NCBI RefSeq assembly: GCF_029906345.1
Contig: NZ_JARYGY010000003.1
Location: 434,001 to 498,000 of the forward strand
Source: Aquimarina mycalae
GTDB taxonomy: Bacteria; Bacteroidota; Bacteroidia; Flavobacteriales; Flavobacteriaceae
DNA: 64,000 nt
Reading direction: 5' to 3'
A model generated the notes under the pieces. It was not told where the DNA came from. It was given only the letters and a program-made list of their open reading frames with translations, and ran no database searches. How positions within the stretch are numbered: the first letter of the stretch is position 1; each line of letters starts with the position of its first letter. This document shows positions 1 through 64,000 of the stretch, one piece after another. The position numbers and the translations under genes are program-made.

Positions 1-831
1 TAATCTAGTATCAATGATACTCTTAGCTTGAGAAGTTAATGTAGCACTTCCTAAATTCCAGTTAATCGGTAATGCAGAATATTCTACTAAAGAACACTCT
101 ACTTCTTTCCAAGTAGTTAACCCTCCTTTTTGAGTAAGCACTTCTTTACTTACTGTTTTAAAAGTAGCAGGTACAACTACCTCATCTGTATAAGCATCCT
201 TAACCATAACTGTTTTAGTAATCGTTGCATATTCTGCTGGGATTATTTCTTCAATAACTCTAGCTGGTTCTGCAATCACTCTTTTAGTATAAGTACTTGG
301 TTGTTCAGCAATTGGAGTACTGGCAGTAGTTGCATCCGAACTTAAAGTTTGAGTTGGTATTGTAGTAAACTCCGCAGGATACCCTTTATAACACCAGTAA
401 CGACAATCATCTGGGTTACTAGATGCACAATCAGGTGCTGGAGATCCAAGCTCCCATTGAGCATATGCAGGTTTAATCTCTACGGTTTCTGCTCCTGTTC
501 CAAATTTAGCTGGAATAACCTTTAATGTAGAAGCTCCTTGCTTTTTAACAAAAGTTACCGTTTCTGTTTTATATTTAGCAGGAACAACTGTGAGCTTTTT
601 TCCCTCTTCTTTAACTAAAACTTTTTCTGTTACTTTTTCAAAAGTTGCAGGATATGTTTTCAACTTTTTGTATTCTGGTGTAATTTGCACCTGTACCGTT
701 TGATTTTCATAAATGTCTGGTGTTGTACAACGTACGTAACATTTCCCAGGTTCTGGATTAGCAGGTAGGTCTTGAGCTTGAACAGTAATTCCCGCAATTG
801 CAAGAAGCACAAATAGAATGTGTTTTTTCAT
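1..831 (-). CDS. OmpA-family outer-membrane protein, C-terminus cut by window edge
   Basis: The frame is open from an ATG at 831 to base 1 (277 codons, no stop), so the gene runs off the window. It begins with a clear signal peptide (MKKHILFVLLAIAGITVQAQ, cleavage A|Q). The middle holds short repeats of the type V-x-P-A-[KET]-[FY]-x-T, for example TVVPAKYKTETV, KVIPAKFGTG, IIPAEYATIT and VVVPATFKTV. A Cys-rich linker (CASSNPDDCRYWCYKG) separates two repeat blocks. The last visible residues, INWNLGSATLTSQAKSIID, look like the start of an OmpA-like peptidoglycan-binding domain, which would lie just outside the window. It is probably a cell-envelope protein tethering the outer membrane to the wall. 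The OmpA call is inference from this short stretch and from the family's usual layout. Confidence 0.7.
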   Translation of the reverse strand, partial: MKKHILFVLLAIAGITVQAQDLPANPEPGKCYVRCTTPDIYENQTVQVQITPEYKKLKTYPATFEKVTEKVLVKEEGKKLTVVPAKYKTETVTFVKKQGASTLKVIPAKFGTGAETVEIKPAYAQWELGSPAPDCASSNPDDCRYWCYKGYPAEFTTIPTQTLSSDATTASTPIAEQPSTYTKRVIAEPARVIEEIIPAEYATITKTVMVKDAYTDEVVVPATFKTVSKEVLTQKGGLTTWKEVECSLVEYSALPINWNLGSATLTSQAKSIIDTRL

Positions 832-1065
832 AGTTGATGATTTTCGTGGTTATTATTATGTTACATTTTAAAGGTACGAAAATATGTATACGAAAAAGAA
901 ATGTTAAAAATTAACATTTTAAAAAAAATCAAATTTTCGATGTATTGTATTTTTTATCGACAAAACACCAAAAAAAACTAAACTCTCATATTTTTATATT
1001 TTTCTTTCTGCTATTTATTCTATATTTTTATCAAAATCATTCAAAATTATTTAAAACTCGACAAT

Positions 1066-1386
1066 ATGTTTGAACTCAAAAATAAAGAGGGATCTAGTTA
1101 TCATTTTACGCTGAAAGCTAAGAATGGACAAGTAATTCTAAGTAGCGAAGTATACAATTCTAAAGCTGCAGCAGTAAATGGAATCGCATCAGTACAAAAA
1201 AATGCATCTGAAGATGGAAGATATGAACGAAAGACTGCAAAAGACGGAAAGTTTTTTTTCAACTTAAAAGCTACAAATGGTCAAGTAATTGGTAGTAGTC
1301 AGATGTATTCTTCTGAATCTGGAATGGAAAATGGTATCAACTCTGTTAAAGAAAATGCTGCTGGAGCTGATACTAAGGAAATTTAA
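1066..1386 (+). CDS. YegP-family protein with two DUF1508 repeats
   Basis: This 106-residue cytoplasmic protein is two copies of the roughly 50-residue YegP/DUF1508 unit. Copy one is around residues 5-50 (YHFTLKAKNGQVILSSEVYNSK) and copy two around 57-102 (FFFNLKATNGQVIGSSQMYSSE). Each has the K-A-x-N-G-Q-V-I core followed by an S-S-x-x-Y turn and a G-I-x-S-V-[QK] helix, as in known tandem YegP proteins. The biochemical role of the family is not established. The gene stands alone, is divergent from the OmpA-family gene, and is closed by a hairpin terminator. The start is the only ATG that keeps the first repeat whole. Confidence 0.9.
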   Translation: MFELKNKEGSSYHFTLKAKNGQVILSSEVYNSKAAAVNGIASVQKNASEDGRYERKTAKDGKFFFNLKATNGQVIGSSQMYSSESGMENGINSVKENAAGADTKEI

Positions 1387-1414
1387 ATTTAGTAAGTATC
1401 CATTTATAAATTCT

Positions 1415-1450
1415 AAAAAAAGCTGTTCAGATCTCTAAACAGCTTTTTCT
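1415..1450. terminator. Bidirectional intrinsic terminator
   Basis: AAAAAGCTGTT and AACAGCTTTTT form a stem with a short loop, flanked by A-rich and T-rich runs. It lies between the convergent YegP and threonine aldolase genes and can serve both. Confidence 0.85.
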
Positions 1451-1451
1451 T

Positions 1452-2465
1452 TTATATAGATTGTAATAGTTCTATAAAAAATTCATGCATTTCTTGAGTA
1501 TAATCCAAATGCGTGACAAATCTTAATTTTCCTTGTCCCATACTATAAAAATGAATGTTTTTTGAAGCCATTTTCATAATAAAATCCTCTTCATTTCCTT
1601 CTATAGTAAATATAACTATATTCGTATCTATTGGTTCTACATTAGTTACAAAAGATACACCTTCTAAGACTTGACCAATTTCCTTTGCTCTTGTATGATC
1701 CTCTTGTAATCGATCCAAATGATGTTCTATAGCATATAAACCAGCTGCTGCCATATAACCTATTTGACGCATTCCTCCACCCAATACTTTTCTTATTCTA
1801 ATAGCATGCTCCATAATCTCTGAATCACCTACTAATACAGAACCCATTGGCGCACCTAATCCCTTACTAAGACAAACAGAAATAGTATCAAACATTTCTC
1901 CATATTGCTTAGACTGTTCTTGTTTAGCAACCAATGCATTCCACAATCTGGCACCATCTAAATGATAACCTAGATTATGATCACTACATACTTTTTTTAT
2001 TTTTATAATTTCTTCAAAATCATAACAGGCTCCTCCACCTTTGTTTGTTGTATTTTCTACACATACTAAGCTTGTTAATGGGCTATGATAAAAATCTGGA
2101 GGATTAATAGATTCTAGAACCTGATCAGCTGTGATCATACCTCTATGACCATCTATCAACTTGCAGGAAACTCCACTATTAAAAGAAACTCCTCCTCCTT
2201 CATAATTAAATACATGCGCATATGCATCTGCTATCAATTGTTCTCCTGGTTGTGTGTGTAATTTAATCGCAGCTTGATTTGCCATACTGCCAGATGGAAA
2301 AAACAAAGCGTTTTCCTTTCCAAACATCGTAGCTATTTTTTTTTCCAAAGCATTCACTGTAGGGTCCTCTTTATATACATCATCTCCTACTTCAGCGTTG
2401 ATCATTGCGCTAAGCATTTCTGGAGTAGGTTTTGTAACCGTATCACTCCTAAGATCTATTATCAT
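1452..2465 (-). CDS. ltaE: Low-specificity threonine aldolase (PLP enzyme)
   Basis: The 337-residue protein is a fold-type I PLP enzyme of the threonine aldolase family, cleaving L-threonine or allo-threonine to glycine and acetaldehyde in the cytoplasm. The N-terminus [14 protein letters not shown] and D29-V-Y-K-E-D-P are family signatures. [10 protein letters not shown] (56-65) binds the PLP phosphate. HLDGAR (168-173) supplies the aspartate that pairs with the pyridine nitrogen. [12 protein letters not shown] carries the Schiff-base lysine K201. Length is normal for the family. The start lies 46 bp downstream of the stop of the metalloprotease gene on the same strand, so they may be co-transcribed, but there is no obvious functional link. 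Confidence 0.93.
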
Positions 2466-2510
2466 ATATTACTTAATTAGAATATTTATTACTTACTTAA
2501 TATAGGTGGG

Positions 2511-4922
2511 TTAAAATTCACATCTAAAACTTCCAATCGGCGAACCATCTGGTATTTTTGGCGAAGGTAAGGCTTTAAACTTTTCAGGTTTAGTCATAAA
2601 ATCCTGAAGCTGTTTTAAATAATAATCATTATAATCCTTATTATGGTCTTTCTTTTTTTCCGACTTCAGTAATGATTGTATTTTCTTTAATGATGCATAT
2701 ACTAATGCACGTACCTGAGGGTAAGCATTAGGATCATTACTTAAATTCATGAGCTGCTTTAAAGTATTGCTTTTTACTATATGCTGGATTTCGTTATGAT
2801 AATCATTCTTAGGTTTAGACCTAAATACCACATTAGTTAGCTTTTCTAAAACCTCCGAAACACCAAGCTGATCTGAATTCAAACTCTTTTGTTGCACTAA
2901 ACGTGATATTCTTTGAGAGTTCAACAATAATGATAAACTCATATCACTTGCTGTAGAAGCTGCACTTATTGGATCAAATGCCACTCCAGTCTTACTACCA
3001 AATGATTCTCTAGAACGATCATATCCATAGGCTCTAGGAGGAAACAGTCTTAATTTATCTTCAGGAATTACTAACACTTCTGGAGATAAAGTTTGCAATA
3101 CTTGTTCTAAAGCTTCTTTTTGCTTTTTTTCTGAAATTGCTTCTACAATGGTTTGAGCATCTCCTTTAACAGCATAATTATATGTAAGTCCACCTACCAA
3201 TTTTACAGCAGCTTCTGTTTGATATCTATGAAAGAAATATAACGGAACAAATACGTCTTCAAGAACAGAATAAGGCTCATTAGCTCTTATATTATCTTTA
3301 GAGAAATTTTGGATAGCTATTTTTCGAACTTCGAGTATATTTTTCAACTCCTCAGAAGCGCTCTTTCCGTTATCCCATAAATGCGCCAAACCGTGTGCTC
3401 CTCCTTGAGGTCTTGCATCACTATCCGATATAAAGCGTAAACCAGATGCATACGCTTCATTTAAAATTTTATGCAACCCCTCTTGTTCATCCGCATCATC
3501 ATTAAACTCAGAATAGCTATAGGCAACTGTAACTTTATCCCAAACTCCAATCTTAGTGTCATAGGCATCTGATAAATCAATAATTCCATTTTTTAATTTC
3601 ACTGTTGGATGAGGATAATCCATTACCGAAGCTCTATTACTGGTACTTGCAGCAAAATTATGCGCGAAACCTATAGTATGCCCAACCTCATGTGCTGATA
3701 ATTGTCGAATTCTAGCCAAGGCCATTGCTAACATAGGTTGATAATTATCATCATTATCTGCAAACGGTTTATTTAATAAAGCCTGAGCAATAAGAAAATC
3801 TTGACGAATTCGTAAGCTACCCAAGCTCACATGTCCTTTTAATATTTCGCCAGTTCTTGGATCCACTACACTAGCTCCATAACTCCAACCTCTTGTAGAA
3901 CGATGTACCCATTGAATCACATTATATCGTACATCCATAGGATCAGCATCTTCTGGAAGCATTTTTACTTGAAACGCATTTTTAAACCCTATAGCTTCAT
4001 ATGCCTCATTCCACCATCTAGCACCATCTAGTAACGCCGATCTTACTGGTTCTGGAGTACCAGGATCCAAATAATAAATAATTGGCTCCTTTGCTTCACT
4101 CACAGTTAGTTCTGGATTTTTTTTCTCTAATCGATGTCTTGTAATATATCTTTTTGTTATGGGTTCCTGAACAGGAGTAGCATAATCAAGGTAAGATATA
4201 GACAGTGCTCCACTTCTAGGGTCAAACACTCTTTTTTTATAATTAGCATCTGGCAATTCTACAAAGGAATGATGCTGAGTTACTGTTAGATATTTAGAGT
4301 CTGGTGCTACCGACCATATTTTCCCTCCTGTTGGAGTCCCCTTATAAGTTGTTAATGCTTCAAACTCCACATTTTTAGGAAAAGCCCTAGTATTTTCTAA
4401 ACTCAAGGCACTTTTAGTTTTATCTATACCATAATTACCTTCTTTTTGATTTTTTAATCTACTAGCAATTCCATGAGTATCTTGAAGTAAAAAAGGTGTT
4501 ATATCGATAATATAAGTGTTGCCTTTTTTTTCTTTAATAGGAAAGCCATATAAAACAGATTTAGCAAATGCTTGTTCCACACTTCGCTTCTCTAATTTAT
4601 TATCGGTAATTGCACGATATCTCTGATTGGGTTGTACTAATAATAATTTATTTCCAGCTTTTTGAAACTTAACGACTACTCCATCACCTATTTGCCCTCT
4701 ATCCAATCCAATATCATTTGATCCCAAACCAGTAGCTAATGAATGAATATATAAAAACTCGACATCCAACTTGTTTACCTCTAAATATATCTCGTCCTTG
4801 CTTTGATTATAGTAAAAATTATAATATCCTTTATATGATTGTAAATCCTTTTGCTTTTCTAAAAACTGAGCAGATAGCATATGAGAAACTACTAGAAAAA
4901 GGCAAGTAATATTAATTTTCAT
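2511..4922 (-). CDS. Secreted zinc metalloprotease of the DUF5117 type
   Basis: This 803-residue protein starts with a signal peptide (cleaved around MLSAQ) and is exported. Around residue 407 it has HEVGHTIGFAHN, a complete HExxHxxGxxH zincin motif, followed by S-V-M-D-Y (the Met-turn). The N-terminal 250 residues match the DUF5117/DUF5118 type that precedes the catalytic domain in Bacteroidota proteases, from GYYNFYYNQ through the GLGSNDIGLDRGQ stretch. There is no T9SS sorting domain, so it is likely periplasmic or secreted by another route. Substrate is unknown. The promoter should lie in the 107 bp shared with divergent prfB. Confidence 0.88.
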   Translation of the reverse strand: MKINITCLFLVVSHMLSAQFLEKQKDLQSYKGYYNFYYNQSKDEIYLEVNKLDVEFLYIHSLATGLGSNDIGLDRGQIGDGVVVKFQKAGNKLLLVQPNQRYRAITDNKLEKRSVEQAFAKSVLYGFPIKEKKGNTYIIDITPFLLQDTHGIASRLKNQKEGNYGIDKTKSALSLENTRAFPKNVEFEALTTYKGTPTGGKIWSVAPDSKYLTVTQHHSFVELPDANYKKRVFDPRSGALSISYLDYATPVQEPITKRYITRHRLEKKNPELTVSEAKEPIIYYLDPGTPEPVRSALLDGARWWNEAYEAIGFKNAFQVKMLPEDADPMDVRYNVIQWVHRSTRGWSYGASVVDPRTGEILKGHVSLGSLRIRQDFLIAQALLNKPFADNDDNYQPMLAMALARIRQLSAHEVGHTIGFAHNFAASTSNRASVMDYPHPTVKLKNGIIDLSDAYDTKIGVWDKVTVAYSYSEFNDDADEQEGLHKILNEAYASGLRFISDSDARPQGGAHGLAHLWDNGKSASEELKNILEVRKIAIQNFSKDNIRANEPYSVLEDVFVPLYFFHRYQTEAAVKLVGGLTYNYAVKGDAQTIVEAISEKKQKEALEQVLQTLSPEVLVIPEDKLRLFPPRAYGYDRSRESFGSKTGVAFDPISAASTASDMSLSLLLNSQRISRLVQQKSLNSDQLGVSEVLEKLTNVVFRSKPKNDYHNEIQHIVKSNTLKQLMNLSNDPNAYPQVRALVYASLKKIQSLLKSEKKKDHNKDYNDYYLKQLQDFMTKPEKFKALPSPKIPDGSPIGSFRCEF

Positions 4923-5004
4923 TCTAAAATGATTTATGTGATTTGCAAAAGCATTAAAACTATAAAATAATAGTAAAATTATTTCCTACTGAACTGTTAA
5001 ATCC

Positions 5005-5012
5005 TATTTTTG
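5005..5012 (+). promoter_or_regulatory. Probable -7 box of prfB
   Basis: TATTTTTG matches the Bacteroidota consensus TAnnTTTG. It lies 17 bp before the prfB ATG, which would give a leader of only about 10 bases. No clear -33 TTG is seen. Confidence 0.5.
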
Positions 5013-5029
5013 TCAAAAATAAATGAAAT

Positions 5030-6128
5030 ATGATTAATACTGAGACTTTACAAGATCTTAGAGAGCGCCTGGTTGCGTTAAGGAGGTATCTTTGACATTG
5101 ATGCCAAACTTATTGAAATAGCTAACGAAGAAGAAAAGACGTATGCTCCTGATTTCTGGGATAATGCACAAGAAGCTGAAAAACTAATGCGTGCTTTAAA
5201 TGCAGAAAAGAAATGGGTATCTGAATATGAAAAAAGTGTCACGCTGGTTGACGATCTAGAAATACTCTATGAATTTTTTAAAGAAGGAGATGCTACTGAA
5301 GCCGAAGTAAATGAACGTCATGATAAAGCTTTAGAGTTATTAGAAAATCTAGAGTTTAAAAATATGCTTAGTGAAGAAGGAGATAGCATGAGTGCTGTCC
5401 TTCAAATTACTGCTGGTGCTGGTGGAACAGAAAGTTGTGATTGGGCCAGTATGCTAATGCGTATGTATTTAATGTGGGCAGAAAAACAAGGTTTTAAAGT
5501 AAAAGAACTTAACTATCAAGAGGGTGATGTTGCTGGAATAAAAACTGTTACCTTGGAAATCGATGGTGAATATGTTTTTGGATGGCTTAAGGGTGAAAAT
5601 GGTGTGCATAGATTGGTACGTATTTCTCCCTTTGACAGCAACGCCAAAAGACACACTTCTTTTGCTTCTATTTATGTATATCCTTTAGCGGATGATAGTA
5701 TAGAAATTGAAATCAACTCTTCTGACTATGAAATTATAACCTCAAGATCTAGTGGTGCTGGTGGACAAAATGTAAACAAAGTAGAAACAAAAGTACAACT
5801 TACCCATTTTCCTACAGGAATACAGATTTCTTGTTCGGATTCCAGATCACAACATGATAACAGAGAAAAAGCGCTACAAATGCTTAAGTCACAACTTTTT
5901 GAGCTTGAACTTAAAAAACAACAAGCGCAACGTGATGAGATTGAAGCTTCTAAAATGAAAATAGAATGGGGATCACAAATACGTAATTACGTAATGCATC
6001 CGTATAAATTAGTAAAAGATGTTAGAACCGCTGAAGAAACTGGAAACGTTGACGCAGTAATGGATGGCAATATTGATGCTTTTCTAAAGGCGTTCCTCAT
6101 GATGATGGGGCAAAAAAATGAAGATTAA
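5030..6128 (+). CDS. prfB: Peptide chain release factor 2, expressed by programmed +1 frameshift
   Basis: RF2 releases finished proteins at UGA and UAA codons. Frame one runs from ATG 5030 for 21 codons to CTT and is stopped by an in-frame TGA at 5093-5095. Reading continues in the +1 frame from GAC at 5094 to the stop at 6128, giving a full 365-residue RF2. The SPF codon-recognition tripeptide is in RISPFDSN, and the catalytic GGQ lies at about 244-246 ([10 protein letters not shown]). An open frame starting at ATG 5187 alone would lose about 50 N-terminal residues, including [20 protein letters not shown], so it is not the true start. arsC follows 11 bp later and is probably in the same transcript. 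The classical product autoregulates: low RF2 favours frameshifting at its own UGA. Confidence 0.97.
5081..5096 (+). promoter_or_regulatory. RF2 programmed +1 frameshift signal
   Basis: AGG AGG TAT CTT TGA C contains a Shine-Dalgarno-like AGGAGGT placed just before the slippery CTT and the UGA-C stop context. This is the same arrangement as the E. coli prfB signal (AGGGGGTATCTTTGAC), with an even better anti-SD match. Start-codon regions elsewhere in this window lack such sequences. Confidence 0.95.
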
Positions 6129-6139
6129 AAAATAAAAAT

Positions 6140-6481
6140 ATGACAACCATATATCACAATCCCAGATGTAGTAAATCAAGACAATGCCTTGCTATTCTGG
6201 AAGAAAAAAAGGAGCATATAGAAATTGTTAAATATTTAGACACTCCTATTACAAAGGAAAAACTAACAGAAATTATTACACTTCTTGGTATACAACCTAT
6301 CGATTTGGTTAGAAAAAATGAAGCAGTCTGGAAAGAAAATTTTAAAGGAAAAAATTTAGATGATCAACAACTTATTCAAGCAATGTGTGATCACCCTAAA
6401 TTAATTGAAAGACCAATTGTGATAAAAGATAATCAAGCGATTATAGGTAGACCTCCAGAAAAGGTAATAGATATTCTATAA
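6140..6481 (+). CDS. arsC: ArsC-family arsenate reductase-like protein
   Basis: The 113-residue cytoplasmic protein has the thioredoxin-like ArsC/Spx fold. The N-terminus TIYHNPRCSKSRQCL places the catalytic cysteine at C10, as in glutaredoxin-dependent arsenate reductases. RPIVIKDNQAIIGRPPE near the C-terminus carries the conserved RPI and GRPP segments. It lacks the longer C-terminal tail of E. coli ArsC. It sits 11 bp after prfB with no arsenite pump or ArsR nearby, so an arsenic-resistance role is not certain. Related family members have other thiol or regulatory roles. A terminator follows directly. Confidence 0.85.
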   Translation: MTTIYHNPRCSKSRQCLAILEEKKEHIEIVKYLDTPITKEKLTEIITLLGIQPIDLVRKNEAVWKENFKGKNLDDQQLIQAMCDHPKLIERPIVIKDNQAIIGRPPEKVIDIL

Positions 6482-6492
6482 GTATTGAAAAC

Positions 6493-6529
6493 AAAAAACT
6501 GCTTGAAATAATCAAGCAGTTTTTTTTAA
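6493..6529. terminator. Intrinsic terminator after arsC
   Basis: AAAAAACTGCTTGA and TCAAGCAGTTTTTT form a strong stem with an A/T-flanked loop between the convergent arsC and PKD-lipoprotein genes. It can act in both directions. Confidence 0.9.
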
Positions 6530-6537
6530 ATTAATTC

Positions 6538-8670
6538 TTAGTTACATTGTTGTCCGTCACTTGGGCATCCACAAACTGGTGGCGGTTCACAAGGATTTGC
6601 ACAAGGACACGTTGTGACAAGTACAGATATCCTGGTAGTTGTACTAGCAACTCCTCCTCGATTATCCGTTATTTGCAATGTTACTGTAAAAAGTCCTCCA
6701 CTATTAAAGGTATGTGATACTCCAAAAGGAAATCCACCAGATTCTGAAACACTTCCATCTCCAAAATCCCAAACAGAAGACACGATAGTACCATCGCTAT
6801 CCGTTGAATTAGTATTATTAAACAAAACGGTAAAAGGTGCTACACCATCCGTATTACTTGTATTTATAAGTGCTGTTGGCGGAGCATTAACTATAACCGT
6901 TCTTGTTGCCATTGCTGTATTATTAGAAGAATCTGTAGCAGTATACGTAATTGTATAAGTCCCAGCAACACTAGTATTAACCGTACCTGATCTGCTCACA
7001 TTTACCGCTCCATCTACATCATCAATGGCAGACGCACCTTCTTCAGTATACGATCCTCCTAGTTGTATGACTGTAGGGTTGCTTCCATTAATGTTAATAA
7101 CTGGTGGCGTTGTATCTGGACTGGTTACATTGATTTGCACAGAAATTATTCCAACACCTCCATAATTATCCACTACATTAAGACTAGCAGTATAAGTTCC
7201 TGGACTATTATATGTGTGAGAAGTACTAAACGGAAATGCACCTTGTACATTAGAACTATTATCTCCGAAGTTCCATATTGATGTTTCTAAAGTCCCATCT
7301 GTATCCGAAGACCCTGAATCATTAAAAGATACACTTAATGGAGCTATTCCAGACAAAGGAGTTGCATTGATTACTGCAGTTGGCTGTGCATTAACAATTA
7401 CTGTTCTTTCAGCTGTACCAACATTTCCAGAACTGTCTTCTGCAGAATATATTACAGTATATGATCCTGCAACAGCAGTATTTACATTAGAAGTATCAAT
7501 TGTTAAAGGAGAATTATCATCAACAGTAGCTCCCAACTCAGTATAACTTTCACCTAGCTGTATAATCTGTGGATTATCTCCAGTTATGGAGATCACAGGA
7601 GCTTGTGTATCTGGATCATTATAAATTAGTGTAACCAACGCTTCACGATTAATAGGAGTAGAATTATCATTAACTACAGTAAAATTAATTGCGTGTTCTC
7701 CACTTATGGTACCGATATATTCTCCTACAGATGCACCAACTACTATTGGAATTACTTCACCCGCTGAATATGTAGTACCATCATATGCAAAACTTCCTGT
7801 ATTAGAAGTAGAATATGTCATTGTATATGCTGCTGTACCTACAGTTTCCTCTAGATTAAAATCAATCTCAACAACATTATTAGTTAGCCCTTGAGATACT
7901 CTAGACAATGCTGTAAAAGTAAAATCAGGTGTATCTCCGACTTCTAACAAAATCATTTTTTGAACACTAACTCCCAAGCTGCTTGTGGCCGTAAACAGAA
8001 TCTCAACCGTTCCTAATGTTGTTCCTTTAAACTGCCATGTCGAATCACCTACTGGTACTTCTGTTAAGGTTTCAGGATTCAAAGGAGTATCTGCAATTGT
8101 AATATCTCCAGCCCCTACTACATCCACAGTAGGAGTACCATATACATATTGAACATTATAGGTTGCACTGCTAATTTCGGTAATATTTAGATTTAGGTCA
8201 ACCACACCATCTACATAGGTAGATTCTGAAGATGGCACTACATCAAAAGTAAAAGCAGTATCATTAACATTATATGTGAGCTCAAACTCTTCTTCTCTTT
8301 CTGATTGATCTCTTATCGTTATAGTTACCTTATTGGTACCTACCGTAGTTCCGATATATTCTATAACAAACTGTGGCCCTGCAGGCAAATCAACAAACTG
8401 ATCCTCTGCAACATCCACTGAATTTAACACATAACTACCAGAACCTTCAGTAACATTATACTTAACTTGGTAATCTCCAGCTCCTATTTCTCCACCACCT
8501 GTTATGGTAAACTCAGAGGTTTTTGCTGTATTTAAAAATGCCTCCAAAGTAGTTTCACTAAACTCAACTTTAAAGAACACAACCAAATCCTCTGTTATTT
8601 CTTTATTACAAGCTATTACTAGTGATAATAAAATAACTACTCCTACTATATATTGATAAAATTTTTTCAT
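6538..8670 (-). CDS. Large surface lipoprotein with Ig-like, DUF5011 and PKD repeats and a Cys-rich tail
   Basis: This 710-residue protein starts with an SPII signal (VVILLSLVIAC). Residues 25-360 hold about three repeats of a 100-residue beta-sandwich resembling the TraQ-type module seen beside TraO-like proteins in Bacteroidota. That resemblance is by pattern only. Next come alternating DUF5011-type modules (GDNPQIIQLGESYTELGA and NGSNPTVIQLGGSYTEEGA) and PKD modules (SSDTDGTLETSIWNFGD and NSTDSDGTIVSSVWDFGDG). The protein ends in a proline/cysteine-rich tail from CPCANPCEPPP with six cysteines in 22 residues. It is probably outer-membrane anchored, surface exposed and involved in adhesion. 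It is the second gene of an operon, 37 bp after the TraO-like barrel gene. Confidence 0.8.
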   Translation of the reverse strand: MKKFYQYIVGVVILLSLVIACNKEITEDLVVFFKVEFSETTLEAFLNTAKTSEFTITGGGEIGAGDYQVKYNVTEGSGSYVLNSVDVAEDQFVDLPAGPQFVIEYIGTTVGTNKVTITIRDQSEREEEFELTYNVNDTAFTFDVVPSSESTYVDGVVDLNLNITEISSATYNVQYVYGTPTVDVVGAGDITIADTPLNPETLTEVPVGDSTWQFKGTTLGTVEILFTATSSLGVSVQKMILLEVGDTPDFTFTALSRVSQGLTNNVVEIDFNLEETVGTAAYTMTYSTSNTGSFAYDGTTYSAGEVIPIVVGASVGEYIGTISGEHAINFTVVNDNSTPINREALVTLIYNDPDTQAPVISITGDNPQIIQLGESYTELGATVDDNSPLTIDTSNVNTAVAGSYTVIYSAEDSSGNVGTAERTVIVNAQPTAVINATPLSGIAPLSVSFNDSGSSDTDGTLETSIWNFGDNSSNVQGAFPFSTSHTYNSPGTYTASLNVVDNYGGVGIISVQINVTSPDTTPPVININGSNPTVIQLGGSYTEEGASAIDDVDGAVNVSRSGTVNTSVAGTYTITYTATDSSNNTAMATRTVIVNAPPTALINTSNTDGVAPFTVLFNNTNSTDSDGTIVSSVWDFGDGSVSESGGFPFGVSHTFNSGGLFTVTLQITDNRGGVASTTTRISVLVTTCPCANPCEPPPVCGCPSDGQQCN

Positions 8671-8707
8671 CTATTTATCTTTATGGTTTTCAAATATTTA
8701 ATGAAAA

Positions 8708-9262
8708 TTATTTTAATATTAATTTGATTCCGAGACCAAAATATGGAGTAAACTCTCCTATTTCACTATTTATATGATATATTTCATTTGCTCGTATGTT
8801 AATAGCAACTGTTGGAATCAAAAATATATCTGCTTCAATACCTGCATACGCTCCGAATACTACGCTGCTAGTTTCGATATCCAAAACTTGGTTATTCTCT
8901 AAAACTTCATCTCCATTATTGATTGTTTCATATCCTATAGTTCCTCCTGCTCCAATAGATAGCGCAAACTTTCTGTTATTATTTCTTAATAAATCAAAAA
9001 AGAAACCTGCATTAAACCCATAAAGATCGACGGGTATTTTGATATCTTCATACTCAAGATTTGTAAAATTGGCTTGTATATTAAATTGTAAGAAGTCAAA
9101 TTTGTTTACCTTATAATCAAGTGTAGTCATACCTCCAAAACCTCCATCGACATAACCTCCTGTTAAAGAAAGTGCAATTTTATGGCTTTGAGCATACATT
9201 GAAATTGAAGAAAAAAGAATAAAAGCAATTAATAAAGACTTATTAATTAGAAGTTTTTTCAT
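8708..9262 (-). CDS. TraO-like outer-membrane beta-barrel protein
   Basis: The 184-residue protein has a signal peptide (cleavage SMYAQ|S). It is then made of alternating amphipathic strands (ALSLTGGYVDGGFGGM, LSIGAGGTIGYETIN, VVFGAYAGIEADIF) and ends in FTPYFGLGIKLILK, typical of an eight-stranded outer-membrane barrel. Its layout and strands resemble the TraO family of Bacteroidota conjugative transposons, but no other transfer genes are in the window. It is more likely a domesticated envelope pair with the downstream lipoprotein gene. The operon promoter should lie in the 9263-9556 gap shared with the divergent receptor gene. Confidence 0.65.
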   Translation of the reverse strand: MKKLLINKSLLIAFILFSSISMYAQSHKIALSLTGGYVDGGFGGMTTLDYKVNKFDFLQFNIQANFTNLEYEDIKIPVDLYGFNAGFFFDLLRNNNRKFALSIGAGGTIGYETINNGDEVLENNQVLDIETSSVVFGAYAGIEADIFLIPTVAINIRANEIYHINSEIGEFTPYFGLGIKLILK

Positions 9263-9528
9263 GGGCCCTATTTTATTGATTTGTGATGATTCTTAATTTT
9301 TGCATCTTTTTTCCGCAAAAATCAGACGCAAAACTAAAAAATCGAAACGTAATTCTTATTATAATTATTGTGTCTTTATTGTAACTAAATACGTACAAAT
9401 AACAGAATATCAAATCTCTTTTCTTATTTCTGTTAATTTAACTTAACTCAAACAAACAATAACCAACTGATATTAAGCATTATATATTATTTAACACCTC
9501 TTTAACCTACATAATCTTACCCTAACCA

Positions 9529-9536
9529 TACTTTTG
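9529..9536 (+). promoter_or_regulatory. -7 box of the TonB-type receptor gene
   Basis: TACTTTTG matches TAnnTTTG and lies 20 bp before the ATG. The remaining 9263-9528 gap is AT-rich with no other recognisable element. Confidence 0.55.
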
Positions 9537-9556
9537 GGCACTTGTCTTAAAAAAAT

Positions 9557-11992
9557 ATGAGAAATACTATTTTATTAGTTATAATATCAATTGGATTATC
9601 TTGTTTTGCTCAACAAAATGAAGTTAGTATCAGTGGTAAGATTATAGACCAAGAAACCAAAGAACCTCTAGAGTATGCTACTATTTCTTTTATAACCCCA
9701 AAAGAAAACAAAGTTGTAACTGGTGGAATTACTCAGGCAAATGGTAATTTCAATATTCAGGTTCCTGCAGGTATGTATAATGTCTCAATCGAATTTATTT
9801 CTTTTAAAACCAAAACATTACCTCAGCAAAAGTTATTTAAAAGTACAAACTTAGGAACCATTAGTTTAGGATTGGATACCGAAGCTCTAGACGATGTATT
9901 AGTGATTGCAGAAAAAACAACTGTAGAAATACGACTTGATAAAAAAATATATAATGTAGGTAAAGATCTTACTGTTAGTGGTGGAACGGTGAGTGATGTA
10001 TTAGACAATGTCCCTTCAGTTTCTGTTGATGTAGAAGGAAATGTATCCTTACGAGGAAACGATAACGTTAGGATATTAATCAATGGTAAGCCTTCTGGCC
10101 TTGTTGGGTTAAATAGTACCGATGCCTTACGTCAATTACCCGCAGAATCTATTGAGCGTGTAGAGGTTATTACCTCTCCATCGGCACGTTATGATGCAGA
10201 AGGTACTGCTGGAATTTTAAATATTATACTACGCCGTAGTAAGTTACAAGGTTTAAACGGAGCGCTAACAGCAAATACAGGATATCCAGTTGCTGCAGGA
10301 ATCTCTGGGAATCTCAATTACCGTACTGGTGATTTTAATTTTTTTACTACTTCTGGGTATAATTATCGCGAAGTCCCTGGAAATTCATTAGCAGAAACAA
10401 GGTTCTTTAATATTGATTCTGAAATGCAAATCGATAATCCTGATACCTTTTTAAACGAAAGAAGAGATTTTGATAGAATCCGTAAAGGTCTTAATACCAA
10501 TATAGGAGTAGAATGGTATATCAATGACAGTTCTTCAATTACTACATCATTTTTATATCGTTCTAGTGATAACGAAAGTAATACTACAAATTTAATCACC
10601 GAACCTGATCTGAATGGTAATATTTTAAGCAGTAATTTACGATTCGATCCTGAAGTAGAAGACGATATCACAAAACAATATTCTTTAAATTACACCAAAG
10701 ATTTTGATGATAGTGGTCATAAATTAACTTTAGATTTTCAGATAGAAAATAGTGAAGAAGAAGAAGATTCAAGAATTACCCAAGAAAATATTACTTCTAT
10801 TGAACTAGTAAACACCATAGAGGGACAAGATCGTATTCTTTTACAAGCTGATTATGTATTACCTATTAAAAAAAATAGTCAGTTCGAATTAGGATCCAGA
10901 GGGAATTTTAATGAATTGGACACAGAATTTTTAGTACAATTTGATAATAATGGGATTGTAACAACAGATACTGGTTTATCTAATAATTTAATTTACAAAG
11001 AACAAGTAAATGCGGCGTATACTCAATTTGGCAGCAAATCAGGTAATTTCTCTTATCTTTTAGGACTTAGACTAGAAGGCACAAGAATAACGATAGATCA
11101 AAAAACAAGTGGTGATTTTAGCAGGAAAAACTATACAGATCTATTCCCTACTGTAAATTTAGGATATCAATTATCAAAAAAACAGAGTCTTACTCTTGGC
11201 TACAATCGTAGAATTAGAAGACCTCGCTCACGATTTATTAATCCTTTTCCATCCAGATCCAGTGCAACCAATATTTTTCAGGGTAATCCAGATATAGATC
11301 CCAGTTATTCTAATGCGTTTGATCTAGGATATTTAAACAGAATAGGAAAACTAACATTAAATTCCTCCATATACTATAACAGATCTACACAAGTATTTAC
11401 TTTTATTTCTGAAGATACAGGAGAAACGGCAATTATTGGCAATGGTACAGAAGTACCAATTATAAGAAGAACACCTGTAAATCTATCTAGTTCTGATCGT
11501 TATGGATTCGAATTTACATTGACTTATAGTCCAAGTAGAAAGTGGAGACTTAATGGAAGTTTTAATGCTTTCCAAAATAATATCAGAGGCGATTTTAATG
11601 GTCAAAACTTTGATGCAGATAATTTCAGTTGGTTTGCGAGATTAAGTAACAAACTAACACTCCCTGCTAAAATTGATTGGCAAACTACTGCCTTTTATGC
11701 AGGCCCTAGCGAAAATGCTCAAACCAAAAGAGAAGGTCTCTTTTCTATGAATTTAGCATTTAGCAAAGATTTATTCAAGGATAAAGCTTCATTAACATTT
11801 AACATCAGTGATCTTTTTAATTCTAGAAAAAGACAAAGTATATCAACGACTGAAACTTTTATTTCTGACAGCGAATTTCAATGGAGAGAACGTAGCTTTA
11901 CATTATCGTTTACCTATCGATTTAATCAGAAAAAGAAGAGACAACGTTCTAGAGGGAACTTTAATGGAGGTGATGAAGAATTCGAAGGGTAA
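9557..11992 (+). CDS. TonB-dependent-receptor-like outer-membrane protein
   Basis: The 811-residue protein has a signal peptide (SIGLSCFAQQ). A carboxypeptidase-regulatory-like Ig domain (about 24-110, VSISGKIIDQETKEPLEYATI) is followed by a plug domain (VSDVLDNVPSVSVDVEGNVSLRGN, then the I-E-R-V-E-V-I-T-S-P-S-A-R-Y-D-A-E-G-T-A-G-I-L-N-I signature near 205-225). A 22-stranded-type barrel completes it, with the last segment RSFTLSFTYRFNQ followed by a basic and acidic tail. It belongs to the Bacteroidota 'outer membrane beta-barrel family' group of TonB-linked proteins. It is a lone gene without a SusD partner, so the cargo is unknown. A terminator follows. Confidence 0.88.
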   Translation: MRNTILLVIISIGLSCFAQQNEVSISGKIIDQETKEPLEYATISFITPKENKVVTGGITQANGNFNIQVPAGMYNVSIEFISFKTKTLPQQKLFKSTNLGTISLGLDTEALDDVLVIAEKTTVEIRLDKKIYNVGKDLTVSGGTVSDVLDNVPSVSVDVEGNVSLRGNDNVRILINGKPSGLVGLNSTDALRQLPAESIERVEVITSPSARYDAEGTAGILNIILRRSKLQGLNGALTANTGYPVAAGISGNLNYRTGDFNFFTTSGYNYREVPGNSLAETRFFNIDSEMQIDNPDTFLNERRDFDRIRKGLNTNIGVEWYINDSSSITTSFLYRSSDNESNTTNLITEPDLNGNILSSNLRFDPEVEDDITKQYSLNYTKDFDDSGHKLTLDFQIENSEEEEDSRITQENITSIELVNTIEGQDRILLQADYVLPIKKNSQFELGSRGNFNELDTEFLVQFDNNGIVTTDTGLSNNLIYKEQVNAAYTQFGSKSGNFSYLLGLRLEGTRITIDQKTSGDFSRKNYTDLFPTVNLGYQLSKKQSLTLGYNRRIRRPRSRFINPFPSRSSATNIFQGNPDIDPSYSNAFDLGYLNRIGKLTLNSSIYYNRSTQVFTFISEDTGETAIIGNGTEVPIIRRTPVNLSSSDRYGFEFTLTYSPSRKWRLNGSFNAFQNNIRGDFNGQNFDADNFSWFARLSNKLTLPAKIDWQTTAFYAGPSENAQTKREGLFSMNLAFSKDLFKDKASLTFNISDLFNSRKRQSISTTETFISDSEFQWRERSFTLSFTYRFNQKKKRQRSRGNFNGGDEEFEG

Positions 11993-12031
11993 TCTAAAAA
12001 GAGTACTTATTTACTTAAAAATACTGCATAG

Positions 12032-12060
12032 AAAAAGGGAGTACATTGACTCCCTTTTTT
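12032..12060. terminator. Intrinsic terminator after the receptor gene
   Basis: AAAAAGGGAGT-acattg-ACTCCCTTTTTT is a stem with a T-run, placed between convergent genes. Confidence 0.85.
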
Positions 12061-12081
12061 ATATATAATCTATACTATATT

Positions 12082-12258
12082 TTATGCTTCTTCTCTAGCC
12101 TTACGTTTTGCTTCTTGCTTTAATTTAAAATTCTCAATTGTAGCTCCAAAAATCCAGTAAGGAACAACAAAAGTTAATAAAAATATCATCAACCAAAATC
12201 CAATAGTAAGGATTGTTAAGAATGCTAAGAAACCAAGGTATTGATCAAATTCGAACAT
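12082..12258 (-). CDS. Small membrane protein, 58 residues, with basic C-terminal helix
   Basis: This gene is found by reading the minus strand between the receptor gene and fumC: ATG at 12258, TAA at 12082-12084. The product starts MFEFDQYLGFLAFLTILTIG. It has one or two hydrophobic segments (about 9-38, ending LLTFVVPYWIFGA) and ends with a charged tail, KLKQEAKRKAREEA. The composition (Trp, Phe, Pro at the membrane edge, then an amphipathic basic helix) and clean start and stop argue for a real gene. It is probably a single-helix or hairpin inner-membrane protein. I recognise no family. Its neighbours are unrelated housekeeping genes. Confidence 0.7.
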   Translation of the reverse strand: MFEFDQYLGFLAFLTILTIGFWLMIFLLTFVVPYWIFGATIENFKLKQEAKRKAREEA

Positions 12259-12407
12259 AATAGTAATCTAATTTCAATTTTTGCCAAAGATAATAACTCT
12301 TCCTTTTATCTCATAGCATAAATATGATTTATTTTAAAAACTAAAATTTAAACATTGAAACCTTTTAAAAAGTACTTGCTTTACTCAGAAATGGTTTTAC
12401 AAATTCT

Positions 12408-12415
12408 TAAATTTG
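12408..12415 (+). promoter_or_regulatory. -7 box of fumC
   Basis: TAAATTTG matches TAnnTTTG and lies 28 bp before the fumC ATG. Confidence 0.6.
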
Positions 12416-12443
12416 CGCTTCAAAAAAACAAATCATCATTGCT

Positions 12444-13841
12444 ATGGAATATAGAATAGAAAAAGATACAATGGGCGAAGTAAAAGTGCCTGCTGATAAA
12501 CTTTGGGGAGCACAGACAGAACGTTCCAGAAATAATTTTAAAATTGGTGCAGCGGCCTCAATGCCCTTAGAAATTGTATATGGTTTTGCTTATTTAAAAA
12601 AAGCAGCAGCTTTTACAAATTGTGAATTAGGTGCACTACCGATTGAAAAAAGAGATCTTATTGCTACAGTATGTGATGAAATTTTGGAAGGAAAACATGA
12701 TGATCAATTTCCTTTAGTAATCTGGCAAACGGGTTCTGGTACGCAAAGTAATATGAATGTGAATGAAGTTGTTGCTAACAGAGCACATCAATTGGCTGGG
12801 AAAACAATTGGTGAAGGAGAAAAAACCATCCAACCTAATGATGATGTAAACAAATCTCAATCATCCAATGATACTTTTCCTACAGGTATGCATATTGCGG
12901 CGTACAAAAAAATCGTAGAAGTAACTATACCTGGAATCACACAATTAAGAGATACCTTAAAGAAAAAATCAGAAACTTTTAAGGATGTAGTAAAGATTGG
13001 GCGTACTCATTTTATGGATGCAACTCCGCTCACGATTGGTCAAGAATTATCAGGATATGTTTCTCAATTAGATCATGGTTTAAAAGCTTTAGAAAATACA
13101 TTACCTCACTTAGCAGAAATTGCCTTGGGTGGAACTGCCGTAGGAACAGGTTTAAATACACCAAAAGGATATGCTAAAAGAGTTTCAGAATTTATCGCTC
13201 AGTTTACAGGACTCCCTTTTATTACAGCTGAAAACAAATTTGAAGCGTTAGCGGCTCATGATGCCTTTGTAGAAACTCACGGAGCGTTAAAACAAATTGC
13301 AGTATCATTAAATAAAATAGGAAATGATATCCGTATGCTGGCTTCTGGGCCAAGAAGTGGAATCGGTGAATTAATTATCCCCGCTAATGAACCTGGAAGT
13401 TCTATTATGCCAGGAAAAGTAAATCCAACACAATGTGAAGCTTTAACAATGGTATGTGCTCAAGTTATGGGTAATGATGTAGCTATCAATGTTGGTGGAA
13501 TGCAAGGACATTTTGAATTGAATGTTTTTAAACCTGTAATGGCAGCTAATCTTTTACAGAGCGCACAATTAATTGGTGATTCTTGTGTTTCTTTTGATGA
13601 GCACTGTGCTCAAGGTATTGAACCAAATCAGGCCAGAATTACTGAATTACTAAATAATTCTCTAATGCTGGTTACTGCACTAAATACCAAAATCGGTTAT
13701 TATAAAGCTGCGGAAATTGCAAATACTGCGCATCAAAACGGAACTACATTAAAACAAGAAGCAATTGCTTTAGGATATGTAACAGAAGAAGAATTTGATC
13801 AATGGGTAAAACCTGAAGATATGGTAGGTGCTCTTAAATAA
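12444..13841 (+). CDS. fumC: Fumarate hydratase, class II
   Basis: The 465-residue protein interconverts fumarate and L-malate in the TCA cycle. Family signatures are present in order: the [12 protein letters not shown] start (about 21-32), [15 protein letters not shown] (94-108), the [11 protein letters not shown] substrate-binding stretch, the [12 protein letters not shown] histidine segment, and [13 protein letters not shown] near residue 320, which carries the catalytic serine loop. Its length equals other FumC proteins. It is monocistronic, with its own -7 box and terminator. Confidence 0.97.
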
Positions 13842-13865
13842 GTTGAAACCGTATATCTAAATCAT

Positions 13866-13901
13866 AAAAAAACCAGATGTGTATATACATCTGGTTTTTT
13901 A
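13866..13901 (+). terminator. Intrinsic terminator of fumC
   Basis: AAAAAACCAGATGT-gtatat-ACATCTGGTTTTTT forms a strong stem followed by T's. Confidence 0.9.
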
Positions 13902-13979
13902 TTCCCCACTACTATAACTAACTACTAGAATTTCCCAACGAATTCTAATATGCTGTATCTTCCAATTTACAATTACATC

Positions 13980-14066
13980 CTACCTGTGTATTGCGTGACT
14001 ACAAGCCTTTGGAAGCTCTCTCAAAAATTCTCGTATAATCTTAAAATTAATGCGAAATGATTTCAT
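13980..14066 (-). CDS. 28-residue peptide, copy 1 of a tandem paralogous pair
   Basis: The minus-strand frame from ATG 14066 to TAG 13980 encodes a 28-residue peptide starting MKSFRINFKII and ending FLRELPKACSHAIHR. It is identical at 21 of 28 positions to the peptide encoded 120 bp upstream, and both have exactly the same length. An in-frame TAA not far upstream limits the start to this ATG. There is no signal sequence or long hydrophobic stretch. The N-terminal two thirds would form an amphipathic basic helix, followed by a conserved P-K-A-x-S-H-A-I-H-R end. No promoter is seen between the copies, so it is likely the second gene of one transcript. Function is unknown. Confidence 0.65.
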   Translation of the reverse strand: MKSFRINFKIIREFLRELPKACSHAIHR

Positions 14067-14188
14067 AATAATTTGTGTAATGTTGCTGTATAGATCTTGA
14101 ATTTATATAATATAAAAACTACTTTCTTGATTTTATGAAACATGTGTAGCTCTCCATATTTCATTTCTTTTGGTTCTGCTAGTATCTA

Positions 14189-14275
14189 TTATCTATGAAT
14201 AGCGTGACTGCTTGCTTTAGGAAGTTCTCTTAAAAACTCTAAAATAAAACGGAAATTAATGCCTAGTAAATTCAT
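14189..14275 (-). CDS. 28-residue peptide, copy 2 of a tandem paralogous pair
   Basis: ATG 14275 to TAA 14189 encodes a 28-residue peptide starting MNLLGINFRFI and ending FLRELPKASSHAIHR. The shared core with copy 1 is I-N-F-[KR], then E-F-L-R-E-L-P-K-A-[CS]-S-H-A-I-H-R. The frame stays open upstream to an ATG at 14407, but that would start before the promoter at 14328-14358 and has no counterpart in copy 1, so the short form is preferred. It is the first gene after the promoter, with a leader of about 46 bases. Two diverged copies with conserved length and sequence suggest selection on the peptide. Confidence 0.68.
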   Translation of the reverse strand: MNLLGINFRFILEFLRELPKASSHAIHR

Positions 14276-14327
14276 AATGTTGTATGTGTAAAAATGGTTT
14301 GTAAATCTTTTATTAATAACTATGGTA

Positions 14328-14358
14328 CAAATATAGGTCAGGAATACACACAACACAA
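14328..14358 (-). promoter_or_regulatory. Promoter of the 28-residue peptide genes
   Basis: Read on the minus strand, TTG (14358-14356) is followed after 20 bp by TATATTTG (14335-14328), a full match to the Bacteroidota -33/-7 pattern. The -7 box and flank (14322-14348) match the region at 26833-26859 in about 23 of 27 positions. Confidence 0.7.
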
Positions 14359-14777
14359 TGGGGGAAAACACCCAATTTGCATAGTGGGATATCCCCTGAT
14401 TAACCATAAATATCTGATTTAAAGTATTTTATATCATTTCCAGAAACACAATTATCTTAGAATTGTAGTGTCATATTCCGTTTTTTACTTCAAAAATTTC
14501 AAAAAGAACGAAAAAATATCAATTTTTCACGAATTCTATTTGATATCCAACAAATTCTAAAAACCAATAACAGTATTTAAAAATAGCTTTATATAGTGCA
14601 GAATATATTGAAACTTAATAAATGAATTAGTATATTATAAAAACGGCAATAAAAATATTGAGTGTACAAAAAAATGATAACACTATATGTATTCGATCCT
14701 AAGTTTATATAGTTACAATTTTTTAAACCCTTTTGAAATATTTTTGAAACTCAAAAAATAATCAACCATCAACCAAA
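14359..14777. other. Intergenic region without recognised elements
   Basis: These 419 bp are AT-rich and separate the peptide genes from the broken cytochrome/lectin gene. I see no credible ORF, hairpin terminator or RNA motif. The promoter of the downstream gene should be here, but no full TAnnTTTG box is evident. Confidence 0.5.
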
Positions 14778-17773
14778 ATGAAAAGCACGATTACTCCAAC
14801 CATTATACTTTCTCTTCTATTATTACTTATAGTTAAATCTATAAAACAAAATAAAGCTGAAACTATATACGTACCCATAGTTACCATGGATTCTATACAG
14901 ATGCCAATAGAGGTGCTTGGTGAAGAAGGTACTATTGTAGAACGTACTTTTTCTATAGATAATCAAACATTAAGCAATACAACAAAAATATGGTTAATGG
15001 TTAACAATCTAAGTTACCAAAACAAAGCCTCGATCAAAATTAACAATGAATCATGGTTATCACTGAACCATACTACTGTAGAGGTAAATCCAAAAGAATT
15101 AGCTTATGGAGGTATGGTTCATGGAGGATTCAATACCATTCGATTTACAATTCCTTCTAATGGTTTAAGAGAAGGAAGTAATACTATACAATTTAGGTTT
15201 GATACTTCTGATGGTATCTCTATAGGATATCGTGTTATTAAAATGAATTTAATAGATTCAAATGAAACTAAGCTATTACCCGAAAGTTCTTTTATACAAG
15301 ATACCCCAAACACTTGGACAGCTCCTGCTAATAGTTCTGTGCAGAATGGAGAAAATTTATGGTATAACAAAGATTTATGGAATCATTATCCTCTAAATAA
15401 TAATGAAGATTTTGGTATGATAAGACTATCCCTGATAGAAGAACCATTAGAGCCAAATGTACGGATTGCCACACACAAGATGGTAGAGATCTTGAAATGT
15501 TTAGTTACTCTAATCTATCAATTATAGAACGTGCTAAATTTCACGGAATGACGGAACAGGAAGGAAAAGATATAGCTGCTTATATACGAAGCTTATCTTC
15601 AAACTCTAATATCGGAAGGCATGGAAGACCTTGGAATCCACCTTACCAACCAGGTCCTGTACTAAAAGATAGATCTATTGAACAATGGGCTGCAGGTGCT
15701 GGTTTAGACTGGGTACTTGAAAATGATGCAGATATGGCACCTTATATTTTTACTAATGGAACTAGTAAAATAGGTGTGAGAAGCGTTTTTGATTCTGATA
15801 AAATGGATGACCGTACCTTATTACCTCTTGCAATACAATTACCAGATTGGAAACACTGGTTACCAATAATACATCCTAAGGATGCATATACCAAAAATGA
15901 ATGGTGGAATAATACCTTGCCAGATGTTCAAAATCCTATAAAAAACTATGAAACTATAAGATCTCAATTTGTGAACAACTATAATCCTAGCAATATTGAA
16001 GGTTTTAATGTACCCCAAAAATTACGATATGTAGGTCTAGGACTTGATGGAAGAACTGGTTTTAGATATTTTTATCAACATGGCGCAAATGACACAAAAC
16101 ATTGGAGATCTGAAGGAGGAAATGCAAATCAACATTTAACAAACGGTGTTGATTTAGAGATGGCAAAAACTAGTATGGCTAGACTACAGGCTGTGAAATA
16201 CTTTGAGTTGGTAAATGAATTTAACCTTCAGGATAAAGCTCCACAAACAGTCCCAAACGTTGAAGAAGATCAACCGTTAGATAGACAATGGCCAGTAAAA
16301 TGGTATTCTGTATTTGAAGTACCTGCCCATTTTACCTCTAATAATAGTAGACATTATATTGGTCAAGAGCATAGAACAGCGCATTTTGAAACAACAGCTT
16401 GGTATAATTTACAATTTGTAGTAAATGGAGGAAATGGATTTGTAGGAGGAACAACTCCTACAGATTTTAATTACCATACTCCTTTTATGGGGTTCTCAGC
16501 ATATTATTCTGGAATATCAGAACCACTCCGAAGGTTTTCTGCTATTAACCACATGTATCAAATACGTACTTGGTCAGGGAATAATGGTCCAGGAAATGAG
16601 GGGTTTAGAATATCCAATCAAGGGATATGGGAAATGATGGGTAGTAGTAATAGTAACCAAGAATTCCATACCCCATCATATGATATCGTAAAACAACTCG
16701 ATAATATAGAAGTAGGATTAGCAGATACTGTATTAGAAGCCATGTTGCTTCAATTTTTAAAAGAGGCTGAAAAATATGATCTAAACACCTGGCCGAGAAC
16801 TACAGATGGAGGTAATTACCAATTAGATTCTGCTAATAAAACCACTGCTGATTTAGTAACCGTACAACATAATGGAACTCCAAATAATCAACGGTTATTA
16901 TATCATTATGCTGATAAATTCTATGATATTATCCCTAGAATCAAGAATAACTTTAATGTGCATTGTAGCATTACAAATCGAATAACAAATTGGTGTAAAG
17001 CTGCTTGGCCTCTAATAGATTTCGAAAAGTATCTAATTAACAACTGTAATGATGAAGTACTAGATTGTAATCGAATCGCAATTGATGAGGGCAATACTTA
17101 TAAAATAAAAACAACACACGATAAATGTATCAATGCAACCGAAAACAATGGATACAACATAACTCAACAAACTTGTGGCGATAATATTGCTGAAAACTGG
17201 ATTTTAGAAAATGCTGAAAGTGGGTATTACTATATAAGAAATATGGATACAGATAAGTATATGAGTACCACTGGTAATAATAACGGAGATCACATTGAAG
17301 AGGCTACTTTCTCTGGTAATGACAATCAAAAATGGGAAATAAAAGAAATCAACGAGTGTAAATTCAATATTATTGCAAAAGTTGCTAATAAATGTCTTGA
17401 TCTTAAAAGTGGAAACAGTTCAAATGGAACTCGTTTTCAGTTATGGGATTGTGTAAATACTAATAGTGAAAACAGAGCATATAGTTTTGAGTTAGCTACA
17501 AACGAAAACTTAGGTACAGAAGATAATGTAATATCCAATCTGTTACTATTTCCAAATCCTACAAACTCTATAATCAATATTAAATTATCCAATAACAATT
17601 TCGGGAAGTCTACACAAATTAGAATATATGATTTTATGGGCAAGCTTATAAAAAAGACAACTTCTCAAGAAGAGTTGATCCAGATTAATTTAGAAAACAT
17701 CTCAGCTGGAAATTATTTCATAAGAGTAATTAATGGTAAGAAGTCATTTGATACTTTTTTTATTAAAAAATAA
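14778..17773 (+). pseudogene. Secreted cytochrome c / ricin-type lectin protein with T9SS signal, frameshifted
   Basis: Two overlapping frames encode one protein. The first (14778-about 15450) has a signal peptide and a beta-sandwich region (IVERTFSIDNQTLSNTTKIW). The second continues through KCTDCHTQDGRDLEMFSY, a cytochrome c CxxCH haem site at 15458-15472, in frame with everything to the stop at 17773. Restoring one base near 15449-15452 (GAGCC to GAAGCC) joins them as EEPLEAKCTDCH and gives about 998 residues. After the haem domain comes a long unassigned region. A ricin-type beta-trefoil (about 17080-17500: NWILENAESGYYYIRN, KCLDLKSGNSSNGTRFQLWD) and a type A T9SS sorting domain (LLLFPNPTNSIINIKL) complete it. 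Intact relatives would be secreted redox or carbohydrate-binding proteins. It could also be a sequencing error. Confidence 0.8.
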
Positions 17774-17806
17774 AAAACAACATTATAAACATATATTGAT
17801 TATAAA

Positions 17807-17850
17807 AACAAAAAATCCTTACTACATAGATAAGTAAGGATTTTTTGTTT
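17807..17850. terminator. Bidirectional intrinsic terminator
   Basis: AACAAAAAATCCTTACT and AGTAAGGATTTTTTGTT pair around a nine-base loop between convergent genes. Confidence 0.9.
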
Positions 17851-17868
17851 TTACGTTAATGAAAATAT

Positions 17869-19146
17869 TTAGATCATTTCCAAAACGGTAGGAGCTTCTA
17901 CTTTTTCTAAAGCTTGTTCTAAATCCCAAATCAAATCCTTTGCACTCTCTACACCTATTGATAACCTAACCAATTGATCGGTAATATTCATTTGTTGTCT
18001 CTGTGCTTCATCAACTCCTGCATGAGTCATTGTTTTTGGGTGTTCTGATAAACTTTCTGTACTTCCTAAACTTACAGCAAGCTTCATTAGTTTAAGATTA
18101 TTAAGAAACGTAAATGCTTCTTTTTCTCCTCCTATAATATCAAAAGACACCATCGCTCCTGGCGCAGTACATTGTTTCTTATAGATAGTATGTGCCTCTG
18201 TTCCTTCTTCTAATAATCCTAGATAGTATACTTTTTCTACCTTAGGATGCTTCTCTAAGTAATCCGCAACCACCTGAGCATTCTGTGTTTGCTGATCCAT
18301 ACGAACTTTTAGAGTCTCTAAACTTCTTAGCATTAACCACGCTGTATGGGGGCTTACCATATTACCCAAGAATGTACGTAACGTTTTTACACGAATCATT
18401 AATTCTGTATTTCCTAATACAGCTCCTGCAATTAAATCACTATGACCACCAATATATTTTGTTGCAGAATATAATACCAGATCAGCACCACATTGTAAAG
18501 GATGCTGCCATAATGGTCCCATATAGGTATTATCTACAGCTACTAATGTTTTCCTTTCTTCGGTACTATACTTTGCCGCAATCTCACTAAATTTCTCTAT
18601 ATCTACTATATCATTTGTTGGATTTGCAGGAGTTTCCAAATAAATCATGGCTAGTTTATCTGATTTACCAGAAGCTTCAATCATCTGCGTTACCTCTTCC
18701 ATACTTTGATTAGGCATTACACCAATAGTATCTACTCCAATTTTATCCAAAAAATGATGGATAAAATGGTCAGTTCCTCCATATACAGGATTACTATACA
18801 CCAATAAATCACCTGGTTTTAAAAACTCAAGTAATACCGTACTAATTGCAGACATACCACTTTCGAACACCGCACAATCATCTGCTTTGTCCCAGAGACA
18901 CAATCTATTTTCCAATATTTCTAAATTAGGGTTATTGATTCTACTGTATATCAATCCTAATTCTTCTTTTTCTGATTTTTCTCGCAAACCATATGCGAGT
19001 TCAAAAAATGCTTTTCCTTCTTCTGCAGTTTTAAATACAAAGGTCGAAGTTTGAAATATTGGACATTTTATCGCTCCTTCTGATAACTCTGGCTTATAGC
19101 CATATGTCATCATTAGACTCTCGGGATTAAAGTTATGATCTTTCAT
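17869..19146 (-). CDS. Cystathionine gamma-synthase/lyase-family PLP enzyme
   Basis: The 425-residue cytoplasmic enzyme belongs to the Cys/Met metabolism PLP family. Features in order: the Y-S-R-x-x-N-P-N-x-x-x-L-E-x-R block that binds PLP phosphate from the partner subunit, FESGMSAIST, YLETPANPTNDIVD, VAVDNTYMGPLWQHPL, and SATKYIGGHSDLIAG with the Schiff-base lysine. The C-terminal AVSLGSTESLSEHP matches the substrate carboxylate loop. The exact reaction (cystathionine gamma-synthase, gamma-lyase or methionine gamma-lyase) cannot be settled by reading. It is divergent from an Lrp/AsnC regulator, a common arrangement in which the regulator responds to the amino acid handled by the enzyme. Confidence 0.88.
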   Translation of the reverse strand: MKDHNFNPESLMMTYGYKPELSEGAIKCPIFQTSTFVFKTAEEGKAFFELAYGLREKSEKEELGLIYSRINNPNLEILENRLCLWDKADDCAVFESGMSAISTVLLEFLKPGDLLVYSNPVYGGTDHFIHHFLDKIGVDTIGVMPNQSMEEVTQMIEASGKSDKLAMIYLETPANPTNDIVDIEKFSEIAAKYSTEERKTLVAVDNTYMGPLWQHPLQCGADLVLYSATKYIGGHSDLIAGAVLGNTELMIRVKTLRTFLGNMVSPHTAWLMLRSLETLKVRMDQQTQNAQVVADYLEKHPKVEKVYYLGLLEEGTEAHTIYKKQCTAPGAMVSFDIIGGEKEAFTFLNNLKLMKLAVSLGSTESLSEHPKTMTHAGVDEAQRQQMNITDQLVRLSIGVESAKDLIWDLEQALEKVEAPTVLEMI

Positions 19147-19338
19147 GTGTTATATTTTTTTGATAGTGATAATGTTACTTGCTATTTGGTATTATTACTC
19201 CTTAATTGAATATCAACCTTTATCAATAAAAAAGTACTGTGCTTAATATGCTAATGCTTATTTCGTATTGTATAAAACTACATTAAAAAGAATTTAAAAC
19301 CATTTTAAGGTTTAATTTCAGAATTAATTATAGTTAAA

Positions 19339-19370
19339 TTGAATTTTAAAAGAATTTAATTCTATTTTTG
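19339..19370 (+). promoter_or_regulatory. Promoter of the Lrp/AsnC gene with overlapping palindrome
   Basis: TTG (19339-19341), then 21 bp, then TATTTTTG (19363-19370), fits the -33/-7 pattern. The odd-length palindrome GAATTTAATTC (19352-19362) abuts the -7 box. Related AT-rich half-sites (GAATTAA, GAATTTTAAA) lie just upstream, as expected for Lrp-type autoregulation. The regulatory role is inference. Confidence 0.6.
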
Positions 19371-19402
19371 AGAAGTCAGCATAATTTAAAGAGAAAAATA
19401 TT

Positions 19403-19858
19403 ATGGATAAAACAGATCGATCAATCCTGAATTTATTACAAAAAGATGGTAAAATAACGATCAAAGAGATTGCAGAACGACTGAACCTGACCACTACTCC
19501 AATTTTTGAACGTGTTAAAAAACTGGAGCGTGAAGGGTATATAAAATCGTATAAAGCCATTCTGGATAGAAAAAAAGCAGGATTAGAATTAATGGTATTT
19601 TGTAATGTTACTTTAAATCTTCATCAGACCGATTATCTTAAAAAGTTTGAGAAAGACATTCAGCAATTCTCTGAAGTAGCAGAATGCTATCACGTAGCTG
19701 GAATGTTTGATTATTTAATTAAAATATATGCTGAAGACATGGAAAGTTACCAGCATTTTCTTTCGAACAAATTAGCTTCACTAGAAAATATTTCTAAAGT
19801 ACAAAGCTCTTTTGTAATGACTGAAGTTAAAGACTTTTCTTTCTTACCGATTCCATAA
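19403..19858 (+). CDS. Lrp/AsnC-family transcriptional regulator
   Basis: The 151-residue protein has an N-terminal winged HTH (LDKTDRSILNLLQKDGKIT-type start, then KEIAERLNLTTTPIFERVKKLEREGYI) and a C-terminal RAM/AsnC ligand-binding domain (AGMFDYLIKIYAEDMESYQHFL). Such regulators form dimers to octamers and sense amino acids. It lies divergent from the cystathionine-type PLP enzyme across 256 bp that contain AT-rich palindromes, so that enzyme is the likely target along with its own gene. Confidence 0.93.
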   Translation: MDKTDRSILNLLQKDGKITIKEIAERLNLTTTPIFERVKKLEREGYIKSYKAILDRKKAGLELMVFCNVTLNLHQTDYLKKFEKDIQQFSEVAECYHVAGMFDYLIKIYAEDMESYQHFLSNKLASLENISKVQSSFVMTEVKDFSFLPIP

Positions 19859-19899
19859 AATTATATTTCAGCTTAACAAAAGATTTAGAACTGAACCTT

Positions 19900-19907
19900 T
19901 ATCTTTG
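19900..19907 (+). promoter_or_regulatory. -7 box of the SDR gene
   Basis: TATCTTTG matches TAnnTTTG and lies 27 bp before the ATG. Confidence 0.6.
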
Positions 19908-19934
19908 ATGTTCAACTAAAAAACTACACCTAAG

Positions 19935-20663
19935 ATGAATATAAAAGATGCTAAAGTATTAATTACAGGAGGTAATTCTGGCATAGGAAAAGCCACTGCA
20001 AAACTTCTTAAGGAAAAGGGTGCACAAGTTATTATATCTGGAAGAAATGAGGCTACTTTAAAACAAACTGCAAAAGAATTAGGTATAGATTATATTAAAG
20101 CTGATGTAACTGAAGAACATCAAGTACAACAAATGGTTGAGCAAGCCAAATCCAAAATGAGTGGTCTTAACACATTGGTTAATAATGCGGGTTATGGCTA
20201 CATTTCTAAATTAGTTGATATACAAGCTGATAAATTTACAGATCAGTTTAAAACCAATATTCTTGGCGCTACTTTATGTGCCAAAGCATCTGCCAAACAT
20301 TTTATTGATCAAGAATACGGGAATATCATTAATATTGGGTCTACTTCTTCATTAAAAGGTTCTCCATCTGCATCTCCATATGTGGCTACCAAATTTGCAC
20401 TGCGAGGAATGACCGAAAGCTGGAGAAACGAGTTAAGACCTCATAACATCAGAGTAATGCAGGTTAATCCTAGTGAAGTAATGACCAGTTTTGCTGATAA
20501 TCGTGTGGATAATAACTCAAATCAAAAACAATATACTGAAGCTGAGCAAAATACAAAATTAAGAGGTGAAGAAATAGCGCATACGATTTCAAGTCTTTTG
20601 GAAATGGATGATCGTGGATTCATTACTGAAGCTACTGTTTTTGCTACTAATCCGAAAACTTAA
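19935..20663 (+). CDS. Short-chain dehydrogenase/reductase
   Basis: The 242-residue protein is a classical SDR. It has TGGNSGIG (about 12-19) for the dinucleotide, NNAG at about 84, a catalytic Ser in NIGSTSSLKG, and Y-x-x-x-K in SPYVATKFALRG. SGRNEATL after beta-2 with an arginine suggests NADP(H) preference. Substrate is not predictable. The stop codon is immediately adjacent to the convergent stop of holA, with no room for a separate terminator. Confidence 0.93.
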   Translation: MNIKDAKVLITGGNSGIGKATAKLLKEKGAQVIISGRNEATLKQTAKELGIDYIKADVTEEHQVQQMVEQAKSKMSGLNTLVNNAGYGYISKLVDIQADKFTDQFKTNILGATLCAKASAKHFIDQEYGNIINIGSTSSLKGSPSASPYVATKFALRGMTESWRNELRPHNIRVMQVNPSEVMTSFADNRVDNNSNQKQYTEAEQNTKLRGEEIAHTISSLLEMDDRGFITEATVFATNPKT

Positions 20664-21668
20664 TTATCCCATTATTTTAACCAAAAGTTCTTTTAGGATA
20701 TCTCCTGGAGGAAGATTAGCTGCTCCTACTCCTTTACTTTTAACATCAGCATCTCTTAATAAAGCAATGATCTGACTTACTTTTTTCATAGGATAATTGC
20801 GAGCCGCATCGGAGTAATCACTCACGAAATAAGGATTAATTTTTAAAGCACTCGCTACATTACGTTGAGATTTATCAGATAATCCATGATATTGCAATAC
20901 TTGAGAGAAAAAACTGTACAACAAAGAAATAGTAACTACTAATGGATTATCTTTTGGATTTTGAGCAAAATAATTAATAATTCTATGTGCTTTTAACACA
21001 TTACGCATTCCAATTGCTTTACGTAGTTCAAAATTATTAAACTCTTTACTAATTCCGATATTTTCTTCGATACTATCCGCAGTAATTGGTGCTCCGTTAG
21101 GAATGATCAATTTTAATTTTTCTAATTCATTATTGATCTTACTCAAATCCGTTCCTAAAAACTCAACCAACATCTGGGCAGCCTTTGGTTCTATATTATA
21201 TTTTGCTCCTGCTAAAACCCTTCTTATCCAATCTGCCACTTGATTCTCATAGAGTTTTTTACTTTCGTAAATAATCCCATTCTTAGCAACGATTTTATAC
21301 AGTTTTTTGCGTTTATCTATCTTTTTATATTTATAACAAACGACTAAGACCGTAGTTGGCTGAGGGTTTTCGGCATAATCTGCAAGTTTTTCTATAGTCC
21401 TTGAAAGATCTTGTGCTTCTTTTACAATAACTACTTGACGTTCTGCCATCATAGGGTATCGCTTAGCATTGGATACAATATCCTCAATACTTACATCACG
21501 ACCGTATAATACCATTTGATTAAATCCCTTCTCTTCTTCTGCTAACACATTCTTATCGATAAATTCAGAAATCTTATCAATATAATATGGTTCTTCACCC
21601 ATCAAAAAATAAATAGGTTTAATATTTCCATTCTTTATATCGCTTACAATTTGTTTTACTTCATCCAT
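20664..21668 (-). CDS. holA: DNA polymerase III delta subunit
   Basis: The 334-residue protein is the clamp-loader delta subunit. The N-terminus (IYFLMGEEPYYIDKISEFI) and the following region match HolA: a degenerate AAA+ domain, then the lid, then the C-terminal helical collar (NPLVVTISLLYSFFSQVLQYHGL and KVSQIIALLRDADVKSKG). It loads the beta clamp during replication. The next gene starts divergently 26 bp away, so the two promoters overlap. Confidence 0.93.
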   Translation of the reverse strand: MDEVKQIVSDIKNGNIKPIYFLMGEEPYYIDKISEFIDKNVLAEEEKGFNQMVLYGRDVSIEDIVSNAKRYPMMAERQVVIVKEAQDLSRTIEKLADYAENPQPTTVLVVCYKYKKIDKRKKLYKIVAKNGIIYESKKLYENQVADWIRRVLAGAKYNIEPKAAQMLVEFLGTDLSKINNELEKLKLIIPNGAPITADSIEENIGISKEFNNFELRKAIGMRNVLKAHRIINYFAQNPKDNPLVVTISLLYSFFSQVLQYHGLSDKSQRNVASALKINPYFVSDYSDAARNYPMKKVSQIIALLRDADVKSKGVGAANLPPGDILKELLVKIMG

Positions 21669-21694
21669 TCAGAAAAAATCATCAAATTTGTGCT

Positions 21695-22144
21695 ATGCAA
21701 AAGCTTAACTTCCCAGCATATCAGTTCAGGTTCAAAAGTAGCGAAAATAAAGTTTCCATTTTTGACAGAATTCGCAAAAAATTTATCATTCTTACTCCAG
21801 AGGAATGGGTTAGACAACATACCATCCATTATCTTATTGAAGAAAAGAAATATCCCGAAAGCCTTATTAATGTAGAAAAGCTGATCAAAGTTAATGATCT
21901 TAATAAACGTTATGATATTATCATTTTTAATTCAGATGGTAGTATTTATCTGATCATAGAATGTAAATCACATACGGTAAAGATAACTCAAGAAGTTTTT
22001 GATCAGATTGCTAGGTATAATTTGGCACTTGATGCAGAATACCTTATGATTACCAACGGATTGGATCATTATTACTGTCAGATGGATTACTCAGAAAAAC
22101 AATATACTTTTCTAAAAGATATTCCCGATTATAAAAACAAGTAG
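21695..22144 (+). CDS. HsdR-N-like endonuclease-fold protein
   Basis: The 149-residue protein resembles the stand-alone N-terminal nuclease domain of type I restriction R subunits. ILTPEEWVRQHTIHYLIEEKKYP leads into a PD-(D/E)xK-like core: RYDIIIFNSDG then YLIIECKSH, with D in the first strand and E-x-K in the second. No hsdM or hsdS is near, so this is not a restriction system. It is a conserved small protein often found divergent from holA in Flavobacteriaceae (recalled, not checked). Whether it cuts DNA is unknown. Confidence 0.82.
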   Translation: MQKLNFPAYQFRFKSSENKVSIFDRIRKKFIILTPEEWVRQHTIHYLIEEKKYPESLINVEKLIKVNDLNKRYDIIIFNSDGSIYLIIECKSHTVKITQEVFDQIARYNLALDAEYLMITNGLDHYYCQMDYSEKQYTFLKDIPDYKNK

Positions 22145-22283
22145 ATTATTTTTATAATTTTTGATGCACTGTTTACCTGCTTTTGCTTTTTGCAAGCATT
22201 GTACCATCCTAAATATAAAAACACTTTTCGATCTAGCACAAAACATTTATGATTACATATATAGTACTAAAGCATGTGTTTTT

Positions 22284-22733
22284 TCAAGTACCCCTTAATT
22301 TAAGTACCGCCAATATTATTGTTATTGATATTCCAATCATAGAAGCGATAATGTTTTTACCTATTAATTCCGTTTTGTGAATTCCATAAAATTCATCACT
22401 TACTTTCTGTTTATTCATTAATAAAATAAATAACAGCAATAATAAGAACACTATTACATTTATTATAACAATTTGATAGTCCGTAAAGTCAATCGATGAT
22501 GAAGGAAAAACGATATTTGAAATCAAGAAATAAAAATAAGATTGAATCAATATCCAACCAATTTTTCTGTTAATAAAAATTCCGATTAAAGGAATTAGCA
22601 AGATAATGGTTGGTCGATAAATTGAGGTTTCAATACTTCCTTGGATTAGTCTAAAAACAAATAAGCATAAAATCAATAGTTTTACAATTAAAATCAGATA
22701 ATTCTTTTTCAAGTATTTAGAAGTCAATCTCAT
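22284..22733 (-). CDS. Small membrane protein with about four transmembrane segments
   Basis: I do not recognise a family in this 149-residue protein. It has a basic N-terminus (MRLTSKYLKKNYL), then hydrophobic segments around 13-30, 42-52, 59-75, 85-105 and 123-144. It has no catalytic-looking motif. It is 45 bp from the end of the GH-type lipoprotein gene on the same strand and may be transcribed with it. Confidence 0.65.
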   Translation of the reverse strand: MRLTSKYLKKNYLILIVKLLILCLFVFRLIQGSIETSIYRPTIILLIPLIGIFINRKIGWILIQSYFYFLISNIVFPSSSIDFTDYQIVIINVIVFLLLLLFILLMNKQKVSDEFYGIHKTELIGKNIIASMIGISITIILAVLKLRGT

Positions 22734-22778
22734 AATATACTATAACAAAGCAATATAAATAAAAACGTATCGTAATAA

Positions 22779-23864
22779 TTAATCAAAAAAATAGGTATCC
22801 CAAGTAGTATTTGAAGTTCTTTGGTTACCATTTTCATCTAGCAAACCCGTATCTCTCCACAATTGACCTACATCTTTTAAATCTGCTGGAAATGTTTCCC
22901 ATAATGCATCATAATCTCGATGAGCCCACCAAATAATAAATTCATAATTATTTTCTTGTGCATTGGTCAATAGTGTTTCCAGATACACGTTTTGTTCCGC
23001 TTCATCCCCATTTATGGACAATCCTAAGTTGGGTACAATCAAATTTTCGGCAATATGAGCTGTTTCTACAAAAGCAATTGGTTTATTGATATTGGAGTGC
23101 AAAAAATCAAGAGTTTCTTGAAATTCAGCTTTTGAGTGTTGGTTTTTGAAAAAAGGATAAAAACTAATCGCCACAAAATCCATTTGATTCATGTGAGTTA
23201 TTATTTCATTAACATATGCTGTTGGATCAGCAACTTCATCGGATTCGTATAAATTATGTAAAGATATTGATTCAGAAATACTCAAATTTGGATATATTTC
23301 TTTGATTCGTGAAGTTACATTTTGCATTAATGATGTATACGAATTCCATTTATTTTCTGCTCTTATTCTTAACTCATTGACTTCAATTGATATCACCAAA
23401 TAATCTGGTGCAAATCTATCTACCAAATAATTAATATGCTTGAAATACGCATTTTCAATAGCAGGGTCATTTAGATCGGTATATGAAGGAATCGTACCAT
23501 CAAAGTCTTGGGCCAATTCATCTCTATTTGAATTCAATAAACTTACTGATAACAATAATTGTTTATCATTAATTTTTCTATTTACTCTACCAGTAATTTC
23601 GTTTGTAAACTCTACTGGTAAGGTCAAATCATTCATCCAGGCATTCCAAGGAATTCTGTTATCAATATGCTCGGTATATATATCGGCCTTATTTTCAATA
23701 AATGTATAAGTATCATTTACATCTTCTAGATTAGGTCCAAAACTCCATGTTGTAAACCCCATATTAAAATTTCTTTTAACAGGTTGATTATTTGTTTCAT
23801 CCGTACTACAGTTTACTAAAAAAACAAAAATTACTAATAGCACTAACCGATATCTGCGCAACAT
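22779..23864 (-). CDS. Lipoprotein with GH-A-type TIM barrel, resembling endo-galactanases
   Basis: The preferred start at 23864 gives MLRRYRLVLLVIFVFLVNC, a textbook SPII lipoprotein signal. An in-frame ATG at 23900 would add 12 residues before it. The mature part (about 340 residues) looks like a TIM-barrel glycoside hydrolase: NMGFTTWSFGPN at strand 1, DYLVISIEVNEL with a candidate acid/base Glu at strand 4, FVAISFYPFF, and PIAFVETAH with a candidate nucleophile Glu at strand 7, then WWAHRDYDALWE. This layout recalls GH53-type galactanases, but the exact family is uncertain. It is probably a surface or periplasmic polysaccharide-degrading lipoprotein. Confidence 0.7.
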   Translation of the reverse strand: MLRRYRLVLLVIFVFLVNCSTDETNNQPVKRNFNMGFTTWSFGPNLEDVNDTYTFIENKADIYTEHIDNRIPWNAWMNDLTLPVEFTNEITGRVNRKINDKQLLLSVSLLNSNRDELAQDFDGTIPSYTDLNDPAIENAYFKHINYLVDRFAPDYLVISIEVNELRIRAENKWNSYTSLMQNVTSRIKEIYPNLSISESISLHNLYESDEVADPTAYVNEIITHMNQMDFVAISFYPFFKNQHSKAEFQETLDFLHSNINKPIAFVETAHIAENLIVPNLGLSINGDEAEQNVYLETLLTNAQENNYEFIIWWAHRDYDALWETFPADLKDVGQLWRDTGLLDENGNQRTSNTTWDTYFFD

Positions 23865-24085
23865 AAACTTGAACTTATTATAATTAGAAATCTTATACAC
23901 TCAAAATTGAGCATATACTTCTTATAAATATAATTTATTTTATTAAATCCTATTACTAAGTGCAAGTATCACATAACAAAACGGTCTTCTTTAGATATAG
24001 AAAGACTGTTTTATTAACTACTTCTTTATCATTAACCATATAGAAATAGTAACTTCTTAATATTATTTTTTATTTATTTGCAACC

Positions 24086-25078
24086 ATGAATATAGCTGTA
24101 GTCATTTTAAATTGGAATGGTCGTTCATTATTAGAACAATTCCTTCCATCTGTTGTAAAATATTCTAAAGAAGCAACCATATATGTTGCCGATAATGCTT
24201 CTACAGATGACTCTGTTGACTATATAAGAACATCTTTTCCTGGAATAAAACTTATCCAAAATGAAGTTAATGGTGGATACGCCAAAGGATATAATGATGC
24301 ATTAGCAAAAATTGATGCCGATGTATACTGTTTACTCAATAGTGATGTAGAAGTGACAGAGAATTGGCTTTCTCCTATTATAAAGGCATTTAAGAATAAT
24401 GAAAAGATTGCCGCGATCCAACCAAAAATTTTAGATTATAAAAAAAAGAACTACTTCGAATATGCAGGAGCTGCTGGCGGTTTTATGGATAAACTAGGAT
24501 ACCCTTATTGTAGAGGAAGAATTTTTGAAACATTAGAAGAAGACAAAGGTCAATACGATGATACCATAGACATCTTCTGGGCTAGTGGTGCTTGTTTATT
24601 TATCAGAAAAACTGTTTTTGAAGAAGTAGGAAAACTAGATGAAGATTTTTTTGCACACCAAGAAGAGGTAGATCTCTGCTGGCGTATACGAAATCACGGT
24701 TATGATATTCAATATATCGGGACCTCTGAAGTATACCATCTCGGTGGAGCCACACTAAATAATATTAATCCCAGAAAAACCTTTCTTAACTTTAGGAATA
24801 ATTTGCTGATGATGGTAAAAAACTCAGCTGGAGTATCTATTTGGTTTATTATCTTTATACGATTGATATTGGATGGAGTTGCAGGAATTAAATTTATAAC
24901 AGAAGGAAAACTGCAACATTGCATTGCAATTCTTAAAGCTCATATAAGCTTTTACAACAATTTGCCAACTTTTGTTAAAAAACGAAAAAAATCAACAGAT
25001 CAAAGGAAATATTATGTTATTTCTTCCGTTGTATGGCAGTACTATATTTTAAAGAAAAAACTATTTAACCATTTGTAA
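24086..25078 (+). CDS. Family 2 glycosyltransferase
   Basis: The 330-residue GT-A enzyme starts directly with the first strand (MNIAVVILNWNGRSLLEQFL). It has ADNASTDDSVDYI, NGGYAKGYNDAL, a CLLNSDVEV metal-binding segment, and FWASGACLFIRKTVFEEVG followed by DEDFFAHQEEVDLCWRIRNHGY, the typical GT2 rhamnosyltransferase-like core. A hydrophobic segment near 250 may tether it to the membrane. It probably adds a sugar in polysaccharide or envelope glycan synthesis. The next gene, an OmpA lipoprotein, starts about 100 bp downstream. Confidence 0.9.
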   Translation: MNIAVVILNWNGRSLLEQFLPSVVKYSKEATIYVADNASTDDSVDYIRTSFPGIKLIQNEVNGGYAKGYNDALAKIDADVYCLLNSDVEVTENWLSPIIKAFKNNEKIAAIQPKILDYKKKNYFEYAGAAGGFMDKLGYPYCRGRIFETLEEDKGQYDDTIDIFWASGACLFIRKTVFEEVGKLDEDFFAHQEEVDLCWRIRNHGYDIQYIGTSEVYHLGGATLNNINPRKTFLNFRNNLLMMVKNSAGVSIWFIIFIRLILDGVAGIKFITEGKLQHCIAILKAHISFYNNLPTFVKKRKKSTDQRKYYVISSVVWQYYILKKKLFNHL

Positions 25079-25178
25079 GGTTATATTCATTAAATTATTG
25101 TTAATGGCACTACTTTGCGTCACAATTTTAATAATTTTGAGTTATATAACCAGAGTAAGACTAAAAACACATTTTCTA

Positions 25179-26045
25179 ATGAAAAAAGCAATGATTATCG
25201 GAGCTTCAATGGCTGTATTGTTATCTTCTTGTGTATCACAGAAGAAATTTACAGATCTAGAAGCCAAACAAAAAGAAACCCAAGACTTATTAAATACAGC
25301 TACTGTTAAGCTAAACAGCTGCCTTGAGGAAAAAGCAAGCGAAAGTTCAGAATTAAAAGTTTTAAGAGATCAAGTAAATAATCTTAAAAATCAAAACTCT
25401 GCATTATTAAATAATGTAGGTAATCTTGCTACCCTATCTACTAAGGAAGCAGAAAACTTAGAAAGATCTTTAGAAAGTATTAAAGAAAAAGATCTTCAGA
25501 TTAAAACCATGAATGATGCATTGAACAAAAAAGATTCTGTGACATTAGCCTTGGTAACAAGTCTTAAAGGAGCATTAGGGAACCTTGCAGATGAGGATAT
25601 TGAAGTAAATGTAGAAAAAGGTGTAGTATATGTTTCTATCTCTGATAAATTATTATTTAAGAGTGGTAGTTATAATGTTTCTACAAGAGCTAAAGAAGTA
25701 TTAGGTAAGGTTGCTAAAGTAGTAAACGATAAGCCAGATATCGAGTTCTTAGTAGAAGGACATACTGATAATGTACCTATTAAAAATAAAGTATTATTAG
25801 ATAACTGGGATCTTAGTGTAAAAAGAGCAACTTCTGTTGTGAGAGTATTACAGAAAGATTTTGGAGTTGATCCAAAACGTATGACTGCAGCAGGAAGAAG
25901 TTTTTATGTACCTGTAGCTGATAATAACAATGCTACAAACAAAGCGAAAAACAGACGTACAAGAATCGTAGTACTTCCTAAACTAGATCAGTTCTATAAT
26001 ATGATCGAAGATGGAATGAAAAAAGCTACTGAAGGCGGTAACTAA
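25179..26045 (+). CDS. OmpA-family peptidoglycan-associated lipoprotein
   Basis: The chosen start at 25179 gives MKKAMIIGASMAVLLSSCVS, a lipoprotein signal with Cys at residue 18. A frame open from 25098 would bury this signal. Residues 25-125 form a long coiled coil (LEAKQKETQDLLNTATVKL and following). The C-terminal OmpA domain (about 150-270) has LLFKSGSYNVSTRAKEVL, EFLVEGHTDNVPI, LDNWDLSVKRATSVVRVL and the NRRTRIVVLP end. It should anchor the outer membrane to peptidoglycan, with the coiled coil as a spacer. A strong terminator follows. Confidence 0.93.
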   Translation: MKKAMIIGASMAVLLSSCVSQKKFTDLEAKQKETQDLLNTATVKLNSCLEEKASESSELKVLRDQVNNLKNQNSALLNNVGNLATLSTKEAENLERSLESIKEKDLQIKTMNDALNKKDSVTLALVTSLKGALGNLADEDIEVNVEKGVVYVSISDKLLFKSGSYNVSTRAKEVLGKVAKVVNDKPDIEFLVEGHTDNVPIKNKVLLDNWDLSVKRATSVVRVLQKDFGVDPKRMTAAGRSFYVPVADNNNATNKAKNRRTRIVVLPKLDQFYNMIEDGMKKATEGGN

Positions 26046-26108
26046 AAAATAAAAAATATTTTTGAAAAGTGAATCGTTCTCAAATAGATTGACTGTTTTT
26101 AAAATATT

Positions 26109-26147
26109 AAAAAAAACCTGTGAAGATAACTTCACAGGTTTTTTTAT
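26109..26147 (+). terminator. Intrinsic terminator after the OmpA lipoprotein gene
   Basis: AAAAAACCTGTGAAG-ataa-CTTCACAGGTTTTTTT is a long perfect stem followed by T's. Confidence 0.92.
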
Positions 26148-26160
26148 TATTCAATCAAAT

Positions 26161-26192
26161 AAAAAAGGCAGCGTGGTTAGCGCTGCCTTTCT
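26161..26192 (-). terminator. Second hairpin, terminator of the convergent gene
   Basis: AAAAAAGGCAGCG-tggttag-CGCTGCCTTT reads on the minus strand as a GC-rich stem ending in a T-run, suited to stop the gene at 26218-26802. Confidence 0.85.
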
Positions 26193-26217
26193 TGTGGTTG
26201 AGTTAATAATGAAACAA

Positions 26218-26802
26218 TTAAATACTAACTTTCTTTATAAATGTTCTGTCTTTTAATCTAAAGTAAATTTGATACTCACCTTTAGGCATTTTAGAAAAAT
26301 CATACGTCTTTCTAAGCACTTTTTCCTTATTTTCTACTATTTCTTCTAATAATCTCCACTCCTTATCATAAATAGTAACTGTAAGAGGTGATCTCTTGGT
26401 ATTGTTGAACATTACCTTTACAATACTATTCTTTACATGTACCTGCGGTTTAAAAATGGTTACTGCAGAGTTATTAATTAAAGACACACCTTTTTTATTC
26501 TTTAACACTGGAGTAACTTTTATTTCGTGTATAGCTTCTGTTTCAACAAAATAAACACCATCTGGTACATTATCTAAATTGAAATATTTTTGATACACAG
26601 GCATTGCATCCAAAGTAATATTGAATAATACCTCTCCGTGATAATCCTTAAGGAATAACTTTTCTCCTTTTACAACTTCTGACAATGATACATTAATCAT
26701 TGACGAATTAGTGATCTCTACTGAAACTCTTCCTGCTGCATTGATCAGGTTACTTGAAATGATTGTTAATACAAGTAGGCATAGGTTAACTACTCTTTTC
26801 AT
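26218..26802 (-). CDS. Small secreted beta-rich protein, similar in layout to DUF3244-type proteins
   Basis: The 194-residue protein has a signal peptide (VLTIISSNLINAAG) and then two beta-sandwich-like halves. The second half (about 110-194, VHVKNSIVKVMFNNTKRSPLTVTIYDKEWRLLEEIVENKE to the end KGEYQIYFRLKDRTFIKKVSI) resembles the strand pattern of T9SS-type sorting or DUF3244 domains, although the usual P-N-P motif is missing. Localisation is probably periplasmic or cell surface. Its promoter matches that of the 28-residue peptide genes over about 27 bp. Confidence 0.6.
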   Translation of the reverse strand: MKRVVNLCLLVLTIISSNLINAAGRVSVEITNSSMINVSLSEVVKGEKLFLKDYHGEVLFNITLDAMPVYQKYFNLDNVPDGVYFVETEAIHEIKVTPVLKNKKGVSLINNSAVTIFKPQVHVKNSIVKVMFNNTKRSPLTVTIYDKEWRLLEEIVENKEKVLRKTYDFSKMPKGEYQIYFRLKDRTFIKKVSI

Positions 26803-26837
26803 AACTTTTAATTTAAGTTGTTGTTAATAATTTATGG

Positions 26838-26884
26838 TGCAAATATAGATCAGGAACATATTTAGAAATACAACTATATTTGCA
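26838..26884. promoter_or_regulatory. Inverted pair of TATATTTG boxes
   Basis: TGCAAATATAG (26838-26848) and CTATATTTGCA (26874-26884) are perfect inverted copies, each containing TATATTTG pointing outward. The minus-strand box (26847-26840) suits the secreted-protein gene. The plus-strand box would start transcription about 145 bp before the AraC gene. It may be a divergent promoter or a dyad operator. Confidence 0.6.
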
Positions 26885-26989
26885 TATATATGTTCTATTT
26901 TAACCTCCATAAATACTTTAAAACCGTATTAAAGTTAATTTAACATATTATATGATTAATTTTACATATTATTAACACAGAAAACGTTT

Positions 26990-26997
26990 TATATTTG
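26990..26997 (+). promoter_or_regulatory. -7 box of the AraC gene
   Basis: TATATTTG matches the consensus and lies 37 bp before the ATG. It is the more likely start signal for this gene than the copy at 26875-26882. Confidence 0.6.
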
Positions 26998-27034
26998 CAA
27001 ATTAGATATAGAGGAAATTTCCCCGTTTTAGATT

Positions 27035-27907
27035 ATGAAAATTACGAAACCGTCTTTAGAGAAAATTGTTCCAGAATTTGGTAGTTCATTTTTCTATGAG
27101 AGCTTTTCTCAAGAGAAAATGAACAAAGCACCTGTTTGGCACTATCATCCAGAAATTGAAATTGTATACGTCAATGGAGGAACTGGAAAACGACAAATAG
27201 GTAGTCATATGTCATATTATAGAAACGGAGCATTAATGCTTATTGGTTCTAATTTACCCCATTGTGGCTTTACGGATAGTCTCACAGGTAATAAAAGTGA
27301 AACCATTATACAAATGCTACCTGATTTTCTCGGGAACTCATTTTTTAATATTCCAGAAATGAGTGGTATCTATCAATTATTGGAACAGGCAAAAAAAGGA
27401 ATCGTATTTCATGGAGATACTAAACGAAGAATTGGTGCTCATATCGAAGCACTAGGAATGCTCGATTCTTTTGACAGATTGCTAGGTATTCTAAAAATCT
27501 TTAAAGAAATGCAACAAACCCAAGAGTATTCGATCCTCAATGCAGAAGGTTTTATCATAGAAACATCACTGCAAGATAATAATCGTATCAATCTTATTTT
27601 CAACTTTGTACAAAAAGAATTTACCAGACAAATCCCGCTAGAAGAAATTGCTGATATTGTAAGCATGAGTGTACCTGGTTTCTGTAGGTATTTCAAAAAA
27701 AATACAGGAAAAACATTTATTCAATTCGTTAATGAATACAGACTGGTCCATGCTGCTAAGTTGTTACACGAAAAGCAAACCAGCATAACGGATATATGTT
27801 ACGAAAGTGGTTTTAGTAATTTTTCTCACTTTAATAAATTATTCAAGCAGTTTTCAGGTAAAACACCAAGTACCTATAGAAATGAGTTGAAATATGTAGT
27901 TTCTTAA
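27035..27907 (+). CDS. AraC-family regulator with N-terminal cupin
   Basis: The 290-residue protein has an N-terminal cupin-like sensor (about 20-90, WHYHPEIEIVYVNGGTGKRQIG and LIGSNLPH). Its C-terminal AraC double HTH covers about 190-285, with IPLEEIADIVSMSVPGFCRYFKKNTGKTF and the second HTH ITDICYESGFSNFSHFNKLFKQF followed by GKTPSTYR. Such regulators typically control sugar-use genes, but no target is obvious next to it. The last four bases overlap the end of the convergent YrdC-family gene. Confidence 0.93.
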   Translation: MKITKPSLEKIVPEFGSSFFYESFSQEKMNKAPVWHYHPEIEIVYVNGGTGKRQIGSHMSYYRNGALMLIGSNLPHCGFTDSLTGNKSETIIQMLPDFLGNSFFNIPEMSGIYQLLEQAKKGIVFHGDTKRRIGAHIEALGMLDSFDRLLGILKIFKEMQQTQEYSILNAEGFIIETSLQDNNRINLIFNFVQKEFTRQIPLEEIADIVSMSVPGFCRYFKKNTGKTFIQFVNEYRLVHAAKLLHEKQTSITDICYESGFSNFSHFNKLFKQFSGKTPSTYRNELKYVVS

Positions 27908-28524
27908 ATAATATCTATCGCACCTTTTCCTTCGCGAATCAAAATCGGATCTCCACTGGTTAAATCTATTACCGTAGAGGCAATGTTATCACCATATCCT
28001 CCATCGATAACAATATCAACAAGATTATTCCATTTCTCTAATATCAACTCAGGATCAGTAGTGTATTCTATTACCTCATCTTCATCATAAATCGAAGTAG
28101 ACACTATCGGATTACCCAATTCTTCTACAATTGCTTTACAAATGTCATTATCAGGTACCCTAATTCCTACTGTTTTTTTCTTTTTAAAAACGGTGGGGAG
28201 ATTATTACTTCCAGGAAGTATATATGTATAAGGACCAGGAAGTGTTCTTTTTAGAAGCTTAAAAGTACTATTATCTATTTGCTTTACATAGTCCGAAAGA
28301 TTACTTAGATCACTACAAATAAATGAAAAGTTAGCCTTAGCCAGTTTTACGCCCTTAATTTTAGCTATACGCTCTAAGGCTCTGTTATTAGTGATGTCAC
28401 AACCCAAACCATATACCGTATCCGTAGGATAAATCACTAAACCACCATCACGAAGACAATCCACAACTTGTTGTATCTCCCTTGGATTAGGGTTTTCATT
28501 ATATAGTTTTATTAGTGTTGCCAT
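27904..28524 (-). CDS. YrdC/Sua5/YciO-family protein
   Basis: The 206-residue protein is a single YrdC domain. GLVIYPTDTVYGLGCDI (about 30-46) is the nucleotide-binding start. RIAKIKGVKLAKANFSFICSDLSNLS and the LPGPYTYILPGS block follow, then VGIRVPDN and GNPIVSTS. Members with threonylcarbamoyl-AMP synthase activity (TsaC/Sua5) make the tRNA t6A precursor. The K-x-x-K-A-N-F-S-F-I-C-S-D-L-S stretch is closer to the YciO subgroup, whose activity is weaker or different, so t6A synthesis is not certain. Confidence 0.85.
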   Translation of the reverse strand: MATLIKLYNENPNPREIQQVVDCLRDGGLVIYPTDTVYGLGCDITNNRALERIAKIKGVKLAKANFSFICSDLSNLSDYVKQIDNSTFKLLKRTLPGPYTYILPGSNNLPTVFKKKKTVGIRVPDNDICKAIVEELGNPIVSTSIYDEDEVIEYTTDPELILEKWNNLVDIVIDGGYGDNIASTVIDLTSGDPILIREGKGAIDII

Positions 28525-28917
28525 ACTCTAATTAAGTGGGATAAATATACTGTTTTATGATAAATAAACTGAAAATATATTGATGAGATAAAATATATAA
28601 TTGAATATTAATTACAAATCAAAATTTCTTACCATATTGCATATTTTTAATAAAAGTTTTACCCTTATATATATGCATCTATATATTTAAAACCCTAATT
28701 TAAGAATTAATGTTTTCGTATTTATTTTTCAACCTTATCATAGATTTTTAATAAATTAATTAGGTAACAATTCTGGTTTAATGGTTACTATATAATACTA
28801 GATGTTGTTTTTATAAGATAATTTGTTAGTAATATAGATATAAAACTGTTGTACATCTTGTGGGGTAAGCTGAAAAACCTATAATAGAGTAGGCAGGAAT
28901 TAAATTAATTAAGTTTT
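28525..28917. other. AT-rich intergenic region
   Basis: These 393 bp lie between divergent genes. I see no ORF, terminator or known RNA. A GC-richer patch at about 28859-28895 (TTGTGGGGTAAGCTG, GTAGGCAGG) sits in the presumed leader of the next gene and does not match a riboswitch I recognise. Confidence 0.45.
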
Positions 28918-30039
28918 ATGAAAATTTTATTAAAGTATGTCTCATTAGTATTGATAACCTTTGTAATTATGGGTTGTCAAAAAGATGAATTACCGATTAC
29001 GGAAAGTAGTTTAAATGACGATGCAAAATCTTGGTATGATAAAAATCATAACTTAAAAATGAATGAGAACCCTAATTATTATGGAGAACCTAATTGGGAA
29101 AAATCATTTCAGATTGAAGGTAATGTATATATTCCAATTACTTCTATCCCAAAAAAGAAGAATAAAGGAAACCAAAAAGAATTCAAAAATAATTTAAACA
29201 AAATATACGTTACATCATATTTAATCCTTATTCAAGAAGATAATAATAGCTTTAAAGAAATTTTAAAAGTATTTATTACTGATGATGTTAATAGCACACA
29301 AACAATTTCTAAAACATTACAATTACCTTCTCTAGAATATGAATATACATCCAATGATAATTTTTCTGGAGTAAATGTTAAGTATAGAACCACTGAAAAA
29401 ACAGGAATATTTTATGGGTTGCCAAGTTTGTCATCAAATACTCTTTCTGCTAAATCGGGTTGTGAAATGTACAATATTGTACAAACAATATATTACGATG
29501 ACGGCTCTATAGAAGAAAATGTTCTTGGTACGTTTCAGGTGTGTGATAACGAAGATCCTCACCTTGGAGATGATGATGGTGATGGTGGAGGTGGTAATAC
29601 AGGTAATACTGAAGAAGAAGAAGTTTTTCCTTTTGCAGATTGTTCGAGTTGGGAATATGCAAATATTGGAGGTGTTAAAGTAGCTGCTGTTTCAGGAATA
29701 TCAGGAATTTTTTTTAATGGAGATATAGAAAGTAATGGTATAGGATATCATGGGCAAGATGCAAAGTGGGGTACTCTTTATTTCAGAGCACCTTCTTTAT
29801 GGACTAATGGTAGAGCTTCAACACTGACTGCTATTGCTGTAACTACTGCTACTACCGAAACACAGAAATGGTATTTAGAAACAGAAAATGTTAGTTTAAT
29901 GCAACTCGAGTTAAAGTGGTATAGAGAAATAGAAAAGGCTATGGAAAATATTGGTGGATCTGTATCAAGAAATAATCTTTATGGTGTTTTTAATGCTGCT
30001 CCTTATAGAGAAAGTGTTAAACCAACTAATTGTGGCTAA
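28918..30039 (+). CDS. Lipoprotein with conserved N-terminal part and distinct C-terminal domain
   Basis: The 373-residue protein starts with an SPII signal (LVLITFVIMGC, Cys at about residue 21). Residues 35-210 form one region with ESSLNDDAKSWYDKNHN and GEPNWEKSFQIEGN. An acidic and glycine-rich linker (DPHLGDDDGDGGGGNTG) then joins a separate C-terminal domain of about 130 residues, including a GIGYHGQDAKWGTLYF segment and a helical AMENIGGSVSRNNLYGVF end. A conserved lipoprotein trunk plus linker plus short C-terminal domain is the layout of exported polymorphic proteins in Bacteroidota. The C-terminal activity is not recognisable. A small gene follows 9 bp later. Confidence 0.7.
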   Translation: MKILLKYVSLVLITFVIMGCQKDELPITESSLNDDAKSWYDKNHNLKMNENPNYYGEPNWEKSFQIEGNVYIPITSIPKKKNKGNQKEFKNNLNKIYVTSYLILIQEDNNSFKEILKVFITDDVNSTQTISKTLQLPSLEYEYTSNDNFSGVNVKYRTTEKTGIFYGLPSLSSNTLSAKSGCEMYNIVQTIYYDDGSIEENVLGTFQVCDNEDPHLGDDDGDGGGGNTGNTEEEEVFPFADCSSWEYANIGGVKVAAVSGISGIFFNGDIESNGIGYHGQDAKWGTLYFRAPSLWTNGRASTLTAIAVTTATTETQKWYLETENVSLMQLELKWYREIEKAMENIGGSVSRNNLYGVFNAAPYRESVKPTNCG

Positions 30040-30048
30040 ATTTTAAAA

Positions 30049-30555
30049 ATGAAAATATATTTTATAAATATTATAGCAGTATTAATGATGATTAACTCTT
30101 TCCAACAAAACCTCATCGGTAAACATATAAGTCAAATACCCGAAGCTCATTTAAAGAAGGACAAAGAAAGTAATAGAATAAAGATTTACGATGTCAATAA
30201 AAATTATCATTTTTTTGGTGAAAAATGTAATTCCATCTCCATTGCTACAAATAAGAATGATATTATTCAATATTTTACTTTCTTTTTGTTTGAAATAGTA
30301 GATCAATCATTTTTAGATTTAGTTATTAAGGAATATGGTAATCCTAGTCTAATATATAATATTGACCAATTCGCAAGTGGTGAGGAAAAAATATCAAATA
30401 CAGGATTCAGTTCTAGGCCAATAACTCTAAAAGAATGTGGGCTTAATGACAATCCATTTTTGATTATATGGGAAAAACAAGGATATAAAATAGAAATTCA
30501 ATTACATCGCGAGAGTAATTATACTATGTTTACAATTGGTAATAGAGATTTTTAA
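30049..30555 (+). CDS. Small exported or membrane-attached protein, partner of the preceding lipoprotein
   Basis: The 168-residue protein has a short hydrophobic N-terminus (IYFINIIAVLMMINSF) that may be a signal peptide or anchor, then a mixed alpha/beta domain with no motif I recognise. It begins 9 bp after the lipoprotein stop, so the two genes are almost certainly co-transcribed. An immunity or accessory role for the lipoprotein's C-terminal domain is possible but is inference from gene order only. Confidence 0.6.
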   Translation: MKIYFINIIAVLMMINSFQQNLIGKHISQIPEAHLKKDKESNRIKIYDVNKNYHFFGEKCNSISIATNKNDIIQYFTFFLFEIVDQSFLDLVIKEYGNPSLIYNIDQFASGEEKISNTGFSSRPITLKECGLNDNPFLIIWEKQGYKIEIQLHRESNYTMFTIGNRDF

Positions 30556-30802
30556 ATTACCAATTCTAAGTACTGTAAAGCCTCATTAAGTTGAAGCTTT
30601 TTATTAATATGCGTTCTTTATTTTTTTTTCTAGGATTAGATTAAAAAAATTCTGTTTTCATATCAAAATATAAAATGACCTAAATTTATTTAAAAGACTA
30701 CTTGTTTTGTTTACTTTTTAGGTTTAAACTATTATATTATCCATGTTTATAGACACTTTTTGTGGTCAAATAAATTACTTTCGCGTATAAAATACTTTTA
30801 AA

Positions 30803-32161
30803 GTGACTTTTAGAGATCTAAATTTAAGTACACAGCTCCTCAATGCATTGGATGATCTGGAATTTGTAACCCCTACTCCTATTCAGGAGCAAGTTTTCTC
30901 GACAGTAATGTCTGGTAAAGATGTGGTAGGTATCGCGCAAACTGGAACAGGAAAAACATATGCTTATATGTTGCCCATTCTTAGAATGCTTAAATACTCA
31001 GTTCAGCAAAACCCTAGAATATTAGTACTTGTTCCTACAAGAGAACTTGTGGTGCAGGTTGTAGACGAAATAGAAAAACTATCTACCTATATTAATGTAA
31101 GGGTAACTGGAGTTTATGGAGGAACTAATATTAATACACAAAAACAAGCCGTTTCTGAAGGATTAGATATTGTAGTAGCTACACCAGGTCGCCTATATGA
31201 TCTTGCCGTAAGCAGAGCACTGCAACTTAAATCAATCCAAAAAATAGTGATTGACGAAGTAGATGTAATGCTTGATTTGGGTTTTAGACATCAATTAATG
31301 AATATTTTTGATATTTTACCTAAGCAACGACAAAATATTATGTTCTCGGCTACAATGACGGATGAAGTGGATCAAATGATTACTGAAATCTTTACCAATC
31401 CAAAAAGAATTTCGGTTGCTAAAAGCGGTACACCATTAGAGAATATCAAACAATTTGGGTATAAGGTTCCTAATTTTTATACCAAAGTAAATTTATTGGA
31501 ACACCTGCTTTCAGATAAAGAAACCTATCACAAGACATTAATCTTTGTAGGGTATAAGAAAATTGCAGATCGATTATTCGAAGCATTAGAAAAGAACTAT
31601 AAAGAAGAAATATGCATCATACATTCTAATAAAACCCAGAATTACAGGCTTAGAAGTATTGAACAATTTAGGAAAGGTGAAAATCGTATTCTAATTGCAA
31701 CCGATGTAATGGCTAGAGGTTTGGATATAGACAATGTAAGTCAGGTTATAAATTTAGATACACCTGAATATCCAGAAAACTATATGCATCGAATTGGTAG
31801 AACTGGTCGTGCAGAAAAAGAAGGTGTCTCTTTTGTCCTTACTACAGAAAAAGAACAAGAATATTTAGATGCTATCGAAGGGTTGATGGAAATGCAAATA
31901 GAACAAATCGACATTCCTGACTTTATAGAGATCTCTGAGCAACTTACTCCAGAAGAGCAACCAAAAATTAAAGAAATCTACAACCCTCATAAACGTCCCA
32001 ATGACGAGGACGTCGGTCCAGCATTTCACGAAAAATCTGCAAAAAACAGTAAAGTTAATTTAGGCGGAAAATATAAACGCGAAATCAAAAAGAAGTATAA
32101 AAAGCCGAAAACCAAAGGTGACAAAACCTTTAATCTAAAGCATAAAAAAAAGAAGAAATAA
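30803..32161 (+). CDS. DEAD-box RNA helicase with GTG start
   Basis: The 452-residue protein has all helicase motifs: FVTPTPIQEQVF (Q motif), AQTGTGKT (I), PTRELVVQV (Ia), TPGRLYDL (Ib), DEVD in VIDEVDVMLDLGF (II), SATM (III), IIHSNKTQ and ATDVMARGLDID (V) and HRIGRTGR (VI). Motif II reads DEVD instead of the usual DEAD. A lysine-rich tail (GGKYKREIKKKYKKPKTKG) should bind RNA. The start is GTG: the frame is closed by a stop a few codons upstream, and no ATG precedes the Q motif. It probably acts in ribosome assembly or RNA turnover. Confidence 0.95.
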   Translation: MTFRDLNLSTQLLNALDDLEFVTPTPIQEQVFSTVMSGKDVVGIAQTGTGKTYAYMLPILRMLKYSVQQNPRILVLVPTRELVVQVVDEIEKLSTYINVRVTGVYGGTNINTQKQAVSEGLDIVVATPGRLYDLAVSRALQLKSIQKIVIDEVDVMLDLGFRHQLMNIFDILPKQRQNIMFSATMTDEVDQMITEIFTNPKRISVAKSGTPLENIKQFGYKVPNFYTKVNLLEHLLSDKETYHKTLIFVGYKKIADRLFEALEKNYKEEICIIHSNKTQNYRLRSIEQFRKGENRILIATDVMARGLDIDNVSQVINLDTPEYPENYMHRIGRTGRAEKEGVSFVLTTEKEQEYLDAIEGLMEMQIEQIDIPDFIEISEQLTPEEQPKIKEIYNPHKRPNDEDVGPAFHEKSAKNSKVNLGGKYKREIKKKYKKPKTKGDKTFNLKHKKKKK

Positions 32162-32197
32162 TCAATATTCAATTAAGAGAAATATAGAACACTAATT

Positions 32198-32800
32198 ATG
32201 GAGAACAAAAAAAAGACTATTTTTCTTAAAGGAAGTATCCAAGAATATATTTACTTATCTTATCTATATCTATTAGTCGTTGGTACATTAAGCTATTCCA
32301 TCTATTATTCTTTTTTGGGGATAAATATTATTAAATACTCTACGGTATTAGATATTTTATTAAGTCCAATTGTAATTTTAACAGAGCATATCAAAATTCC
32401 ATTATTCATGGGAGGTTATCTATTAGTTATAGTGCTATTAATATGGTGGTCACAAAAACGAATAAAGAAGAAGCTAAAAAAGGATGTTACCCTAGAAAAA
32501 GAAATTAGTCTAAATAAACGATACGCATCCCTACAGTTTATTAAATTTTTAATCCCGATTATGGGTACGTTTGGTTTTTATATAGGGTATGCATTAGGTG
32601 GAGGTTACAAAGTAAATAAGAATATTAAAAATGGTGACTATAAAGTCAATAAAATCATCGAATTTACCGATGGAAACACTCAAAAAGTAAAGCTGATTGA
32701 ATTAAATAGTCAATATGTTTTTTATGTAATCGAAAACGATAAAAAAGTATCTATTTCACCTATTTCTGGAAACATCAAAACAATACACCCAATTGACTAA
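32198..32800 (+). CDS. Membrane protein with three transmembrane segments, unknown function
   Basis: The 200-residue protein has hydrophobic segments around 17-40, 70-87 and 115-132. A basic cytoplasmic loop (QKRIKKKLKKDVTLEKE) lies between the second and third. The C-terminal 60 residues (YKVNKIIEFTDGNTQKVKLIELNSQYVFYVIENDKKVSISP) look like a small beta domain facing the periplasm or cytoplasm. I recognise no family. It starts 36 bp after the helicase and 9 bp before the DUF457-type gene, so it leads a run of four closely spaced genes. Confidence 0.7.
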   Translation: MENKKKTIFLKGSIQEYIYLSYLYLLVVGTLSYSIYYSFLGINIIKYSTVLDILLSPIVILTEHIKIPLFMGGYLLVIVLLIWWSQKRIKKKLKKDVTLEKEISLNKRYASLQFIKFLIPIMGTFGFYIGYALGGGYKVNKNIKNGDYKVNKIIEFTDGNTQKVKLIELNSQYVFYVIENDKKVSISPISGNIKTIHPID

Positions 32801-32809
32801 TCATTAACA

Positions 32810-33364
32810 ATGGCTTCAATATTTGGACATGCATTTACAGCCTATGCGCTAGGAAAAGGGTTTAGTAAAGAAATCACAACCTGGAAATTTTGGATACTAG
32901 GCATTGCCTGTTCTATACTTCCTGATGCAGATGTTATTAGTTTTGCTTTTGGTATTCCGTATGAAAGTTTTTGGGGGCATCGCGGGTTTTCACACTCATT
33001 AGTATTCGCATTACTATTTGGTTTTTTGGTAACATTACTGTTTTATAACAAAAAATTAATGACTAAAACGGGAATGCTATTAGTACTGTATTTTACTATA
33101 TGTACTGCATCTCATGGAATATTAGATGCAATGACCTCTGGAGGATTAGGTATTGCCTTCTTCTCTCCTTTTGATGATACTCGATATTTTTTTCCTTGGA
33201 GACCCATTCAGGTTTCGCCCATTGGTGCAAGTAAATTCTTTAGCATTTGGGGCATTAAAGTATTGTTAAGTGAATTGATCTGGATCGGTATTCCCGCAGG
33301 TATTTATATCTTAGCAATTAAGTATGTCAAAAAGCGAAAAATCCAATCCAAAACACAATCTTAA
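32810..33364 (+). CDS. YdjM/DUF457-type membrane metal-dependent hydrolase
   Basis: The 184-residue inner-membrane protein begins with the family's metal-site pattern: GHAFTAYALG (His), ILPDADVI (two Asp) and WGHRGFSHSLVFAL (H-R-G-x-S-H-S), then ASHGILDAMTSGG. Hydrophobic segments fill the rest. E. coli YdjM is LexA-controlled, but function is poorly known. Its last 41 bp overlap the start of the metallo-beta-lactamase gene in another frame, so the two are translationally coupled or at least co-transcribed. Confidence 0.88.
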   Translation: MASIFGHAFTAYALGKGFSKEITTWKFWILGIACSILPDADVISFAFGIPYESFWGHRGFSHSLVFALLFGFLVTLLFYNKKLMTKTGMLLVLYFTICTASHGILDAMTSGGLGIAFFSPFDDTRYFFPWRPIQVSPIGASKFFSIWGIKVLLSELIWIGIPAGIYILAIKYVKKRKIQSKTQS

Positions 33365-34109
33365 AAAAACCGCTAAACTGCTTCTGATTATAGTGTGTTT
33401 TTTATGTGTTGCCTCTTGTAAAAAAACATTCGATAACGAACAGATCCATATTTCTGAAGATCTTCAACTGATTCGGTTAAATGAGCATAGCTATATTCAT
33501 ACTTCATACATTACCTTAAAAAGTGGATCGACATTTCCCTGCAATGGTTTTGTATACCTAAACAAAAATGAAGCATATATTTTTGATAGTCCAGCATCCG
33601 ATATAGCTACTACAGAATTAATTAGTTGGATACAAAAAGAACAAAAAGCAACTATAAAAGGAGTAGTTTATAATCACTTCCATTCGGATTGTACTAAGGG
33701 AATGTATATTTTTAAAGAAAATAAAATTCCAACGATTGCAAGTACTAAAACCAAAGAGCTTCTGATCAAAGAAAAAGCTCCGATACCCGATCAGGTTTTT
33801 AATGAAAAGATAGCATTACAACTACATACCAAAAGTATCTATAATTCATTCTTTGGAGAAGCACATACTATAGATAATATTGTATCCTATTTCCCTGAAG
33901 AAAAAATCCTTTTTGGAGGATGTATGATTAAAAGTATCGATGCTAAAAAAGGTAATCTTGCTGATGCAAATTTATTAGAATGGTCGAATACGGTTGCTAA
34001 GATTAAAAAAGTCTATCCAGATGTGGAAATTGTGATTCCAGGACACGGAAAATCGGGAGATCAAAGTCTCTTAGATTACACAATTAACCTATTCAATACC
34101 GAAAATTAA
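33324..34109 (+). CDS. bla: Subclass B1 metallo-beta-lactamase, predicted lipoprotein
   Basis: The 261-residue protein has all subclass B1 zinc ligands in order: HFHSD (H118, H120, D122), H181 in GEAHTIDNIV, C200 in LFGGCMIKS and H241 in PGHGKSGD. K203 in GGCMIK corresponds to the conserved substrate-binding lysine of B1 enzymes. It should hydrolyse beta-lactams, including carbapenems, in the periplasm. The N-terminus LLLIIVCFLCVASC ends in a lipobox with C32, so it is probably membrane-anchored, as is known for NDM-1. The start lies 41 bp inside the preceding gene because no other ATG precedes the signal. An ABC exporter gene follows 3 bp later. Confidence 0.9.
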   Translation: MSKSEKSNPKHNLKKTAKLLLIIVCFLCVASCKKTFDNEQIHISEDLQLIRLNEHSYIHTSYITLKSGSTFPCNGFVYLNKNEAYIFDSPASDIATTELISWIQKEQKATIKGVVYNHFHSDCTKGMYIFKENKIPTIASTKTKELLIKEKAPIPDQVFNEKIALQLHTKSIYNSFFGEAHTIDNIVSYFPEEKILFGGCMIKSIDAKKGNLADANLLEWSNTVAKIKKVYPDVEIVIPGHGKSGDQSLLDYTINLFNTEN

Positions 34110-34112
34110 GAT

Positions 34113-35888
34113 ATGAGAGAATTCCAACAGAACCATACTTCCAAGAATAAAAAGAAACCAAAAGTAACCATCTTACAAGCTTTTAAAACGATAATCTGGC
34201 CAAGAAGAAATTTGGTGTTTATTGGTCTTATTCTAATTTTTTTCAATAGAGTTGCAGGTTTGGTTTTACCTTGGAAAAGTAAAGCTCTGTTAGATGATGT
34301 TGTACCTAGTCGAGATATGAGACAATTGTATGAATTACTTATTATTGTTGGGGTTTCAATACTGATTCAAGCAACTACTTCTTTTTTGTTAACCAGAGTT
34401 TTAAGTGTACAAGCACAATTTTTAATTTCTGAATTACGGGCCCAAGTGCAAAAAAAGGTACTCTCCTTGCCTATCAGCTTTTTTGACAATACAAAATCTG
34501 GAGCTTTAGTATCCAGAATTATGAGTGATGTAGAAGGTGTCCGTAATTTAATCGGAACAGGATTGGTGCAATTGGTTGGTGGTATATTTACCGCTATAGT
34601 TTCGGTTGTATTACTTATTGATATAAATTTATGGATGACACTATTTGTGTTAATCCCTATTACCTTATTCGGAATAGTGGCCTTAAAAGCGTTCAAGTAC
34701 ATTCGTCCAATTTTTAGAAAACGTGGTGTTATTAATGCAGAGGTTAAGGGACGATTAACTGAAACATTGGCTGGTGTTAGGGTTATAAAAGGCTTTGGTG
34801 CAGAAGAACAAGAGAGTAAAGTATTTGAAGAAGGAGTAGATCGTTTATTTCAAAATGTAAAAAAGAGTTTAACCGCTACTGCACTGATGACCAGTTCTTC
34901 TACCTTTTTATTAGCTGGTATTGCCTCTACAGGAATTATGGGGATTGGTGGATATTATATGATGGAAGGCGTTATGACTGCAGGTCAGTTTTTATCATTT
35001 ACGATGTATTTAGCCTTTATGATTGCTCCTATCGTACAAATGAGTAATATCGGTAGTCAATTAACTGAAGCATTAGCTGGTCTGGACCGAACAGAAGAGC
35101 TCATGAATATGGATCCAGAAGAAGATCCAGAAAATCGTACTATACAATTAGAAAAGATACAAGGTGATATTATTTTTGACGATGTGTCTTTCTCTTATGA
35201 AGAAGGCAAAGAAGTATTGCATAACATCAGTTTTAGGGCTCCTTCTGGAACAGTTACTGCTTTGGTAGGAAGTTCTGGTTCGGGTAAATCCACCATTGCA
35301 GGATTATCAGCTACATTTCTGAATCCAAAATCTGGTCTTATTACTATTGATAGTCATGACATTTCTAAAGTAAATCTAAGTAGTTATCGACGTAATCTAG
35401 GAGTTGTTCTGCAGGATGAGTTTTTGTTTGAAGGTACCATAAGAGATAATATCTTATTTCCCAGACCAAATGCAACCGAAACTCAATTACAACAAGCTGT
35501 CATAGCAGCATATGTCAATGAATTCACAGATCGTTTTGATGATGGATTAGATACCTTAATAGGAGAACGTGGTGTAAAACTATCAGGAGGACAACGCCAG
35601 CGTATTGCTATTGCTCGAGCAATTCTTGCAGATCCTAAAATCATCATTCTGGATGAAGCTACCTCAAATCTAGACACAGAAAGCGAAGCATTAATACAAA
35701 AGAGTTTAAGTGAACTTATGAAAGGACGTACTACATTTGTAATTGCGCATAGATTAAGTACTATTAAAAGAGCAGATCAGATATTAGTTATTGAATCTGG
35801 AAATATCGCCGAACGCGGAACTCACGAAGAATTGATTGCTGCAGAAGGACGATATTTTGATCTGTATACATATCAGGCAAGAATTTAA
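34113..35888 (+). CDS. ABC exporter, fused membrane and ATPase domains
   Basis: The 591-residue half-transporter has a six-helix membrane domain (about 30-320; LVFIGLILIFFNRVAGLVLPW, then SFFDNTKSGALVSRIMSDVEGVR). Its nucleotide-binding domain (about 345-585) has Walker A GSSGSGKST near 386, a Q-loop in GVVLQDEF, the signature LSGGQRQRIAIARA near 490, Walker B IIILDEATSNLD and the H-loop AHRLST. It acts as a dimer exporting lipid, peptide or drug. It is the last gene of the run with the beta-lactamase, but a direct link with resistance is only suggested by position. Confidence 0.93.
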   Translation: MREFQQNHTSKNKKKPKVTILQAFKTIIWPRRNLVFIGLILIFFNRVAGLVLPWKSKALLDDVVPSRDMRQLYELLIIVGVSILIQATTSFLLTRVLSVQAQFLISELRAQVQKKVLSLPISFFDNTKSGALVSRIMSDVEGVRNLIGTGLVQLVGGIFTAIVSVVLLIDINLWMTLFVLIPITLFGIVALKAFKYIRPIFRKRGVINAEVKGRLTETLAGVRVIKGFGAEEQESKVFEEGVDRLFQNVKKSLTATALMTSSSTFLLAGIASTGIMGIGGYYMMEGVMTAGQFLSFTMYLAFMIAPIVQMSNIGSQLTEALAGLDRTEELMNMDPEEDPENRTIQLEKIQGDIIFDDVSFSYEEGKEVLHNISFRAPSGTVTALVGSSGSGKSTIAGLSATFLNPKSGLITIDSHDISKVNLSSYRRNLGVVLQDEFLFEGTIRDNILFPRPNATETQLQQAVIAAYVNEFTDRFDDGLDTLIGERGVKLSGGQRQRIAIARAILADPKIIILDEATSNLDTESEALIQKSLSELMKGRTTFVIAHRLSTIKRADQILVIESGNIAERGTHEELIAAEGRYFDLYTYQARI

Positions 35889-35946
35889 ATAGTATTACAT
35901 TTTAATATCAATAGATCACATTCCTAATTCTCGAGGAAAAAAACTT

Positions 35947-35970
35947 CTCCTTTATTTCTAAATAAAGGAG
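35947..35970. other. Hairpin after the ABC exporter gene
   Basis: CTCCTTTATTT-ct-AAATAAAGGAG is a near-perfect inverted repeat without a T-run, so it may be a weak terminator or mRNA-end stem. The rest of 35889-36123 is AT-rich and carries only a repeated CATAAAACTGTTT (about 35974 and 36062). Confidence 0.5.
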
Positions 35971-36123
35971 TATCATAAAACTGTTTCTTACACGATGCTA
36001 TCATCATACATAAAATCATGATGCTATTTAGGACGCTCAAGTTCTACTATATATAACTCTACATAAAACTGTTTGTTTGTTTTATAAAACTTATCCCCCT
36101 GATTATCAATTTATAATATGTAA

Positions 36124-36163
36124 ATGTCCGTTTTTGGTAATCAAAGTCCGTTTTTGCAATTTT
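36124..36163 (+). repeat. Two 20-bp direct repeats, candidate regulator sites
   Basis: ATGTCCGTTTTTGG starts at 36124 and AAGTCCGTTTTTGC at 36144, exactly 20 bp apart, with conserved GTCC and TG at positions 3-6 and 12-13. The second ends 18 bp before a TAGATTTG -7 box. The same repeat occurs four times at 53572-53651. Confidence 0.75.
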
Positions 36164-36181
36164 TTATAAATAACATTACCA

Positions 36182-36189
36182 TAGATTTG
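36182..36189 (+). promoter_or_regulatory. -7 box of the M66-like protease gene
   Basis: TAGATTTG matches TAnnTTTG. Transcription would start near 36196, leaving a leader of about 80 bases before the ATG at 36279. Confidence 0.6.
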
Positions 36190-36278
36190 TCGTTTTGACA
36201 GGGTATACAATTATTATTAATGATTGTAAATTATTAATTCAAACCAATAAGTTCCTAAAACCTACAATAATCTTAACC

Positions 36279-37973
36279 ATGAAAAAAAACATTTTTATTC
36301 TATTATTATTTGCGTTCACATTGATTAATTGCAGTAATGATGAACAAATAGGATCCTCGGATTCATCCAATCCCACTAATTCAGCCGAAAGTATAGAGGT
36401 ATTTCTTGGACAGACTCATATCCTTCAACCCGAAGACCCTTTATTTGGTTTGGTGAGTGAAAGGGATGCTTTAATTAAAGTACAAGTAATATCAGAAAAT
36501 GGTGGTCAAGCGCCAATAGTAAATGCTATTTTATCATTAAACGGCACCACACAAACCTTACAATTAGAAGGTCCTTCAGAACTACCTACATCCTTTGAAA
36601 TAAACCCTGGTAAAGTACAACATACTTTTGACGATAGCTTTACTGCAACCATTACTAAAGATTGGATCAAACCAGGGCTTTCAATTCGAATAGAAGCTGG
36701 AGATGAAAATAAACAAATTGATAATTTAAAAATTGGAGCGCCAAACAAAATCATTATGACAATGTTTGATACGCACTTTTTTCAATATTCAGTTGGAGAT
36801 TATCCAACAGGTTGGAAAGAAGAACTAGAAGCCAAATGGCCATCTTCAGGAATTGAACTTATCAGAGTACCTAATGTTGTATTTTCTGAGTTAACAGTTC
36901 CACCCAGAGGAGGTAATATCATAGCTGCTCGAGTTTCTTCAAAAGAAGAATACAAAGATATTACAGGTTATAATTTTGATGGAGAACAAGCCACAGCCTC
37001 ACAATGGAACAGGGCTCTAAAAGAAGCAGCAGGAAAAAAAGGTAGATACTCTTTGTTTTACACTAACATTTATGGTGTTTTTTCTGGAGGACAAGCAGGC
37101 GGATTTGCTGGAGTAGGAAATGGCAAAAAAATAGGGTTACTACATCATGAACTTGGCCATGCTTTTTCATTACCACATTGGGGTAACAATAATGAATATC
37201 CTTATAAAGGAGACATGCACGGAATAGAGGCTCCAGACATTCATAATAAAACACATGCAGGTCCCACTTGGGCTTATGATCCAGTTAAGAAGTACCTTAT
37301 TCCACCAACTATACAGGAAAATACAATAGGATGGAAAGGCGAAGTCGGACAATACAAAATAGATCCAATGCAAGGTGGCGGAACAGGATCTCAAGAACAA
37401 CAATATCTACTAAATCATTTTTCTGATTACTCTGTAAACAAAATGAGAAATTATCTTCAAAATCATATTGTTATCTGGAACGAACAATCAGGAAACTACG
37501 CCAGTTGGGACTCTAATACTGGGGGTTATAACAATATTTTGGATAATAATGGAGTGAATTTTGCTAAAGAAAGAAATGTTGAAGTTCTAAGTGTTATGGC
37601 TGGTGTGAGCTCTTTAACTCCACAAGCTAATATTATATATCCACCAATTGGTCCATACCAGAGTGGTCTTATAGATCTTTTTAATCCTGAAATTGAAGAA
37701 GATAGATTAAAAGCGGATGAAATATATTGTCCAAATGGTGGTTGTGATGTAAGCCTAAGAATAGTCCAAGGTGGAATAACCAAATTGTATATGTTACCAT
37801 TAGAGATGGATACTTCTGTAGAACCGTCGAATGCAAGAAGCTACAAAACAAAAGCTCTTAACCTAAGAGCTAGTGAAGGTACTGTTACTAAAATAGAGTT
37901 ATTATCGACGCCTGATGTTGAAAAAAACGGCTTACCTGATAGTCCAATAGTACTATACACTTGGAACAACTAA
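36279..37973 (+). CDS. M66/StcE-like metalloprotease lipoprotein
   Basis: The start at 36279 gives MKKNIFILLLFAFTLINC, a lipoprotein signal. The frame is open from 36195, but that would start at the transcription start site. The 564-residue product has a beta-rich N-terminal part (LGQTHILQPEDPLFGLVSERDALIKV) like the domain that opens peptidase M66 proteins. Its zinc site is HHELGHAFSLPHWG (HExxH plus a third His) near residue 290. M66 enzymes such as StcE and TagA cut mucin-type glycoproteins. The family match is by pattern. Its upstream direct repeats tie it to the 53-59 kb locus. Confidence 0.72.
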   Translation: MKKNIFILLLFAFTLINCSNDEQIGSSDSSNPTNSAESIEVFLGQTHILQPEDPLFGLVSERDALIKVQVISENGGQAPIVNAILSLNGTTQTLQLEGPSELPTSFEINPGKVQHTFDDSFTATITKDWIKPGLSIRIEAGDENKQIDNLKIGAPNKIIMTMFDTHFFQYSVGDYPTGWKEELEAKWPSSGIELIRVPNVVFSELTVPPRGGNIIAARVSSKEEYKDITGYNFDGEQATASQWNRALKEAAGKKGRYSLFYTNIYGVFSGGQAGGFAGVGNGKKIGLLHHELGHAFSLPHWGNNNEYPYKGDMHGIEAPDIHNKTHAGPTWAYDPVKKYLIPPTIQENTIGWKGEVGQYKIDPMQGGGTGSQEQQYLLNHFSDYSVNKMRNYLQNHIVIWNEQSGNYASWDSNTGGYNNILDNNGVNFAKERNVEVLSVMAGVSSLTPQANIIYPPIGPYQSGLIDLFNPEIEEDRLKADEIYCPNGGCDVSLRIVQGGITKLYMLPLEMDTSVEPSNARSYKTKALNLRASEGTVTKIELLSTPDVEKNGLPDSPIVLYTWNN

Positions 37974-38070
37974 TACAATATAATACTACCTCTATGATTT
38001 TTGATTTCTTCTATTTAACAGCTTCAAGGCAATAAATAGTTATTAAACAGAATTTAAATCAAACCATGTT

Positions 38071-40092
38071 ATGAAAATTTATCTAATCTTGTCATTTTTG
38101 TTATTTTCTATTTTTATTAATAGTCAAACCATCACAGGTGAACTGCAAAAATGGCATCGGATCACACTCACATTCAACGGTCCTACAGTAGATGAAAACG
38201 ATGCTACAAACCCGTTCAGAAACTACAGAATGAATGTCACTTTTACTGGTCCTTCAAATCAGGTTTATGAAATCCCAGGTTTTTTTGCCGCTGACGGAAA
38301 TTCCGCTAATACATCTGCTACTACAGGCAATAAATGGCGCGTACATTTTGCTCCAGATGAAGCAGGCCAATGGTCATATACGACCTCTTTCAGAACTGGT
38401 AATGATGTTGCTATAAGCACTAATACATCAGAAGGAACAGCAACCTCTTTTGATGGTACTACTGGTACAATTACAATAAACGCAACCGATAAAACAGGAA
38501 TCGATAATAGAGCCAAAGGTCGTTTAACTTATGTGAATCAACGCTATTTACAATTTGCCGAGAATAATCAATACTTCCTAAAAGCTGGAGCTGATTCTCC
38601 TGAAAACTTTCTTGCTTATGATGATTTTGATGATACCCAACCTTCTAAATCCTGGTCTCCGCATGAGATGGATTGGACCGCAGGTGATCCAGTATGGCAA
38701 AACAACAAAGGAAAAGGTATTATTGGTGCTATTAATTACCTTTCTTCAAAAGGGATGAACGTTTTTTCATTTTTAACCATGAATGTGAACGGTGATGGAG
38801 ATGATGTATGGCCATGGATCGCTTCTAATACAAGAGATAGATTTGATGTTTCAAAACTAGCACAATGGGAAATACTTTTTGATCACGCAGATGCAAAAGG
38901 AATGTTTTTACATTTTAAAACTCAAGAAACAGAAAATGATCAATTATTGAATAATGGAGATCTGGGCATAGAACGAAAATTATATTATCGAGAACTTATT
39001 GCCAGATTTGGACATCATCTTGCATTAAACTGGAATCTTGGAGAAGAAAATGTGCAATCTGAACAGCAACGTAAAGATATGGCTCAATATTTCTTTGATA
39101 CAGATCCATATAATCACCTTATTGTAATGCATACAGGTCTTGGTGGATACAATAATTATACACCTTTACTAGGCAACAATTCTAAATTAACTGGTGCGTC
39201 TTTACAAACCCAGATAAACGATGTTCATGAGGTTGTAAAAGATTGGGTAGAAAATTCTGAAAACGCAGGAAAACCATGGTGTGTTGCTAGTGATGAAATT
39301 GGCCAATCTTCTATTGGCGTAGCGGCAGACAGTGATTATAATGGAGACACAGGAAGTCAAAATGACAATCGCATTGCAGTAAGAGGAAAAACACTTTATG
39401 GAACTTTATTAGCAGGTGGTCATGGCGTAGAATATTATTTCGGTTATCAAACTGGTGAAACCGATCTGTCTTGCGAAGATTTTAGAAGTCGTGCACATAA
39501 ATGGGAAGATGCAAAAATCGCCATTGATTTTTTTCAGACATATCTCCCTTTTACAGAAATGAATAGTAGTGATAATTTGGTCTCGAACACTGATGCATAT
39601 TGCTTTAGTAAAAAAGACGAAACATATCTAGTATACTTACCAGCAAATGAAACTACTTCAATAAATCTAGGTACTAACGGAGATATATATGAAGTACAGT
39701 GGTTTAACCCTAGAAATGGTGGAAATTTACAAAACGGAAGTATTACCTCTATTACAGCTAGTGGTTCAACTACTATTGGGAATCCTCCTACCGAATCTGA
39801 CAAAGACTGGTTAGTTTTAATACGAAACAACACGATCCTTTCTAATCCAGAATTTATATCTGATGGTTTTACAATGTATCCAAATCCAACAAACTCCTCG
39901 TTTACTATCGATGGATTAACCCAAGAGATGTATCATCTAAAAGTGATTAATGCTGCTGGACAGGTAATTTTTAAAACAACCGTATCCAATACTAGAAATA
40001 AGGTATTAACTAATAATCTGAGCAAAGGAATTTATTTTATCAAAATATCTGATGATCAGAATGAAATCTCTAAAAAATTAATTATTAACTAA
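38071..40092 (+). CDS. Secreted DUF5060/TIM-barrel protein with T9SS sorting domain
   Basis: The 673-residue protein has a signal peptide (FLLFSIFINSQ). A DUF5060-like beta domain (about 20-120, LQKWHRITLTFNGP and KWRVHFAPDEAGQWSYTTSF) precedes a TIM-barrel-like glycoside hydrolase region (about 155-510: YFLKAGADSPENFLAYDDF, LALNWNLGEENV with candidate Glu, WCVASDEIGQ). A small beta domain (YLVYLPANETTSINLG), resembling the 'putative collagen-binding' module, and a type A T9SS domain (FTMYPNPTNSSFTIDGL) complete it. It is probably a cell-surface glycan-active enzyme. The exact GH family is not clear. Confidence 0.82.
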   Translation: MKIYLILSFLLFSIFINSQTITGELQKWHRITLTFNGPTVDENDATNPFRNYRMNVTFTGPSNQVYEIPGFFAADGNSANTSATTGNKWRVHFAPDEAGQWSYTTSFRTGNDVAISTNTSEGTATSFDGTTGTITINATDKTGIDNRAKGRLTYVNQRYLQFAENNQYFLKAGADSPENFLAYDDFDDTQPSKSWSPHEMDWTAGDPVWQNNKGKGIIGAINYLSSKGMNVFSFLTMNVNGDGDDVWPWIASNTRDRFDVSKLAQWEILFDHADAKGMFLHFKTQETENDQLLNNGDLGIERKLYYRELIARFGHHLALNWNLGEENVQSEQQRKDMAQYFFDTDPYNHLIVMHTGLGGYNNYTPLLGNNSKLTGASLQTQINDVHEVVKDWVENSENAGKPWCVASDEIGQSSIGVAADSDYNGDTGSQNDNRIAVRGKTLYGTLLAGGHGVEYYFGYQTGETDLSCEDFRSRAHKWEDAKIAIDFFQTYLPFTEMNSSDNLVSNTDAYCFSKKDETYLVYLPANETTSINLGTNGDIYEVQWFNPRNGGNLQNGSITSITASGSTTIGNPPTESDKDWLVLIRNNTILSNPEFISDGFTMYPNPTNSSFTIDGLTQEMYHLKVINAAGQVIFKTTVSNTRNKVLTNNLSKGIYFIKISDDQNEISKKLIIN

Positions 40093-40149
40093 TTCAAATT
40101 TACTTTAAAACACACATATTATTTTACTCCAAAAAAAAGATCAAACCTA

Positions 40150-41817
40150 ATGAAAAAGACTATTATTTTATTGCTATTAAGCATCGTCATACAATTTAAG
40201 AGCACTGCTCAGACTGAAATTAATCATACCTACACTAAAACTGAAGGTCCAGACAAAAACCCTTTAAAAGGTTGGAATTCTGGATGGTGGGATAGTTATG
40301 ATATAGCATCTGTGGGTTTTCAATATTTAAAATGGAAAGATTTTGAGCCTACCAATGGAAATTTCAATTTTGATGCTGTAGAAGATGTTATAAATCGACC
40401 AGGATCAACTGGAAGACATGTTATCTTAAGACTATATGCAGACTGGTTTGGTGCAAATCAAACTTCTGATGCTGGACCTTCATGGCTTTACAATGATTTA
40501 GGAGTAGCCAGATTACAGTCTGGTGGTAAATATATTACCGATTATAATAATACAAATTATATAAGTCAAGCTATAGAAGCTATAGAAGCATTGGCTGATC
40601 GTTATAATGATGACCCTAGAATATATGCTATTCAATTAGGTGTGTTAGGATATTGGGGAGAGTGGCATACCTTTAGTTATGACGACCCTAATTTTGATAT
40701 TTCTGAGACTGCCAGAACACAGATAATTAGTGCCTATAAAAGTAATTTTTCTAACAAACAATTGATGGGTCGCTACCCATGGAGAGATCCTTTATCTTCT
40801 ACTGGCGGTATAGGTTTCCACAATGATTTTTTTGTTCCAAACAATGGACATAGTGATGAGTTTGATGATGCAATAGATCAAGGAAATAAATGGCGTCAAG
40901 GGCCTGTAGGAGGCGAAGTTCCTCCAATCGATAATAGTGAAGAATTTATGACTGCATTATATGAAACTCCTAAAGGAATGAGTATGATTGAGACAGGGCA
41001 TTATTCTACCATGAAAGTTGGTAGTGATGAGAGACCTTGTGCAAACAACTCAAATAGTCAAAGATGTCAGGGTTTTATGGCGATGCATCGTAAAATGGGA
41101 TATAACTTTCAAATCGAATCCGCTTTGTTTGCAGAACGTTTAGCAAATTCTGATAACCTATCTGTAACGATAACCATTTCTAATATTGGTGTAGCGCCTC
41201 TATACTATGATTGGGATGTTCAGTTTGCCTTAGTTGATCAAAATAACCTGCCAGTACAAGTGTTTGATAAAACATACGATTTGACAACTATAGTAGATAA
41301 TTCATCTAAAACGATCACGCTATCAAGTGCATTAAATGTATCTGTAGGTGATTATCGATTAGCAATACGGTTAATTCAACCAGATGCTGATACACCCAAA
41401 AATGCACCTTGGAAATTAGATGCTAGAAATACCTATATTCTTTTTTCTAATGAAATGACTGTCATTGACGGGCAGTGGAATGCCAATAATGCTTTAGTTG
41501 GTGGATGGTCTATTTTAGGAGATGTTACGGTTCAAGATGCTACCTTGGGAGTAACTACTTTTGATCCACTAGAAAACGCTATAAACATTTATCCTAATCC
41601 GTCTAATAAGCATTTAACTATACTGGATAAGAATAATATAGGATTAAATGAAGTACAATTTATTGATATGACAGGACGAATAATTCAAAAAACTTATATA
41701 GAGAGTTTAACTAATAATACAAAGACAATAGATATTTCGCATCTGTCGGCTGGTGTATATAATTTAATTCTTAATGCTGACGCTGGTAAAGTCCAAAAAC
41801 GATTTGTAAAACAGTAA
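40150..41817 (+). CDS. Secreted DUF4832-type protein with T9SS sorting domain
   Basis: The 555-residue protein has a signal peptide (LLLLSIVIQFKSTAQ). An N-terminal barrel-like region (NPLKGWNSGWWDSY, YLKWKDFEPTNGNFNFDAVE, IYAIQLGVLGYWGEWHTF) has the GH-like pattern seen in DUF4874/DUF4832 proteins. A beta domain (VTITISNIGVAPLYYDWDVQF) and the T9SS type A end (INIYPNPSNKHLTILD) follow. W-G-E-W-H in the barrel is a plausible catalytic segment, but activity is untested. It lies 57 bp after the previous T9SS gene and probably in the same operon. Confidence 0.82.
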   Translation: MKKTIILLLLSIVIQFKSTAQTEINHTYTKTEGPDKNPLKGWNSGWWDSYDIASVGFQYLKWKDFEPTNGNFNFDAVEDVINRPGSTGRHVILRLYADWFGANQTSDAGPSWLYNDLGVARLQSGGKYITDYNNTNYISQAIEAIEALADRYNDDPRIYAIQLGVLGYWGEWHTFSYDDPNFDISETARTQIISAYKSNFSNKQLMGRYPWRDPLSSTGGIGFHNDFFVPNNGHSDEFDDAIDQGNKWRQGPVGGEVPPIDNSEEFMTALYETPKGMSMIETGHYSTMKVGSDERPCANNSNSQRCQGFMAMHRKMGYNFQIESALFAERLANSDNLSVTITISNIGVAPLYYDWDVQFALVDQNNLPVQVFDKTYDLTTIVDNSSKTITLSSALNVSVGDYRLAIRLIQPDADTPKNAPWKLDARNTYILFSNEMTVIDGQWNANNALVGGWSILGDVTVQDATLGVTTFDPLENAINIYPNPSNKHLTILDKNNIGLNEVQFIDMTGRIIQKTYIESLTNNTKTIDISHLSAGVYNLILNADAGKVQKRFVKQ

Positions 41818-41958
41818 AATATTATAAATCAAGGATTTTTTGCTATCTATAAAGAAGCACTTTATACAATTAAAACTACCGTTTATACATAGGGTAACGT
41901 TTCTGCTTTTAATTGTACATACATTAGTTCTTCATTAAGAATAACAAAAAAAGACCCT

Positions 41959-42750
41959 ATGAAATTAATTAAAAAAAATGCGCACTTAAATGTTTATATA
42001 TTATTGTTATCTATAACACTAATACAAATTAGTTGTGACTCAGATAATGATGATAGTATAGTTATACCTGATAGTAATCTTATTACTATTAGCCAATCCG
42101 AAATCAACTTTGGTGAAGTTGTTCAAAATACTTCTGGAAAAAATCAGAATGAAATAAGTGAAGTTACACTTACGTTGACTAATAATTCAGATGAAATTCT
42201 AAATAGCTTGGGAGCTTCTATTGAATTTCCAGGAAGCGTAAGTGTTAACCTTTCTTTTTCGCCATTAGATCCAGGAGAATCTATTGATGTTCCTTTTACA
42301 TTTGCTCCTGGAAATCTTGAACCTGGAATATATACAGGTACAGCTACACTTACTCCATCCATTGGAGAACCATTAGAAGTAAAATTGGAAGCTACAGTTA
42401 TTGCCGCTTCTGATAATGCTGGCAAAATTAGTTTAAGTTCGAACGTAGTAGATTTTGGTGAGGTTACCCAAAGTACTTCTGGAAAAAATCAAAACGAAGT
42501 AAGTGAAGTTACGCTTACCTTAACAAACAACTCAAATGAAATTTTGCAAGGTTTAGCATCTTCTATTGAATTTCCTGGAAGTGTAAGCGTTAAACTTTCT
42601 TTTTCTCCTTTAGCACCAGGCGAATCTATAGATGTTCCTTTTACATTTGCTCCTGGAAATCTTCAACCAGGAATATATACGGGTAAAGCTACTCTTACCC
42701 CTTCTATAGGAGAACCCTTAGCAGTTGAATTAAAAGCAACTGTTATCTGA
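41959..42750 (+). CDS. Lipoprotein with two nearly identical Ig-like repeats
   Basis: The 263-residue protein has a lipoprotein signal (YILLLSITLIQISC). Two repeats of about 112 residues follow (roughly 40-148 and 155-263). Each has NFGEV or DFGEV, TSGKNQNE[IV]SEVTLTLTNN, IEFPGSVSV and PGESIDVPFTFAPGNL and ends in a TPSIGEPL strand. The modules look like choice-of-anchor or DUF1573-type beta-sandwiches. It is probably surface exposed and a partner of the nearby secreted enzymes. A terminator follows at 42778. Confidence 0.75.
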   Translation: MKLIKKNAHLNVYILLLSITLIQISCDSDNDDSIVIPDSNLITISQSEINFGEVVQNTSGKNQNEISEVTLTLTNNSDEILNSLGASIEFPGSVSVNLSFSPLDPGESIDVPFTFAPGNLEPGIYTGTATLTPSIGEPLEVKLEATVIAASDNAGKISLSSNVVDFGEVTQSTSGKNQNEVSEVTLTLTNNSNEILQGLASSIEFPGSVSVKLSFSPLAPGESIDVPFTFAPGNLQPGIYTGKATLTPSIGEPLAVELKATVI

Positions 42751-42777
42751 GTTTTCAATAATTCAATTGTCAATGTT

Positions 42778-42812
42778 AAGCACGTTAGAAAATATTTTCT
42801 AGCGTGCTTTTT
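42778..42812 (+). terminator. Intrinsic terminator after the repeat lipoprotein gene
   Basis: AAGCACGTTAGAAAATATTTTCTAGCGTGCTTTTT is a long near-perfect dyad with a T-run. Confidence 0.85.
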
Positions 42813-42859
42813 CATGAATTTTATATTCAGGAGATATTATAATTCAATGATTATCACAT

Positions 42860-42867
42860 TAATTTTG
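42860..42867 (+). promoter_or_regulatory. -7 box of the DUF3179 gene
   Basis: TAATTTTG matches TAnnTTTG and lies 45 bp before the TTG start and 60 bp before the alternative ATG. Confidence 0.55.
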
Positions 42868-42911
42868 TCGGGATTACTTCTATATAGCGACTGACTAAAA
42901 AAATAAAATCC

Positions 42912-44261
42912 TTGCACAAATTCTTGATGTACATATTGATGTTATTTACTATTGGTTCTTTGCAGGGACAAAAACAGTACTATGAGTACTTTTTGGATTT
43001 CTTTCGCACTGCAAATCCAGAAGTGCATAAAAATGCTCTAACTCATATTAAAACGAATTGGTCAGAAAGCTCTGAGGTTTTAGCCATCGAAACTTTATAC
43101 TTCCTCCAAAACGCAAACAATTCGCTGAAAATTCTAAACTTACTTCAGAAAAAAACAAAAAAATACTATCATCTTGATTTTAATGCATGGTATGAATATA
43201 TATGGAACAAAAATTATACATATACTGATGATTATTATACATTTAAAGCGCTTTTACATCAATCTATAGATCAGCGATTTAATAAATACTTTCTCAATCG
43301 TCAAAACCAATCTGATATTAGGCTTGATGAAGTACGTTGGGGCGGCGTACTTCAGGATGGAATACCACCCTTACGAAACCCTAAGATGATCCAGGCTTCT
43401 TCAGCACAATATTTAAAAGATTCGGATATTGTTTTCGGAATTGCTATTAATGGAGATATCAGAGCTTACCCGAAACGAATTTTAGCTTGGCATGAGATGT
43501 TTACTGATATTGTAGGAGATATTCCCGTTGCAGGAGTATATTGTACACTTTGTGGTACAGTAATCCTTTATAAAACACAAAAAGATGGTGTTCAATATAA
43601 ACTTGGAACAAGCGGTTTTTTATATAGATCCAATAAACTGATGTATGACCAGAAAACACAATCTTTATGGAATACACTTTGGGGAAAACCTGTAATTGGC
43701 CCATTAGTTGGAAAAGGAATTGAACTAGAGTATCTAAGCGTTGTTACGACTACCTGGGGTAATTGGAAAAAACTGCATCCAGAAACTACTGTATTATCAT
43801 TGTTCACTGGTCATAATAGAGATTATGGCGAAGGAGTCGCTTATAAAGATTATTTTGCAACGGATAAATTAATGTTTTCTGTCCCCAAAAAGGATACTAA
43901 ATTAAAAAACAAACAGGAAATATTAGCTATTAGATTGCCTTCAGAAACTGATGAAAACATTGCAATTTCTTCTAAATTCCTTAATAAGAATAACATTTAT
44001 AGAAATCAAATTAACACTAGAAACTTTACTGTGTTTACGGATAAAAGTGGAGCTCATAGAGTATATTTTACTTTAGAAATAGAATTTTCATCTTACAATA
44101 AAGAATCTGAAGCAATCGATGCTAAAGGAAATACCTGGGTTTTATATGAAGACGAATTAAAAAACAATATCACTGGTAAGGTTTTAAAACGTTTGCCGAC
44201 CCATAATGCTTTTTGGTTTGGATATAAAGCAGCCTTTCCTGAGGTAAAACTTATTAAATAA
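42912..44261 (+). CDS. DUF3179-type exported protein
   Basis: The 449-residue protein starts at TTG 42912 (MHKFLMYILMLFTIGSLQGQ) or at ATG 42927. The TTG form is favoured because it adds the basic residues a signal peptide needs. The second half has DUF3179 features: IDGDIRAYPKRILAWHE-like segments (GDIRAYPKRILAWHEMFTD), VAGVYCTLCGTVILY with a conserved Cys pair, LYDQKTQSLW-like (LMYDQKTQSLWNTLWG) and HPETTVLSL. The biochemical function of the family is unknown. A roughly 120-residue N-terminal helical part precedes it. It is bracketed by terminators and so transcribed alone. Confidence 0.82.
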   Translation: MHKFLMYILMLFTIGSLQGQKQYYEYFLDFFRTANPEVHKNALTHIKTNWSESSEVLAIETLYFLQNANNSLKILNLLQKKTKKYYHLDFNAWYEYIWNKNYTYTDDYYTFKALLHQSIDQRFNKYFLNRQNQSDIRLDEVRWGGVLQDGIPPLRNPKMIQASSAQYLKDSDIVFGIAINGDIRAYPKRILAWHEMFTDIVGDIPVAGVYCTLCGTVILYKTQKDGVQYKLGTSGFLYRSNKLMYDQKTQSLWNTLWGKPVIGPLVGKGIELEYLSVVTTTWGNWKKLHPETTVLSLFTGHNRDYGEGVAYKDYFATDKLMFSVPKKDTKLKNKQEILAIRLPSETDENIAISSKFLNKNNIYRNQINTRNFTVFTDKSGAHRVYFTLEIEFSSYNKESEAIDAKGNTWVLYEDELKNNITGKVLKRLPTHNAFWFGYKAAFPEVKLIK

Positions 44262-44269
44262 CTATAAAT

Positions 44270-44301
44270 AAGAAGACCCTAATAAAATAGGGTCTTCTTT
44301 G
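44270..44301. terminator. Bidirectional intrinsic terminator
   Basis: AAGAAGACCCT-aataaaat-AGGGTCTTCTTT lies between convergent DUF3179 and metE genes. Confidence 0.88.
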
Positions 44302-44339
44302 GTTTAAGTATACATATACCTAAGTTGGTTAAAAAATAA

Positions 44340-46658
44340 TTAAACTATTTCTAGAACTTCTTGTCTTAATTGTTTAGCAGCTGTAACCATGATTTCAAGA
44401 GCTTTTTTAGTTTCTTCCCATCCACGAGTTTTTAGTCCACAATCTGGATTAATCCATAACTGATCTTCAGAAATAAACTGTTGAGCTTTAGCAATTAATG
44501 AAACCATTTCTTCTATAGAAGGAATTCTAGGAGCATGAATATCATACACTCCAGGCCCTATTTGATTAGGATATTTAAAATCTGAAAAAGCATCTAATAA
44601 CTCCATTTGTGATCTGGAGCATTCAATCGTTATTACATCAGCATCCATATCAGCAATGTGACCAATGATATCGTTAAATTCAGAATAACACATATGTGTA
44701 TGTATCTGTGTTTGATTAGCTACTACACTCGAAGATATTCTAAAGGATGCTATCGCCCATTCTAAATAACTGTTCCAATCTCGATGTTTTAATGGTAATC
44801 CTTCTCTTAATGCTGGTTCATCGATCTGTATAATTTTAATCCCATGATCTTCTAAGTCTTTTACCTCATCTCTAATTGCGAGTGCAATTTCTTTACAAGT
44901 AATAGCTCTAGGCTGATCATCTCTTACAAAAGACCATTGCAACATGGTTACTGGACCAGTAAGCATTCCTTTTACTAGTTTAGGAGTTAACGATTGTGCA
45001 TATAATGTCCAATCGACTGTCATAGAATTAGGTCTATGAATGCTACCATAAATAATGGGTGGTTTCACACAACGAGACCCGTAACTCTGAACCCATCCAA
45101 ACTTGGTAAAAGCAAAACCATCTAATCGTTCTCCAAAGTATTCACCCATATCATTACGCTCGAATTCTCCATGTACCAGTACATCTAGTTCTATTTCTTC
45201 TTGCCATTGGATTGTTTGTTTAATTTCCTGTTTTAAAAATTGATCATATTCTTCTTTTGAAATGTCTCCTTTTTTATACTTATACCTCCAACTTCTAACT
45301 GCTTTTGTTTGAGGAAAAGATCCGATAGTTGTAGTCGGAAAAAGTGGTAATCCCAAATCTTCACGTTGTACTTCTTTACGAAGCTTAAATGAATTATCTC
45401 TAACCATATCTTTTTCTGAAATTGTGGTTACCCTCTTTTTTACTTCTGGATTGTGAATAAGATTAGAGTTACTCCTATTAAAATGTGATGTTATATTTTT
45501 GTCGAGCTTGTCTAATATTTCATCTTCTTTATTGAAATCCACAAGTCGTTTTAACACAACTACTTCATCTAGTTTTTGTTTTGCAAATGATAACCAATCA
45601 ATAAGTTCTAATGGCAAATTCTCATTTTGATTTTCGAGTTCTAAGTCACAAGGAGCATGAAGAAGTGAGCAGGAAGGTGCTATCAAAATAGTATTCTCTT
45701 TTCTTTTTGCTATTGCTTTATAAATATATTCTAAAGATTTTTGAAAATTATTTTTCCATACGTTTCTACCATCTACTACTCCTAATGAAAGTTGCATGCG
45801 TACAGGAATACTGTCAAGCACTTTATCTAATTGTTCTGGACATCTTACCAAGTCTATATGGATTGCATCAATCAGCAATTCTTCTGATATCAATTCTAAA
45901 TTATCCTCAATCCCTTCAAAATAAGTGGTTACCAATATTTTTAAATCAGGAAAGGTGCTTTTTAATTTCAGATAAGTTTCCTTGTATGCTTCTTTTTCTT
46001 TCGTTGTTATATCTAATCCCAAAAATGGTTCATCTAACTGAATCCATTCAGCTCCTAACGCTACTAATTTTTTGATTATATCTACATAAACTACTAACAA
46101 TTTATCTATTAGTTCTACTCTATGAAAACCTGCTTCTTTTTCTTTTCCTAATAATAAGTATGATATCGGTCCGATTAAAACAGGTTTTGTTTGTATTCCC
46201 AATTCTTTCGCTTCATAGAACTCATCAATCACTTTAGAAGAAAATTGTTGGAATTCTTGATCTTTATAAAATTCGGGAACAATATAATGGTAATTAGTAT
46301 CAAACCATTTGGTCATTTCCATTGCAGTTATATCATGTTCATCATTTTGATACCCTCTTGCCATTGCAAAGTATAAATCCATTGGATTAAGGTTTCTAGC
46401 TAGTAAATTTTGATACCTTTTAGGAATAGCACCAACCATTAATGACATATCTAATACATGATCATAGAAAGAAAAGTCATTGGATGGTATTAAATCTATA
46501 CCTGCTTTTTGTTGCAATAGCCAATTTTCTTGTCTAATGTTTTTTCCTACCTGAAGTAGGTTTTTGTACGTAGTTTTTCCAGACCAATACTGCTCTGAAA
46601 CTTTTTTCAATTCTCTTTTGCTACCAATACGCGGGTAACCAAGGTTGTGTGTAAGCAT
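44340..46658 (-). CDS. metE: Cobalamin-independent methionine synthase
   Basis: The 772-residue cytoplasmic enzyme transfers a methyl group from 5-methyl-tetrahydropteroyl-tri-L-glutamate to homocysteine. The N-terminus MLTHNLGYPRIGSKRELKK and the C-terminal catalytic half are typical: FPTTTIGSFPQTKAVR, EYDQFLKQEIKQTIQWQE, LVHGEFERNDMGEYFGE, then HTHMCYSEFNDII with zinc ligands His and Cys, and NPDCGLKTRGW with the third Cys. The length is normal. The leader carries a cobalamin riboswitch, so synthesis should be off when B12 is available and a B12-dependent MetH can take over. MetH is not in this window. Confidence 0.97.
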   Translation of the reverse strand: MLTHNLGYPRIGSKRELKKVSEQYWSGKTTYKNLLQVGKNIRQENWLLQQKAGIDLIPSNDFSFYDHVLDMSLMVGAIPKRYQNLLARNLNPMDLYFAMARGYQNDEHDITAMEMTKWFDTNYHYIVPEFYKDQEFQQFSSKVIDEFYEAKELGIQTKPVLIGPISYLLLGKEKEAGFHRVELIDKLLVVYVDIIKKLVALGAEWIQLDEPFLGLDITTKEKEAYKETYLKLKSTFPDLKILVTTYFEGIEDNLELISEELLIDAIHIDLVRCPEQLDKVLDSIPVRMQLSLGVVDGRNVWKNNFQKSLEYIYKAIAKRKENTILIAPSCSLLHAPCDLELENQNENLPLELIDWLSFAKQKLDEVVVLKRLVDFNKEDEILDKLDKNITSHFNRSNSNLIHNPEVKKRVTTISEKDMVRDNSFKLRKEVQREDLGLPLFPTTTIGSFPQTKAVRSWRYKYKKGDISKEEYDQFLKQEIKQTIQWQEEIELDVLVHGEFERNDMGEYFGERLDGFAFTKFGWVQSYGSRCVKPPIIYGSIHRPNSMTVDWTLYAQSLTPKLVKGMLTGPVTMLQWSFVRDDQPRAITCKEIALAIRDEVKDLEDHGIKIIQIDEPALREGLPLKHRDWNSYLEWAIASFRISSSVVANQTQIHTHMCYSEFNDIIGHIADMDADVITIECSRSQMELLDAFSDFKYPNQIGPGVYDIHAPRIPSIEEMVSLIAKAQQFISEDQLWINPDCGLKTRGWEETKKALEIMVTAAKQLRQEVLEIV

Positions 46659-46833
46659 AACTTTAAACTTTTAAAAATTAATATTAACTTTTAAAGCTCT
46701 TTGGGTAAATTAGTACGCTACGAGAATGAAGAAAATTAAAATGGTGCATATGTAATTGTTCACCAAAAAGGTAATTATTTTTTTGGTGTGCATCCAACTT
46801 AACTAAAGCTTCAATTCGCGAAAGCATAGTCAA

Positions 46834-47005
46834 TTCAATAGTAGGCAGGTCTCCTGACTTGTAACATTTTTATCATCCTTCCCATCCAGTAACTAAGACA
46901 GTGGATATATATTGATAAAAACTATATGGTTACTTACAGTTGCGCGACAGTTCGTGATTCTCACACGATTCCCTATTAATTTACACTTAAGTAAAACCTA
47001 TATTG
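46834..47005 (-). ncRNA. Cobalamin (B12) riboswitch in the metE leader
   Basis: Read on the minus strand, the B12 box CAAGTCAGGAGACCTGCC (46861-46844) is preceded by AGGGAATCGTGTGAGAATCACG and AACTGTCGCGCAACTGTAA, the conserved J6/3 and P3-P5 segments. A GGTTTTAC near 47000-46992 begins the P1 strand. Order and spacing match class I cobalamin riboswitches. The metE ATG is about 180 bases downstream. A hairpin (CACCAAAAA / TTTTTGGTG, 46760-46790) lies between and may be part of the expression platform. The rest of 46659-47170 holds only promoters. Confidence 0.93.
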
Positions 47006-47170
47006 GTTGATCTAGAATTTTATGTAAAGAACTTTCTATACTATAAAAGTAACTTAAATAATGCTATGATCCTCCTAAAAAGACGCTAAAAGAATATTAT
47101 TAAACATTCATAATTTAAAACCAATCTTAACTTGATATTTAATAATTTTAGAATAGAAATATTTAAAATC

Positions 47171-47410
47171 ATGGAAAATAATATAAGAGGTGGCGATACT
47201 CCAATCCCTTGTCAATTAGAAGCAGATAAAAATTATGCTTGGTGTAGTTGTGGTCACAGTGTTGATCAACCATTCTGTAATGGCACTCATAAAAAAGAAG
47301 GAGGTACCAACCCTTTAATTTTTAGTGTAGAAGAAGCTAAAGAAGCCTATTTATGTACATGCAAACAAACCAGTAATCCTCCTTATTGCGATGGTTCACA
47401 TAAGAACTAA
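47171..47410 (+). CDS. Dual-CDGSH iron-sulfur protein
   Basis: The 79-residue protein carries two CDGSH-type 2Fe-2S sites: CSCGHSVDQPFCNGTH (about 23-38) and CTCKQTSNPPYCDGSH (about 62-77). Each has the C-x-C-x(n)-C-[DN]-G-[ST]-H ligand set of three Cys and one His. Such small two-site proteins are redox or iron-sulfur-transfer proteins. The ATG at 47171 is chosen because the upstream extension from TTG 47132 is low-complexity and unrelated to the family. It is monocistronic with its own terminator. Confidence 0.9.
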   Translation: MENNIRGGDTPIPCQLEADKNYAWCSCGHSVDQPFCNGTHKKEGGTNPLIFSVEEAKEAYLCTCKQTSNPPYCDGSHKN

Positions 47411-47413
47411 TTA

Positions 47414-47456
47414 AAAAACCCTATTCTATAATACAGAATAGGGCCTTATTTTTTTA
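47414..47456. terminator. Bidirectional intrinsic terminator
   Basis: AACCCTATTCT-ataatac-AGAATAGGGCCTTATTTTTTT lies between convergent genes. Confidence 0.85.
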
Positions 47457-47467
47457 TACGATTGTAG

Positions 47468-47881
47468 TTACGCTTCTTTATCAATCCAAGTAAACACAAT
47501 AGATGCTATCCTAGAAATAATAAACACAATGAACCCAAAAATTGGAGGAAGTGCTGAAACCTTTAACCCACCAGCAAATATAGTGGTAGAGATATTTCCT
47601 ATCGCCTCCAACTGATCAAACATTCCGACAATACCTATAAGTTGCCCTAGCATTCCCCAAACTAATGTTAACAAACCTATAGAATTTAGTAGTTTAATAT
47701 GTTTCTGTAGGTTATTATTGTTTTTTCTTATTGCTAACACACCTCTCACTATTAAAAAAAAGACGAGTAGTAACATGATTAAAATAGGAAACATAAAAAA
47801 CATTCCTCCTTCTTCTAATCTTTGAAAAAACTGAACAAACAGAAATGGGTTCTGTGCTTGCACTGTAGTTAGTGATATCAT
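47468..47881 (-). CDS. MotA/TolQ/ExbB-like small membrane protein
   Basis: The 137-residue protein has three transmembrane segments (about 27-46, 66-87 and 107-128). The region LLNSIGLLTLVWGMLGQLIGIVGMFDQLEAIGNIS resembles the G-x-x-G-T-V-x-G-M-x-x-x-F-x-x-x segment of ExbB/TolQ proton channels. It is shorter than ExbB (usually 220-250) and no ExbD partner is adjacent, so it may be a divergent channel or an orphan. Confidence 0.72.
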   Translation of the reverse strand: MISLTTVQAQNPFLFVQFFQRLEEGGMFFMFPILIMLLLVFFLIVRGVLAIRKNNNNLQKHIKLLNSIGLLTLVWGMLGQLIGIVGMFDQLEAIGNISTTIFAGGLKVSALPPIFGFIVFIISRIASIVFTWIDKEA

Positions 47882-48093
47882 AATTTATTTTTTGAATTAA
47901 ACATATTCAAAACTAGAATCTAAAGTTTTTGAAATATATTTTTTTCGTTCACTTACCAAATCCACATAGTTTTTAGCAGAATCAATACGATTTATAGAAA
48001 CACCTATCGAATCCTGCAATAAAGGAATCTAAAATGGTTATTCATCCAAAAATAAGGTATGGAAAATAAAAATTACTGATATTGTAGGCTAAT

Positions 48094-49170
48094 ATGGTTT
48101 CTAAAGACATTATTCTTAAAAAAGTTGCAACAATATTACTGCATACCATATTTTGGGTGATTGTGCTTTTCTCGTACACATATTTTTTCGGTTATAACAC
48201 AGAAGACATTAATTATGTTTTCTCTTTTTCTCTTTTTTTAATGCCTGTAACTATTGGCACTACCTATACAGTTACCGATATATTAATACCTAAATATCTA
48301 ATTAAAGAAAAATACTTTCATTGCATTCTGTATAGTGTTTATACAATGATTATCTCTGCTTTTTTTATTGTTATTTCCTTTTTTTACGGCTTGATATTCT
48401 TATCCTCACTTAAATATGAAGGAATGGCTCCGATGACCAGAAGTCCTTTTTTTCTATTTATTGCAGTGTACTTTGTAGTTTTTATTGCCAGTGCTTTAAG
48501 TTTAGCAAAACATAATTATCAGTCTACAACTGCCAATCAAGAACTGAAAAATAGAATTTTAGAAGCTCAATTGAAGCTAAAAGAACAAGAGTTGAATTAT
48601 CTAAAAATGCAAATTCACCCGCATTTCTTATTCAACACACTAAATACATTGTATGGTTTTGCATTAAAGAAATCTAATCATACACCAGAAATGATATTAA
48701 AATTATCCAATCTATTGGATTATCTACTATATCAATCAGATAAACCATTGGTTACTTTGAAGGAAGAAATAGATCACATTAAAGATTATGTAGCACTAGA
48801 ACAAATGCGTTTTAGTGATGTATTAGATATCTCTTTACAATTTGAAAATGTAAACGATACCATACAGGTAGCTCCGATGTTGTTAATCCCATTTGTAGAA
48901 AACAGTTTTAAGCATGGACAAATTGTAGATAAAAAGTTATCAATATATATGCGCCTAAAATGTGTGGATAATGAAATTCATTTTTCCATAACAAATTCTA
49001 TCTATCCATCCGACGAAAAGGATAATAAAGGAATCGGGTTAAGTAACATCAGAAAACGACTATCATTAGTCTATAAAGATAATCACGATCTTAACATATC
49101 GAAAGATCAGAACCTGTATACTGTAGAATTAATCTTAAAAAACCTAAAAACTCCTACTAATGAGTTCTAA
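48094..49170 (+). CDS. LytS/YpdA-type sensor histidine kinase
   Basis: The 358-residue protein has four hydrophobic segments (about 12-30, 38-60, 74-104 and 112-133). A coiled-coil linker (NQELKNRILEAQLKLKEQELN) leads to the His_kinase domain (QIHPHFLFNTLNTLYG, phosphorylated His near residue 174). The HATPase ends the chain, with LLIPFVENSFKHG (N box) and KGIGLSNIRKRL (G box). It pairs with the LytTR regulator, whose start overlaps its last 11 bases. The signal it senses is unknown. Confidence 0.93.
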   Translation: MVSKDIILKKVATILLHTIFWVIVLFSYTYFFGYNTEDINYVFSFSLFLMPVTIGTTYTVTDILIPKYLIKEKYFHCILYSVYTMIISAFFIVISFFYGLIFLSSLKYEGMAPMTRSPFFLFIAVYFVVFIASALSLAKHNYQSTTANQELKNRILEAQLKLKEQELNYLKMQIHPHFLFNTLNTLYGFALKKSNHTPEMILKLSNLLDYLLYQSDKPLVTLKEEIDHIKDYVALEQMRFSDVLDISLQFENVNDTIQVAPMLLIPFVENSFKHGQIVDKKLSIYMRLKCVDNEIHFSITNSIYPSDEKDNKGIGLSNIRKRLSLVYKDNHDLNISKDQNLYTVELILKNLKTPTNEF

Positions 49171-49870
49171 AATATCATGCATCATTGTAGACGATGAACC
49201 TACTGCAAGAGATATTATCGCTGATCATTTGACAAGAATTGATCGTATTGAAGTAGTTGCGATATGCAATAATGCATTAGAGGCATTTAATTGTATTAAT
49301 TCTCAAAAAGTAGATTTGATTTTTCTGGATATCAATATGCCTGAAATATCTGGGATTTCTTTTGCTAAATCCATTAACAAAGAGATCAAAATCATTTTCA
49401 CCACAGCATACAGAGAATATGCCATCGATGGGTTCGACTTACATGCGGTAGATTATTTACTAAAACCTATTTCTTTTGAAAGACTCCTTAATGCAGTCAA
49501 CAATTACTTCGAGATACATCATAAAGCTTCACCTATAAAAAATCAGGAAATAAAACCAAATGAATTTATTTTTGTTCGGTCTGAACGTAGAATGAAAAAA
49601 ATAGATTTTGCTGAAATTATCTATGTAGAAAGTTATAATGATTATCTCAAAATCCATTGTACTCAGGAAACCATTGTAACCAGAGAAACCATTAGTAATA
49701 TTGAGGCAAAACTACCAGTTCAACAATTTATGAGAACACACCGTTCCTTCATCATCTCCATACAAAAAATTGATTCTTTTTCTAATGAAGAATTAGTGTT
49801 AAACAACAAATCCATTCCCATCAGTAGAAATTATAAGAGTGAAGTACTAAATAGATTAGAAAATATCTAA
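49160..49870 (+). CDS. LytTR-family response regulator
   Basis: The 236-residue protein has a receiver domain (IIVDDEPTARDII; phospho-acceptor D57 in LIFLDINMPEISG; FTTAY and KPISFERL). A LytTR DNA-binding domain covers about 135-236 (FIFVRSERRMKKIDFAEIIYVESYNDYLKIHC, then MRTHRSFIISIQKID and IPISRNY). It forms an operon with the preceding kinase gene. Targets cannot be read from this window. The convergent hybrid regulator gene ends 12 bp away. Confidence 0.95.
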   Translation: MSSKISCIIVDDEPTARDIIADHLTRIDRIEVVAICNNALEAFNCINSQKVDLIFLDINMPEISGISFAKSINKEIKIIFTTAYREYAIDGFDLHAVDYLLKPISFERLLNAVNNYFEIHHKASPIKNQEIKPNEFIFVRSERRMKKIDFAEIIYVESYNDYLKIHCTQETIVTRETISNIEAKLPVQQFMRTHRSFIISIQKIDSFSNEELVLNNKSIPISRNYKSEVLNRLENI

Positions 49871-49882
49871 AGGATCATCTGC

Positions 49883-52800
49883 TTAAAAGTATGCACTTGG
49901 TTTCTTCCCGAACCTATCTTCATATAACTGAGAAAAGCGCCAGACATTACTCATACCAATCGTGTAAGCAACCGCTTTTACACTTCGATATGTTTTGAGT
50001 TCTAATAATTCTCTTCCTTTTTGTAATGCTACTTCCTGTTGGAATTTTTTCGGTGTTAATCCAGTTATTCTTTTGATTTTTCGTTGAAACTGTCGTTGAC
50101 TTAGAAAAAATTTATCAGCCAAAGTTGCAATATTAAATTCAGTATTCTCCAGTTCTCCTCCTATTATAATTTCTACCTCTTTTAGCCAATCAACATCTGT
50201 CTGCTTTATATCTTGTTCAAAACTTAGTTCTTCGGATACGATACTTCCAATTTGTAATTCTTTTATTTCTTCCTGTATTTCTTTTGCAACTATTTGGCGT
50301 ACTTTGTATCTCTGCAACAAATTATGAACACGTGCCATGAGCTCCTCTGGAGAAAAAGGTTTACTCAGATAATCATCAACACCAATGGTCAAAGCCTGTA
50401 GCCTATTATCCGAATTGTCCAATGCCGTAAGCATAACAACAGGAAGGTGTCTATAGGATTCATGATCTTTTAACTCTTGTAACAGCTCATATCCATCCAT
50501 CTCTGGCATCATTACATCAGAGATTACTAAATCAATCTTCTCCTTACCAAGAACGGATAAGGCCTGTTTACCGTTATTAGCAACAAAAGTATGGTATTTA
50601 TGATCCAACAATTGCTGAATAAATCGCTGCATATCTGGATGATCTTCTACAATTAATACAGTGTAAGGATGTGTATCTTTTGCTGTATCTTTTTCGATTA
50701 GTAACAGCTCACTTGCTTCTTCCTCTTCTTCATGGGAATCCCATCCAGATACAGAAGTATCTGGAGTTTCTATAGCTTTATATGCCAACGTTAGTAAAAA
50801 GGTGCTTCCTTCCCCTAATTTGCTTTTCACAGTGATCTCTCCGTTCATCAATTGCACTAATTCTTTAGCTAACGCTAATCCAATACCTGTACCTCCTTGT
50901 AAGCTATCATCGGATGTTTTGCTCTGAAAAAAACGATCAAAAATATAAGGGAGATCCTCTTCAGGAATTCCAGAACCTGTATCGATGACACTAAATTGTA
51001 ATTGATCTTCATCAATGACAGCAGAAAATGTCACCGATCCTCCTGAAGGCGTATGTTTAATTGCATTAGATAATAGGTTATTAATTACTTTTTCAAGGCT
51101 ATCTCTATCCAACAACACATAGGTATCTTCTGAGATATCTGAAGTCATTTTATAATGAATATCCAAATGCTGTGTTAACGAATCAAAATTACTTACGACA
51201 CGTCGTAAAAAAGGAATGATAGCAACTTCATCTTCATGTAATTCTAATTTATTGGACTCCAGTTTAGAGAGGTCCAGAATATCATTCACCAAACCTTTTA
51301 ATTGTTTCGCATTACGCTCCACCATTTTTAATTGTACTTTTTGGTTTATGCTCAAAGGATCCTTTTGACTAGAAAGCATATATTGAATGGGACTACTAAT
51401 CAACGTAAGTGGGGTACGTAATTCATGAGATACATTAGCATATAATCGCGATTTAGACTCATCCAGTTCTTCTAATGCTCTTTTTTGTCGGGCGATTTCT
51501 TCATTCTGAGAACGCAATAAAGAATTTGCTTTCTTTTTGTTCTTAAAGTTTCGGTATAAAGTAAACGCAATACCAATAAAGGCCAGAGAGATGATAATAG
51601 CAATATAGGTAATCCATCTATTTCGATCTAATTTTCGTTGCTGTATGGCCTCTTCCTGTTGTCTTTGGAAAGCTGCCTGCTGCTGTTGCTTATCAAAATT
51701 ATAGGACATCTCCTTTTGGACCAAAGCACGTGTATTGGATTCATTAAAAAGTGAATCTTTGGTTGATTGGTATAAATCCAATGCCTCAAAAGCTTTCTCA
51801 TATTGTCCACTTTCTTTATATATTGGATACAAGTATTTCGAAACAGAGTTTATTGTAGAAAAATCATTAGTAGTAATAACATCTTGCATTGTTTTTTCAA
51901 AAAATCTAAGAGCATGATCTTTTTTCCCTTTTAATAAATAGTTCTTCCCAAAAGCGATATTAAATTGCGATGTAAGTTCTTTATTACATTTCGATGCAAT
52001 AGGAATACCTTTATTTAAATTATACAAAGCAGAATCTGGTTGCCTTAACCCATGATATGCAAACCCTATTGCTAAATAACTATTAGCCATATTACAACTA
52101 TCTTTAAAAACCTTATACTGGTTTAAAGCCTGTACAGCATATTTTAAAGATTCATTATACTTACCAATTGTAGTAGTCATTTTACTTAAATTATTTTTTG
52201 CAAAAGCAATGGCTGAAGAATCCTTTGCCAAAATATAGCTATCCAAAGATTTTTGTAGGTATTTTATCGCTTTCTCATCTTGGTTTTGGTCTGAATAAAC
52301 GCTAGATATATTGCCATAATAAATACCTTTTCTATTATGATTTTTTAGTTTTTCAGCTCCTTTCAAAGCTTCAAAGTAATATTTAAGAGCAAGATCTATT
52401 TGGTTATACTTATCATACATAAACCCCAACGAATTATACAAAACGGAGGCTTTTTCTATATTTCCTTTTTCTTTATAGTAACTAGCACTCTTATTAAGAT
52501 AATAAACAGCCGAATCCTTTTGACCCATCTTCGAAAAGTAGTGTCCTAATAAATACATACTATGATTTATAAGGTCATCATCACCTATTTCTTTGCGTAA
52601 TTTTAAACTGGTTTGGTAGCTTTTTAATGATTGATCTTGTTGTCCATCCCTCAAATAAATAGTTGCTATATTATCTAATATACTAGCCAAATCTTTTTTA
52701 TTTCCCAATTGCTCAGATATATCAGCTGCATTTTCGCAATTAATAATAGCATCTTTATAGTTACCCTGACTTGCGAAAATGATCCCAAGATAATTATATG

Positions 52801-53452
52801 CGTTAACCATATTTGATAAGCTTCCTTTAAGCTTACTATCTTCTAAATCCTTTTTCGCATAATACACTGATTTATCATAGTCTTTTTTGATAAATGAAAT
52901 AGCACATAAGCTTGTATAAGGTGAATCTATAATTCTCTTGTTTTTTTCAGGTAGCTTATTATAAACAGTAAGGCTTTTATCAAAATATGTTTTTGCTTCT
53001 ATAATATTTTCTATCCTTTCATAACTTACTCCAATAAGATTAAACATTCTTGCTGTTAAAGTATGATAATCTTTTACTTCACTAATACTTAAAATTTCTT
53101 GGTATAAGATTATAGCCTTCTTTATATTTTCTTTTTTTTGATTATCTGAATCATTTTTCTCTAGCAGAATATCTCCTCGAAATGATTTTATAAACAATTC
53201 AGATTCTTCATCATTTACTTTTCTAGCCAACTTCATACCTTCATTGATATACTCGTCAACAAAATCATAATCATATTCTCCTTCTAAAAACTGATTAATT
53301 ATTTTTTTATATGCAAGTAGTTTCTTATCACTTGAAACGTCCGATTCAATCACAGAAGTCAAACTATCTATAACCTTCTCTTTTTGAGAAAAAATATGAT
53401 TACTACCTAGTAAGCAAAGAAAAAATATGATTAGAGGGAACTTTGTTTGCAT
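49883..53452 (-). CDS. TPR-sensor hybrid histidine kinase with receiver and AraC DNA-binding domains
   Basis: This 1189-residue one-protein two-component regulator has a signal peptide (LIIFFLCLLGSNHIFSQ). An array of TPR motifs (about 60-570; MVNAYNYLGIIFASQGNYKDAI is one) should lie in the periplasm, followed by a transmembrane helix (about 617-637). Then come HisKA (NVSHELRTPL, near 674), HATPase (N box DRDSLEKVINNLLSNAIKHT, GGTGIGLALAKELV), a receiver (VLIVEDHPDMQRFI; phospho-Asp in ISDVMMPEMDG, near 978) and an AraC HTH (about 1085-1189). Classic Bacteroidota HTCS use beta-propeller sensors; the TPR sensor is a variant. It is divergent from a secreted-protein operon with 20-bp repeats, likely its targets. 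Confidence 0.93.
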   Translation of the reverse strand: MQTKFPLIIFFLCLLGSNHIFSQKEKVIDSLTSVIESDVSSDKKLLAYKKIINQFLEGEYDYDFVDEYINEGMKLARKVNDEESELFIKSFRGDILLEKNDSDNQKKENIKKAIILYQEILSISEVKDYHTLTARMFNLIGVSYERIENIIEAKTYFDKSLTVYNKLPEKNKRIIDSPYTSLCAISFIKKDYDKSVYYAKKDLEDSKLKGSLSNMVNAYNYLGIIFASQGNYKDAIINCENAADISEQLGNKKDLASILDNIATIYLRDGQQDQSLKSYQTSLKLRKEIGDDDLINHSMYLLGHYFSKMGQKDSAVYYLNKSASYYKEKGNIEKASVLYNSLGFMYDKYNQIDLALKYYFEALKGAEKLKNHNRKGIYYGNISSVYSDQNQDEKAIKYLQKSLDSYILAKDSSAIAFAKNNLSKMTTTIGKYNESLKYAVQALNQYKVFKDSCNMANSYLAIGFAYHGLRQPDSALYNLNKGIPIASKCNKELTSQFNIAFGKNYLLKGKKDHALRFFEKTMQDVITTNDFSTINSVSKYLYPIYKESGQYEKAFEALDLYQSTKDSLFNESNTRALVQKEMSYNFDKQQQQAAFQRQQEEAIQQRKLDRNRWITYIAIIISLAFIGIAFTLYRNFKNKKKANSLLRSQNEEIARQKRALEELDESKSRLYANVSHELRTPLTLISSPIQYMLSSQKDPLSINQKVQLKMVERNAKQLKGLVNDILDLSKLESNKLELHEDEVAIIPFLRRVVSNFDSLTQHLDIHYKMTSDISEDTYVLLDRDSLEKVINNLLSNAIKHTPSGGSVTFSAVIDEDQLQFSVIDTGSGIPEEDLPYIFDRFFQSKTSDDSLQGGTGIGLALAKELVQLMNGEITVKSKLGEGSTFLLTLAYKAIETPDTSVSGWDSHEEEEEASELLLIEKDTAKDTHPYTVLIVEDHPDMQRFIQQLLDHKYHTFVANNGKQALSVLGKEKIDLVISDVMMPEMDGYELLQELKDHESYRHLPVVMLTALDNSDNRLQALTIGVDDYLSKPFSPEELMARVHNLLQRYKVRQIVAKEIQEEIKELQIGSIVSEELSFEQDIKQTDVDWLKEVEIIIGGELENTEFNIATLADKFFLSQRQFQRKIKRITGLTPKKFQQEVALQKGRELLELKTYRSVKAVAYTIGMSNVWRFSQLYEDRFGKKPSAYF

Positions 53453-53571
53453 AAATCAGTTGTTAAGAATACGTTAATTCTCTTAAATATATTAAATATT
53501 AATGACCAAAAGCCCTTCTCATAGAAAAAAGCGGGGAAACCTACCTTCTATCATCTTTATACATTACATGC

Positions 53572-53651
53572 ATGTCGCGTTTTGTCTATTCATGTCCAAT
53601 CTTGTATAGAAATGTCCATCTATGAACGGCGATGTCCATTTTTGGCTATTC
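53572..53651 (+). repeat. Four 20-bp direct repeats, candidate binding array of the hybrid AraC regulator
   Basis: ATGTC units start at 53572, 53592, 53612 and 53632, exactly 20 bp apart. All share T-G at positions 12-13. Positions 1-6 are ATGTCG, ATGTCC, ATGTCC and ATGTCC. The last unit, ATGTCCATTTTTGG, nearly matches the unit at 36124. The array ends 19 bp before a TATGTTTG -7 box, covering the region where an activator would contact RNA polymerase. Confidence 0.8.
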
Positions 53652-53670
53652 GCTAACTAACTGACATACT

Positions 53671-53678
53671 TATGTTTG
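53671..53678 (+). promoter_or_regulatory. -7 box of the secreted-protein operon
   Basis: TATGTTTG matches TAnnTTTG. Transcription would begin near 53685, about 37 bases before the first ORF at 53722. Confidence 0.6.
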
Positions 53679-53721
53679 CAATCATAAATCACAAGCTCTA
53701 TTTATAAACAATATAAAAACT

Positions 53722-53946
53722 ATGATTATGTCAATTACAACTATACATCTACGAATAAGTACATCTACTAAAGCTAAATATGAATTATTAGCTAAAGTTA
53801 ACCTTATGATAATACTACTATTAGGACTTATTATCTATAGGGTAAACGCATAAGGTGGTAGTAATTTAGAATCCACAAAACCAGATATCACTAATGCTGG
53901 TAAAATTAATCAACAGTCAAAAGGATTCAATTATTCATCATTATAG
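53722..53946 (+). pseudogene. Small exported protein interrupted by an in-frame stop
   Basis: ATG 53722 opens a 43-residue frame ending VNLMIILLLGLIIYRVNA then TAA (53851-53853). The same frame continues as GGSNLESTKPDITNAGKIN and on to a TAG at 53944-53946. With CAA in place of TAA it would read NAQGGS, a typical signal-peptide cleavage site, giving a 74-residue secreted protein. It lies right after the operon promoter and 44 bp before the next gene. Alternatively the 43-residue membrane peptide is real on its own. I recognise no family. Confidence 0.5.
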
Positions 53947-53990
53947 CCTTCAAAAGAAACAGAAAATTAAAAAAATAAAATCCATTTATT

Positions 53991-55583
53991 ATGAAAAATA
54001 TCCACAAACAAAACAGTAATAATGTATTATTTACAAAAACCTTTACTTTACTTACATTCTTATTAGTAGGTTTCAATATAGGTAACCTTAACGCTCAAAC
54101 ATGGACTGATAAATTAGGAAATGCCGAGAAATTTAAATTGGATGAACTGGTCATTAATACCGATTTTACCTCGAATGATAGAAGCGCACATCTTATCCTT
54201 AATGCTGGTAAAAAAAATCCATCTAGCGGATATAAAAAATATCATACGTGGCTTCTATCCAGTGATAAGGATAATGGGAATTTTTATATCTCTAATGCGA
54301 GCTACAACGACAGTAATACAATACCAAAATTTAATCACCTAGCAATTTTTGAAAGGGATGGAGATTTAGCAATCGATGGCCGTCTGAAATCCAAAAATTT
54401 GCAATTAGATTATGACATGAGATTAAATGGTAGTGAACATAAGGGAGTATTTCTTGGAGAAGGGATTGGTGATTACATTTTATATAGTTCCCCTTACAAA
54501 CGTTTTGTTTCATTAAATGCTGAACAAAGTATTTCCTTTGTCGTAGATAAGCCAAAAACCTTGGATGAGGTTGTAAATCCACAATTTGAAATTAGCGAAG
54601 GTTTGGCAGAAATGAAGGTTCCTTTAGAAATTGAGTCATCGGCAGCTATTGATTTAGATGTAAAAGGTGATATCAAAGCTACAAAAATACACTTAGAGGA
54701 ACTAAAATTAGGAAATACAACTTTTACCGAAAGTAATTTAACAGGAGGGGTTTCTCATTCAACGATAGATCCCAAGGAATATAAAGAATTCGAACGCCGC
54801 ACCAATATGGCACTTCTTGCACTAGGAGGAATATCTGCTGTTAATACAGCAGGAAATGTTTTAAATAGCTTGGCCATAGCAACTGGTGAAGCTTTTGATG
54901 CTGCTGAACTAGCTATTGATGCTATAGAAGGAGGAGCAGAAGTAAAAACTGATATAAAGGAAAAACTTGACAATCGTGCTACAAAGAAAAGATTACGAGC
55001 CCTTGAGAAAAATTTTAAAACAAAAACTGGCTTACGGGGTATATTGGGCAGAATAACAGGAAATAAGGAATGGATAAATTTTGAAATAAAAAACGATATT
55101 ACTTCACAGGAAGGTTCTATTAGTGCCAAAAAGGGAATTATTACAGGAAAGACTATAGTAGCTACAAACAATATTACTGCAAAAAAATTAGTAATTGATG
55201 ATAAGGGTTCGCAAGATGACGCTGCCGAAGTAGAGATAAAAGGGGATTTGGTTGCAAAACGTATCGCCTTAAGTAGTAATACTACAAATTTTAAGAAATG
55301 GGCAGATTATGTATTTGCTAATGACTATAGATTGCGCTCATTAACCGAGGTAGAGAGATATATCAAATCAAATAAGCATTTACCAGAGGTTCCTTCTGCA
55401 AAGGAAGTAGCAGAAAATGGATTTGATCTTTTTGATATGAATGCTACATTACTTAAAAAAGTAGAAGAACTTACTCTGTATACTATAGCACAAGAAAAAC
55501 AACTCAAAAGACAAACAAAACATATAAAAAGGCAAGAAGAGCGTTTGCAAAAGTTGGAAACACTTTTGCTAGAGGAAAAATAA
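53991..55583 (+). CDS. Secreted tail-fibre-like protein with C-terminal coiled coil
   Basis: The 530-residue protein has a signal peptide (FLLVGFNIGNLNAQ). A first beta-rich part (40-230) has phrases such as HLAIFERDGDLAIDGRLKSKNL, followed by an Ala-rich helical middle (ALLALGGISAVNTAGNVL). The tail (about 430-530: NFKKWADYVFANDYRLRSLTE, YIKSNKHLPEVPSAKEV, ATLLKKVEELTLYTIAQEKQ) matches a Bacteroidota end region found in tail-fibre-like and S74-related proteins, finishing in a coiled coil. It is probably a trimeric surface or secreted fibre. It is 25 bp from the next gene in the same operon. Confidence 0.72.
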   Translation: MKNIHKQNSNNVLFTKTFTLLTFLLVGFNIGNLNAQTWTDKLGNAEKFKLDELVINTDFTSNDRSAHLILNAGKKNPSSGYKKYHTWLLSSDKDNGNFYISNASYNDSNTIPKFNHLAIFERDGDLAIDGRLKSKNLQLDYDMRLNGSEHKGVFLGEGIGDYILYSSPYKRFVSLNAEQSISFVVDKPKTLDEVVNPQFEISEGLAEMKVPLEIESSAAIDLDVKGDIKATKIHLEELKLGNTTFTESNLTGGVSHSTIDPKEYKEFERRTNMALLALGGISAVNTAGNVLNSLAIATGEAFDAAELAIDAIEGGAEVKTDIKEKLDNRATKKRLRALEKNFKTKTGLRGILGRITGNKEWINFEIKNDITSQEGSISAKKGIITGKTIVATNNITAKKLVIDDKGSQDDAAEVEIKGDLVAKRIALSSNTTNFKKWADYVFANDYRLRSLTEVERYIKSNKHLPEVPSAKEVAENGFDLFDMNATLLKKVEELTLYTIAQEKQLKRQTKHIKRQEERLQKLETLLLEEK

Positions 55584-55608
55584 ATTAATTTTTAAAAGAT
55601 AAAAAGTA

Positions 55609-57717
55609 ATGAAAAAATTAATAAATAAATCCATTTTATTGTTAGTTGTATTGTTTTGTTGTAATCAACTTATACAAGCACAGGAACTTCTTAAGCCAAA
55701 CTATAAAGATGTTTCCCCTTTAAGAGCCCAACCTCCTTTAACAAGTAAATACAATATAAATAATTTAGACACTGCAAACCCTAATAATTATTTTGATTTT
55801 CTAGCCCATAATGATGTTTCGCAAAGATCTCGAGACCCAAAGGACAATTATATTCAGTATACCTATAATTCGCCTATAACTGTATCAAGAATTAAAATAG
55901 GTCTACCTAATCTTAAGTCCCCAGATTATGATCATCTAAGGATAAAAGAATTTAGGATACAAGGAAGTATTGATGGTAAAAATTGGAAAACATTACAACT
56001 TAAAAAAGGACAAAGTTATAATTTCGGTGGCTCAGGAAGATTAAATATTTTAACCTTAAATTTTGAAAATAGTTTAGCGTTTCCTGTTAAATTTCTTCGC
56101 TTCTATCTTGTTGATACGTATGCAAAAAAAGCTTTTCAGGATTGGGATGCAGGAACCAAAGTATTAATTGGTTACTTTCTGGTATATGGAAACAACATCC
56201 CTTTTGACGAAAACCTAAGGCTTAGTATTAACCAAATACCCGTAAGTAAAGGACATGCCACTCTGGTAGTAACAAAAGACATTGCAACTACACCACCTAA
56301 AATAATTTCTTCTGTATTAATAGATGCAGGATATGACAATACTGATGCTATAAAAATAATAAATGTAATTAATAAAGAAGCTAAAGGTCGATTAGATAGA
56401 GTGTATATTACGCATGTTGATCAAGATCACTGGGGTGGTTTACGAACATACGACCCCAAAGAAAAGGAGTTTAACGATAATAAATTAGGGATTTTAGCAT
56501 ATAGATGCGATGCTACATCACTTGGAAACCCCTATTCGATCTTTCAAAAGAATACAAACAAGTTATTAATTTTTTACAACGAAGAAGAAGAGAAATCTCC
56601 ACTTTTTCAAGGTAAATATGATAATTTTCCAATCGCTAAAATACAACTCAACCTAGCACAAAAACTCTGGAAATCCGACCAAAAACACTTAGTCCTTGGA
56701 AACTCACAAGATGGTAAACCGATCTTGTTAAAAACACTTGCGGTCAATCTTGAAATGAAAAGTAGTACTTCAAAAATAGAAACTAGCACTCTTGGTAGCG
56801 GGGCGAGTAAAAATGATCGTTCAGGAGTTATAATTATCACATGGGATCATTTTAGTTTTTTGATTCAGGGAGATTTACAAGGTGATCCCTTATCCAACAA
56901 TCGCAATAATCCAGCTTTACATAGTGAAGTTTCGCGTACTATAACAAGTTATACAAGTCGGAACAATTTTTATAATTATAGAGAACTTAGACTTCCCGAA
57001 GAATATGAATATAATAAAGAAAAAGATAATCCTGCAGCTAAGTCTCTTACTTTTGATCAAATAGAAGCTATAAACCCAGAATTAAATACAGGGTTTTTTA
57101 GAATCCCTCTCATTAATTTTAATTACTTGACTAAAGAACAAGAAGATAAGTTAAGAAAAAAAACACCTAATAAAGTCTTAAACATTCTAGATAGTGACTA
57201 TGTTATGAGTAATAAAGATTACATAGCTTCAGTTGATATATCAAGACATAAATTAGCAGAAGTAATTGAGACTCACAATGGAGATAGCGGTTATGGCCAT
57301 GCTTGTATTGCTTTAGCACCTCATCATGGTGGTAACACTGCTAATCTATGGTTTGATACAGGTATTGCCATCATTGGTACTAATAATCGGAACGAATATG
57401 GTCATCCTAGACCAGAAGCATTAAGAAGTCTTTATACAACTTCTGGAGTCCGAGATTATTATTTTACATATTTATTAAATAAGGGAGGACATAACAGATA
57501 CGATTTTGTTACCAATTATGCAACGAAATGGCCCAATTTGGCTAGATATGCACTGAAATATGAAACAGGTAAATCTAATGGAGATTATATAAAATTTGAA
57601 GTACAAACAGATCCTATAAACTCTGATTTTAAAGTTTATACTTCATCTTTTGAATATGTATCTAACGTTAATAGTAAAAAATTGAAAGAACTAGAAAGGT
57701 GCACAAGAGATCACTAA
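55609..57717 (+). CDS. Secreted metallo-beta-lactamase-fold protein with discoidin-like N-terminal domain
   Basis: The 702-residue protein has a signal peptide (LLLVVLFCCNQLIQAQ). A region like an F5/8 type C (discoidin) carbohydrate-binding module (about 55-190: ITVSRIKIGLPNLKS, IQGSIDGKNWKTLQL, AFPVKFLRFYLVD) precedes an MBL-fold domain of the ComEC type. That domain has YITHVDQDHWGG (about 266-277), the later FLIQGDLQGD and ALAPHHGGN (about 567-575). These motifs bind two metals, and relatives are nucleases or phosphodiesterases. The C-terminal 120 residues are unassigned. Secreted MBL domains joined to a binding module are unusual. The gene lies in the operon behind the 20-bp repeat array. 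Confidence 0.75.
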   Translation: MKKLINKSILLLVVLFCCNQLIQAQELLKPNYKDVSPLRAQPPLTSKYNINNLDTANPNNYFDFLAHNDVSQRSRDPKDNYIQYTYNSPITVSRIKIGLPNLKSPDYDHLRIKEFRIQGSIDGKNWKTLQLKKGQSYNFGGSGRLNILTLNFENSLAFPVKFLRFYLVDTYAKKAFQDWDAGTKVLIGYFLVYGNNIPFDENLRLSINQIPVSKGHATLVVTKDIATTPPKIISSVLIDAGYDNTDAIKIINVINKEAKGRLDRVYITHVDQDHWGGLRTYDPKEKEFNDNKLGILAYRCDATSLGNPYSIFQKNTNKLLIFYNEEEEKSPLFQGKYDNFPIAKIQLNLAQKLWKSDQKHLVLGNSQDGKPILLKTLAVNLEMKSSTSKIETSTLGSGASKNDRSGVIIITWDHFSFLIQGDLQGDPLSNNRNNPALHSEVSRTITSYTSRNNFYNYRELRLPEEYEYNKEKDNPAAKSLTFDQIEAINPELNTGFFRIPLINFNYLTKEQEDKLRKKTPNKVLNILDSDYVMSNKDYIASVDISRHKLAEVIETHNGDSGYGHACIALAPHHGGNTANLWFDTGIAIIGTNNRNEYGHPRPEALRSLYTTSGVRDYYFTYLLNKGGHNRYDFVTNYATKWPNLARYALKYETGKSNGDYIKFEVQTDPINSDFKVYTSSFEYVSNVNSKKLKELERCTRDH

Positions 57718-57959
57718 TAGTCATAAAACAAGAAAAAAATAGAGCTAAAACTTTAGAGAAATTCTTAGAATAAATCAATAAAAATAAATAGTCGCACAAT
57801 GAAGGTCTATTTAAACAGAGGTTACCAAAGAAACCTGGTTTAAAAAACAAACCTAATATACACGCAATGTATTATAGAGGTCATATATGATAACTTTTTT
57901 GAATGAACCTGATTGTAAGAAGATAAAACACTCTTTTAGAGTACAAAAAAATTAAGAAG

Positions 57960-59324
57960 ATGAAATATATAAATATACTTGATTATTGGATAGTCCTGGT
58001 TTTAGTAAGTTTATCTGCAAACACATGGTCACAACATGTAAAAAAACCTACACTAAAAATTGCTATCTATTACACAGCAAATTCAAAAAGTAGTTTTGAT
58101 AATTACATTGCTACTCAAGAAAAAAATGTAAAAAGTGTACTTGCAAATATAAATAAAGATATCATAACAAAATTTGATATCAAATTTATAGGAAAGACTC
58201 AACTTTCTTACATCGAACCTAAACATAGAAGTAATGATTATTCTAATAAGATCTTCGCTGATGGGTACAATCAAGTTTTAACCGAACTGGTATATCATCC
58301 AATATTCGATTACTATTATAAGAAAACAGCAAGTACATCTCACCCAGATTTCAAATTGGATAAAAATGAATTGGATTACAATTTTCTAAATTTAGATCCT
58401 ATGGTTCAAAGTGATATTAATATCATACTAGTAGATGATGTAGGGAGTTATGATATAACTCTAAGAACTAACGTCCTATATAATGATAAAAATCAACTTA
58501 TAAAAAGTAAGTTAGATAATCCATTATATGCGGTAATTAGCACCTATAGATTTAAAAATGACCCTCAAGCTTTGGCAATAGCTATTTATAGCATACTAGC
58601 TGACCCATCTGAAGCCGAAGCTACATCAGGGACTTTATTAACGGTTTGGCAAGAAAACGAATTTAGCCAAATAGGTGTTAACAATAAATTATCCCCCAAC
58701 AATGCTAAATTGTTTCAATGCAATGTTTCTGAAATGATATTAGAGTCAAAAGATGAAAAAACAATTAATAGCTCTATAAAAAATATCGAAACAAAAAGTA
58801 TTATAGATGCTGATGATAGGGTTTTGATGCTTCCTAAAAGTGGTACTGAATCAACTGTTTTATACCCTAAAAATGATAAAAATAGCTATATGGTATTTAC
58901 TACGGACCTATATAATGTGGCTTCGCCAAAAAGTTGTCCATATGTCGCAACAAAGGCACCCAACAATGCAGGTAAGTCTGCTGGAAATGAAAATTTCGGT
59001 GTTCATCAGGATGATGATCTTGATACAGATATAGAGATTACTAGTAATGAGGAAATAGAAACTCTTACAGAAACTCTTATAGTCTACCCTAACCCAACAA
59101 GTGGTGATGTTACTTTTGATGTAAACGTATCAAAATCTGGAGGATATAGGTTAGCATTATATAACGTCTATGGACAGCAAGCCATGATACTAATGGATGA
59201 AAACCTAACAAAAGGTGCACATCAGATTAGGGCGAATGTGGCTGGGTTAGTAACAGGAATATATATTTATCGATTAGAATCAGATACATCAGAACCAATA
59301 TCTGGAAGGATTATTGTAAAATAG
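57960..59324 (+). CDS. T9SS-secreted protein, possible inactive zincin
   Basis: The 454-residue protein has a signal peptide (LVSLSANTWSQ) and a type A T9SS sorting domain (LIVYPNPTSGDVTFDVNV to the end). Between lies a domain of about 330 residues starting KIAIYYTANSKSSFDNYIATQE. Its order of strands (INIILVDDV, YAVISTY, then ALAIAIYSILADPSEAEATSG) resembles reprolysin-type metalloproteases at the place where HExxHxxGxxH should be, but the histidines are absent. I treat it as an unrecognised domain, possibly a degenerate zincin. A 242-bp gap separates it from the previous gene, so operon membership is likely but not certain. Confidence 0.65.
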   Translation: MKYINILDYWIVLVLVSLSANTWSQHVKKPTLKIAIYYTANSKSSFDNYIATQEKNVKSVLANINKDIITKFDIKFIGKTQLSYIEPKHRSNDYSNKIFADGYNQVLTELVYHPIFDYYYKKTASTSHPDFKLDKNELDYNFLNLDPMVQSDINIILVDDVGSYDITLRTNVLYNDKNQLIKSKLDNPLYAVISTYRFKNDPQALAIAIYSILADPSEAEATSGTLLTVWQENEFSQIGVNNKLSPNNAKLFQCNVSEMILESKDEKTINSSIKNIETKSIIDADDRVLMLPKSGTESTVLYPKNDKNSYMVFTTDLYNVASPKSCPYVATKAPNNAGKSAGNENFGVHQDDDLDTDIEITSNEEIETLTETLIVYPNPTSGDVTFDVNVSKSGGYRLALYNVYGQQAMILMDENLTKGAHQIRANVAGLVTGIYIYRLESDTSEPISGRIIVK

Positions 59325-59353
59325 TAATTAGCCATAAACACAAATCCTGTATA

Positions 59354-59386
59354 AAACCCATCTGCTTTTTGTAGATGGGTTTTTAT
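59354..59386 (+). terminator. Intrinsic terminator of the secreted-protein operon
   Basis: AAACCCATCT-gctttttgt-AGATGGGTTTTT is a stem with a T-run. Confidence 0.88.
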
Positions 59387-59410
59387 GTATATTAAAAATC
59401 TTAGTTCAAT

Positions 59411-59482
59411 TAATCCTAAGCGTGTCAGTTTAAGTGAAGTTCTGACAAGGGTTTTATGTCGAAAACAACGGTTTAGGATTTA
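59411..59482. repeat. Folded intergenic element, possibly a degenerate REP-like repeat
   Basis: AATCCTAA (59413) and TTAGGATT (59472) can close a stem around an inner GTCAG/CTGAC pair (about 59424-59445), with GTGTCAGTTTAAGTGAAG at one arm. It resembles the start of the second element at 59584. Confidence 0.45.
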
Positions 59483-59583
59483 GAAACCTATTCATTGATC
59501 ATTGAACTTAGATTAAATAATGAAATTTGTAATTAATTCCAGTACTAAAAGAAACTACCTGAAAAGCTATAAAAACACTAAGA

Positions 59584-59653
59584 TGTCAGTTTGAGCTTGT
59601 TGAAGACATTTTAAAAATCAACAAGTTAAAACTTCGACAGGCTCAGTTTGACA
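59584..59653. repeat. REP-like inverted repeat
   Basis: TGTCAGTTTGAGCTTGTTGAAG (59584-59605) and CTTCGACAGGCTCAGTTTGACA (59632-59653) are inverted copies with 17 of 22 positions paired. Sequence words such as TTGAGCTTGTTGAAG and CTTCGACAGGCTCAG are typical of dispersed Bacteroidota repeats. The rest of 59387-59713 has no gene. Confidence 0.65.
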
Positions 59654-59713
59654 ATAATGCTTTACTTTTCGGTCAGATTCTTCAGTATATATGCTAAAAA
59701 TTTAATCCGAATC

Positions 59714-61120
59714 TTACACGTGCAACGGTCTATTATCCGTTGCCGCTAATGCCGCTTCTTTGATTGCTTCGGTAAAAGTAGGATGCGCATGAGACATTCT
59801 ACTAATATCCTCTGCGGATGCTCTAAACTCCATCGCAGTAACTGCTTCTGCAATTAAATCAGCACAACGAGCACCAATCATATGTACTCCTAATACTTCA
59901 TCTGTCTTTTCATCTGCTAATATTTTTACAAATCCATCAAGATCCGCACTAGCTCTTGATCTACCCAATGCTCTAAAAGGAAACTGTCCAGATTTGTATT
60001 GAACACCTGCTTCTTTTAGTTCTTCTTCAGTTTTACCAACTGCTGCAACTTCTGGCCAAGTATACACTACTCCAGGAATTAGGTTATAATCTATATGTGG
60101 TTTCTGTCCTGCTAATGTCTCTGCTACAAAAACGCCTTCTTCTTCAGCTTTATGTGCTAACATTGCACCTTTTATCACATCTCCTATTGCATAAATATTA
60201 GAGACAGAAGTCTGTAAATGATCATTCACTTCTACTTGTCCTCTATCAGTAAGCTTCACTCCTGCTGCATCTGCGTTCAATCCATCTGTATATGGACGTC
60301 TACCTACAGATACCAAACAATAATCTCCTTTAAACTCTACAGGATTTCCTTTTTTATCATCTGCAGTAATTGTTACTTGCTTAGCTGTAGCTTTTACACC
60401 TGTAACTTTATGAGAAGTATAAAACTTTACTCCTTGTTTTTTCATCACCTTTGTCAACTCTCTGGATAAAGCCTTGTCCATTCCTGGAATAATTCGATCC
60501 ATATACTCTACTACAGAAACCTCAGCTCCTAAGCGACGATATACTTGTCCTAATTCTAATCCTATAACACCTCCACCAATAATCACTAAATGTTTTGGCA
60601 CTTCTTTTAGTTTCAACGCCTCAGTAGAAGTAATTACTCGTTTCTTATCAAGCTTGATAAAAGGTAGTGTAGATGGTTTAGATCCTGTAGCAATAATAGT
60701 ATGTTTTACCTCAATCGTTTCTACAGCATTATCTGCTTTTGTTATATTGATATGTGTCGCATCTTTAAAAGAACCAACACCTTCAAAAACATCTATTTTA
60801 TTTTTTTTCATTAAAAAAGCAACCCCATCACAAGTCTGATCTACCACAGTTTGTTTACGAGCGATCATTTTTTCAAGATTGATCTTTACATCACCTGGAA
60901 TTTCAATTCCGTGATCTTCAAAATGCTTTACCGCATGTTCATAATGGTGAGAAGAATCTAATAATGCTTTACTAGGAATACATCCTACATTAAGACAGGT
61001 TCCTCCAAGCGTAGAATATTTTTCGATTATTGCAGTTTTCATACCTAGTTGTGCGCAACGGATAGCTGCAACATATCCACCAGGTCCAGAGCCGATTACG
61101 GCTACATCATATGTACTCAT
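59714..61120 (-). CDS. lpdA: Dihydrolipoyl dehydrogenase (E3)
   Basis: The 468-residue FAD enzyme reoxidises dihydrolipoamide in the pyruvate and 2-oxoglutarate dehydrogenase complexes. GSGPGGYVAA (10-19) binds FAD. The redox disulfide C42/C47 is in GGTCLNVGCIPSKALL. IGGGVIGLELGQVYRRLGA binds NAD. YAIGDVIKGAMLAHKAEEEG follows, and HAHPTFTEAIKE holds the C-terminal catalytic His-Glu. Its length matches other E3 proteins. No E1 or E2 gene is adjacent. Confidence 0.97.
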   Translation of the reverse strand: MSTYDVAVIGSGPGGYVAAIRCAQLGMKTAIIEKYSTLGGTCLNVGCIPSKALLDSSHHYEHAVKHFEDHGIEIPGDVKINLEKMIARKQTVVDQTCDGVAFLMKKNKIDVFEGVGSFKDATHINITKADNAVETIEVKHTIIATGSKPSTLPFIKLDKKRVITSTEALKLKEVPKHLVIIGGGVIGLELGQVYRRLGAEVSVVEYMDRIIPGMDKALSRELTKVMKKQGVKFYTSHKVTGVKATAKQVTITADDKKGNPVEFKGDYCLVSVGRRPYTDGLNADAAGVKLTDRGQVEVNDHLQTSVSNIYAIGDVIKGAMLAHKAEEEGVFVAETLAGQKPHIDYNLIPGVVYTWPEVAAVGKTEEELKEAGVQYKSGQFPFRALGRSRASADLDGFVKILADEKTDEVLGVHMIGARCADLIAEAVTAMEFRASAEDISRMSHAHPTFTEAIKEAALAATDNRPLHV

Positions 61121-61189
61121 AAGAGATTATTATGTTGGCGTATTAAAATATAAACGTTTAAATAGTTCTTATTCTGAAAATAAGATAAA

Positions 61190-61197
61190 CAAATGTA
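61190..61197 (-). promoter_or_regulatory. Probable -7 box of lpdA
   Basis: CAAATGTA on the plus strand reads TACATTTG on the minus strand, a TAnnTTTG match 70 bp before the lpdA ATG. Confidence 0.5.
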
Positions 61198-61368
61198 CAA
61201 ATGTTTTACTTCTTACAGAAGCGATGCTTTGGTCAAATTTTTATTAAAAAAGCAATATTAGTACTGATTAAAAAGTTATACATTTAGTCCTTTGATATGA
61301 TTTCAAAATTTTAACCACTTTTTGATGCTACATATCTAATATATTTTAACAATTATAGAAATTAAATA

Positions 61369-62937
61369 ATGCGTTATTTATCTACTCTGCTCTTACTTGC
61401 CATTATCATTTTATGGAGTTCTTGTCGTAATGATTTTGAATCTGATCCCAGTATCGGGAATCTGGAATTCTCTACAGACACCTTATTTTTAGATACGGTC
61501 TTTACCAATATTGGTTCCAGTACTTATAACTTTAAAGTATATAACAGAACGAATGATGATTTTACAATACCTAGTATTGCTTTAGAACGAGGAGAAACAT
61601 CGAACTATCGTTTAAATGTTGATGGTATTCCTGGAAAGTCTTTCGAAAATATCCAGGTACTAGCTAAAGACAGTATTTTTATTTTTGTAGAAACCACAAC
61701 TGATATAACTCAGCAAACTGGAGATCTGGAATTTCTATACACCGATCGCATACTTTTTGATCCTAATGGCAGTCAACAAGATGTAGATTTAGTCACTCTA
61801 GTAAAAGATGCTGTGTTTTTATTTCCTGCTCGTGATGAAATGACAGGCGAAGTAGAAACATTACTATTAGGTGAAGATGATAATATGGAAGAGATTCGTA
61901 TTGAAGGATTTTTTCTGGAAGATGATGAATTGAATTTCACCAATGAGAAACCCTATGTTATTTATGGATTTGCGGCGATTCCATCTGGTAGAACGCTTAC
62001 TATCGATGCTGGAGCACGAATACATTTTCATGATGGATCTGGATTAATAGCTGCAAATAATGCTACTTTATTGGTCAATGGAGAAGTTAGTACAGATCCC
62101 GAGGTAATGGAAAATGAAGTGATTTTCGAAAGTGATCGATTAGAACCTGGATTTAGCGATATCCCTGGTCAATGGGGGTTAATTTGGCTTACTGCAGGTA
62201 GCACAGGTCACGTAATTAATCATGCAACTATAAAAAACGGTGCTGTGGGTATCTTAATGGATTCAAATGATGGAGGAACTGATCCTACACTTACTATTAC
62301 CAATTCACAAATCTATAATCATTCAGCTTATGGAATCCTTGGAAGAACAGCAAATATTTTAGGTGAAAATGTTGTGATAAATAATGCTGGAATATCCTCT
62401 TTGTTTGCATCTTTTGGAGGTACATATAATTTTAACCATTGTACATTTGCTAACTATTGGAACACTAGTTTTAGGAATACTCCTGCTGTTACAATAGATA
62501 ATATATTTGTAGTACGAGATGATAATGGTAATATTATTGATGTACTCTCTACAGATCTGATAGAAGCAAACTTTACGAACTGCATCATTTATGGAAATGA
62601 AAATCTAGAATTAGGTCTTACCAGAGCAGATGAAGCTGCATTTAATTTTAATTTCAAAAATAGTCTAATTCGTTTTAATGATTTTAATGGGCAGTTTGAT
62701 GATAATCCATTATACGATTTTACAAATACTAGTATTTATGAAAATGTAATTCTTAACGAAGATCCAGATTTTAAAGCTCCTTTTGAAAATATGCTAAACA
62801 TCGGAGAAGATTCTGCAGCAAATGGGCAGGCCTCTACTCCTACTTCTGGTACGGATATTTCGGGAACACCTAGAAATGCTACTGCACCTGATATTGGAGC
62901 TTATGAAAGTATCACTTTTGAGATGGATGGAAACTAA
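61369..62937 (+). CDS. Surface lipoprotein with right-handed beta-helix
   Basis: The 522-residue protein has a lipoprotein signal (LLLLAIIILWSSC). Residues 20-160 form a beta-sandwich (LFLDTVFTNIGSSTYNFKVYN). The rest is a parallel beta-helix, visible as repeated strand turns (HVINHATIKNGAVGILMDSND, LTITNSQIYNHSAYGILGRT, NILGENVVINNAG, YNFNHCTFANYWN). The end TDISGTPRNATAPDIGAYE is typical of Bacteroidota choice-of-anchor Q/beta-helix proteins. It probably binds or modifies polysaccharide, or is structural. It starts a run of four closely spaced genes reaching the window edge. Confidence 0.85.
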   Translation: MRYLSTLLLLAIIILWSSCRNDFESDPSIGNLEFSTDTLFLDTVFTNIGSSTYNFKVYNRTNDDFTIPSIALERGETSNYRLNVDGIPGKSFENIQVLAKDSIFIFVETTTDITQQTGDLEFLYTDRILFDPNGSQQDVDLVTLVKDAVFLFPARDEMTGEVETLLLGEDDNMEEIRIEGFFLEDDELNFTNEKPYVIYGFAAIPSGRTLTIDAGARIHFHDGSGLIAANNATLLVNGEVSTDPEVMENEVIFESDRLEPGFSDIPGQWGLIWLTAGSTGHVINHATIKNGAVGILMDSNDGGTDPTLTITNSQIYNHSAYGILGRTANILGENVVINNAGISSLFASFGGTYNFNHCTFANYWNTSFRNTPAVTIDNIFVVRDDNGNIIDVLSTDLIEANFTNCIIYGNENLELGLTRADEAAFNFNFKNSLIRFNDFNGQFDDNPLYDFTNTSIYENVILNEDPDFKAPFENMLNIGEDSAANGQASTPTSGTDISGTPRNATAPDIGAYESITFEMDGN

Positions 62938-62975
62938 ATGTTATAATAGTATCTAAATAATAAAAACAACAACTA

Positions 62976-63278
62976 ATGAGAAATGTATCTTCTAAAAACA
63001 AGGAATTATTTATTCTAGGTATAAGCTCTATTTTGATCACATTGTTTCTTTTCTTTATTGATGAAGGCAATTATGATTTTAACTGGGTAGCAGAACCCTT
63101 TGTATGGATCATTTTTCTAATCTATGCAGTGCCCATCTTTTTAGGTCAATTGTTGGTTTCTAAAGTAATGCTAAAAAATATTAGCCAAACTAATAAGATG
63201 CTTCTTAGTATATTGATCGGATCGGTGATCGGTATCACTTGTACTATCGGAATTTTGTTTAGCGGATTTCTTAATTAG
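62976..63278 (+). CDS. Small membrane protein with three transmembrane segments
   Basis: The 100-residue protein has hydrophobic segments at about 11-26, 40-62 and 76-97, with W-V-A-E-P-F-V-W between the first two. I recognise no family. It is 38 bp after the beta-helix gene and 12 bp before the acetyltransferase gene. Confidence 0.7.
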   Translation: MRNVSSKNKELFILGISSILITLFLFFIDEGNYDFNWVAEPFVWIIFLIYAVPIFLGQLLVSKVMLKNISQTNKMLLSILIGSVIGITCTIGILFSGFLN

Positions 63279-63290
63279 TATTTTTTTATT

Positions 63291-63833
63291 ATGAACGATT
63301 ATCTATTTTCTTCTGAAAGATTAGGGTTTCGTAACTGGACACTTGATGATTTGGATACCATGGCAGCTATGAATAATGACGATGATGTTATGGAGTTTTT
63401 TCCTTTTAAACCTACAAGAAAAAACACTAAAGATTTTATAGTCGGAATGCAGCAACAGTTTGCTAAAAATGGTTTCTGTTATTTTGCAGTAGATATTTTG
63501 GAATCAAAAGAATTCATAGGGTTTATTGGGCTTTCAGAGCAATCATATTTAGAAGATACACCTGTATTTGTGGATATTGGGTGGAGGCTAAAAAAAAGTA
63601 CATGGAATCAAGGTTTTGCGACAGAAGGTGCTAAAGCTTGCTTAGACTTTGGGTTTAATCAAATTGGTTTGGATCAAATATATTCGGTTGCTCCAGAAAT
63701 CAATATCAAATCCGAATTAATCATGAAAAAGATAGGGATGGAAAGACTCAAAGTTTTTAAACACCCTAAACTAATGAATGACAAAAGATTAAGGAATTGT
63801 GTACTGTACCTAACTAGCAAAAACAAGCAATAA
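63291..63833 (+). CDS. GNAT-family N-acetyltransferase, RimJ/RimL-like
   Basis: The 180-residue protein follows the RimJ/RimL pattern: SERLGFRNWTLDDLDTMAAM at the N-terminus, FIGFIGLSEQ, VDIGWRLKKSTWNQGFATEGAKACLDFGF covering the acetyl-CoA binding loop, and the VAPEINIKSELIMKKIGMERL end. It transfers an acetyl group from acetyl-CoA to an amine. The target is unknown. Its TAA overlaps the ATG of the next gene (TAATG). Confidence 0.93.
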   Translation: MNDYLFSSERLGFRNWTLDDLDTMAAMNNDDDVMEFFPFKPTRKNTKDFIVGMQQQFAKNGFCYFAVDILESKEFIGFIGLSEQSYLEDTPVFVDIGWRLKKSTWNQGFATEGAKACLDFGFNQIGLDQIYSVAPEINIKSELIMKKIGMERLKVFKHPKLMNDKRLRNCVLYLTSKNKQ

Positions 63834-64000
63834 TGTATTTTAAAAAGGCATCATTACTTTCTCTTATTACAAGCATTCTGTTTATTTTTCAATCTTGCGG
63901 ACAACAAAAAACAACACCCAAAAAGACAATAACTACAGCGCTAGACTCTATTTTCTCCAAAGAATTTCCCTTAGACCAACCAGGAGCATCGGTACTATTG
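63833..64000 (+). CDS. Serine hydrolase (class C beta-lactamase-like) lipoprotein, N-terminal part
   Basis: ATG 63833 overlaps the GNAT stop as TAATG and the frame runs open to the window end (56 codons). SLLSLITSILFIFQSC-type hydrophobic start and Cys at residue 22 mark a lipoprotein. DSIFSKEFPLDQPGASVLL matches the opening of beta-lactamase/serine hydrolase domains (PF00144 type), but the catalytic S-x-x-K lies beyond the edge. Confidence 0.7.
   Translation, partial: MYFKKASLLSLITSILFIFQSCGQQKTTPKKTITTALDSIFSKEFPLDQPGASVLL

Follow-up and report, generated by a model that had tools for sequence, protein, structure and literature searches.

Between the gene for a hybrid regulator with an AraC-type DNA-binding domain and a divergent operon for secreted proteins, the window (the whole stretch of 64,000 nucleotides that was analysed) carries four direct repeats, and the question raised by this locus is which protein reads them and to what effect. 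In Bacteroides, hybrid two-component proteins of this kind (HTCS) form a major class among the regulators of polysaccharide genes (PMC11253607), and the motifs of those of Bacteroides thetaiotaomicron have been predicted as two sites with a mean separation of 21 bp (Ravcheev et al. 2013, PMC3878776), in a study confined to HTCS genes that lie together with susC/susD-like or similar genes. The published operator models that were found comprise such two-site predictions and EMSA on promoters with predicted sites; within the openly licensed literature, no report was found of a four-site HTCS operator, of a TPR-HTCS operator or of operator work on flavobacterial HTCS, and a literature search for the string NPHFNP returned nothing. 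As read from its sequence, the array is very probably an operator with four sites at which the TPR-HTCS encoded divergently from it acts as an activator, and its promoter design is common to a rare clade of HTCS AraC regulators.

The four-unit array and its promoter

The four direct-repeat units can be read directly in the window, beginning at 53572 (ATGTCGCGTTTTG), 53592 (ATGTCCAATCTTG), 53612 (ATGTCCATCTATG) and 53632 (ATGTCCATTTTTG); as the first-pass annotation had reported, their spacing is 20/20/20 and each of the four has TG at positions 12-13. Its further observation of a TATGTTTG box was equally accurate, with 19 bases (53652-53670) separating the box at 53671-53678 from the end of the fourth 20-bp unit. 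In Bacteroidota, the sigma-A -7 consensus is TAnnTTTG at -12 to -5 (PMC9723704) and the -33 element is TTTG (PMC2483708); with the -7 box spanning -12 to -5, the start of transcription is predicted to fall at 53683. The promoter conforms to the Bacteroidota sigma-A pattern of a TAnnTTTG -7 box, with or without TTTG at -33. That the array adjoins the -33 region, as had also been claimed, holds for position, the 3' end of unit 4 covering -33, but not for sequence; because TTTG is absent there, the -33 contact in this promoter is purely positional. Since the array (termed win53) lies 120 bp from the start of the HTCS gene, autoregulation of the HTCS through it is possible.

Table 1. Coordinates of the two arrays in the window, the hybrid regulator and the genes that follow each array
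Feature	Position	Strand	Remarks
win36 unit 1 (candidate)	36124..36143	+	ATGTCCGTTTTTGGTAATCA
win36 unit 2 (candidate)	36144..36163	+	AAGTCCGTTTTTGCAATTTT
win36 -7 box TAGATTTG	36182..36189	+	38 bp after last unit start
M66-peptidase-like protein	36279..37973	+	first gene 3' of win36; lipoprotein-like start (by eye)
DUF4832 / T9SS protein	40150..41817	+	same gene run as 36279-37973
TPR-HTCS, proposed array binder, 1189 aa	49883..53452	-	ORF list, Pfam
Operator unit 1 (candidate)	53572..53591	+	ATGTCGCGTTTTGTCTATTC; 16/20 identical to L089 unit 1
Operator unit 2 (candidate)	53592..53611	+	ATGTCCAATCTTGTATAGAA; 14/20 identical to L089 unit 2
Operator unit 3 (candidate)	53612..53631	+	ATGTCCATCTATGAACGGCG; 12/20 identical to L089 unit 3
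Operator unit 4 (candidate), promoter-proximal	53632..53651	+	ATGTCCATTTTTGGCTATTC; 14/20 identical to L089 unit 4
-7 box TATGTTTG	53671..53678	+	matches Bacteroidota sigma-A TAnnTTTG; 39 bp after unit 4 start
Predicted transcription start	53683	+	from the box placement of PMC9723704
43-codon ORF	53722..53853	+	ATG at +90 from unit 4 start (by eye)
530-aa protein	53991..55583	+	signal-peptide-like start (by eye); last 112 aa 64% identical to L089 gene 3374-6196
702-aa protein	55609..57717	+	28% identical to L089 gene 1385-3355
454-aa protein	57960..59324	+	type IX secretion sorting domain; 29% identical to L089 gene 38-1372

The divergent hybrid regulator

The gene at 49883-53452 does lie on the minus strand and encode a hybrid of TPR, kinase and AraC parts, as first annotated, with TPR_12, HisKA, HATPase_c, Response_reg and HTH_18/HTH_AraC all scoring above Pfam cut-offs. 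The protein ends in an AraC-type double HTH, and its TPR sensor part has, judged by eye, a signal peptide and a transmembrane helix. Because sensor, HisKA, HATPase, REC and AraC HTH are all in one chain, it is an AraC-type HTCS; the nearest solved sequence is 12aw, a hybrid two-component protein, and the DNA-binding domain has, as a predicted fold, the seven helices and two HTHs of the AraC family. The four sites, at 20/20/20 bp, have for their part the form of a direct-repeat operator with sites about two helical turns apart. A Reg_prop/Y_Y_Y propeller sensor is usual in classical HTCS without being a strict requirement; in the window HTCS, TPRs take its place, and as Reg_prop and Y_Y_Y are present in clade members L052, L071 and L079, the type of sensor varies inside the clade. 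A LytS/LytTR-type pair of histidine kinase and response regulator (48094-49870) adjoins the HTCS gene, and response-regulator-like genes were noticed by eye near the clade loci L046, L047, L054, L055/L078, L071, L079 and L090.

Conservation in a relative

Conservation of the array in relatives that keep both the regulator and the operon had been put forward earlier as a test, and locus L089 (genome G486, inferred to belong to the Kordia genus) bears it out, keeping the regulator, the operon, four 20-bp units and the 39-bp box offset. Its TPR-HTCS of 1172 aa is 50% identical to the window HTCS over 1182 aligned positions and 67% identical over the C-terminal columns of the tree, and a tree built from 18 C-terminal parts makes the two proteins sisters with support of 100/99, its long outgroup branches leaving the deeper order uncertain. 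The L089 regulator is divergent from a three-gene run whose products share 64% (for the first, over its final 112 aa), 28% and 29% identity with those of the window, and the intergenic region holds four units at 20/20/20 followed by TATGTTTG at the same offset, 39, as in the window. Over 53572-53678, 73 of 107 positions are identical in register, whereas the best 107-base match among 30 shuffles of the window side reached 52. The colinear pairing of window and L089 units is the best of 24 orders, by a margin (56 vs 54 of 80) so narrow that descent unit by unit gains no strong support from it.

Arrays beside related regulators

Altogether, 15 arrays were delimited, two in the window (win53 and win36) and 13 elsewhere in Bacteroidota (L046, L048, L053, L053b, L054a, L054b, L071, L079, L089, L090, L091, L092 and L118), by hand from consensus scans or pattern hits and, for L053 and L054b, partly by reading the sequence. 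Fifteen clade HTCS genes were counted (win53, L046, L047, L048, L052, two in L053, L054, L055/L078, L071, L079, L089, L090, L091 and L092), and arrays accompany 12 of them in the stretches fetched, the two genes of L053 being paired with its two arrays. Some of these arrays stand in the divergent intergenic region itself, others as far as about 6 kb from the HTCS gene. The three genes without a regular array are L047, L055/L078 and L052. At L047, a reverse-oriented pair of units 30 bp apart (GACAAAAACGGACAT), counted by eye, sits between the genes that end at 9382 and 9551, ahead of an M66-like gene that neighbours the clade HTCS; at L055/L078, an array is absent nearby and the L118 array lies about 56 kb away on the same contig; and at L052, none was seen in the 16.3 kb scanned. 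At L020 and L021, two HTCS loci outside the clade in the same genome as the window, the best pair matched at most 16 of 24 letters; L072 had no pair at 18 letters or more.

The unit is bipartite, about ATGTCC-N-TTTTTG. In the 49 units of the first 14 arrays, C5 occurs in 49, G13 in 45, T12 in 42 and T2 in 42, counts that are partly circular because the units were collected with a consensus derived from the window; the box register and the presence/absence test described below are less circular than unit conservation. With matrices from which each array was left out in turn, and from which win53 with L089 and the four Kordia promoters (L054, L090, L091) were left out as groups, the best pair outscored, in 14 of 14 arrays, the top 20-bp pair from every one of 200 first-order Markov resamples of its own locus, the resampling for the window being of its first 20 kb only. 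For win53, scored by the matrix lacking win53 and L089, the best pair reached 23.4 bits, a value attained by none of the 200 resamples, whose best averaged 8.1 (sd 3.0). Neighbouring units are spaced by 20 bp in 31 of 38 cases and by 30 bp in three, the others being 18 (L079), 19 (L048), 19 (L071) and 21 (L046). Distances between same-strand hits of at least 9 bits in 18 loci, with a matrix trained on these arrays, form a helical ladder of 20 (28 pairs), 30 (5), 40 (11), 50 (6) and 60 (4), with 0-2 pairs at any other distance up to 65. By eye, L054b may have an extra unit some 29 bp farther upstream, which was left out of the counts.

Register of the promoter box

The -7 box played no part in any array scan. 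In 12 of 15 arrays, the last unit begins 38 or 39 bp before a TAnnTTTG-like box of at least 4/6 letters (at least 5/6 letters in 10, and 4/6 in two more), and the box is exact in both window arrays and in L089. Poor boxes occur in three arrays (L048, 2/6; L054a, 3/6; L118, 3/6). The mean match to TAnnTTTG at offset 38 is 4.2/6 over the 15 arrays, as against a maximum of 3.27, with all offsets considered, in 5000 letter shuffles. TTTG is found at offset 15-18, i.e. 19 bp before offset 38, in six of the 15 (L046, L054a, L054b, L090, L091 and L118), five of which are related Kordia promoters.

The register bears on two other explanations of the repeats. Plasmid iterons are also direct repeats of about 20 bp, and the units might be iteron-like, mobile or chance repeats with no regulatory role; that is scarcely credible for repeats whose distance to a promoter box is fixed in 12 of 15 arrays (0/5000 shuffles as good), and which are conserved in L089 and rare in their own genome. 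The array might otherwise be a repressor or mixed operator at which the HTCS, when there is no cue, shuts its own promoter or the operon, as its position between two divergent genes would allow and as the Bacteroides protein BT2391, said to repress its own locus (PMC11253607), would parallel. Repression is nevertheless very unlikely, as the last delimited unit lies upstream of the -7 box, in a register fixed at 38-39 bp in 12 of 15 arrays, and ends at -33, which is the place of a class II activator.

Distribution of the clade and of array-like pairs

A search with the whole protein among 56 relatives (E<=1e-100, with at most 12 candidates scored per other genome) gave the own genome only, after which an HTH alignment replaced the whole-protein query and clade relatives were sought with a profile of the HTH part in GTDB contigs, the same genus, the Kordia genus, the family and the class. 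The own genome holds the window HTCS and three paralogues. The GTDB contigs yielded four further clade loci, in a Saprospiraceae MAG (L052), in Fulvivirga (L053), where the genome has a third clade copy, and in Kordia (L054 and L055). Among 66 genomes of the own genus, 10 match at E<=1e-20; the two below 1e-40, the own genome and G063, were taken as holding the clade, and the eight between 7e-21 and 9e-26 as being without it. In the Kordia genus, the clade is present in four of 11 genomes at E<=1e-32. At the same threshold, a family sample of 397 genomes gave the own genome and G266 only and a class sample of 395 genomes the own genome only, with 11 candidates scored per genome, so that clade members may be missed in both. 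The clade looks rare.

Genome-wide counts came from pattern searches. In the own genome (5.19 Mb), the two-unit pattern at up to three mismatches gave nine matches versus four for the reversed control, and seven of the nine fall in four arrays, win53, win36, L046 and L048, the last two beside HTCS paralogues; at up to two mismatches, the pair pattern gave six matches and the control none. The form ATGTCC-N5-TG-N7-ATGTCC at up to two mismatches was no better overall (14 vs 12 in the control); all four of its matches with 0-1 mismatch are in win53 and win36, and one two-mismatch match (L011) belongs to the array of L046. For single units with no more than two mismatches, the excess in the window (20 vs 12.3 expected) is mild and uninformative.

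Across the 77 genomes of the own genus and the Kordia genus, six of which hold the clade, the pair pattern at up to two mismatches matches six of six clade genomes versus 12 of 71 others by hand count (Fisher P 8e-5, kinship ignored). The clade genomes have seven matches in G000 and G063 (control 0) and 11 in the four Kordia genomes (control 1), and the 71 genomes without the clade have 13 and 1, vs 16 and 3 in the controls. Fifteen of the 18 clade-genome matches lie in ten of the delimited arrays, and the other three (L119, L122 and L126) look like background; L119, with one mismatch in G486, spans a 139-codon open frame, lacks a box and was judged background yet counted. Of 17 background rows, 14 run across open frames longer than 100 codons; five or more box letters at 38-39 are present in none. 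In the two genera, array-like pairs exceed background only in the genomes that hold the clade.

These patterns also weigh on the choice of binder. LytTR operators are direct-repeat pairs about two turns apart as well, and the array could be bound by the LytTR response regulator at 49160-49870 or by another AraC or LytTR protein, with the HTCS a mere neighbour. The gene for that regulator adjoins the HTCS gene, and response-regulator-like genes occur by eye at several other clade loci, but no such gene was seen (by eye, among ORFs of at least 130 aa) at L089 (19.5 kb), L091 or L092, all of which keep arrays; array-like pairs go with the HTCS clade in both genera, HTCS presence being what was scored; and the bipartite unit would suit a double-HTH AraC domain. 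A binder other than the HTCS is improbable. The earlier nomination of the neighbouring hybrid AraC protein as candidate binder gains support from the arrays beside 12 of 15 related HTCS genes, from their co-occurrence and from L089.

A possible mechanism and its known counterparts

In a 2024 study, HTCS response-regulator parts shifted promoter DNA, and contact between receiver and DNA-binding domain was inhibitory (PMC11253607). At the present locus, an extramembrane cue would reach the TPR sensor, and the HTCS kinase would phosphorylate its own receiver domain and thereby free the AraC-type domain. Each AraC domain would read one 20-bp unit via its two HTHs, one on ATGTCC and one on TTTTTG, with contacts less than one helical turn apart from centre to centre, and since the units repeat every two turns, four AraC domains would stand in a head-to-tail row along the same face of the helix. 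The domain nearest the promoter would end over -33, its unit starting 38-39 bp upstream of the -7 box, and would recruit sigma-A RNA polymerase, leading to transcription of the secreted-protein operon. Binding by the window HTCS, one domain per unit, a dependence on phosphorylation and activation rather than repression are what we infer for this switch.

At araI1-I2 of Escherichia coli AraC and at the Pm promoter of XylS, direct-repeat half-sites stand about two turns apart, with the proximal one overlapping -35, in class II activation. The present array resembles them in its direct repeats about two turns apart and in having the proximal site over a promoter element, and differs in that their regulators are soluble, their half-sites two and their promoter elements the sigma-70 -35/-10 rather than -33/-7. 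MtlR at PmtlE of Pseudomonas fluorescens, as described in PMC4514859, is likewise an AraC/XylS activator with several direct-repeat elements upstream of -35, although its site covers 37 bp or more and contains two 15-bp blocks, not a 20-bp four-unit array. The B. thetaiotaomicron operators as presented in PMC3878776 are alike in the regulator as well: AraC-type HTCS have same-face direct repeats about two turns apart, and motifs resemble one another in step with the phylogeny of their DNA-binding domains, as in the present arrays. Unlike those two-site operators (PMC3878776), the arrays here have two to four sites, mostly exactly 20 bp apart with some 30-bp steps, and the window locus combines the 38-39 bp register to the -7 box with a sensor of TPR type, while inspection by eye of the ORFs listed around the array showed nothing like susC/D. 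What is new relative to the predicted two-site HTCS operators is the presence of up to four sites and the fixed promoter register.

As a tentative extension, possible rather than probable, the four-unit operator may bring its promoter up to the inner membrane and give a cooperative response when receptors cluster, with unit number (two to four) and 20/30-bp steps setting the threshold and one operator code serving sensors as unlike as TPR and propeller. If the membrane-anchored regulator is dimeric, by analogy with other histidine kinases, then four units would need at least two receptor dimers side by side. The array enables a precise test of how many membrane receptors gather on one promoter, and the locus appears to hold a plausible gene switch that can now be tested directly. 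As operator, step size and promoter distance are readable, they can be used to predict targets far from the regulator gene, such as that at 36124 or, in a Kordia, L118.

Genes downstream of the arrays

The second array of the window, win36, is probably read by the window HTCS or one of its three paralogues. Relatives of the M66-like protein that follows it (62-63% identity) are encoded in L047 and L071, close to the clade HTCS genes there, and the product of 40150-41817 is 55% identical to that of a gene divergent from the clade HTCS in L048. After win53, the 43-codon ORF is possibly a small first gene or leader; an early ATG lies at +72 to +93 from the last unit start in ten other arrays (by eye). 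In the operon proper, the 530-aa product had no Pfam/NCBIfam match at the cut-offs used, and the 702-aa product matched F5/8 type C and a metallo-beta-lactamase fold weakly, in either case under the Pfam cut-off. No TonB-receptor-like ORF was noticed in 46000-64000, judging by eye from the ORF list.

Judged by their N-termini, the genes that follow the arrays are mostly for secreted proteins or lipoproteins; the array of L046 faces, by eye, a histidine-kinase-like gene and no secreted protein. A 13-codon ORF, not seen after L091 or the window arrays, begins 83-91 bp after the last unit start in four Kordia promoters, i.e. in two places in L054, in L090 and in L118, in the versions MKKLTKRNPHFNP, MKNLLKGNPHFSP, MKNLKKRNPHFNP and MKNQTKRNPHFNP, and may be a conserved leader or peptide ahead of the next gene. 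At L046 (89-7068), the paralogous HTCS and its array adjoin genes that resemble, by eye, a conjugative-transfer cluster.
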